Virus record (IMG/VR): IMGVR_UViG_3300044765_000266 | Span: 1-28,327 of that record | Length of the DNA: 28,327 bases | Direction: 5' to 3' (one strand) | Source: a virus | Part shown: positions 1-28,327 of the stretch, piece after piece | Layout of the letters: every line of letters begins with the position of its first letter | Numbering within the stretch: position 1 is the first letter of the stretch | Position numbers and translations under genes: made by a program | Notes under the pieces: model-generated | What the model was told of the DNA's origin: nothing | Databases searched by the model: none | The model's input: only the letters and a program-made list of their open reading frames with translations

Positions 1-164
1 CCCTGAGCCAAGCCGGCGGTACACCGCCGGAAGGTGCAGAGACTACCTGAGGGCTACAGCGCCCTTCATAACAGGCTCGAGCGTCCCGCACCCCACCCGA
101 ACGTTGCAAAACGCCGGAGGGTGAAGAGATAGTCCGCGCCAGAGGGAAACCTTTGGACTACGCG
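1..164 (+). ncRNA. Group I intron of the tRNA type, 3' part (5' part lies left of the window)
   Basis: The segment has the catalytic core of a self-splicing group I intron like the one in the tRNA-Ile of Azoarcus (subgroup IC3). Visible elements are: GAGCCAAGC at 5-13 (J4/5-P5 type); a GC hairpin 13-19/24-30 (P5/P6 region); GGTGCAGAGACTA at 33-45, whose GACTA (41-45) pairs with TAGTC (130-134) as P7, the guanosine-binding helix; CACCC (94-98) with GGGTG (119-123) as P8; and P9, 139-145 with 150-156, closed by a GAAA tetraloop. The intron would end with the conserved terminal G at 164. Compared with my memory of Azoarcus there is extra sequence at about 46-90. No homing endonuclease ORF is visible in this part. 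Splicing activity is inferred from the structure; P1 and the 5' splice site are outside the window. Confidence 0.85.
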
Positions 165-204
165 AATCCCTTGGTTCCAGGTTCGAATCCTGGTGGGCCC
201 ACCA
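165..204 (+). tRNA. ileX: tRNA 3' exon, probably tRNA-Ile(CAU), positions 37-76
   Basis: The 40 bases fit standard tRNA positions 37-76 exactly: A37-A38, the 3' strand of the anticodon stem (TCCCT), a 5-base variable loop TGGTT, T stem CCAGG/CCTGG around the loop TTCGAAT, acceptor strand TGGGCCC, discriminator A and an encoded CCA. The anticodon is in the 5' exon outside the window. Group I introns in proteobacterial tRNA-Ile(CAU) sit between positions 36 and 37, as here, and the sequence AATCCCTTGG after the anticodon fits that isoacceptor. The isotype is therefore inference; the tRNA itself is clear. The gene symbol is by analogy. Confidence 0.8.
165..204 (+). other. attL: Probable attL core within the tRNA 3' exon
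   Basis: A P4-family tyrosine integrase gene begins 216 bases past the CCA end and points away from the tRNA, the usual layout for a prophage inserted in the 3' end of a tRNA gene. The phage copy of the core restores the tRNA. The second copy (attR) must lie right of the window, beyond P and Q, so the crossover bases cannot be fixed here. The T-arm/acceptor part (about 176-204) is the likeliest core. Confidence 0.55.
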
Positions 205-420
205 CTTATCCTTCTCAGCTCTTCGCAGCACTTCTCACACGCTTCCGAAAATGGCCTTTTTCCTCGGAAATTTGGCTTCCTTTCGTCTCTCCTCCTCTCA
301 GCTCTTCTCACCAAAGCTCACGCCAGCTGGTAGTATATTTGGTGGTACAAATCTGCCGAATCGTCAGTAAATCGGCCAGATACCACCACCGTAACGAAAT
401 TGGCGGCATAGGAGCGACAA
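205..420 (+). promoter_or_regulatory. Integrase leader with repeats (probable arm-type sites and promoter)
   Basis: There is no convincing gene in these 216 bases. A 12-base direct repeat, TCTCAGCTCTTC, occurs at 213-224 and 296-307, each followed nearby by CTTCTCAC (231-238 and 304-311). An 8-base inverted repeat, TGGTGGTA at 340-347 and TACCACCA at 381-388, lies between the repeats and the int start. The direct repeats are candidates for integrase or AlpA arm sites and the inverted repeat for an operator over the int promoter. Both assignments are inference. Confidence 0.4.
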
Positions 421-1662
421 ATGACGGAACTGACGGCACTGGCTGCGAAAAATGCAAAGCCGCGGGACACGATGTACCGACTTGCCGCTGGCAAGGGCCT
501 CTATCTGCAGGTGATGCCAAACGGAGCAAAGTACTGGCGGCTCAAATACCGGCATCTGAAAAAGCAACCCAAGATGATCAGCCTGGGTGTCTTCCCACAA
601 ATCAGTTTGGCTGATGCGCGCATTGAACGTGATCGACTTCGTCAGCTTATTGCTTCAGGTATAGATCCAAGCACGCAACGACGCGTGGATCGTCTTGCAC
701 GCGAGCTGGCTAGCGAAAATAGTTTGGAAGTAGTTGCACGTGCTTGGTTTACCCATAAGAGCAGTGATTGGGTACCCAGCTATTCCAGGGGCGTACTAAG
801 CAGACTTGAGAACAACGTCTTCCCATGGCTTGGTTCGATCCCAATTAGCGAGGTCACCCCTCCGCAGATCCTCACGGTCATGCAGCGCATCCATGAACGA
901 GGTGCGACCGAAACTGCGCATCGCACGCGTAACTATCTCAGTGAAATATTTCGCTTTGCTATTCGGCAAGGGCTAGCAGAGCGCGATCCAGCTGCAGATG
1001 TCGTTGGCGCCATCCCACAAGCAGAAACTTCCCACTTCCCCACCCTCACCGATCCAACTCAAATCGGTGAATTGCTACGCGCCATAGACGGATATCGAGG
1101 CACGTACATCACACGCTACGCCCTCAAGCTTGCGCCGCTGGTGTTTACGCGCCCAGGAGAGATGCGTTATGCCGAATGGTGTGAGGTGGATCTGTCACGG
1201 GCCACGTGGACTGTGCCAGGTACCAGGCTGAAGATGCGCAAGGCCAAGAAAGCTAAGGCAGAACCCCATATCGTCCCCTTGAGCCGACAGGCTGTGCAAC
1301 TGTTGCGGGAACTGCATGCCCTTACTGGCGCAGGCCGCTATCTATTTCCCGGTGAACGTTCGGCGCTTCGCCCCATGTCGGAAAACACTGTTAACGGCGC
1401 TTTGCATGCGCTCGGATTCAAAGGACTGATCGTCACACACGGATTCCGCCATATGGCTAGCACCGCATTAAACGAGGCAGGATGGGACGAGGATGCCATC
1501 GAGCGTCAACTCGCACATAAGGATCGGAACCGCGTGCGCGGAATCTACAACAAAGCGCAATACTTGGCCGAGCGCAAAAAGATGATGCAGGCATGGGCCG
1601 ATTACTTGGACAAGCTACGTGCAAGCGAAGTATCGAACCCCCAAGAACTTAAAGCTGCGTAA
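421..1662 (+). CDS. int: Tyrosine recombinase, P4-type prophage integrase
   Basis: A 413-residue site-specific recombinase that would insert and excise the prophage at the tRNA. Residues 1-90 match the N-terminal arm-binding DUF4102 domain of P4 integrases (GKGLYLQV, KYWRLKYR, LGVFPQISLADAR). A core-binding SAM-like domain spans about 100-200 and the catalytic domain about 210-400. Active-site residues are visible: R244 in FTRPGEM, H340 and R343 in THGFRHMAS, H366 in LAHKD, and the nucleophile Y376 in RGIYNKAQY. The length is normal for the family. The gene reads away from the tRNA and converges on the early operon, ending inside a shared terminator. P2's own integrase is of a different, shorter subfamily, so this module resembles P4-like elements. 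The ATG at 421 gives the expected N-terminus. Confidence 0.95.
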   Translation: MTELTALAAKNAKPRDTMYRLAAGKGLYLQVMPNGAKYWRLKYRHLKKQPKMISLGVFPQISLADARIERDRLRQLIASGIDPSTQRRVDRLARELASENSLEVVARAWFTHKSSDWVPSYSRGVLSRLENNVFPWLGSIPISEVTPPQILTVMQRIHERGATETAHRTRNYLSEIFRFAIRQGLAERDPAADVVGAIPQAETSHFPTLTDPTQIGELLRAIDGYRGTYITRYALKLAPLVFTRPGEMRYAEWCEVDLSRATWTVPGTRLKMRKAKKAKAEPHIVPLSRQAVQLLRELHALTGAGRYLFPGERSALRPMSENTVNGALHALGFKGLIVTHGFRHMASTALNEAGWDEDAIERQLAHKDRNRVRGIYNKAQYLAERKKMMQAWADYLDKLRASEVSNPQELKAA

Positions 1663-1688
1663 TTGGGCGCCCGCCCGGACGCCCAATT
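1661..1688. terminator. Bidirectional terminator between int and the early operon
   Basis: A perfect 9-base inverted repeat, AATTGGGCG at 1661-1669 and CGCCCAATT at 1680-1688, encloses a 10-base C-rich loop. It overlaps the int stop codon and lies 9 bases past the stop of the leftward gene at 1698. It is placed to end transcription from both sides, although the U-tracts are short. Confidence 0.65.
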
Positions 1689-1697
1689 AAAGCGCTC

Positions 1698-1934
1698 TTA
1701 CTTCGTGCTAAGCAGTTGCAACAACAGGTCAGCGCGCGTCTTAAGGTCCGCGCTGATCACGTCCAGAAGCTGATAGGCCGCATCGGGATGTAACACGTTC
1801 CGGCGCATGCCTTCGGCGATGCCCGTCGAAGCTGCATCGAGCGCATCGATGCGCTGACGCAACGCTTCCACGTGACGAATCAGCTCCGCAGCGGGCGCGA
1901 TCAATTCCGTGAGATGGTGAGCCATCAAGATCAT
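1698..1934 (-). CDS. Small helical protein of unknown function, last early-operon gene
   Basis: A 78-residue protein I do not recognise. It is almost wholly helical by composition, with leucine/isoleucine heptad-like spacing through LIAPAAELIRHVEALRQRI (residues 12-30), which suggests a coiled coil or a dimer. The start at 1934 is preceded by AGGGAA at 7 bases; the in-frame ATG three codons on is less well placed. It follows the primase gene on the same strand after a 214-base gap that holds the TGCACGAT cluster, and it ends at the int terminator. Its place beside int fits a small regulator or a replication accessory, but nothing in the sequence shows this. Confidence 0.6.
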   Translation of the reverse strand: MILMAHHLTELIAPAAELIRHVEALRQRIDALDAASTGIAEGMRRNVLHPDAAYQLLDVISADLKTRADLLLQLLSTK

Positions 1935-2089
1935 GGTGTTTCCCTGTTTTGACTAATCGTTGTGGGCAGCTCGGTCACGTTTCACACGTGCCGAGTTTGT
2001 TCTCGCAAGAAATTGCACGTCAGAATATCAGCCGGCGCGCTTGCAGCCCACACAGACACATCAATGATTGTCGACACCACAAAGATTGC

Positions 2090-2177
2090 TGCACGATCCT
2101 CTACGCATCGTGCATTCGTTGCACATGTTCAATCGTGCACGATGTTCATTAGTCGCGCATCGTCGACGATGCACGAT
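2090..2177. repeat. TGCACGAT iteron-like cluster, candidate replication origin
   Basis: The octamer TGCACGAT or its complement ATCGTGCA occurs five times in 88 bases: 2090-2097 (+), 2107-2114 (-), 2132-2139 (-), 2136-2143 (+) and 2170-2177 (+). Copies three and four merge into the perfect 12-base palindrome ATCGTGCACGAT. A second perfect palindrome, CATCGTCGACGATG, lies at 2158-2171. The cluster starts just past the primase-helicase gene and runs into its last codons. Phage P4's alpha primase-helicase binds iterons at its origin, so an origin is a reasonable inference; regulatory sites or a terminator are alternatives. Confidence 0.45.
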
Positions 2178-4836
2178 CGCGACGAAACACCCAGCACTTC
2201 ACCGACACACCGCGACCTTCCACGATACGAATCGCGCTATTCACCGTGCGGTACGCGACAAATTTGCGCGCTCGGCTTTCCGGCAATAAGCGCTTAAGTT
2301 CACCATATGAGGGAACCTTTAACCCAAATTGTGTAGCGCGGCTTTGAAACTCCGGCAGGCTCACTGCAATCAAGTCATCGTCGCGGCTGTGATTGAGCTT
2401 CTCGCCCTGATCCGTTTCGTTGAGATGATCGAACAGCTCCCAAAACTCCTGCACGATCGGATGATCCGCGTTGATCGCTTGCTGCCGTTCCACCGCCATC
2501 TGCGTGAGCATGTCGAACGCGGCACGCTTCTGGTCAGCGGTGATCGGCACAACATGCTCCAACGCATCCACCAGCGCCATGATCTGCGCGTGGTTCTTGC
2601 AGATGCGCACACTCTTCAGATTCGGATGCGCCTTGAGCATCGCTTCGTAGCCTGGCCCGAACTCCGCTAGGGTGGCGAGGATCTTCTTTTCGCGCCGTAC
2701 GGCAGCCAGCACAAAACCGCTCACCTGTTCCGCCGGCCAGTTTTCGAGCGCCTTGCCGGCCACGCTGCCTTCGGGCGTGTGACCGCTCTTGTCGAACTTG
2801 AGATGCACAATGCGCTGCAGGATCGCCTCGCTGGCATCGACCACGGCGTTCTGACTGATGACGACGGTGCCACGAAACGGTGGCTCGTAGGTTTCGTTGC
2901 CGGCGCTCTTGATGCCACGTGCACGCCCGATGCGGCCGTTGTAGAGCGGCTTCAACTCGTCCCAGTCAAACTGCTTGGCATGCAGTTTGTCCGAGCCGTT
3001 GGAGCGATCAGCCTCGATCATCACAATGGGCAGGTTGCCGACCTGGCCAAAGGTGCGCGTGCGACCGGCCAACGTGCTTTTGGTCGGATCGACGCCTTCG
3101 TGATCGCGGCCCAGTAGCTTCCACAGGAACTCCAGCAGCGTGGTCTTGCCGGCACCGGCCTCGCCGATGACTTCAAGGAAGGGAAAGCTTTTGTCGCGTG
3201 CGCGGATCTGTTCGGCAAACAAGCTGCCCAACCAAAACGCGAGGGTAACCAAACCCTTTACGCCGAAGGCCGTCCACAGGTTTCCGAACCACGCGTCGGT
3301 GTAATCGGCGCGATTCGTGTTGATCTCCAGCTTCATCGAGTGCAGCAGGCTCTTGATGTTGAGCTTGCCGATCTCGAAGTAATCCTCGCTGTTCAATTCG
3401 TACAACGCGCCATCCTTCACGGCGACATCACCCAGCACATAGGTGCCGTGCTCTTTGCTGTAGCCGATGAAATCGATCGTTTCCACCGACTTGATGACGG
3501 CGAGCTGCTCTTCCATCAAGCGCATCAGTTGCTGGGTGTTGCCGGTAAAAAGCCCGCCCGGGCAGATACTGGCCAGCCGCTTGCCAAACTCGGACGCCGC
3601 CGTGATCTGACTGCCGATGAAGGTGTTCTTCACCGCCGGCCGGTCGTCGGGCTGGCTGACGCGGAAGTAGTACCAACTCTCGTCCGTGACATCGTTGCGC
3701 TGGTAATACAGCGCACGTGGATAGCACGTACTGATCGGCATGACGGCATTGCACTCCTGCAGCGCCGCGTTCCGAATGTCGTCCTCCGCGAGACCGTTGT
3801 CCTTGTCTTCCAGTGCATCTCGCGCCTTCGCGTATTTGGCGAGATCCAGCTTGAACCACCACAGGCGGTTCCCGAACTCGAACGGAAACTCGGCCTTGTT
3901 CCCTTCGCCGTAAATGAGCAGCGCTTTCTCGCTCGGCGTACGCGCAATGAGCAGCGCGCCTTCGTGCAGGTAGCGCTTGATGTCGTTGGGACCCAGTCGA
4001 TCGCGCTGATGCAGATCGTTCCAGTCGATTTTGCTGCGTCCGTTCTGCTTGATCTGTGCGGCTTTGCAGTCCCAGCCTTGCTGGCGTGCCTGCTTCACCC
4101 ATTTGCGGATGTAGCGCTGGCCGGCACCGTCGTTGTCGGTGCCATCCGTATCAAGCGCCCACACCAACGTCGGCCGACGTCCCGCACGCAGCGTGGCGAG
4201 TTGCTCCAACGCATGGTGTGGATAGTTGTTGCAGGAGAGCGCGGCCACCGCGGGGATGCCGTGCAGCCACAACGCGATGGCATCGAAGATGCCCTCCACG
4301 ATCCAGACCTCATCTATGGTCGATAGATCCAGGCCCGGCGGTACCCACCAATGCCCCGCATGCTGACTGCCGAAGTTGAAGCGGGCCTTCTTCTTGCCGA
4401 ACCGCTGCGGTCGGTCGATCAGACGTTCCCAATAGCCGCCGCCCGGCAACGGAAACCGCACCGTGGCGGTGCTGGCATCCAGCTCGCGATCGACATAGCT
4501 TTCCTGCGTGTAGCAGCCGCGCAAGCGCGCGATGTCGAAACCGCGCGCGTGGGTGAGATACGCATCCGCCGCCGCATGCGGGTTCGTCTCGGTGACCTGG
4601 AAGCGCTCCGACCAGCTTTCAAAGAGGTCACTGTAGAGATCCTTGACGTGCCCTTCCCAGCCGCACTTGTTCTCGCGCCCGCATCGCACCACCCACGGAT
4701 GCTCGGCGTGGGTGTAGAGCTCCTTCTTGCCGCACTGCGGGCAGCGGCCTTCCCGCAACCATTTGCCTTCCTTGTCCTTGAACGCGTAGTCCCGGAGCAA
4801 GCGCTGGGTGACGTCCTGATGCAGCGTCGTGTTCAT
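2149..4836 (-). CDS. Zinc-ribbon / Toprim / P-loop primase-helicase for phage replication
   Basis: An 895-residue multidomain replication protein, comparable in plan to P4 alpha. Residues 32-58 form a zinc ribbon (CPQC, then C52 and C58). Residues about 175-260 form a Toprim fold with the conserved Glu E181 in VEGIFD and the acidic pair in ALDTDGTD (229-231). A helicase-type ATPase follows, with Walker A GEAGAGKTT at 558-566, Walker B IVMIEAD at 604-610 and a likely arginine finger in LQRIVHLKF near 675. The C-terminal about 100 residues may form a DNA-binding winged helix. It would prime and unwind phage DNA. I chose the ATG at 4836 because it overlaps the AlpA stop as ATGA; the open frame runs 46 codons further but is then read against AlpA. 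P2 instead uses a rolling-circle gpA, so the replication mode differs from P2. Confidence 0.88.
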   Translation of the reverse strand: MNTTLHQDVTQRLLRDYAFKDKEGKWLREGRCPQCGKKELYTHAEHPWVVRCGRENKCGWEGHVKDLYSDLFESWSERFQVTETNPHAAADAYLTHARGFDIARLRGCYTQESYVDRELDASTATVRFPLPGGGYWERLIDRPQRFGKKKARFNFGSQHAGHWWVPPGLDLSTIDEVWIVEGIFDAIALWLHGIPAVAALSCNNYPHHALEQLATLRAGRRPTLVWALDTDGTDNDGAGQRYIRKWVKQARQQGWDCKAAQIKQNGRSKIDWNDLHQRDRLGPNDIKRYLHEGALLIARTPSEKALLIYGEGNKAEFPFEFGNRLWWFKLDLAKYAKARDALEDKDNGLAEDDIRNAALQECNAVMPISTCYPRALYYQRNDVTDESWYYFRVSQPDDRPAVKNTFIGSQITAASEFGKRLASICPGGLFTGNTQQLMRLMEEQLAVIKSVETIDFIGYSKEHGTYVLGDVAVKDGALYELNSEDYFEIGKLNIKSLLHSMKLEINTNRADYTDAWFGNLWTAFGVKGLVTLAFWLGSLFAEQIRARDKSFPFLEVIGEAGAGKTTLLEFLWKLLGRDHEGVDPTKSTLAGRTRTFGQVGNLPIVMIEADRSNGSDKLHAKQFDWDELKPLYNGRIGRARGIKSAGNETYEPPFRGTVVISQNAVVDASEAILQRIVHLKFDKSGHTPEGSVAGKALENWPAEQVSGFVLAAVRREKKILATLAEFGPGYEAMLKAHPNLKSVRICKNHAQIMALVDALEHVVPITADQKRAAFDMLTQMAVERQQAINADHPIVQEFWELFDHLNETDQGEKLNHSRDDDLIAVSLPEFQSRATQFGLKVPSYGELKRLLPESRARKFVAYRTVNSAIRIVEGRGVSVKCWVFRRDRASSTMRD

Positions 4837-5057
4837 GCGTCGCCGCCACGCGCCGCGATCCAGGCGTTGATGGCGCTCTCGCGCCACCCGACTAATTTGC
4901 CGCCCAGGCTGACGGCGCGCGGAAAATGACCTTTTGCCATCTGTCGGTAGATCGTAGCGGCCGATAGACCACACCGCTCACGCACCCGAGGGAGACGAAG
5001 AATGCAGTCCTTCGGTGCCGGCGATCCTAAGCTTTCGTGTTCCGCCGTTGCACTCAC
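4833..5057 (-). CDS. AlpA-family helix-turn-helix regulator (excisionase/Vis-like)
   Basis: A 74-residue protein of the AlpA/MerR-like HTH family. The stretch ILRLPRVRERCGLSAATIYR (residues 19-38) is the recognition unit. The rest, with QMAKGHFPRAVSLGG and VGWRESAINAWIAAR, is the typical wing and C-terminal helix. In P4-like elements this family regulates int and promotes excision. The start is a GTG at 5057 that overlaps the upstream stop as GTGA, and the stop overlaps the primase start as ATGA. The three genes are therefore translationally coupled in one early operon. No separate Cox or Apl gene is visible, so this is the best candidate for the excision factor; that role is inferred. Confidence 0.88.
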   Translation of the reverse strand: MSATAEHESLGSPAPKDCILRLPRVRERCGLSAATIYRQMAKGHFPRAVSLGGKLVGWRESAINAWIAARGGDA

Positions 5058-5308
5058 GGTGCCGTCCCCGAGGGCGGAACATCCTGCTGTGCCATCGCGG
5101 CGCGGTAGTGATGGGCTGCCGCGATGAGTGCGCTTCCTACTTCGATGGCTTGGTCGAGGGACAGATAGATGCTGGCCGGACCGGCGTGCAACGCCACCGG
5201 ATGCCGGGTATCGGTGAACGCACTGGTGGTGACATCGAGGTGGCCATCGGTCAGCGCGATGGTGGTGTGGCTGGATAAGGCGGGAACAAGGTGACTGTGC
5301 ATGCGCAT
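5054..5308 (-). CDS. Small early-operon protein of unknown function
   Basis: An 84-residue protein that I cannot assign. It starts with an M-R-M-H run; the ATG at 5308 has GAGGG 3-4 bases away, while the ATG two codons later (5302) has the same motif at 8 bases and may be the true start. The C-terminal half (SIYLSLDQAIEVGSALIAAA) is likely helical and the N-terminal half is beta-like. The stop overlaps the AlpA GTG as GTGA, and the start lies 4 bases past the preceding gene's stop. This tight packing is the main support that it is real. Confidence 0.65.
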   Translation of the reverse strand: MRMHSHLVPALSSHTTIALTDGHLDVTTSAFTDTRHPVALHAGPASIYLSLDQAIEVGSALIAAAHHYRAAMAQQDVPPSGTAP

Positions 5309-5312
5309 GCCC

Positions 5313-5654
5313 TCAATGCGTCGTCACCGCGGCTTCGTGGCGCGCGGCATGCTCGCGGGCGAGGCGAATAAGGTCGGCAGCGGTGAACGCGATACGGGCG
5401 CGTGTGACCGGGTCTACCACGAAGACGGCAAAGCTTGTGCTGTGCGTGAGATCCACGTGCGCCTTCGTCGCACACGCATCCAATTCGCCCAGCGCCTGCA
5501 GCGCAATGATGTTGGCGCGCTCCGCGGTGGCACCTTGGTCTTGCAAGTGCTGCGCACAGCGTCCGACCAGGTGATGCCGATCGTGCGTGAGATGTTCGGC
5601 CTGGTGGGCGAGCAGGTAGCCGATGGCCACCTCGTGCAGTTTGGTCTGCGACAT
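5313..5654 (-). CDS. Early-operon protein of unknown function
   Basis: A 113-residue protein, rich in His and Ala, with no motif I recognise. The N-terminal half is helical (LHEVAIGYLLAHQAEHLTHD). The C-terminal half contains a short beta-like stretch, SFAVFVVDPVTRARIAF, followed by a helix. The start at 5654 has GGAGAG about 9 bases upstream. It lies 33 bases past the Ogr stop and 4 bases before the next gene, inside the leftward early operon. Confidence 0.65.
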   Translation of the reverse strand: MSQTKLHEVAIGYLLAHQAEHLTHDRHHLVGRCAQHLQDQGATAERANIIALQALGELDACATKAHVDLTHSTSFAVFVVDPVTRARIAFTAADLIRLAREHAARHEAAVTTH

Positions 5655-5687
5655 GGTGAAGTCTCTCCGGGTTGTGGGGAAGGCGGA

Positions 5688-5981
5688 TTAGCCGGCCGGG
5701 GGGATGGCCGGTTCGTGACGGCTCGCCGCGCGCGACGCGGCAAGCGGGATGCAGATGTCGGGATTGGGGATGTCGCTGGGGCACAGCGTGCGAATGGCTT
5801 CGAGCCCGGCGACCCAGATATGCCCGCAGGCGTCGTTCTGGCACTCGAAGCGCACCTCGCGGTACGTCGGGGTCAGCAAGTCGCTGCTGCGTGCCCTGGC
5901 GAAGCTCAGGCAATGCGGGCACTTCACTCTGAAGCGGCTCTCGCGCCTTGCGGATTCTGAACGGACCGGGTGACGGCTCAT
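5688..5981 (-). CDS. ogr: Ogr/Delta-family zinc-finger activator of late transcription
   Basis: A 97-residue protein matching the P2 Ogr / P4 Delta family. It has the paired cysteines CPHC (residues 22-25) and CQNDACGH (about 48-55), giving a CX2C...CX4C zinc site, and the typical SSDLLTPTYREVRFECQN and VAGLEAIRTL segments. The C-terminal tail rich in Ala/Arg/Pro is longer than the core needs. In P2 this protein works with host RNA polymerase at late promoters carrying a dyad near -55. Three matching dyads are present in this window (15099, 19742, 27010). The start at 5981 is fixed by ATGA overlap with the upstream gene; the frame continues 11 codons further. Unlike in P2, where ogr follows D, the gene is in the early operon next to the repressor. 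Confidence 0.93.
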   Translation of the reverse strand: MSRHPVRSESARRESRFRVKCPHCLSFARARSSDLLTPTYREVRFECQNDACGHIWVAGLEAIRTLCPSDIPNPDICIPLAASRAASRHEPAIPPAG

Positions 5982-6214
5982 GCGCGATTCACTCCAGCGA
6001 CCGTATTCATGCATCCCGCAGGGGCCGGCACAGCCACTGCGCTCTCGTAGCTTTCCAGCCCGCGCAGGTACATCTGACGGGCAAAGGCCGCGCTGGAGCA
6101 GTCATTCCGGCGAACGTGGGCATCGTGTCGGGCGCGCTCGGGGGCGAGCAGGCGCAGGGCAATGGCCTTTTTTGTGACCCCTCTTGGGGAATAGCGAACG
6201 GACGGTTGGCGCAT
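5978..6214 (-). CDS. First early-operon gene, small protein of unknown function
   Basis: A 78-residue basic protein reading MRQPSVRYSPRGVTKKAI at its start. I do not recognise the family. The segment SSAAFARQMYLRGLESY (about 41-57) is helical and could be a DNA-contacting helix, but no full HTH is evident. It is the first gene left of the divergent control region opposite the CI-type repressor, where P2-like phages often keep a Cro/Cox-like function. Its stop overlaps the ogr start as ATGA. Starts at 6214 and 6223 are both possible; a longer frame to 6271 would need TTG. A role as an early switch protein is only a positional guess. Confidence 0.55.
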   Translation of the reverse strand: MRQPSVRYSPRGVTKKAIALRLLAPERARHDAHVRRNDCSSAAFARQMYLRGLESYESAVAVPAPAGCMNTVAGVNRA

Positions 6215-6241
6215 GCTCGGCATGGGGTACGATGGCCTCAA

Positions 6242-6327
6242 TGTGTCACACAATTCGCAGGATACACGCAAATTGCATTATTGCAATACGTGAACTGCAT
6301 GATTTACGCAAAATGAGGGAGAGAGGC
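6242..6327. promoter_or_regulatory. Divergent control region between the early operon and the repressor
   Basis: This stretch separates the leftward early operon from the rightward repressor gene. It contains the palindrome ATTGCA-N4-TGCAAT at 6272-6287, a TGTG-T-CACA palindrome at 6242-6250, and direct copies of ACGCAAA (6266-6272 and 6306-6312). On the minus strand, TTGCAA followed 16 bases later by TATCCT makes a plausible early promoter that the 6272 palindrome would cover. These are likely CI operators by position; no binding data can be inferred. Confidence 0.5.
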
Positions 6328-6729
6328 GTGGCCGAATTTGATGCAGCACCGATCATTGACCGGATGCAGGAAGTGGTCGGAGTACGAACGGATATCGCAC
6401 TGGGGCAGCATTTTGGCTACGGCACCAGCACCGTGAGCGGTTGGCGGACCCGCAACAAAGTGCCCTACGAAGAATGCATGATCCTTGCAAAACGCAAGGG
6501 CGTCAGTCTGGACTGGCTGCTCTTAGGTACAGGCGCGATGCATGGGGATGCCGCACCAGCACCGATTACAGAGGGGCATGGTGCCGATCCACGCATGCAA
6601 CGGATCGGCGGATTCGTATCGCACTGGATAGCCACGCACAACGAAGACGAAAAGGCCTGGCTGGAAATGCAACTTGCACGCGCCGTGCCGGAATATGCCG
6701 AGTGGGTGGCCACTCGCGGAAAATCATAA
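6328..6729 (+). CDS. CI-type phage repressor
   Basis: A 133-residue regulator with an N-terminal phage CI-repressor HTH. IIDRMQEVVG, then RTDIALGQHFGYGTSTVSGW, then VPYEECMILAKRKGVSLDWLLLG match the family through about residue 67. The C-terminal about 60 residues are helical; there is no room for a full autocleaving LexA/S24 peptidase domain, so RecA-driven self-cleavage is unlikely. I chose the GTG at 6328, which has GAGGGAGAG just upstream. An ATG at 6313 and a longer frame to 6184 also exist, but the latter would run back over the operators. It faces the early operon and probably keeps it silent in the lysogen. Confidence 0.85.
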   Translation: MAEFDAAPIIDRMQEVVGVRTDIALGQHFGYGTSTVSGWRTRNKVPYEECMILAKRKGVSLDWLLLGTGAMHGDAAPAPITEGHGADPRMQRIGGFVSHWIATHNEDEKAWLEMQLARAVPEYAEWVATRGKS

Positions 6730-6845
6730 TCAACTTGGAGCCCACACAAGATGGTGTGGATGACAGAGTTTTTCAGGCAACCAATTTTCGACCGCGGCAG
6801 GCCGCGACCCCTTCACTGTTGCAGGCGGATAAGGAAGAGCGACTT

Positions 6846-7538
6846 ATGAACCATATTGACGTCGACAAGTACGATCCAGCGGATGAGCCGACAGGCGATC
6901 GCCTTCACCGGCTGGTCAGAACTGCCATTGGATTTATTCCTGTCGGGTCCGGCGCCGCCCTCGAAGTCTGGAACCAGTTAGTTGAAGATCCTTATCAGAA
7001 ACGACGGACGAAATGGCTTCAGGACCTGAGCGAAGCTCTAAATAACGTTAGCGATGTCGTTGAAGAGATCAAGAACGATGGCCGCCGCCAAGACGCCATC
7101 CTTAGCTCGATCTTGCAATCTACTGATATCGCGATTCGAACTGGGGATGCCGGTATACATGAACGGCTCGTTTCTATTGTTCTCAACACGATCAAAGATC
7201 AGAGTCCGAATGAAGAGTTGCTCTCACTATATCTTTCGACAATCAGGCAGTTGACATCGAGCCACCTGGAGCTTTTGCGTTGGATTTCCTCACGGGAGCG
7301 ATATGGAAGTGGATCGGACTTGGAAAACCAAGAACGAGCATTTTTTGTGGAAATTGACAAGCTCAGCGGAATATCAACGGACATTCCGAAGAATAGGTTG
7401 CTTAAGGATCTGGAGTCGCTTTCGTTAATTTATTCACCAGAACATTCTCCGTGGAGATCTGGTGGAACTAATTATTGCACTATGACTGTTACCCACTTTG
7501 GTGGTGGTTTTACCGGCTACATTTCGAGCGTGAATTGA
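6846..7538 (+). CDS. Putative cargo (moron) protein, undescribed helical family, copy A
   Basis: A 230-residue protein, visibly A+T-richer than its neighbours. Layout: a charged N-terminus; a short hydrophobic Gly/Pro segment RTAIGFIPVGSGAALEVW (25-42); a charged helical region (about 50-150) with LQDLSEALNNVSDVVEEIK and LYLSTIRQLTSSHLELLRWI; and a C-terminal part that looks like a winged helix, ending in VTHFGGGFTGYI. No catalytic motif is evident. The ATG at 6846 has AAGGAAG upstream; the frame is open further left but there it overlaps the repressor gene. It follows the repressor on the same strand, so it may be expressed in the lysogen. It resembles the gene at 19916-20590 in layout. A superinfection-exclusion or abortive role is only inferred from position. 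Confidence 0.8.
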   Translation: MNHIDVDKYDPADEPTGDRLHRLVRTAIGFIPVGSGAALEVWNQLVEDPYQKRRTKWLQDLSEALNNVSDVVEEIKNDGRRQDAILSSILQSTDIAIRTGDAGIHERLVSIVLNTIKDQSPNEELLSLYLSTIRQLTSSHLELLRWISSRERYGSGSDLENQERAFFVEIDKLSGISTDIPKNRLLKDLESLSLIYSPEHSPWRSGGTNYCTMTVTHFGGGFTGYISSVN

Positions 7539-7565
7539 TGAAGCGAACGGTCAGACGAAACGAGC

Positions 7566-7591
7566 GAAAGGTTATCGATTGTCGACCTTTC
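7566..7591. terminator. Bidirectional terminator between cargo gene A and D
   Basis: Inverted repeat GAAAGGT at 7566-7572 and ACCTTTC at 7585-7591, with a 12-base loop and A/T-rich flanks. It sits between two convergent genes (stops at 7538 and 7607), which supports a terminator for both. Confidence 0.6.
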
Positions 7592-7606
7592 TTTAATGAT
7601 GGCTCG

Positions 7607-8614
7607 CTAAGTTGCTCCACCGCCACGATTCTCCAGTTCAATTCGCGTCATTAGTCCTTGCCCGTTGAGTGAATGCTCTGCACGTACGATGATCCAATCA
7701 GTAGCGTCGATTTCAGATTTGAAGTCGCGCACCCGTACGTGCATCTCGGGATAGAGGTCCGGTCGGCCAAGCGCAAGCGTGTACTCGAACGTCACGACCC
7801 CGCGAAGTAGTCGTCGATATTCACTTCGCGCGGCGCGCAATGCGTTGCTCTTGTTGGCGTAGATGGTACGCAAGGTCTTCACACCTTGCCCATCATCTGT
7901 GCCAACGAGCACCGATTCAGTTTTGCTTGTGTGTGCATTGTCGTACAGTGCTCGAATGCCACTGTAAGCATCCCTATCCGCTGCGTAGTACCGGTGCTGA
8001 TCTCCGTCAGCGCGCACCAGCGTCACACTGGGCAACGGCTTGCCCGTGGCCGTCGTCCCCTGACCGACGGGACAAAAGATCAGCGCCCCCGACTTGATAG
8101 TGGCCACCGCGTCGTAGTGCTTGCCCAACCGCGTCAGAAAGTTGATGTCGCTTTCGTTGGTTTGTTCCAGGTGATCGACGAGTGCTTCAGCGAGACTCGC
8201 ATGGCAACGTGGCGTAAGACCATTACGTCCAGCAAGCTCATGGATGATGGCGCCGACCGTCGTGTCGATATAACTCTGCTCACGCTGTTGTCGAAGATCA
8301 CCACGCAGGTGCGCACTGCGTCCACGCAAGATGAGTTGATCGGGCGCGCCGCTGTGTTCCAACTCATCGATCGCGAACGTGCCCATATCGGTGAGGCCGG
8401 TGTCATCCCAGCCGAGCCAAACTTGCAGTGTGGCTGTTTTGGGTGGCAGCGCGAGTTGTCCATCATGGTCGCTCAGCTCGATATCGAGTTGGTCAGCGCT
8501 GTATTGCCGGCACGCGCTGACTTTGAGCGAGTTCAGGCGCGGTGCGATGGTCGAGGTCAGATCGCGGCCGTCGAGCGTGACTTTCCAGCGGGGTTTCGGA
8601 TTGCTACCGCTCAT
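7607..8614 (-). CDS. D: Late control protein D, tail/baseplate hub component
   Basis: A 335-residue homologue of P2 gpD, which forms the tube-side hub at the baseplate. Recognisable parts are the WKVTLDGRDLT start, the beta-rich first domain with VSACRQYSADQLDIELSD, the middle TNESDINFLTRLGKHYDA segment, and the C-terminal PDLYPEMHVRVRDFK region. The start overlaps the U stop as ATGA. It is the last gene of the leftward tail operon and ends at a shared terminator facing cargo gene A. Confidence 0.95.
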   Translation of the reverse strand: MSGSNPKPRWKVTLDGRDLTSTIAPRLNSLKVSACRQYSADQLDIELSDHDGQLALPPKTATLQVWLGWDDTGLTDMGTFAIDELEHSGAPDQLILRGRSAHLRGDLRQQREQSYIDTTVGAIIHELAGRNGLTPRCHASLAEALVDHLEQTNESDINFLTRLGKHYDAVATIKSGALIFCPVGQGTTATGKPLPSVTLVRADGDQHRYYAADRDAYSGIRALYDNAHTSKTESVLVGTDDGQGVKTLRTIYANKSNALRAARSEYRRLLRGVVTFEYTLALGRPDLYPEMHVRVRDFKSEIDATDWIIVRAEHSLNGQGLMTRIELENRGGGAT

Positions 8615-9069
8615 GCGACACCGCGCATCCCACTGCCGTTGTTCACGGTCCCCGTGAGGTTGTCATTGCCGGGCGGCGCACTCTGCACGCGACCATCATC
8701 GGTGCGCGCAAGCGAGATCGTGAATTCCGTTCGTCGAGGTATACCGTCCTGCGTGAAGTGCGTGGCGCCTTCCTGCAGGTGATCGATCACCCACGCACCC
8801 AGCACATTGCCAGTACCGTCCACCAGCGCAAAGGCATCGCCGGTATCGGCCATAGTGCGCAATGTGGAGAGGCTCGCGCGCTTGCCGGCGATCTCCGGCA
8901 CCAGCACGCCGTTCAACGTGATGGTGTCCTCGCCGGGCCCGACATATTGCCGCGCCTCACGCGCGCCGACGCGGCTGTTGCCGGGATGTCGCCACGCGGT
9001 CGAGCGGTGCAGCTCGTGGTACGCGAGATCCGGCAGTTGAAATACGAATTGGCCCAATGCCATCAGCAT
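8611..9069 (-). CDS. U: Tail protein U
   Basis: A 152-residue homologue of P2 gpU, needed for tail assembly. Family traits include the LGQFVFQLPDLAYHEL start, a central EDTITLNGVLVPE strand pair, and LRTMADTGDAFALVDGTG. The ATG at 9069 has GGAG at 6 bases; an ATG two codons in (9063) is also possible. The gene starts 3 bases past the T stop and its own stop overlaps D. Confidence 0.93.
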   Translation of the reverse strand: MLMALGQFVFQLPDLAYHELHRSTAWRHPGNSRVGAREARQYVGPGEDTITLNGVLVPEIAGKRASLSTLRTMADTGDAFALVDGTGNVLGAWVIDHLQEGATHFTQDGIPRRTEFTISLARTDDGRVQSAPPGNDNLTGTVNNGSGMRGVA

Positions 9070-9072
9070 GCG

Positions 9073-11826
9073 TTACTCCGAATCGCTGAGCCGTGAGCGG
9101 TTCGCCGCGGCCTTGGCGCGCTCACGGCGATCCAGTTCCGCGGATACCGCCCGTGCCGTCGCATGGGGATCAACACCGGGCGCCGCGTGCACGGTGACCG
9201 CGTAGTTGTTGGTGACGGTGCTGCCCGTGTTATTTGCCTTGAGCGGTGGACGATCATCCATGGTCAAACCTGGCGGCGGCATCCGACCGTAGTTCCACTC
9301 CCACGTGCGCGGCGCGCTGCCTCCGCTGGAATCATCCTGGCCAAGCGACGCTTTCAATGAGCGCCATTTGCCGAGCAGCCAGTCGATCTTGTCGCTGATC
9401 CAGCGAAAGGCCGTCGCAAACGGTTGCTTGATCACCTCGGTGATGCCGCTCCAGTTCACCGTGATCCAACCGATGCACTCGCCGATTTTCGTGCCGAGCC
9501 ACGTAAACGCCTGCACGACCCAGGTGATAGCCGTGACCGCGCTGGCCAGCACGGCGCCGAGCACGCGACCAAAGGTGACACCATTGGCGGTAGCGCCGTC
9601 CAATTGCTCGGACGTTGCCTGAAACGGTTCAAACAAACTGACGATCCAACGCCACACCGCACTCAGTGCATCGGCGATCACGTCCCATGCGGGTTTAAGC
9701 GGTGCGAGTGCAGTGCCAAGCGCGGACAACGCAGGCAGTAGCTCGTCGCGCAAACCGACACCAACGCCGACAAAGAACGCCTTGATCGGCTGCCCATACT
9801 TCCAGACCACGATGCCCAATGCCGCTACGGCAGCGATCAACGCCAACACCGGCCAGCTCACGCCCGTGATCGCGAGCATGGCCGCACGTGCGCCGGTTGC
9901 CATCGCGGGAAAGATGCTGCGTGCGAGTCCGCTCAGACGAGCCAGCATGCCTACACCGGCCGCGTCGCCGCCGGCTGCGGCACCACCACGCGCCGCCCAT
10001 CCCAACCGGGCGCGTCCGATGGCGAAGCGCAGCAGCGCGAACTGGCCGATCAAGCCGCCCAGCACCACCATCAGGCCACCCGCACTCACCATCAGCGCCC
10101 CCAGACCACCGGCAACCAGCATCAGCCCCTTGGCAATGGCCGGATGCTTCTGTGCGCCGTCCGTCAGCGTTTTCAGCACCGCGACCAGTTGGCGCAAACC
10201 GGCCACATACAGCGGCAGCACTTCGCGCCCGAGCGTGAGATAGAGATTGCGTTTCTCCGCTTCGAGATCCGCCTCCTGACCCGCAGCAGTGTCGCCCGTC
10301 ATGCGATACGTGTCATCGAGACCGGCAAACTTGCCGGAAGCATCGAGCTGTTTTTGGATGTTCGCGCGCTGCATGAACATGCCGGCGAAGAGATCGCCGC
10401 CCTTGCGCGCACTGAAGAGCGCATTGAGCTTGCTCACCACTTGGTCGTCCGTGAGCTTCCCGGTGGGATTAAGGCGCGGGATGACCTCGGCCATCATGTA
10501 CTCGAAGGGGTTGCTCTCGTAGAGCGCCTGGTTCTTCAGCGCACCCGGCAACATCTTGGTGATGTGGCCGTTCTTGCCGTATTTGACGGCGTTCTTGTTG
10601 ACCAGGCCGAGCTGCGCGAGTGCTTCCGCGGTCTGCTGCGTACTGCGCCCGGCTGCCCAGTTCTGATACGCCGAGGCAAAGCCGGTACCGGCACGCATGC
10701 CGCCCATTTCCTGGATCGTGTGCATGGCGCCGAAGAACAGCGCCTTCTCGTCCATCAGCTTGGCAGCGACACCACCGACCTTCATCGTTTCCAGGTAATC
10801 GGAGGGTTTGACCAGGCCGCCCGAGCCCACATACGCGCGGCTCATCATGTCCAGAAGATGCTGGAAGTCTTCCGGCGTCTTGGTCGCGTTGCGCAGCTCA
10901 CCGGTGCGGATCGCATCGATCAGCTGATTGACCGTCTCCTGGCCATGGCCACCGCCGTCGCCATGCTCGGCCATCAACGCTTCGAAGGTGTATTTGGCCT
11001 TCAGCAACGACGGCGCCACCTGCACCGCTTCGTGCATGTCGCGAAAGATGGAATTCGCGTCCTTGAGGATCTCCATCTTGTCGTTGATGGAGCTGCCGCG
11101 CGTGGTGTCGTTGCGGACAAAGCGCTCCGCTCGCGCAACATCGACGTTGCTGACGCCTTGGGCGCGTAGTTGCGCGAGGTTGGTTTGATAGATTTTCGCT
11201 TCATGAATCGCCGGCTGCACCTGATCGATCAGATGTCGACCGGTTTGCATCGCGGCGTAGCCCGCGATCGACACGTTCGCGCCCATCGCCTGGCCGCGTG
11301 CCAAGCGTTCGCGGAGATTGACCAGCTGTTGGGCCTGCACGCCTTGCGCACGCAAGGCCGCCGTCTGCTGTTCCACGGCGCGCGTGGCGGTGGCCGCTTG
11401 CGTGCGCAGACGCGCTTCGGCGGCACCGAGGTTGCGTGTATCCATGCCCGCCGCGGCGAGTTCTTCGCGTAGCTGCTGCAGCTTACGGATCTGCTCGGCC
11501 TTCTGCGCTTTCAGATCACGCGCCTCGGTCGTCAGTCGCTTGAACTGACGGGATAACGCCGCCGTGGGCTTGTCGGTCTCGCGCATCTCGCGTGCCACGG
11601 CGGTGATGCGCGCCTGCAGATCCTTCATGCGCACAGCAGTGTCGCGTGTGCCTTGCTTGAGTTTTCGAAACTCGCCGGCTTTCTTCTGCACCTCGTCCAA
11701 CTGGCGCAGCGTGTCGCGCGTCTTCTTCAACTGCTCAGCCGCGGCCTTGCTGGCTTCCTGCACCTTCTTAAGCGGTGCCGTGGCCTTATCCAGGGTCTGC
11801 AGCAAGACCGACAGCTTGAGATCCAC
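9073..11826 (-). CDS. T: Tail tape-measure protein
   Basis: A 917-residue tape measure, longer than P2 gpT (about 815 residues), which implies a slightly longer tail if the length rule holds. Residues 1-180 are charged and helical, clearly coiled coil (repeated Lys/Glu/Gln with Leu spacing). A mixed middle domain follows. Hydrophobic segments at about 567-605 and 645-690 could insert in the host membrane during DNA entry. The C-terminus is polar and charged. The start is GTG at 11826 with GGAG 6 bases upstream, lying inside the end of E'. Gene order E-E'-T-U-D is as in P2. Confidence 0.95.
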   Translation of the reverse strand: MDLKLSVLLQTLDKATAPLKKVQEASKAAAEQLKKTRDTLRQLDEVQKKAGEFRKLKQGTRDTAVRMKDLQARITAVAREMRETDKPTAALSRQFKRLTTEARDLKAQKAEQIRKLQQLREELAAAGMDTRNLGAAEARLRTQAATATRAVEQQTAALRAQGVQAQQLVNLRERLARGQAMGANVSIAGYAAMQTGRHLIDQVQPAIHEAKIYQTNLAQLRAQGVSNVDVARAERFVRNDTTRGSSINDKMEILKDANSIFRDMHEAVQVAPSLLKAKYTFEALMAEHGDGGGHGQETVNQLIDAIRTGELRNATKTPEDFQHLLDMMSRAYVGSGGLVKPSDYLETMKVGGVAAKLMDEKALFFGAMHTIQEMGGMRAGTGFASAYQNWAAGRSTQQTAEALAQLGLVNKNAVKYGKNGHITKMLPGALKNQALYESNPFEYMMAEVIPRLNPTGKLTDDQVVSKLNALFSARKGGDLFAGMFMQRANIQKQLDASGKFAGLDDTYRMTGDTAAGQEADLEAEKRNLYLTLGREVLPLYVAGLRQLVAVLKTLTDGAQKHPAIAKGLMLVAGGLGALMVSAGGLMVVLGGLIGQFALLRFAIGRARLGWAARGGAAAGGDAAGVGMLARLSGLARSIFPAMATGARAAMLAITGVSWPVLALIAAVAALGIVVWKYGQPIKAFFVGVGVGLRDELLPALSALGTALAPLKPAWDVIADALSAVWRWIVSLFEPFQATSEQLDGATANGVTFGRVLGAVLASAVTAITWVVQAFTWLGTKIGECIGWITVNWSGITEVIKQPFATAFRWISDKIDWLLGKWRSLKASLGQDDSSGGSAPRTWEWNYGRMPPPGLTMDDRPPLKANNTGSTVTNNYAVTVHAAPGVDPHATARAVSAELDRRERAKAAANRSRLSDSE

Positions 11827-11829
11827 ACG

Positions 11830-11943
11830 TCACTCCGTACCGTTGCGCTGCCGAGCGCGCTCGCGCCAGGCCATCAGTTCATCCAGCTCGAAATCGGCCA
11901 TCGCGGCGGGTGGCCAGTGAAACACCACCGCGATGTCCGCCAT
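11830..11943 (-). CDS. E': GpE-family tail assembly chaperone, E' (made as an E-E' frameshift product)
   Basis: A 37-codon frame encoding MADIAVVFHWPPAAMADFEL and then DELMAWRERARQR, the classic GpE-family signature. In P2, E' is not made alone: ribosomes shift by -1 near the end of E and read on into E'. The same arrangement is present here: the E' frame is open back through the slippery heptamer at 11988-11994, giving a fused protein of about 148 residues, close to the P2 product. The ATG at 11943 may therefore be only internal. The chaperone is thought to help assemble the tape measure and tube. Confidence 0.88.
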   Translation of the reverse strand: MADIAVVFHWPPAAMADFELDELMAWRERARQRNGTE

Positions 11944-11951
11944 CACGTCCT

Positions 11952-12275
11952 CTACGCAGTAAGGAACACCGCTTTCTGCGAAGGCAGCAAAAAACCGACG
12001 ATCTCCGCGCCGAGCTTCATGAGATCGCTGGGATCGAGGTTTTCGACGTCGGCACCGGTGAGTGTGGGCATGGACACGCGTGGTAGCACCTTGATGAGGG
12101 CGGACACGTCCAACTGCGCCAGGTCGGACAGGTTGACGCCGCGCAGCTCGCCGGACTTCGGTCGGCGCAGATCCACCGATGCGATGGTCTGCGTGCCGCG
12201 CACGATGGGAGTGTCCAGCGTGACGGTCACAAAGCTGGCTGGCGTGGTGGTGGGGATGTCGTTGGGTTGCGTCAT
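11952..12275 (-). CDS. E: Tail assembly protein E (zero-frame product)
   Basis: A 107-residue homologue of P2 gpE, of the tail assembly chaperone G-like group. The start at 12275 (MTQPND) is preferred; the open frame continues 18 codons upstream over a hairpin. The SVDLRRPKSGELRGVNLSDL segment is typical of the family. Near the 3' end, codons 94-96 carry T-TTT-TTG, the frameshift site. The gene lies between FII and T and is part of the V-to-D transcript. Confidence 0.9.
   Translation of the reverse strand: MTQPNDIPTTTPASFVTVTLDTPIVRGTQTIASVDLRRPKSGELRGVNLSDLAQLDVSALIKVLPRVSMPTLTGADVENLDPSDLMKLGAEIVGFLLPSQKAVFLTA
11988..11994 (-). promoter_or_regulatory. Programmed -1 frameshift slippery site TTTTTTG
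   Basis: Read on the minus strand, codons GGT TTT TTG contain T TTT TTG in the correct register for a -1 slip. After the slip the reading frame stays open through GCT GCC TTC and joins E' without a stop. P2-like phages use the same heptamer for E+E'. The zero frame stops at 11952. Confidence 0.9.
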
Positions 12276-12306
12276 GGTGCGCTCCAAAAGCAAAGGCGTG
12301 AGGGAA

Positions 12307-12328
12307 TGCCCGCCGAACACAGCGGGCA
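12307..12328 (-). other. Intercistronic hairpin between FII and E
   Basis: A perfect 7-base stem, TGCCCGC at 12307-12313 and GCGGGCA at 12322-12328, with an 8-base loop. It lies 32 bases upstream of the E start and 20 bases past the FII stop. It could trim or partly end the abundant sheath/tube transcript. No strong U-tract follows on the minus strand. Confidence 0.5.
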
Positions 12329-12347
12329 AAGAGAGAAGAAAAGAAAG

Positions 12348-12857
12348 TTAGACGCCGAGCGCGCGGCGCTGATCAGCGAGCCGATCAATGCCGCCGACGT
12401 TAAAGATGAAGTTGAGCGGATCGATCTCGATCAATACTTCACCATTCACGGTGAGCTTGTAATAGGCACAGCTTGTCGTGAACTTGTGCTGGGTGTTGTC
12501 GGCCGGCTTCGCGGTACCAAAATCAATTTCCTTGTGACGACCGCGGACCACCACTTCCACCGCATCCGTGGCGCCGGTGTCATCACGCTGATACGCACCG
12601 GCAAAGCGCAGCAGACAGCCGACAGCGCTGGTGATACCGAATTGCTTCAACGCATCCAGCATGAGGCCACCAGCCGTCCATTCGAGCGTGATGAGCTCGC
12701 CGCCGAGGTCGACTTCCACACCGGTGTCCATGCCACCGCCGCGCCACTCTTCCATCTTGCGGCTGAGCTTGGGCAAGGTGACTTCGGCGATCTGGCCGAG
12801 ATAACTGTTGCCGTTGTTGAAAAGGTTCAAGTTCTTGAGCTTGCGCGGCAGGGCCAT
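12348..12857 (-). CDS. FII: Major tail tube protein
   Basis: A 169-residue homologue of P2 gpFII (172 residues), the protein of the rigid inner tail tube. The start MALPRKLKNLNLFNNG with SYLGQIAEVTLPKL is characteristic, as is the C-terminal INGEVLIEIDPLN-type segment, here VNGEVLIEIDPLNF. It follows the sheath gene after a gap that carries a hairpin, and is expected to be made in large amounts. Confidence 0.96.
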   Translation of the reverse strand: MALPRKLKNLNLFNNGNSYLGQIAEVTLPKLSRKMEEWRGGGMDTGVEVDLGGELITLEWTAGGLMLDALKQFGITSAVGCLLRFAGAYQRDDTGATDAVEVVVRGRHKEIDFGTAKPADNTQHKFTTSCAYYKLTVNGEVLIEIDPLNFIFNVGGIDRLADQRRALGV

Positions 12858-12887
12858 GCGTGGATTCCTTCAAAGGGCAAAGAGCAA

Positions 12888-12907
12888 ACGGCCGGCGTAC
12901 CGGCCGT
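12888..12907 (-). other. Intercistronic hairpin between FI and FII
   Basis: A perfect 8-base GC stem, ACGGCCGG at 12888-12895 and CCGGCCGT at 12900-12907, with the loop CGTA. It fills most of the short gap between sheath and tube genes. On the minus strand it is followed by TTTGCTCTTTG, so it could be an attenuator or an RNA-stabilising end that sets the FI:FII ratio. Confidence 0.55.
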
Positions 12908-12913
12908 CTTGGG

Positions 12914-14092
12914 TCATGCGTTGATCGCGGCGGCGAAATCAACGAGATAGCGATCCGTGATGCGCTGGCGAAGCTGCAGGTCTTCCAGCGGCGGTACCGG
13001 CGTGTAGTCGTAGTCGATGAAGAGATCGCCACCGGCCAGCGATGCCACCTGGTTGGCCGACTCGTCGTACCAGGCGCTGGCGCCGATCACATAGCCGCCG
13101 GATTTCAGCTCACGGAACTTGGCGTTGATGCCTTCAAGGATGTCTTTCACCAGGCTGGGATACATCGACTTGTCGACGGCCCACAGATGGCTATCTGCGA
13201 TGGTGTCGGCGAGCACTTGTGCCGTGCGTGTGGCGCTTTCGAACACGAACTTGGGTTCATCGGAACACGTACGATTACCCCAGAAGCGGAAACCCTGCGC
13301 ATTGATGAGCGTGGTAATGCCGGCTTGGTTGAGCAGGCCGGCATCCGTCGCCGGATCTTGCAGATCCCAGCTCACGTCGAGGCTGATGCCGGTGACGCCA
13401 TTCACCGCCACGTTGGAGAGGGTCTTCTGCCACCCCTGGCTCTCATCAATGGCGGCACGCAGGCCTAGCGCATAGGCCGCCGACGGCACTTCGACCGTGG
13501 CATTGGCCGTCGTATCCCACGCCGTGAAGTTCGGCCACACCAGCATCACTTCGCGCTGGCTGAAATTGGCGCGGTAGGCAATGACCTCTTCCACCTTCTT
13601 GGCATCGGGCACATTGAGGTACGTCATGCCGCGCAGCTTCTTGGCGATCACGGCGAGCGCCAAGCCCACCGGCTGCGTATCCAGGCCCGGTGCGCCTAGG
13701 ATGCGCGGCTTCACGCCAAGGCGTGCTTGCGCAGCGAGTAACGCCTGCGCGCCGGTCAGGCGACCGTTGACGGCCGTCGTGCCGATCACATTGCTGGTGG
13801 TCTCGCCGGCGTCTTTGCCTTGCGCCACGCGCACGACCACCAGTACCGGCTTGGTTTGCGCATCGATAGCGTTGAGTGCGGCAACCAGCGTGCCTTTGCC
13901 AGGACTGCCAGCCTTGCCGATCGCCGACTTGATGTCGGTAATCAGGATAGGTGTATCGAGAGGGAAAGCAGCCGGATCGGCGTCTTCGCTGATCGCCACT
14001 AGGCCGATGACGGCAGTGGAAACCGTGGTGAGGGTGCGCGAGCCATCGGTAGCCTCGATAACGCGGACGCCGTGGTGATAAGCCTGGGCCAT
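12914..14092 (-). CDS. FI: Contractile tail sheath protein
   Basis: A 392-residue homologue of P2 gpFI (396 residues), which forms the contractile sheath. The start YHHGVRVIEATDGSRTL, the central PRILGAPGLDTQPV, and WDTTANATVEVPSAAYALGL followed by RTCSDEPKFVF and the C-terminal AKFRELKSGGYVIGAS are typical. It lies 24 bases past the W stop without an obvious promoter of its own, whereas P2 has a separate F promoter; it is probably transcribed from the V promoter. Confidence 0.97.
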   Translation of the reverse strand: MAQAYHHGVRVIEATDGSRTLTTVSTAVIGLVAISEDADPAAFPLDTPILITDIKSAIGKAGSPGKGTLVAALNAIDAQTKPVLVVVRVAQGKDAGETTSNVIGTTAVNGRLTGAQALLAAQARLGVKPRILGAPGLDTQPVGLALAVIAKKLRGMTYLNVPDAKKVEEVIAYRANFSQREVMLVWPNFTAWDTTANATVEVPSAAYALGLRAAIDESQGWQKTLSNVAVNGVTGISLDVSWDLQDPATDAGLLNQAGITTLINAQGFRFWGNRTCSDEPKFVFESATRTAQVLADTIADSHLWAVDKSMYPSLVKDILEGINAKFRELKSGGYVIGASAWYDESANQVASLAGGDLFIDYDYTPVPPLEDLQLRQRITDRYLVDFAAAINA

Positions 14093-14116
14093 GAAGGTTC
14101 CTCGTGATGGGCGCCG

Positions 14117-14476
14117 TTACGAAGCGGCGCTGAGTTGCAGGGGGACGGTGAGAGAAACGGGTGTCGCGATCGGCGTATCGGTGCGCGTGCCTTCCAGAAT
14201 CAACACGACCTGACCCGGCGCAGCGCCGAGTTCCATCGTCACGCGCGACAACTGCACACGCGGTTCCCAGCGCATCAGCGCTGTGGCAGTAGCGGCGTAG
14301 AGGCGCAATCGCGTGGCGGCGTGAAACGGTTGATCGATCAGATACGGCAACAGCGAGCCGTAGTCGCGACGCATCACGCGCGTGCCATACGGCGTTTCGA
14401 GGATGTCGCTGATGGACTGCTGCAGGTGGGCCAGTCCTTCGATGGCCTTGCCGGTGTAAGCGTCGATACCGCGCAT
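14117..14476 (-). CDS. W: Baseplate protein W (gp25/lysozyme-like family)
   Basis: A 119-residue homologue of P2 gpW (115 residues), of the T4 gp25 group that forms the baseplate wedge. The hallmark ETPYGTRVMRRDYGSLLPYL (residues 27-46) is present, followed by TATALMRWEPRVQLSRV. It begins 2 bases past the V stop. In P2, V and W precede J; here they are followed directly by the sheath gene. Confidence 0.95.
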   Translation of the reverse strand: MRGIDAYTGKAIEGLAHLQQSISDILETPYGTRVMRRDYGSLLPYLIDQPFHAATRLRLYAATATALMRWEPRVQLSRVTMELGAAPGQVVLILEGTRTDTPIATPVSLTVPLQLSAAS

Positions 14477-14478
14477 GG

Positions 14479-15051
14479 TTACGTCGGCTCGCCGGACAGG
14501 TACGCGCCGGGTTGCACACCTTGGGTCTTGTGATGCTGCAGGCTGATGGTACCGGCGACGACGTCATCCTTCGTCTTGATGCCGGCGTCAACGGAGACGT
14601 TTTCGGTGACATGCAAAGCGCCGGTAATGCGCGTGTCGCCGGTGATGTCGACGCCGGCCGGTGCAACGAGAATGACTTTGCCGCCCGAAGGCAGCGCCAC
14701 GCTGACTTCGTGCTTTGCTGGGGCGTAGCTGATCAGCGCCCCATCGGGATATTGCGTGACGTGTGTGGTATCGCCATCGATCGGCGCCGCTGCGCCATCG
14801 GCATGTAGCGCCGGAAGCACCGTGCCGCGCGCGGTATCGCCGCCAGGGCACAGGAGAATGACCTGTTCGCCGACGCTAGGAGCCCACCAAGTGCGCGCAT
14901 CACCCGCGCGATAGGTCAGCCACCGCAGCGGTTTCGTCACCAGCTCGCCGCTACGAACCGTGCAGCGGCGAGCGGCGTGATCGACGGAGGCGACCACGCC
15001 ATAGCGCAGCAGGTTTTGCAGCAGGCGGGAGAGTTCGACGAGCGGGTCCAT
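14479..15051 (-). CDS. V: Baseplate spike protein V
   Basis: A 190-residue homologue of P2 gpV (211 residues), the membrane-piercing central spike. The N-terminal OB-like domain contains RWLTYRAGDARTWWAPSVGE and QVILLCPGGD (about 43-72). The C-terminal beta-helix region (about 115-165) has repeated V/I-rich turns, followed by LQHHKTQGVQPG, whose histidines fit the metal-binding tip seen in such spikes. There is no in-frame start further upstream before a TAG, and no clear Shine-Dalgarno sequence before the ATG at 15051. The inferred late promoter puts transcription start at or very near this ATG, so a leaderless message is possible. Confidence 0.95.
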   Translation of the reverse strand: MDPLVELSRLLQNLLRYGVVASVDHAARRCTVRSGELVTKPLRWLTYRAGDARTWWAPSVGEQVILLCPGGDTARGTVLPALHADGAAAPIDGDTTHVTQYPDGALISYAPAKHEVSVALPSGGKVILVAPAGVDITGDTRITGALHVTENVSVDAGIKTKDDVVAGTISLQHHKTQGVQPGAYLSGEPT

Positions 15052-15057
15052 GCCGGC

Positions 15058-15118
15058 ATGCTGCCGGTGCTATACAGAAGCTGGCGAGCGTATGCGACTG
15101 TGCCGACGCATTGGTACA
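15058..15118 (-). promoter_or_regulatory. Putative Ogr-dependent late promoter for V-W-FI-FII-E-T-U-D
   Basis: The dyad TGTGCC-N8-GGTACA spans 15099-15118. The box GCATGCTGCCG (plus-strand view; CAGCAT on the minus strand) spans 15056-15066, with the hexamer at 15058-15063. The distance from dyad to box equals that at the J promoter. The dyad centre would be about 56 bases upstream of transcription start, in line with the -55 position known for P2 late promoters. The start point falls near the V ATG. Activation by the ogr product is inferred. Confidence 0.6.
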
Positions 15119-15201
15119 TTGTTGCTGTGGCCTTTATGGCGTTGCAGACGCATGCGTCATCCTCTGCAACAGTGTTTATTACCGACTATTACGGAGCGCT
15201 A

Positions 15202-16011
15202 ATGAATTTCTCGCAGAGCACAGGTCCCATGTTTCTTGGCTTCTCCCGAGAAGACGAAAACAAGCTTCTATCCGGCGAGCAACGCATACACCGGATCTTT
15301 CCATTTGATCGGTTTATCGATCTGGTCAGAACCAGAAAGCTTACCTTTGTGAAGCCAAAGCTTTGGAAGGATCCCTACGAAAATCTAATGAATCGTCCAA
15401 TTCAAATGGACGATGGCAGAACTATTCGAGTGCCGCACTACGAGGACGATCTCTTTGCGCAGTGCTGGTCCCTTGAGTACGAATCTGACGCCATGTGGCG
15501 AATATATTCAGGTGACGAGCGCGGAGTTTTGGTATCTGCCAATGCGGCAACGCTCTATAGGACGGCAGAATCCACCTATCCATGGCCCACAGAGCAACTT
15601 TTTCTGGGAAAGGTTGAGTACCTTTCAGAACACGCCTTAAAGCAGAAATTTGAATCGCATGAATTCTTGCGCAGCGTACTGAAGTCAGGCATGTACTCAT
15701 CTGGTGTTGCACAAACGCTTCTGTATAAACGCGATTCCTTCAAGCATGAAGCTGAGGTGAGATGGATCATATCAAGGCACATCTCCAATATTCCGGGAGA
15801 CGTGCATCATTTGCCTATCAATCTCGAGGCATCGATAACAAAAGTGACACTGGACCCTCGCCTATCCGATGAGGATATGGAAAGGCAGATATTCCTTATC
15901 CGAAGCGCGGGTTACAGTGGAGAGGTCGTACAATCGAGTCTTTACGGCATGCCCGAGCTTTCACTCGCCATCCCTAGTTTGGATTGGCTGCATGGGCTTT
16001 CGCCGTCCTGA
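15202..16011 (+). CDS. DUF2971-family cargo protein
   Basis: A 269-residue protein that fits the DUF2971 family: LTFVKPKLWKDPYEN (47-61), AQCWSLEYESDAMWRIYSGD (86-105) followed by RGVLVS, GKVEY (136-140), and YKRDSFKHEAEVRWI (175-189). The family is widespread in mobile elements and near defence genes, but its biochemical role is not established to my knowledge. The ATG at 15202 has GGAG upstream; the frame runs open to 14977 but there it lies antisense to V. It is A+T-richer than the tail genes and points against them, wedged between G and V. This is a classic cargo position, so an anti-phage role is plausible but inferred. Confidence 0.85.
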   Translation: MNFSQSTGPMFLGFSREDENKLLSGEQRIHRIFPFDRFIDLVRTRKLTFVKPKLWKDPYENLMNRPIQMDDGRTIRVPHYEDDLFAQCWSLEYESDAMWRIYSGDERGVLVSANAATLYRTAESTYPWPTEQLFLGKVEYLSEHALKQKFESHEFLRSVLKSGMYSSGVAQTLLYKRDSFKHEAEVRWIISRHISNIPGDVHHLPINLEASITKVTLDPRLSDEDMERQIFLIRSAGYSGEVVQSSLYGMPELSLAIPSLDWLHGLSPS

Positions 16012-16032
16012 GCACAGTAGCCTACTCCCTTG

Positions 16033-16620
16033 CTATTCGTTGATGGCTGCGTCCGGGTAATCAGGTTGCGTGCCCCAGGACTCGGCGGCTGTATTCCATG
16101 TCACGCGGATGTGCTCCCCAGTTGGAGGCTGTAGTGTTGTCAAAGTATCTGGCAACGCAACACCCGCTGGCAGTGGTGCAGCACGCTGTGCCGTGGCTTT
16201 GACCCACAGCGGGCAACGACTGTAGTCCGGTACTGCAATCCAGGCATTTGTCTCGATGTCCCATATGGAACACTTACAGTCCTGCGCGTCATACGTAGGC
16301 GGTGCGAGATGCGTCACACTCACCGGCAGCGCTTCGCCAAGCGTGAGTGTGTTGGGCACCGGACGTGCGGTCGCTTTGTCCCACAACATGATGTAACGAA
16401 AATCGTCGACCACTTCCCACGCGCTGCCATCTTGCGTGAGTCGACGCGCTTTCTGCGGCCCCGGATCAGCGCCAGGCTGGACAAAGACCGCGTTGCTTGG
16501 CAGCGGATAGATGCTTTCTAACGGAGACAGATACGCCTCCAGCTCGCCTAGGTATTCGCGCGTCTTGGTACAGAACGTGAAGGCTCGTTTCGTCGGCGGC
16601 AGATTCTTCGTGTCAGGCAT
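16033..16620 (-). CDS. G: Probable tail fibre assembly protein (gpG position)
   Basis: A 195-residue protein directly after the tail fibre gene, where P2-like phages encode the fibre chaperone gpG (175 residues in P2). Sequence support is weaker than for its neighbours: there are tryptophan-containing repeats of the kind seen in fibre chaperones (AWEVVDDFRYIMLWDKATARP and IETNAWIAVPDYSRCPLW are similar in layout), and a C-terminal WNTAAESWGTQPDYPDAA. The start at 16620 (MPDTKN) lies 13 bases past the fibre stop; the open frame extends over the fibre gene. It ends 21 bases from the convergent DUF2971 gene. Confidence 0.7.
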   Translation of the reverse strand: MPDTKNLPPTKRAFTFCTKTREYLGELEAYLSPLESIYPLPSNAVFVQPGADPGPQKARRLTQDGSAWEVVDDFRYIMLWDKATARPVPNTLTLGEALPVSVTHLAPPTYDAQDCKCSIWDIETNAWIAVPDYSRCPLWVKATAQRAAPLPAGVALPDTLTTLQPPTGEHIRVTWNTAAESWGTQPDYPDAAINE

Positions 16621-16633
16621 AGGTGCGTGCTCT

Positions 16634-18229
16634 TCAATAGGCGATGCAATGAAGCAGGTAGGTACCGGCCGGCAAGTTGTCGCTTCCGCCGGCTGCGGCC
16701 ACGGTAAGCGTGTGCGTGTGGCCACCTGCACCACCCACGGTCGCTGTATGGTTGTGGTCGCCGACGGCTGCGATAGAAATCGTGTGCGAGTGGTTGCCGG
16801 AACCATTCATGCCGATGTTGTGGCCGTGATTACCTTGCCAGTCGGTGGAGAAGTTGTGCGCGTGGTTGCCCGCGTCGTTCGTCTGGCGCTGCATGTTGCG
16901 AAACGCGGGACCACCGCCGCCGACATAGCTGGAGCCGGAGCCATCGCCGAACAGACTGTTAAGCGTCATGTGCGAGTGCTGGCCTTGCGCGTCGGTGGAG
17001 CCGCTATGCGCGTGATTGCCTTGGCCATCGGTCCACGCCGAGTGTGTGTGATCGCCTTTAGCGTCGGAACTGGCAGCATGCGCATGCGACCCCGCGTTGG
17101 TCAGCGTGACGCTGTGCGCGTGATCGGCAACCGCTGCCGCAGTGGCTGCATGGGTGTGCGACAGGAGGGCGCCCGCGTCATAGGTGCCGACCTTCGCCGC
17201 TTTGGTCGTCACGCGGACGGACGTGCCTTCCCGTAAGTTCGGAATGTTGAACGTGTTGGTGCCATCACCGGCGCCGTACGTCGTGCCGATCGCCGCAAAC
17301 AGCGCCGCGTACTGTGAGCGAGAAATCGCCGAGCCATCGCACACCAGCGTGCTGGGTGGCGGCGTCGATGCCGCGGTCACGATGATCTGACCGGGATAAT
17401 ACCGGGAGGCCACGTCCAGCTTGGTGGCAAGCGCTGCCGCCAGACCGAGGATGTCGGCCATTGCATGCTGATGCAGTGCGGGTGGAAACGTTGCCGGCAC
17501 ACCGGTCAGATTGTTCCACGCCCGATAGAACGCACCTTCTTGGCCATCCAGCAGATCCGCATCCAGCCCGTTGTTCGCACCGGCGTCCTTGAGCGCAGCA
17601 CTCTTGAGACCGAGACCCGCGCGAAACGTGATCGCATCCACCGCTGCCAGGAGTGCTTTGACGAACTTGGTGGGCGCATTCGCACCTAACCGATCATCCA
17701 AGCCCGCCTTCAGCGTGGATGGCGTGATCGCGAGCGAGCTATCCGATGCGGTGATTGCGTCATTGGAGGTCGCCAACTGCACGACACCGGCCACCGCCGT
17801 AGTGGCCTTGTTGAGCTGGAAATTGGTGTCGCCAAACACCATGCTCGCGGCGTTGATGTCCGCAAACCGCGTGTCCACGGCCAACAACAGTGTGGCCTGC
17901 GTGGATTTCTCCGCAAGCACGCCGGCTTGCCCATAGACACCGAACAGCGTGCCGTCCTGCAGATACAGCCCGATCCCGCGAACGGTGTACGTGTCGGCGC
18001 TGTTGTCGCGAATCGTGACGTGCACGGTATCCGCGGCCGTCGCGCCGCCGCTCAGGGTGGTGAGCCGCTTGGATTCGCCCGGAAGCTTGGTGAGTGACGG
18101 ATCGGGGGTGAACGTCGCTGCCGTCACCCCCACCGACGCCACCAGCACGGCATTGGTACCGTCGTGTTTGGCATTGACCAACGCGGCACGGCCGGCCGTC
18201 GTGACGGTCAGGGTCAAGGCTTGCGGCAT
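16634..18229 (-). CDS. H: Tail fibre protein with collar domain and HxH-repeat tip
   Basis: A 531-residue receptor-binding fibre. Residues 1-160 match the P2 gpH-type N-terminal attachment domain (ADTVHVTIRDNSADTYTVRG, GIGLYLQDGTLFGVYGQ). An ALHQHAMADILGL link is at about 251-263, and a phage tail collar domain at about 277-340 (YYPGQIIV, then CDGSAISRSQYAALFAAIGT, FNIPNLR). The C-terminal part carries eleven His-x-His motifs, nearly all exactly 12 residues apart (first His at 358, 370, 382, 394, 406, 418, then 456, 468, 480, 492, 504). In T4 gp37 such HxH motifs bind iron along a needle-shaped trimer. The start at 18229 lies one base past the I stop. Confidence 0.92.
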   Translation of the reverse strand: MPQALTLTVTTAGRAALVNAKHDGTNAVLVASVGVTAATFTPDPSLTKLPGESKRLTTLSGGATAADTVHVTIRDNSADTYTVRGIGLYLQDGTLFGVYGQAGVLAEKSTQATLLLAVDTRFADINAASMVFGDTNFQLNKATTAVAGVVQLATSNDAITASDSSLAITPSTLKAGLDDRLGANAPTKFVKALLAAVDAITFRAGLGLKSAALKDAGANNGLDADLLDGQEGAFYRAWNNLTGVPATFPPALHQHAMADILGLAAALATKLDVASRYYPGQIIVTAASTPPPSTLVCDGSAISRSQYAALFAAIGTTYGAGDGTNTFNIPNLREGTSVRVTTKAAKVGTYDAGALLSHTHAATAAAVADHAHSVTLTNAGSHAHAASSDAKGDHTHSAWTDGQGNHAHSGSTDAQGQHSHMTLNSLFGDGSGSSYVGGGGPAFRNMQRQTNDAGNHAHNFSTDWQGNHGHNIGMNGSGNHSHTISIAAVGDHNHTATVGGAGGHTHTLTVAAAGGSDNLPAGTYLLHCIAY

Positions 18230-18230
18230 A

Positions 18231-18785
18231 TCAGTTTTCCTCAGCAAGCGCGATCAGATCTAGGCGCGCGAAAAGACAGGGGCGTGCGATGGCAGCGATA
18301 CCGGTCGCCGCATAGAGGTTCACGCCTTGCGTAAAGGTGAAGTGCGAACGCACCGGTTTCGTGCGTGTCACTTCGGCGATGACGTCGTCGACATACTGCG
18401 CGGTCGCTTCGGTGCCATCGGCACCCGACAACGTCATCGACAGCTCAAAGGTGTGGGGCTCGCCTTTCGGCTCCTTCTGCCACCACTCCGTGATCTCCAC
18501 CGCACCGCCAAAGCTCTCGACGACATCGCTGACACTCTTGGCCGTACCCTTGTGCTTTTGAATCTCGAACGCACTGGCGATGCGCGCACGCTTGATGTGT
18601 TCGGGCCAATCGCTGCGCCACGTGTCGAGCGACAGCGCCCAAGCCAACCAGGGAAGCAGTTCAAGGGGACAGGTCTTCGGATTCCACAGATCCCGAATCG
18701 GGACCGGCACGTCTCCGATGCGTGCTATGGCCGCTTCGAGCGCGCGCTCGACGGGTTTGGCGTTGGGCGGCAGAAGACTATTCAT
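18231..18785 (-). CDS. I: Baseplate/tail protein I
   Basis: A 184-residue homologue of P2 gpI (176 residues), part of the baseplate wedge. It shows VPIRDLWNPKTCPLELLPWL followed by AWALSLDTW, then KRARIASAFEIQKHKGTAKS and EITEWW. Two starts are possible: 18785 (MNSLL), which overlaps the J stop by 8 bases, or 18797 (MAAT). I chose 18785 on length and the GGCGG at about 9 bases. It precedes the fibre gene by one base. Confidence 0.93.
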   Translation of the reverse strand: MNSLLPPNAKPVERALEAAIARIGDVPVPIRDLWNPKTCPLELLPWLAWALSLDTWRSDWPEHIKRARIASAFEIQKHKGTAKSVSDVVESFGGAVEITEWWQKEPKGEPHTFELSMTLSGADGTEATAQYVDDVIAEVTRTKPVRSHFTFTQGVNLYAATGIAAIARPCLFARLDLIALAEEN

Positions 18786-19668
18786 CGTTGCCGCCATACC
18801 GAAGATCGATGGCCGTGCAATACGCCGCTTGCGTTCGGCTGATCACGATGCGATCGGTCGGTGAGTCCAGATCGACGCGCTGCATGCCCGGTACGTGGAT
18901 GGCCGCATCGAGCCCGCTGCGCGTGATGTCGCGTCCGAGCTTGTGCGTATCGACGACGAACTTGGCGAGGTTCCGGTTCGAGTTATCCAGCACGACGGCG
19001 CTGTCGGGACCGGCAAGTGTGTAGCGCGTACCGGTGATCTGATAGGGGATGATCTCGGCGCTCTGCACGATGACTTCATCAGTCAGCGGACGCACCTTGA
19101 CCGAGGACAAGGCGGCCGCCACCGCATTGAGTGTCGCCTGCGGTGCGGTACCGTCGCCCGTGCGAGATAACACCGTCACCAGCACTTGCCCCGGCGACGG
19201 GCTGGTCGCGCTGGCATCCAGCACATCCGGGCTCGCACTGAGGGCGTGGAAGATGTACGCGCCTTCCGGCCCGGCGACGGAGAAACCTTCCGGTGAGAGA
19301 CGGATGCGACGCAGATAGTCCTCGTCGCTTTCCATGACTTTCGGAATGCCGCGCGATGGATCGCCCGCATCCAACGTCAGGCGCTCGACGTTGTAGAACG
19401 CGCCAAGATTGTCGAGGTCCGTGCCGCAGGCATACGGCAGCATGACGGCTTTGGCGCCATCGTTGACGCGCTGGCGCAACAGCATTTCTCGGTAGGCCGC
19501 GACCTGCAGCACTTTGTACGACGGATCGGATTCCGTGAGTGCCGTGAACGTGTCGTCGCGCACACGCAGATCCGCGAGCATGTCCGCAAAAATCTGCTCG
19601 AACGAAATCGCCTCCACCACGGCAGGCGCTGGGAGCTGCGACAGATCGACGGCGGTCAGGCCGGACAT
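18778..19668 (-). CDS. J: Baseplate assembly protein J
   Basis: A 296-residue homologue of P2 gpJ (302 residues), the gp6-like baseplate wedge protein. Support: DLSQLPAPAVVEAISFEQIF near the start, ALTESDPSYKVLQVAAYREM followed by LLRQRVNDGAKAVML, then ESDEDYLRRIRLSPEGFSVA. The start at 19668 is chosen because the family begins there; the open frame to 19749 would pass over the promoter dyad. It is the first gene of the J-I-H-G run and has its own late promoter, a job done in P2 by the promoter of V. Confidence 0.95.
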   Translation of the reverse strand: MSGLTAVDLSQLPAPAVVEAISFEQIFADMLADLRVRDDTFTALTESDPSYKVLQVAAYREMLLRQRVNDGAKAVMLPYACGTDLDNLGAFYNVERLTLDAGDPSRGIPKVMESDEDYLRRIRLSPEGFSVAGPEGAYIFHALSASPDVLDASATSPSPGQVLVTVLSRTGDGTAPQATLNAVAAALSSVKVRPLTDEVIVQSAEIIPYQITGTRYTLAGPDSAVVLDNSNRNLAKFVVDTHKLGRDITRSGLDAAIHVPGMQRVDLDSPTDRIVISRTQAAYCTAIDLRYGGNDE

Positions 19669-19700
19669 GCGTAACGGGCGAAGAGCGAAGGCATGCCCGC

Positions 19701-19761
19701 ATGCTGCCGACGGGGAGCAGGGTGGCGCGAGCGCAGCGCGATGTACCACCTGTTTGGTACA
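19701..19761 (-). promoter_or_regulatory. Putative Ogr-dependent late promoter for J-I-H-G
   Basis: The dyad TGTACC-N8-GGTACA spans 19742-19761, with 7-base arms TGTACCA and TGGTACA. The box GCATGCTGCCG lies at 19699-19709, hexamer 19701-19706. Both elements are 36 bases apart, exactly as before V. Transcription would begin near 19694, about 26 bases before J. The 19762-19915 remainder of this gap shows only weak GTGGT/ACCAC symmetry and no gene. Confidence 0.65.
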
Positions 19762-19915
19762 GACAAATCACTCTGTCTTAAGTGGTTTCACGCAAGGCAC
19801 CACTACGTTTCAACGCAGAGCAATTAGCGTTGTGCGGGAACGCGCTTTATGGCAAAACAATTCCGTTTCCGTAGCGGATAATCACGTGCCAGGTCAACAC
19901 GGGCATATTGAATCC

Positions 19916-20590
19916 TTAAAGGCCCGCAGTTTGCACATAAGTTGCAGCAACCTTTCCGATCCCTGTAATCACGTAACCAGGTTCTGTAGGACCCATGAGC
20001 TGCATTTGACGAACCATGTTGAGTGACTCCAGCACTTCAAGTTCTTGATCGAGAGCCATCGTCCCCTCCCAAAACTGAGGAACCGCCTTGATGGCCGTCA
20101 CGATGTCACCAATCCAGATGCCGCTAGCGGTTTGCTGTAGGCCAATAAGCTCAAGTTTTTTCTCTGTCGCGGGCAGTTTAGCGATGATTGACAGAAGGCG
20201 AAGTTGCACTTGAGAGAGCCGCGCCAGATGTTCGAGAATCGAAAGTTTCTTCGGATCGCCTGAGTGTTTGGTACTACCACACGCACCTACAATTTTTCCC
20301 ATCGCTTCGACTTTTTTGGGATCGGGTTCGTACGAAACCTTATCTGCCATAAGCCTAAACGCAGCCAGCGCCTCTTCGCTGTCGAACCACGACTTATCTA
20401 CGGTGGATTCTTTCACCGATTTGAGCTGCTCTGAAAGCGCATCAATCGCTGCTTGAAGGTTCTTTGCTCGAATGGCATCTGCTTTGTCAAAAAGCAAATG
20501 ATCAAGAGCGCCTCCTGCGACAGGAATGCTTGCAACTGCTGCCCGAATCCAAGCAACGCCCTCTGGAACATAGCTTGTGATATTGGCCAT
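19916..20590 (-). CDS. Putative cargo (moron) protein, undescribed helical family, copy B
   Basis: A 224-residue protein between S and J, the place of V and W in P2. It is A+T-richer than its neighbours. Layout: an N-terminal hydrophobic Gly/Pro segment RAAVASIPVAGGALDHLLFD (16-35); a charged helical region, with QAAIDALSEQLKSVKES and ILEHLARLSQVQLRLLSII (118-136); and a C-terminal part like a winged helix ending GYVITGIGKVAATYV. This order matches the gene at 6846-7538, although identity is low. No enzyme motif is visible. It has AGG at about 7 bases before the ATG and a 123-base leader with an inverted repeat. Conversion or defence function is inferred from position only. Confidence 0.78.
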   Translation of the reverse strand: MANITSYVPEGVAWIRAAVASIPVAGGALDHLLFDKADAIRAKNLQAAIDALSEQLKSVKESTVDKSWFDSEEALAAFRLMADKVSYEPDPKKVEAMGKIVGACGSTKHSGDPKKLSILEHLARLSQVQLRLLSIIAKLPATEKKLELIGLQQTASGIWIGDIVTAIKAVPQFWEGTMALDQELEVLESLNMVRQMQLMGPTEPGYVITGIGKVAATYVQTAGL

Positions 20591-20607
20591 TGAATGCCTA
20601 AGCCTGG

Positions 20608-20722
20608 GTTGGTTAGCTGCGGAAACTAATACGCTCGAATCCTAAGCGAAATAGCGGTTGAAGACTATGCGGTAGCGAACTCGTTGGCTGTGATGTCCTG
20701 AATCACCCCCGAGCTAACCAAC
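20608..20722. repeat. 11-base inverted repeat between S and cargo gene B
   Basis: GTTGGTTAGCT at 20608-20618 and AGCTAACCAAC at 20712-20722 are exact inverted copies separated by 93 bases. The right copy includes the stop codon of S. The repeat could form the foot of a long RNA hairpin or mark the edge of the inserted cargo DNA. Minus-strand bases between the copies include a short frame reading VIQDITANEFATA before a stop, which may be a gene remnant. Confidence 0.5.
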
Positions 20723-21172
20723 GAAATGTTCTATTAGTAACTGCCTTATCTGTTCTCGGTCCTTCACGTTAAAACCGAGCAGCTCGCGGCGTGCATAACG
20801 TACCCGCGGTCCGTTTGACGCGACGCGGTCCGTAAGTCCGTACTGGTGCACGCGTGCAATGCGTGCGGCCCGGCCCTTGAATGCCACGATCGCCGCTTCG
20901 GGGGTGGCTTGGGTCTTCAGATGTTTGGCCGTCCGCAATTTCGCAAACATCTTGCCCCGCTTGATGCGCCCTGTCTTGTCGCGCAGCCTCTTTACCTTGC
21001 GTGGTACATAGGGTGTGCCGTCGGGATTGCGCTGATCGGCGATGCGCTGCTGCTGGCTTCGTCGTAAGACGATCGCCACCGACTGCGCGATGCGGCGACG
21101 CCCTACAGGGCCGATGGCCAGCAGCAACCCATCCACCCAATCTTCGAGCAGCGTCAGATTCGCATCGCTCAT
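20714..21172 (-). CDS. S: Tail completion protein S
   Basis: A 152-residue homologue of P2 gpS (150 residues), of the phage virion morphogenesis family, needed to finish the tail. The family pattern RRRIAQSVAIVLRRSQQQRI, NPDGTPYVPRK, ARIARVHQYGLTDRV and YARRELLGF is clear. The start at 21172 overlaps the R stop as ATGA. It is the last gene of the run that begins at O. Confidence 0.95.
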   Translation of the reverse strand: MSDANLTLLEDWVDGLLLAIGPVGRRRIAQSVAIVLRRSQQQRIADQRNPDGTPYVPRKVKRLRDKTGRIKRGKMFAKLRTAKHLKTQATPEAAIVAFKGRAARIARVHQYGLTDRVASNGPRVRYARRELLGFNVKDREQIRQLLIEHFVG

Positions 21173-21648
21173 GCGGGCTGATCCCACTCCGCAACCAGCG
21201 CATCACGCAAAAACAGCCGCCAGTGCTTCGCTGTCAGCCGTGGCTGGGGCAACGGTTCGTCGACATGGACAATATCGAGGCGCCCGCCGTCACTCTCGGC
21301 CACAATCACGCGCTCGGTTAGCTTCAGCGTGAGGCTAAGATCGCACGCGTCGTGACTGATGATGTCCGCTTCGAAGGTGATGCCGTCGGGGCGCAGATCC
21401 ACGTTGTCGAGCAGCTCCGGCTGATTATCCCGCACCCACATCAGCAGCGGCACCATCACGGTATCCGGATCGCCGGCATAGTCGATCAGGGTCACGTTGA
21501 GCGTGTAGCTGTACTCGAACGACATCCCCGGTACGTAGGTCGCGATCACCGAACCTTTATCGACGAAGACCAATAAGCTCTCAGGATTGCGTGCGAGATC
21601 CGGCAGTGCGACGGTCAGTGCTTGGCGCAAACTGGCAGGCTTCTTCAT
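21169..21648 (-). CDS. R: Tail completion protein R
   Basis: A 159-residue homologue of P2 gpR (155 residues). It opens MKKPASLRQALTVALPDLAR and contains LLMWVRDNQPELL and LSLTLKLTERVIV, typical of the family. The start overlaps the inner-spanin stop as ATGA at 21645-21648, and the stop overlaps S. Confidence 0.94.
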   Translation of the reverse strand: MKKPASLRQALTVALPDLARNPESLLVFVDKGSVIATYVPGMSFEYSYTLNVTLIDYAGDPDTVMVPLLMWVRDNQPELLDNVDLRPDGITFEADIISHDACDLSLTLKLTERVIVAESDGGRLDIVHVDEPLPQPRLTAKHWRLFLRDALVAEWDQPA

Positions 21649-22130
21649 GGCGTCGCCTGGTTGGCCCGCACCCACGCTTGCAGCGCCTTCAATTGTTCGA
21701 CGGCTGCGTGGCAGGTGGCGTAGTTGTCGACGACGGTGCCGGCGACGGCAGAGAGTGCAAGGCCGCTGGGCTGCGCATCAGCAGCGTCGGCGGGACCGGG
21801 CAGGTCATTCGAGGCGGCCGCGTCGTGCACGCGCACAAAACCGACAGGCACGGAGCAAGCAGCATCCGCTTGAGCAGTGACATAGACAGGAATCTCCTTG
21901 GTGAGCGTGGCGCCACGTTCGTGCACGACGCGCACCTGATCGACGTAGCGTGTCACGATGTGTTCACTGGCCTGGGCGGCGGCAACCTGGCCAGTCAACT
22001 CGCGCTGCGCAGTGATGGCAGTGTCGGCACGTGCTTCAGCGAGCGCGATGCGTTGCCGCGTAACAACGTGATAGAGCCACAGGGCACCGAGCAGGCCGGC
22101 ACCGAGCAGCACCTGGCGCAGCAGCGTCAT
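21645..22130 (-). CDS. Rz-like inner-membrane spanin subunit (LysB type)
   Basis: A 161-residue protein with an N-terminal membrane anchor (LLRQVLLGAGLLGALWLYHV, 3-22) followed by a helical periplasmic domain (RIALAEARADTAITAQRELT), as in inner spanins. It would join the outer lipoprotein encoded inside the same DNA to fuse the two membranes at the end of lysis. Its start overlaps the endolysin stop as ATGA. Order endolysin-LysB-LysC-R-S follows P2. Confidence 0.85.
   Translation of the reverse strand: MTLLRQVLLGAGLLGALWLYHVVTRQRIALAEARADTAITAQRELTGQVAAAQASEHIVTRYVDQVRVVHERGATLTKEIPVYVTAQADAACSVPVGFVRVHDAAASNDLPGPADAADAQPSGLALSAVAGTVVDNYATCHAAVEQLKALQAWVRANQATP
21689..21883 (-). CDS. Rz1-like outer-membrane spanin lipoprotein nested in Rz (LysC type)
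   Basis: A 64-residue frame lying wholly inside the inner-spanin gene in another frame. It starts MSLLKRMLLAPCLSVLCACT: a positive start, a hydrophobic signal and a lipobox-like LCAC, with the second Cys of the pair as the likely lipid-bearing residue. The mature part is short and proline-rich (RPPRMTCPVPP and later SPAPSS, TTTPPATQ), as usual for Rz1. Nesting of this kind is seen in lambda Rz/Rz1 and in P2 lysB/lysC. The lipobox has Cys at -2, which is slightly unusual. Confidence 0.78.
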   Translation of the reverse strand: MSLLKRMLLAPCLSVLCACTTRPPRMTCPVPPTLLMRSPAALHSLPSPAPSSTTTPPATQPSNN

Positions 22131-22942
22131 GCCACCTCCGAAACGGACGGCCGCGCGGCGACATGGCGTGCGTACGCCTTGGCAAGCTTCGCGTCATAGA
22201 GATTGTCGGCATACGCGGGACCGTTGTAGCTCCGCGCGAACGCGGCCCACTTGTGATTGCGCAGCGCTTTCAGCAGCTCCGCATCGGCCTCAACGAATCG
22301 CACGAACGCCTGCAGCTGTTCGCCTTCGCTATTGGCGAAGGCGGCAGCCATCTGCGTGGCGTTGGTGTAACCGAGCGCCTTGGCATGGTGGCCCATGATC
22401 TGAAAACGCCCCCAACTGCACGCCTCCATGGCCGGCTCGTGCGCGATGGCAGCAGCTTGCGCCAGGCGCGCGTATTCGGCGACACCGCCGATATAGCCAC
22501 CACGCGCTTGGCTCAAAATCGAAACCGGTGCCTGCACCATTGCCGGATCGATGCCCTGCGCCTGCAACTGCCGCCAGAACACATGCCGCTCGAACAGGAT
22601 CACCACTCGCCCATCCAGAAGGTAACCGGTACGGGGGCTTTCCACTTCGACCACGGCGTTGATCGCGGCGCTCTCGCAACCGAGTTCTGCAGCTGCGCGC
22701 TCGATATCCGCTTGGGCCAGCGCGCGAGGATCGACGGTGCCGATCAAAGCACTTTGCGTGCGCGGGCCGGCGATGCCATCTTCGACCAGGTGGTGGCTGC
22801 GCTGGAAGACGCGCACCGCCGCTTCCGTGGTCGGGCCATACCAGCCGTCGACGACGACGGACTGGCCGGCGCGATGCAATCGCTGCTGCAGCACGGTGAC
22901 ATCTGCGCCGTGATCCCCGGCACGCAACGTATTAGTCATCAT
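22127..22942 (-). CDS. Endolysin: peptidoglycan-binding domain plus N-acetylmuramidase (DUF3380)
   Basis: A 271-residue modular lysin. Residues about 6-66 are a PG_binding_1 domain (LRAGDHGADVTVLQQRLHRA, VDGWYGPTTEAAVRVFQ, EDGIAGPRTQSAL). Residues about 85-265 match the muramidase family DUF3380: AAINAVVEVES with the likely catalytic Glu, GYLLDGRVVILFERHVFW, and MEACSWGRFQIMGHH. It has no signal peptide, so it should need the holin to reach the wall. P2 gpK is a different lysozyme without a binding domain. The start is an ATG-ATG pair (22942/22939) overlapping the holin-like gene's stop region. Confidence 0.93.
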   Translation of the reverse strand: MMTNTLRAGDHGADVTVLQQRLHRAGQSVVVDGWYGPTTEAAVRVFQRSHHLVEDGIAGPRTQSALIGTVDPRALAQADIERAAAELGCESAAINAVVEVESPRTGYLLDGRVVILFERHVFWRQLQAQGIDPAMVQAPVSILSQARGGYIGGVAEYARLAQAAAIAHEPAMEACSWGRFQIMGHHAKALGYTNATQMAAAFANSEGEQLQAFVRFVEADAELLKALRNHKWAAFARSYNGPAYADNLYDAKLAKAYARHVAARPSVSEVA

Positions 22943-23216
22943 GGTTCGTCCGAAGAATGGCCGCGACATTGCCCTGCGCGGTAAGGCTCAGCACGCACAG
23001 CACGAGCGACACGCCGAGATCGCCGAGATGAATCGGCGTGTTCGCGTAGAGACCGAGCGTCACGCCCAGCGCGGTACTGCCGGTGCTGACGATCAGCACC
23101 CACGCACAGACGCTGACCGCGAGGCGATAGCGCGCACCGGCGCGTCGATACAGAAGCAGGCGCGCGCACGTGATGGCATTCGTGACGAAGAGGAGCACGG
23201 CGAAGAGGTGTTCCAT
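22932..23216 (-). CDS. Small membrane protein, second holin or antiholin
   Basis: A 94-residue, three-segment membrane protein. Hydrophobic stretches lie at about 3-22, 33-53 and 66-86, with Arg-rich YRRAGARYR between the first two and a polar C-terminus. It lies between the class of holin at 23216 and the endolysin and overlaps both neighbours' ends (TGATG upstream). Its family name is not certain; the place and topology fit a holin or a holin antagonist. Confidence 0.75.
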   Translation of the reverse strand: MEHLFAVLLFVTNAITCARLLLYRRAGARYRLAVSVCAWVLIVSTGSTALGVTLGLYANTPIHLGDLGVSLVLCVLSLTAQGNVAAILRTNHDD

Positions 23217-23566
23217 CAGAAACCTCCCCGACGCAGCCAGGTGGTGAGGTCGATGGTCTTGATCCGTTCCAGCACCTGGACGGTGACCGCGATGGCGAAC
23301 GCGGCCGCGAGAAAGGCCGCCACACCCGTGGCCTGCACACCGATGCGCGTCGCCACTTCCGGCGCCGCGAGGTAGCCAATAATCCAACTGATGAGGAGAT
23401 AGATGCCCCGCGAGGTCATCGACACATCGCGCGCATGCAGCGCAACCAGTGCCGCGCCGGCAAAGGCACCGACGATGGCGTTGCCATCGATGCCAGGCAC
23501 CAGGGTGGCGAGTCCCACACCGGTAGCGGCGAAGGCGAACGTGGTGGTGGTCGTCGGTTCGGCCAT
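23216..23566 (-). CDS. Phage holin
   Basis: A 116-residue protein with three or more hydrophobic segments: TFAFAATGVGLATLVPGI (9-26) plus GNAIVGAFAGAALVAL, GIYLLISWIIGYLAAP (54-69), and TGVAAFLAAAFAIAVTVQVL (80-99), then a charged tail. It resembles the putative phage holin group 8 found in P2-like phages. It would form the timing lesion that lets the endolysin reach the wall. It starts 12 bases past gene X. Confidence 0.82.
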   Translation of the reverse strand: MAEPTTTTTFAFAATGVGLATLVPGIDGNAIVGAFAGAALVALHARDVSMTSRGIYLLISWIIGYLAAPEVATRIGVQATGVAAFLAAAFAIAVTVQVLERIKTIDLTTWLRRGGF

Positions 23567-23578
23567 CGGATATCCCTC

Positions 23579-23788
23579 TCAGGTCCAGAGCTGTACCTGC
23601 CCCGTCACGGACTGCGCGGTTTGAGCGGTGTCGGGCAGGTGGACCGGATAGCCCTGCGGCAACACCGGGCCGAGATCGGCGAGGCCGGGATTCGCGACGA
23701 GCGCCGCTTCCGTCACGCTGGCGGTACGCCCCAGCACGCGCTGACATAGCGCATCGAGCGTCTCGCCCTGCAGCGCGCGCACGATCAT
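23579..23788 (-). CDS. X: Tail protein X (LysM-like)
   Basis: A 69-residue homologue of P2 gpX (67 residues). It has the LysM-like pattern VRALQGETLDALCQRVLGRT, then VTEAALVANPGLADLGPVLP and the closing PVHLPDT. The ATG overlaps the L stop as TGATG. Confidence 0.95.
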   Translation of the reverse strand: MIVRALQGETLDALCQRVLGRTASVTEAALVANPGLADLGPVLPQGYPVHLPDTAQTAQSVTGQVQLWT

Positions 23789-24252
23789 CAGAGCAGTTCC
23801 ACCGTGGCGCGCGGACGGCCCAGGATGTCGCGAATCGCATAACGCGCTTGCCGGCGGTAGTCGTCGACGGAAAGCTCCATCGCCTCCGCGCGACGCTGCC
23901 CGGCATCGGTGCTATCGAAGTCGCGATAGCGTTCGATCAATTCGGCTTTCGCGGTCGCATACACGGCACGCTGATAAAGAAGCACGAGACGCGAGGTATC
24001 ACCGATCACCTTGCTCGGCACGTCTGCGAGCGACGCGCGGCCCAGCGCTTCCTGCTGCTGTTGCCACGCATCCAGTTCGTCTTCCACCGCCGACATCGCC
24101 AGCGCGATGCATTCGGTCAGGCGCGCATCGGTGACGGTGCCCCCCAGGCGCAGCACGGCCCGCACGTCGGCCAGCGCGATCGAGGGATACCACGCGCCCG
24201 AACAGATGGCGTGTTGATCGGTGGTGGGGGCGGTAGCGACAAAGCCGGACAT
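23788..24252 (-). CDS. L: Head completion/stabilisation protein L
   Basis: A 154-residue homologue of P2 gpL (169 residues), which closes the head after packaging. Support: WYPSIALADVRAVLRLGGTV near the start, LTECIALAMSAVEDELDAW, and the C-terminal DYRRQARYAIRDILGRPR. The start at 24252 (MSGF) is chosen over the long open extension, which would cross a stable hairpin in the M-L gap. Confidence 0.95.
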   Translation of the reverse strand: MSGFVATAPTTDQHAICSGAWYPSIALADVRAVLRLGGTVTDARLTECIALAMSAVEDELDAWQQQQEALGRASLADVPSKVIGDTSRLVLLYQRAVYATAKAELIERYRDFDSTDAGQRRAEAMELSVDDYRRQARYAIRDILGRPRATVELL

Positions 24253-24272
24253 CGGGATCTCTTCGATAAGAT

Positions 24273-24336
24273 GCGGCGGTGGTCGGTGGGTCCTTCGACG
24301 GGGAGAGAGATCCTCGAAGGCCCACCGAGCCGCCGC
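24273..24336 (-). other. Two-tier hairpin in the M-L gap
   Basis: An inner stem pairs GGTGGG-T-CCTTCGA (24285-24298) with TCGAAGG-CCCACC (24314-24326), 13 pairs with one bulged T, around a 15-base loop. An outer stem pairs GCGGCGG (24273-24279) with CCGCCGC (24330-24336). It occupies most of the 100-base gap, while the neighbouring junctions are tight. It could act as an RNA processing or attenuation element between terminase/capsid and the rest of the operon. Confidence 0.6.
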
Positions 24337-24352
24337 GGCGCTCGGGGCGAGC

Positions 24353-25003
24353 TCAGGTCGCAGCGACAAGCTGCTTCTGCAGCTTGCCGATCTCGGTCTT
24401 GATGCCGAGTCGCGGATTCAGGCGTAAGGCGTGCTGGAGGTGGTCGAGCGCTTGCGTGGGCACGGTGTCGCGCAACGCCAGGCCAATGGCTTTATGGAGC
24501 TTGGCGCGCACTTCATCGGGCATGTCGCACCCGTCGGTGAGCTGGCCGACGCGCAAGAGCTGATCAACGGTGACCGTGGTGCCGGGGTTCTCGCTCTGAT
24601 CGGCGATCTCCTCGACCACCAGCGTGGCGACGTCGCGCTGGTAGTGCTCGGGCAGCTTCAGATCGTGCTTCAGAAGATGTGCGGCCATATCGAGCGCGCT
24701 ATCCAGCGCACCGGTGTCGATGTGCCACACCATCAGCGTGGCGAACACATCGTCCTGTACGGGTTGATCCGCTTCGAGCACGCCGGCAATCCACGCCGCG
24801 TATTCCGGCAGGCGTTGGCGTTTGACGGCGATCTTCTGCTGAATCGACTGGATGCTCTTCAGCACGCGCTTATCTTCGGCGAGCTTGGCTAGCATCAGGT
24901 CGTAGGCGCTGCCGGTGAGCTGCTGTGCACCGGTGCTGGCGGCCAGGCTCGCGGCCTGGGCCGCCAACACACGCTCCCGATGCCGCATGGCGGGGCTGGT
25001 CAT
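24353..25003 (-). CDS. M: Terminase small subunit (gpM, endonuclease subunit)
   Basis: A 216-residue homologue of P2 gpM (247 residues). It begins MTSPAMRHRERVLAAQAA, has a helical DNA-binding N-terminal half, and contains VFATLMVWHIDTGALDSALD and MAAHLLKHDLKLPEHYQRDV, typical of the family. In P2-like phages gpM helps gpP cut at cos. The C-terminus ends in helical GIKTEIGKLQKQLVAA. It starts 12 bases past the N stop. Confidence 0.95.
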   Translation of the reverse strand: MTSPAMRHRERVLAAQAASLAASTGAQQLTGSAYDLMLAKLAEDKRVLKSIQSIQQKIAVKRQRLPEYAAWIAGVLEADQPVQDDVFATLMVWHIDTGALDSALDMAAHLLKHDLKLPEHYQRDVATLVVEEIADQSENPGTTVTVDQLLRVGQLTDGCDMPDEVRAKLHKAIGLALRDTVPTQALDHLQHALRLNPRLGIKTEIGKLQKQLVAAT

Positions 25004-25014
25004 CGTGGCGGTCC

Positions 25015-26025
25015 TCAGTGCTTAAGTTCGATGTTTTCGAACAGCGCCACGGTGCCGTAGTGCTCGACCACGTAGGCATCGTTCGAGGACTCGTAGTTCT
25101 CAATCTGATCGCGCTCTGGCCGATCGCGCAGCAACCGGCGGCGCGCGCCTTCCTGCCAGTAGATGGAGAGGTTGCTGAGCGGCGTCACCAGCACCGCGTT
25201 GTCCGGGAAGCCCGGCACGCGGATGGCCGGCAGACCACCCATCGCTTCGCGGCTGATCAGAATGTCGCTGGCCAGCTCATCGGTCGCACGCTGGTCACGG
25301 TTGAGCTTGGCGAACATCTTGTCGTGCAGGAGCTTGCGACCGCAGATGGCCACGAGATCCGTCGCATCACGGTACGGCTCCTCCAGCAGCATCACCGCGT
25401 CGTACACCAGCGCATCGATGTTGGCGTAGTCGCAGCCGGCAACGGTGCCGACTTGGATCTTGCCCGCGGTCGCGCCTTCCTTCATCCAGTGGCTGGGCGC
25501 CTCGGTGCGGATGTGCTGCAACCAGCCGATGTTCACGTCCTGCAGCAGCGGGTTGGCGGCGCGGTCGGTGTCGGGCGCGACCTTCACGCCATTGAAGCCG
25601 ATCAGGATGCGATCCAGCGCCTGGCGCTTGATGATGGCGTCGCGCAGACGCGTCTGGAAATCGGGAAACTTCGCCCACGCGTCGATCTGCTGGTACTTGA
25701 TCAACGTGTCGAAGTCGGTTTTCTCGCAGCGATAGCCCTGATTCTTGAGGTCGCTGACATCACGCGGCATGCGGTCCTTGGTGCGCGTGTCGGTACGGCC
25801 GGCAATGGTGCCGGTGACACCCAGCATCACTTTCTCGCCTTCCAGTTCCTGTACGCCGATGATGTTGATCTTGCTTAGGAACTCGCTGCTGGCCTGAAGC
25901 TGGTTTTCCAGCGTTTGCTGGACGGTCGGTGTCACGCTGAATTTGCTGGCGGCGCTGTCGACGCCATTGAGCTGGGCCACGCGTTCCGCGTAGGCGTTGA
26001 AGAGGCGGCGGGTGTCGTTGCGCAT
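25015..26025 (-). CDS. N: Major capsid protein precursor
   Basis: A 336-residue homologue of P2 gpN (357 residues), an HK97-fold capsid protein whose N-terminus is trimmed by gpO in P2. Support: TRRLFNAYAERVAQLNGV, then FSVTPTVQQTLENQLQASS, and YQQIDAWAKFPDFQTRLRDA followed by IIKRQALDRILIGFNG, and YVVEHYGTVALFENIE at the end. It follows O after 44 bases. Confidence 0.97.
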   Translation of the reverse strand: MRNDTRRLFNAYAERVAQLNGVDSAASKFSVTPTVQQTLENQLQASSEFLSKINIIGVQELEGEKVMLGVTGTIAGRTDTRTKDRMPRDVSDLKNQGYRCEKTDFDTLIKYQQIDAWAKFPDFQTRLRDAIIKRQALDRILIGFNGVKVAPDTDRAANPLLQDVNIGWLQHIRTEAPSHWMKEGATAGKIQVGTVAGCDYANIDALVYDAVMLLEEPYRDATDLVAICGRKLLHDKMFAKLNRDQRATDELASDILISREAMGGLPAIRVPGFPDNAVLVTPLSNLSIYWQEGARRRLLRDRPERDQIENYESSNDAYVVEHYGTVALFENIELKH

Positions 26026-26069
26026 GAAGGCTCCGTGGCGGGCAAGCGAGTTCGGAAAAGCGGGACGGA

Positions 26070-26927
26070 TCAGCAGTCGGTTTGCAGCACGCCGCTGCCA
26101 CCGGTGGCCGGCGGTCGTGGGGTGAAGGCGGGGGTGGCTTCCAGTTCGGCACGCAGCGTGGCGAACGCGATGCTCGAGTCTTTGCCGGCTTGCTCGATGG
26201 TGTCCAGGCGACGCGTGAAGGCGCTGAGCTGATCGGCGAATTGCTGCGTCGTCGCGGTCGAGTGCGTGGCCAGTTGTTCCAACGCCTCGGTCAGGCCATT
26301 CAATGCATCGCCCAGCTCGGCAAACTGCGCGTCTTGCACCTTGGCTTTGCCAGTGAGCTTGGCCAGGCGCTCTTTGATTGCCGCGAACAAGGTCGTGGTG
26401 GCGTTATCCGCCGGTTCTTCTTCCCACTCGATCTCGATCGCTTCGGCGGCGGTGAAAAGGTTGTCCGGTGATTGCTTGCGACTGGCGAGGGGATTGGCGG
26501 AGGCCTGCGCCGCAAAGGTGAGCATGTCGGTACCGAGGCTCGCCGGGCTGTCGGTGACACCGAGACCCACGAGGTAGGCGCGACCGGTGCTGGCGAATTT
26601 CGGATTGACCTCGATGCTGCTGTAAATCTTCTGCTTGGCCTTGGTCATGCTGACCAGATCGGCCGTGGGTTCGATCTGCGCGAACAAAGCCAGCTTGCCC
26701 TTGAGATCACCGTCGGTGATTTCTTCGGCCTTCACCGCCGTGACATCGCCATACGCCTTGAACGGACCGTCCGGCATCAGGCCACGGATGTGCTCGAGGA
26801 AGATGCGCGCGCCATAGGTTTGCGGGTTGTAGGTCGCGGCGATATCGCTGATCCAGCTGCGCTCCATCGTGCGGCCATCGGTGGTCGCACCTTCAACGGC
26901 AACGCGGAAAAACTTGCTCTTGGCCAT
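26070..26927 (-). CDS. O: Capsid scaffolding protein and protease
   Basis: A 285-residue homologue of P2 gpO (284 residues). The N-terminal half is a serine protease with the catalytic residues in the places known for P2 (D19, H48, S107): here D17 in TTDGR, H46 in LEHIRG and S104 in YSSIEV. The C-terminal half is the helical scaffold (about 190-260) and the tail GGSGVLQTDC is close to P2's. The start at 26927 has GAGGTG at about 8 bases; the longer frame would cross the late promoter. First gene of the long head-lysis-tail run. Confidence 0.97.
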   Translation of the reverse strand: MAKSKFFRVAVEGATTDGRTMERSWISDIAATYNPQTYGARIFLEHIRGLMPDGPFKAYGDVTAVKAEEITDGDLKGKLALFAQIEPTADLVSMTKAKQKIYSSIEVNPKFASTGRAYLVGLGVTDSPASLGTDMLTFAAQASANPLASRKQSPDNLFTAAEAIEIEWEEEPADNATTTLFAAIKERLAKLTGKAKVQDAQFAELGDALNGLTEALEQLATHSTATTQQFADQLSAFTRRLDTIEQAGKDSSIAFATLRAELEATPAFTPRPPATGGSGVLQTDC

Positions 26928-26969
26928 GGGCGACACCTCGTGAACGCAGCGATGTAAAAGGACGAGGCC

Positions 26970-27029
26970 ATCCTCGACACCGCGCGTCACACGAGCAACG
27001 CGATAACGCGGTACCAGTTGCCTGGTACC
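26970..27029. promoter_or_regulatory. Shared late promoter region for O (left) and P (right) with Ogr-type dyad
   Basis: The perfect palindrome GGTACCAG-TTGC-CTGGTACC spans 27010-27029 and has the same GTACC-N8-GGTAC frame as the dyads before V and J. Its centre lies about 92 bases from the O start and about 56 bases from the P start. A possible -10 for O is GAGGAT on the minus strand (26970-26975), 35 bases from the dyad. One activator site serving both directions is an inference consistent with a dyad near -55. Confidence 0.6.
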
Positions 27030-27075
27030 CAGAACAAAGCCATCGATAAGAACGCGCGCGGGCGACGATGCGCGC

Positions 27076-28327
27076 ATGGTGATGCCCGCTCCCGAAGTTG
27101 ATCAGCGACGCTGTGCGCGTGCCTTGTACTGGCAAGGGTGGCGTGTGTCGGACATCGCACAAACGATGGGGATCGCGCGCACCACGGTGGAATCGTGGAA
27201 GACGCGCGATGCATGGGACAAAGCGCCGGTGATCGAGCGCGTCGAGACGTGCATCGAAGCGCGCATGGTGCAGCTGGTTTGCAAGGATCCAAAAACCGGG
27301 AGCGACTACAAGGAAATCGACCTACTCGGTCGCCAGATAGAACGCCTGGCGCGTGTGCGCCGTTTTGAGGCACCCGGCGGGAACGAAGCGGATCTCAATC
27401 CAGCCATCGAAGCACGCAACGCCGGTCCGAAGAAGCAACCCAAGCGCAACACCTTCAGCGAGGAACAGGTCGAGCACCTGCGCAAGACATTCCTCGACTC
27501 GCTGTTCGAGTACCAGCATATCTGGCATCGCGCGGCGGACGAACGCACGCGCATGATCTTGAAGAGCCGCCAGATCGGCGCGACGTGGTACTTCGCGCGC
27601 GAAGCACTCTTTGATGCGATCAGTACGGGTCGCAATCAGATTTTCCTGTCAGCCAGCAAGGCGCAGGCGCACATCTTCAAGCAGTACATCCGCCAGTTCG
27701 CACTGGAGACCTGTGATATCGACCTCAAGGGCGATCCGATCGTCTTATGGAACGGTGCGCACCTGTACTTCCTCGGCCAGAACGCACGCACCGCACAGGG
27801 CTATCACGGCAACTTCTATTACGACGAATTCTTCTGGACGTGCAATTTCGAGGAGATCAACAAGGTCGCCTCCGGCATGGCCATGCACAAGCAGTGGCGC
27901 AAGACCTATTTCTCCACGCCCAGCGCCAAGAGCCATCTCGCGTATCCGTACTGGACCGGGGAGCGCTACAACCGCCGCCGACCGAAAGATCAACGATTAG
28001 ACATCGTCACCACGCATGAAGCGCTGGTGGGCGGCCTGCGCTGCCCGGACAAAGTGTGGCGGCAGATCATCACGATCGAAGATGCCGAGCGTGGTGGCTG
28101 CAGCCTGTTCGATCTGGACGAATTGCGCATCGAGTACACGCCGGACGAATTCGCGAACCTTTTGATGTGCCAGTTCCTGGATGACGGGGACAGCCTCTTT
28201 ACGCTGGCGATGATGCAGGACTGCATGGTCGACAGCTGGGTCGACTGGACGGATCTGCAGCCGCTGGCGATGCGTCCGTTCGGCTATGCGCCGGTGTGGA
28301 TTGGATATGACCCCTCCCTGGGTGAGG
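27076..28327 (+). CDS. P: Terminase large subunit (gpP), 3' end beyond the window
   Basis: The first 417 codons of the packaging motor, out of about 590 in P2. The N-terminal HTH reads LYWQGWRVSDIAQTMGIART followed by TVESWKTRD. The ATPase has the family's Walker A SRQIGATWYFA (164-174) and Walker B with D250-E251 in NFYYDEFFW. The frame is open to the end of the window with no stop; the nuclease domain lies outside. Starts at 27076 and 27082 are both possible; there is no clear Shine-Dalgarno sequence and the inferred transcription start is at about 27075. It diverges from O, as in P2, and Q (portal) is expected next. Confidence 0.95.
   Translation, partial: MVMPAPEVDQRRCARALYWQGWRVSDIAQTMGIARTTVESWKTRDAWDKAPVIERVETCIEARMVQLVCKDPKTGSDYKEIDLLGRQIERLARVRRFEAPGGNEADLNPAIEARNAGPKKQPKRNTFSEEQVEHLRKTFLDSLFEYQHIWHRAADERTRMILKSRQIGATWYFAREALFDAISTGRNQIFLSASKAQAHIFKQYIRQFALETCDIDLKGDPIVLWNGAHLYFLGQNARTAQGYHGNFYYDEFFWTCNFEEINKVASGMAMHKQWRKTYFSTPSAKSHLAYPYWTGERYNRRRPKDQRLDIVTTHEALVGGLRCPDKVWRQIITIEDAERGGCSLFDLDELRIEYTPDEFANLLMCQFLDDGDSLFTLAMMQDCMVDSWVDWTDLQPLAMRPFGYAPVWIGYDPSLGE

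Follow-up and report, generated by a model that had tools for sequence, protein, structure and literature searches.

The late (head, tail and baseplate) genes of this P2-like phage are very probably switched on by its own Ogr/Delta activator, for which three dyads of a shared design in front of the four late operons (P, O, J, V) would serve as binding sites; V and P are predicted to be translated from leaderless messages, and J, somewhat more likely than not, by coupling to a short upstream reading frame. The stretch of DNA analysed here (an IMG/VR contig of 28,327 bases and 60.5% GC, called the window throughout) carries every late gene except P on the minus strand. The order runs from P (+) through O N M L ... 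R S and J I H G to V W FI FII E T U D, with a small inserted gene between S and J and a second insert, on the opposite strand, between G and V. Gene P, encoding the terminase large subunit (27076..28326, +; PF06056/PF03237), is truncated by the contig end. Gene O, the scaffold/protease (26070..26927, -; PF05929), leads the O operon (20714-26927, -; O N M L ... R S); J (Baseplate_J, 18778..19668, -; PF04865) heads a predicted J operon of J I H G (16033-19668, -); and V, the baseplate spike (14479..15051, -; PF04717), begins a predicted operon (V W FI FII E T U D; 7607..15051, -) with the gene order of Smp131. The opposite-strand insert (15202-16011, +), which lies upstream of the V operator and is transcribed away from it, is likely a cargo gene, its product matching DUF2971 (E 5e-6) and, strongly, the PADLOC candidate defence family PDC-S31 (E 4.5e-62). 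Two cargo-like proteins without a Pfam or PADLOC match (19916-20590, -, and 6846-7535, +) are weakly alike in their N-terminal stretches (35% over 51 residues, E 0.009), and one of the pair lies directly upstream of the J operator.

Read in the sense of transcription, the V operator is TGTACC-N8-GGCACA (15099..15118), centred 57.5 bases from the A of the V ATG, and the J operator is a perfect TGTACC-N8-GGTACA (19742..19761). The third operator, GGTACC-N8-GGTACC (27010..27029), is common to P and O and bidirectional, so that three sites give four promoters. The first-pass annotation had placed these dyads correctly and had predicted three late operons from them; the operators before V, J and P/O stand, and the count of promoters is four, with the P/O dyad serving two. 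It had also offered TGTRCC-N8-GGTACA as the common code, of which the core GTACC-N8-GGTAC is found at all three sites (no mismatch at 19743-19760 and 27011-27028, one mismatch at 15100-15117), but not the outer bases, since the TGT...ACA ends are present at V and J and absent at P/O (GGTACC...GGTACC). The ends are not essential to the operator, and GTACC-N8-GGTAC is the common core. The predicted +1 lies 56.5-57.5 bases from the dyad centre at P, O, J and V, which agrees with the earlier placing of the centre near -56 as in P2 (NC_001895), where the activator site is centred 55.5 bases upstream of the annotated V start.

Each operator is followed by a -10-like hexamer. At V and J this is CAGCAT (15058..15063, -, and 19701..19706, -), lying within the box GCATGCTGCCG, whose only exact copies in the window are at 15056-15066 and 19699-19709. 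Both copies end 33 bases from the dyad start, as the first-pass annotation had stated. It had noted the box at V and J; the -10 part of the box recurs, weaker and at equal distance, as GACGAT at P (27064..27069, +) and as GAGGAT at O (26970..26975, -; predicted +1 at 26963, with no ATG there). On the transcribed strand the box reads CGGCAGCATGC, with CAGCAT 6 bases before an ATG, and this hexamer, whose second base is A and whose last two are AT, fits a weak sigma-70 -10. Judged by its letters and placement, the box GCATGCTGCCG is the -10 region together with the start region; a site for a second factor was ruled out, since P and O retain its -10 part alone. The P/O site has a -10 hexamer in both directions, in the window as in relatives. 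Across the window and nine related contigs, a [CG]A[CG][CG]AT hexamer starts 44.5 or 45.5 bases from the dyad centre in all 29 promoter arms, the spacing differing by 1 base between V/J and P/O. In the operator itself, GTACC on the promoter-distal half is invariant (20/20 distinct sites) and the proximal half is slightly looser. Mean dyad symmetry over 63 non-redundant V leaders peaks at 56.5 bases (0.38 against 0.26 +/- 0.026).

We propose that each dyad, with its centre near -57, would be occupied by Ogr, which would bring the host's sigma-70 RNA polymerase to promoters with a weak -10, [CG]A[CG][CG]AT, and no evident -35. All four late operons would thereby be switched on, the divergent P and O from one common site. 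The lineage would have its own operator word, GTACC-N8-GGTAC, with position and spacing kept as in P2. The V and P messages would begin at the A of their start codons, and the J message with a mini-ORF whose stop lies across or next to the start of J.

The prediction of leaderless V and P messages draws on several observations. Among sites found by a search blind to gene content (see below), a gene start falls at the predicted +1 in 10/10 cases for V and 7/7 for P, as it does for both genes in the window, and the O start falls at +34/+36, with no ATG at +1, in 8/8. In the window, O has a 36-nt leader with GAGGTG. Since O shares the operator and the -10 without an ATG at +1, the ATG at V and P would be a feature of translation rather than of the promoter. 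Of 85 V genes drawn from many P2-like phages, 92% have a NANNNT hexamer ending 6-8 nt ahead of the ATG; for W, FI, N, O, I, S, D and U the share is 0-15%. Shine-Dalgarno pairing is weakest at V among nine late genes (mean -2.5 kcal/mol, against -3.4 to -7.7 for the other eight), with 26% of V genes still at or below -5. V and P might instead carry short leaders, with transcription starting a few bases upstream or downstream and the +1 ATG forming part of the promoter. The -10 is weak and degenerate, so that +1 is predicted to about 1-2 bases, and the 1-base difference in spacing noted above leans the same way. We nonetheless consider this alternative unlikely, if worth keeping in mind, given the O promoters, alike in operator and -10, the weak pairing at V, and the P2 record, which annotates 10308, the opening base of V, as the start of the V operon. 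Leaderless V is therefore not new for P2; what is new is the placing of both V and P at the predicted +1 in the window lineage.

The J gene is predicted to be reached differently. In the window a short ORF, MPSLFARYACPA followed by a stop (19656..19694, -), opens at the predicted +1, and its stop codon sits within the J coding sequence, beginning 10 nt downstream of the A in the J ATG. An ATG or GTG stands at the predicted +1 (one base later in L042) in 15/15 of the gene-blind J sites, and opens a mini-ORF of 7-12 codons whose stop falls between 5 bases before and 10 bases after the J ATG, again in 15/15. Stop and J start take the forms ATGA, TGACATG, TGACCATG or a longer overlap; in L040, J itself begins at about +1. 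A mini-ORF opening at the predicted +1 and ending at the J start is a new observation, and a stop that overlaps or abuts the J start suggests that J is translated by coupling. The peptide sequence is not conserved. The case for the mini-ORF is also in part built in, as the L039-type stop belongs to the ATGA at the J start and the window stop falls inside J, and shuffle probabilities are mixed (0.005 to 0.95). Given these mixed tests, leaderless initiation on the mini-ORF followed by re-initiation at J is the likeliest reading, and one we favour somewhat rather than strongly.

The window encodes exactly one Ogr_Delta protein (PF04606, E 1.9e-11), as does each of the TGTACC-code records over 18 kb that were searched. 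Its gene, a zinc-finger activator gene with the pattern CX2CX22CX4C, lies at 5688..6014 (-); the start codon is uncertain, the ATG at 5981 being a further candidate. Modelling from ten sequences gives a small fold (mean pLDDT 64) whose topology appears, with modest confidence, zinc-ribbon-like. A Foldseek search with this model gave no match below E 0.6, and a PDB profile search gave weak zinc-finger matches only and no solved relative. We know of no settled account of how Ogr-type fingers read DNA. The window Ogr is 99% identical to that of a close GTACC user, 56-63% to those of distant ones, and 44% to that of L040. GTACC users and L040 show few finger differences, for example R40 and R55 (window numbering), where L040 has A and Y, respectively.

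Other P2-like phages have different dyads at the matching position before V. L040/G012 carries TTGTGCAG-N6-CTGCACAA, or something near it, at V, J and P/O, with a -10 spacing close to that of the window. Among Dyella-family prophages, G136 has operators of the TGTGTA...CACA type, and G131 and G158 have operators of the TTGTTCT/GTTCT...AGAAC type. All of these resemble the window in promoter position, with V and P mostly at the predicted +1, and differ from it in operator word. In half-site similarity, GTACC users score 0.81-1.0 both within a phage and from one to another, and 0.59-0.61 against L040; the value within G136 is 0.68. A scan for TGT-N12/14-ACA in Smp131, L044 and L045 found clean dyads at all promoters in none of the three. 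The comparison of half-sites indicates one code per phage, demonstrated for the window group and for L040 and weaker for G136, and supports a lineage code that moves together with Ogr.

Such a match within each phage would also be compatible with another phage regulator. A different protein, such as a host or phage helix-turn-helix repressor or activator, could bind the dyads while Ogr acts elsewhere. Many helix-turn-helix dimers use palindromes of 18-20 bp, and GTACC-N8-GGTAC differs from the P2 consensus TGT-N12-ACA. We regard this as improbable: the dyads occupy the position of the P2 activator and are almost confined to the fronts of late operons, L040 has another dyad at all three places together with a diverged Ogr, and no other regulator was seen to track the sites.

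The preferred reading, in which Ogr is the protein bound at the dyads, draws further on their distribution. At up to one mismatch, the core occurs three times in the window against 0.275 expected, each time before a late operon, and 0/200 Markov-1 shuffles held three matches. A scan of the whole window gave no further match at this stringency, and hence none of the many equal matches in coding regions that would have spoken against the earlier proposal. Motif scans of the window and its relatives, the check put forward in the first-pass annotation, gave sites at V, J and P/O with fixed spacing. Whole-record scans at up to two mismatches placed operators at V, J and P/O in G001, G011, G010, G014 and a Dyella acidisoli prophage, and turned up few further matches in the phage records; a scan of genome contigs gave two loci only. 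For the gene-blind search, 2.9 million viral contigs were scanned with a pattern of operator + 35 bases + CASCATG, or operator + 34 bases + SASSATG. This gave 46 distinct sites, 40 of them standing immediately ahead of one of the four genes (V 10, J 15, O 8, P 7), although the relatives are partly close and counts across related phages are not independent events. Replacing 35 bases with 29 in the first pattern left no match in all viral contigs. The other six sites include one cut off at a contig end and very like a P/O site, one that is the back side of a J site, and one that is single. The remaining three are one site shared by L218, L221 and L232, with the pattern match TGTACCGAAGACCCGGTACA; it has none of the four late genes detected downstream and is probably a chance match. 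That the operators as a whole are chance palindromes or remnants of transcription terminators is hardly credible: any GC-rich phage has some 10-base dyads, and a lenient scan of the window at two mismatches gave 10 matches against 5.5 expected, but the excess at up to one mismatch, all of it at operon starts, and conservation across contigs at fixed spacing exclude it. With one Ogr_Delta gene, conserved spacing, the geometry of P2 itself and a search that recovers V, J, O and P without reference to gene content, the earlier proposal of a lineage-specific Ogr-type operator before the late operons is well supported.

A broader reading, to which we give an even chance, is that the late promoters of P2-like phages keep a rigid frame (operator at -57, weak -10, ATG at +1) in which the operator word has repeatedly changed with the Ogr finger, and that in the window lineage three of the four late operons are entered leaderlessly. 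If true, P2-like phages would offer natural cognate pairs of Ogr and operator, and at J a +1 mini-ORF would pass the ribosome on to the gene's own start. Matched sets of finger and operator from related phages make the question of recognition testable by swaps. The fixed spacing could serve as a reliable finder of late operons in uncharacterised P2-like prophages, and as a means of correcting start codons there. Leaderless translation is suggested as a conserved entry to the V operon.

Several annotated phages bear comparison at single genes. In the Smp131 record (L031, about 14928-15007), the annotated V start at 15007 lies inside the gene, downstream of the likely start; the true start is likely ATGGATAGC after CAACAT-N6. 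In phage Dobby (L034), the annotated P start looks wrong: its GTG precedes a CAGCAT -10, and this hexamer is followed 7 nt later by an ATG. In phage 186 (L033, 9609-9728), no late promoter is annotated for the V homologue, orf32; CATTCT stands 7 nt before its ATG and TTGTG farther upstream, possibly a relic or a cryptic late promoter.

By geometry, activator family and operon layout, the window can be assigned to the P2-type late regulons. In P2, the late promoters PP, PO, PV and PF are Ogr-dependent with a published consensus of TGT-N12-ACA, and a single activator site serves pO and pP (NC_001895). The window shares with P2 an Ogr_Delta gene, an operator about 55 bases before +1, one P/O site and a V ATG at +1, as annotated in P2 and predicted in the window; it differs in that J, not FI, heads the extra operon and that V heads the sheath operon. 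It also differs in the operator, GTACC-N8-GGTAC. Because the window misses the P2 consensus (V and J are TGT-N14-ACA, P/O is GGT-N14-ACC), we file it as a new operator variant within P2-type late promoters. The Ralstonia phages phiRSA1 and phiRSY1, with late promoters of TGTTGT-N13-ACAACA (PMC5694545), likewise have a lineage-specific Ogr-type dyad at four late promoters, 50-90 bases before the start codons, with another half-site and spacing. For the Stenotrophomonas phage Smp131, late promoters PP', PO', PJ' and PV' have been proposed, with sites fitted to TGT-N12-ACA (PMC3931495). Smp131 resembles the window in its four late operons, gene order and Ogr homologue, and in a V start at a CAACAT-N6-ATG motif; it differs in its type of Ogr, and GTACC-N8-GGTAC was not seen at its promoters. 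Thus, with Ogr binding and the start sites as we infer them from sequence, the architecture is one known from P2 and Smp131, and the operator code itself is new.
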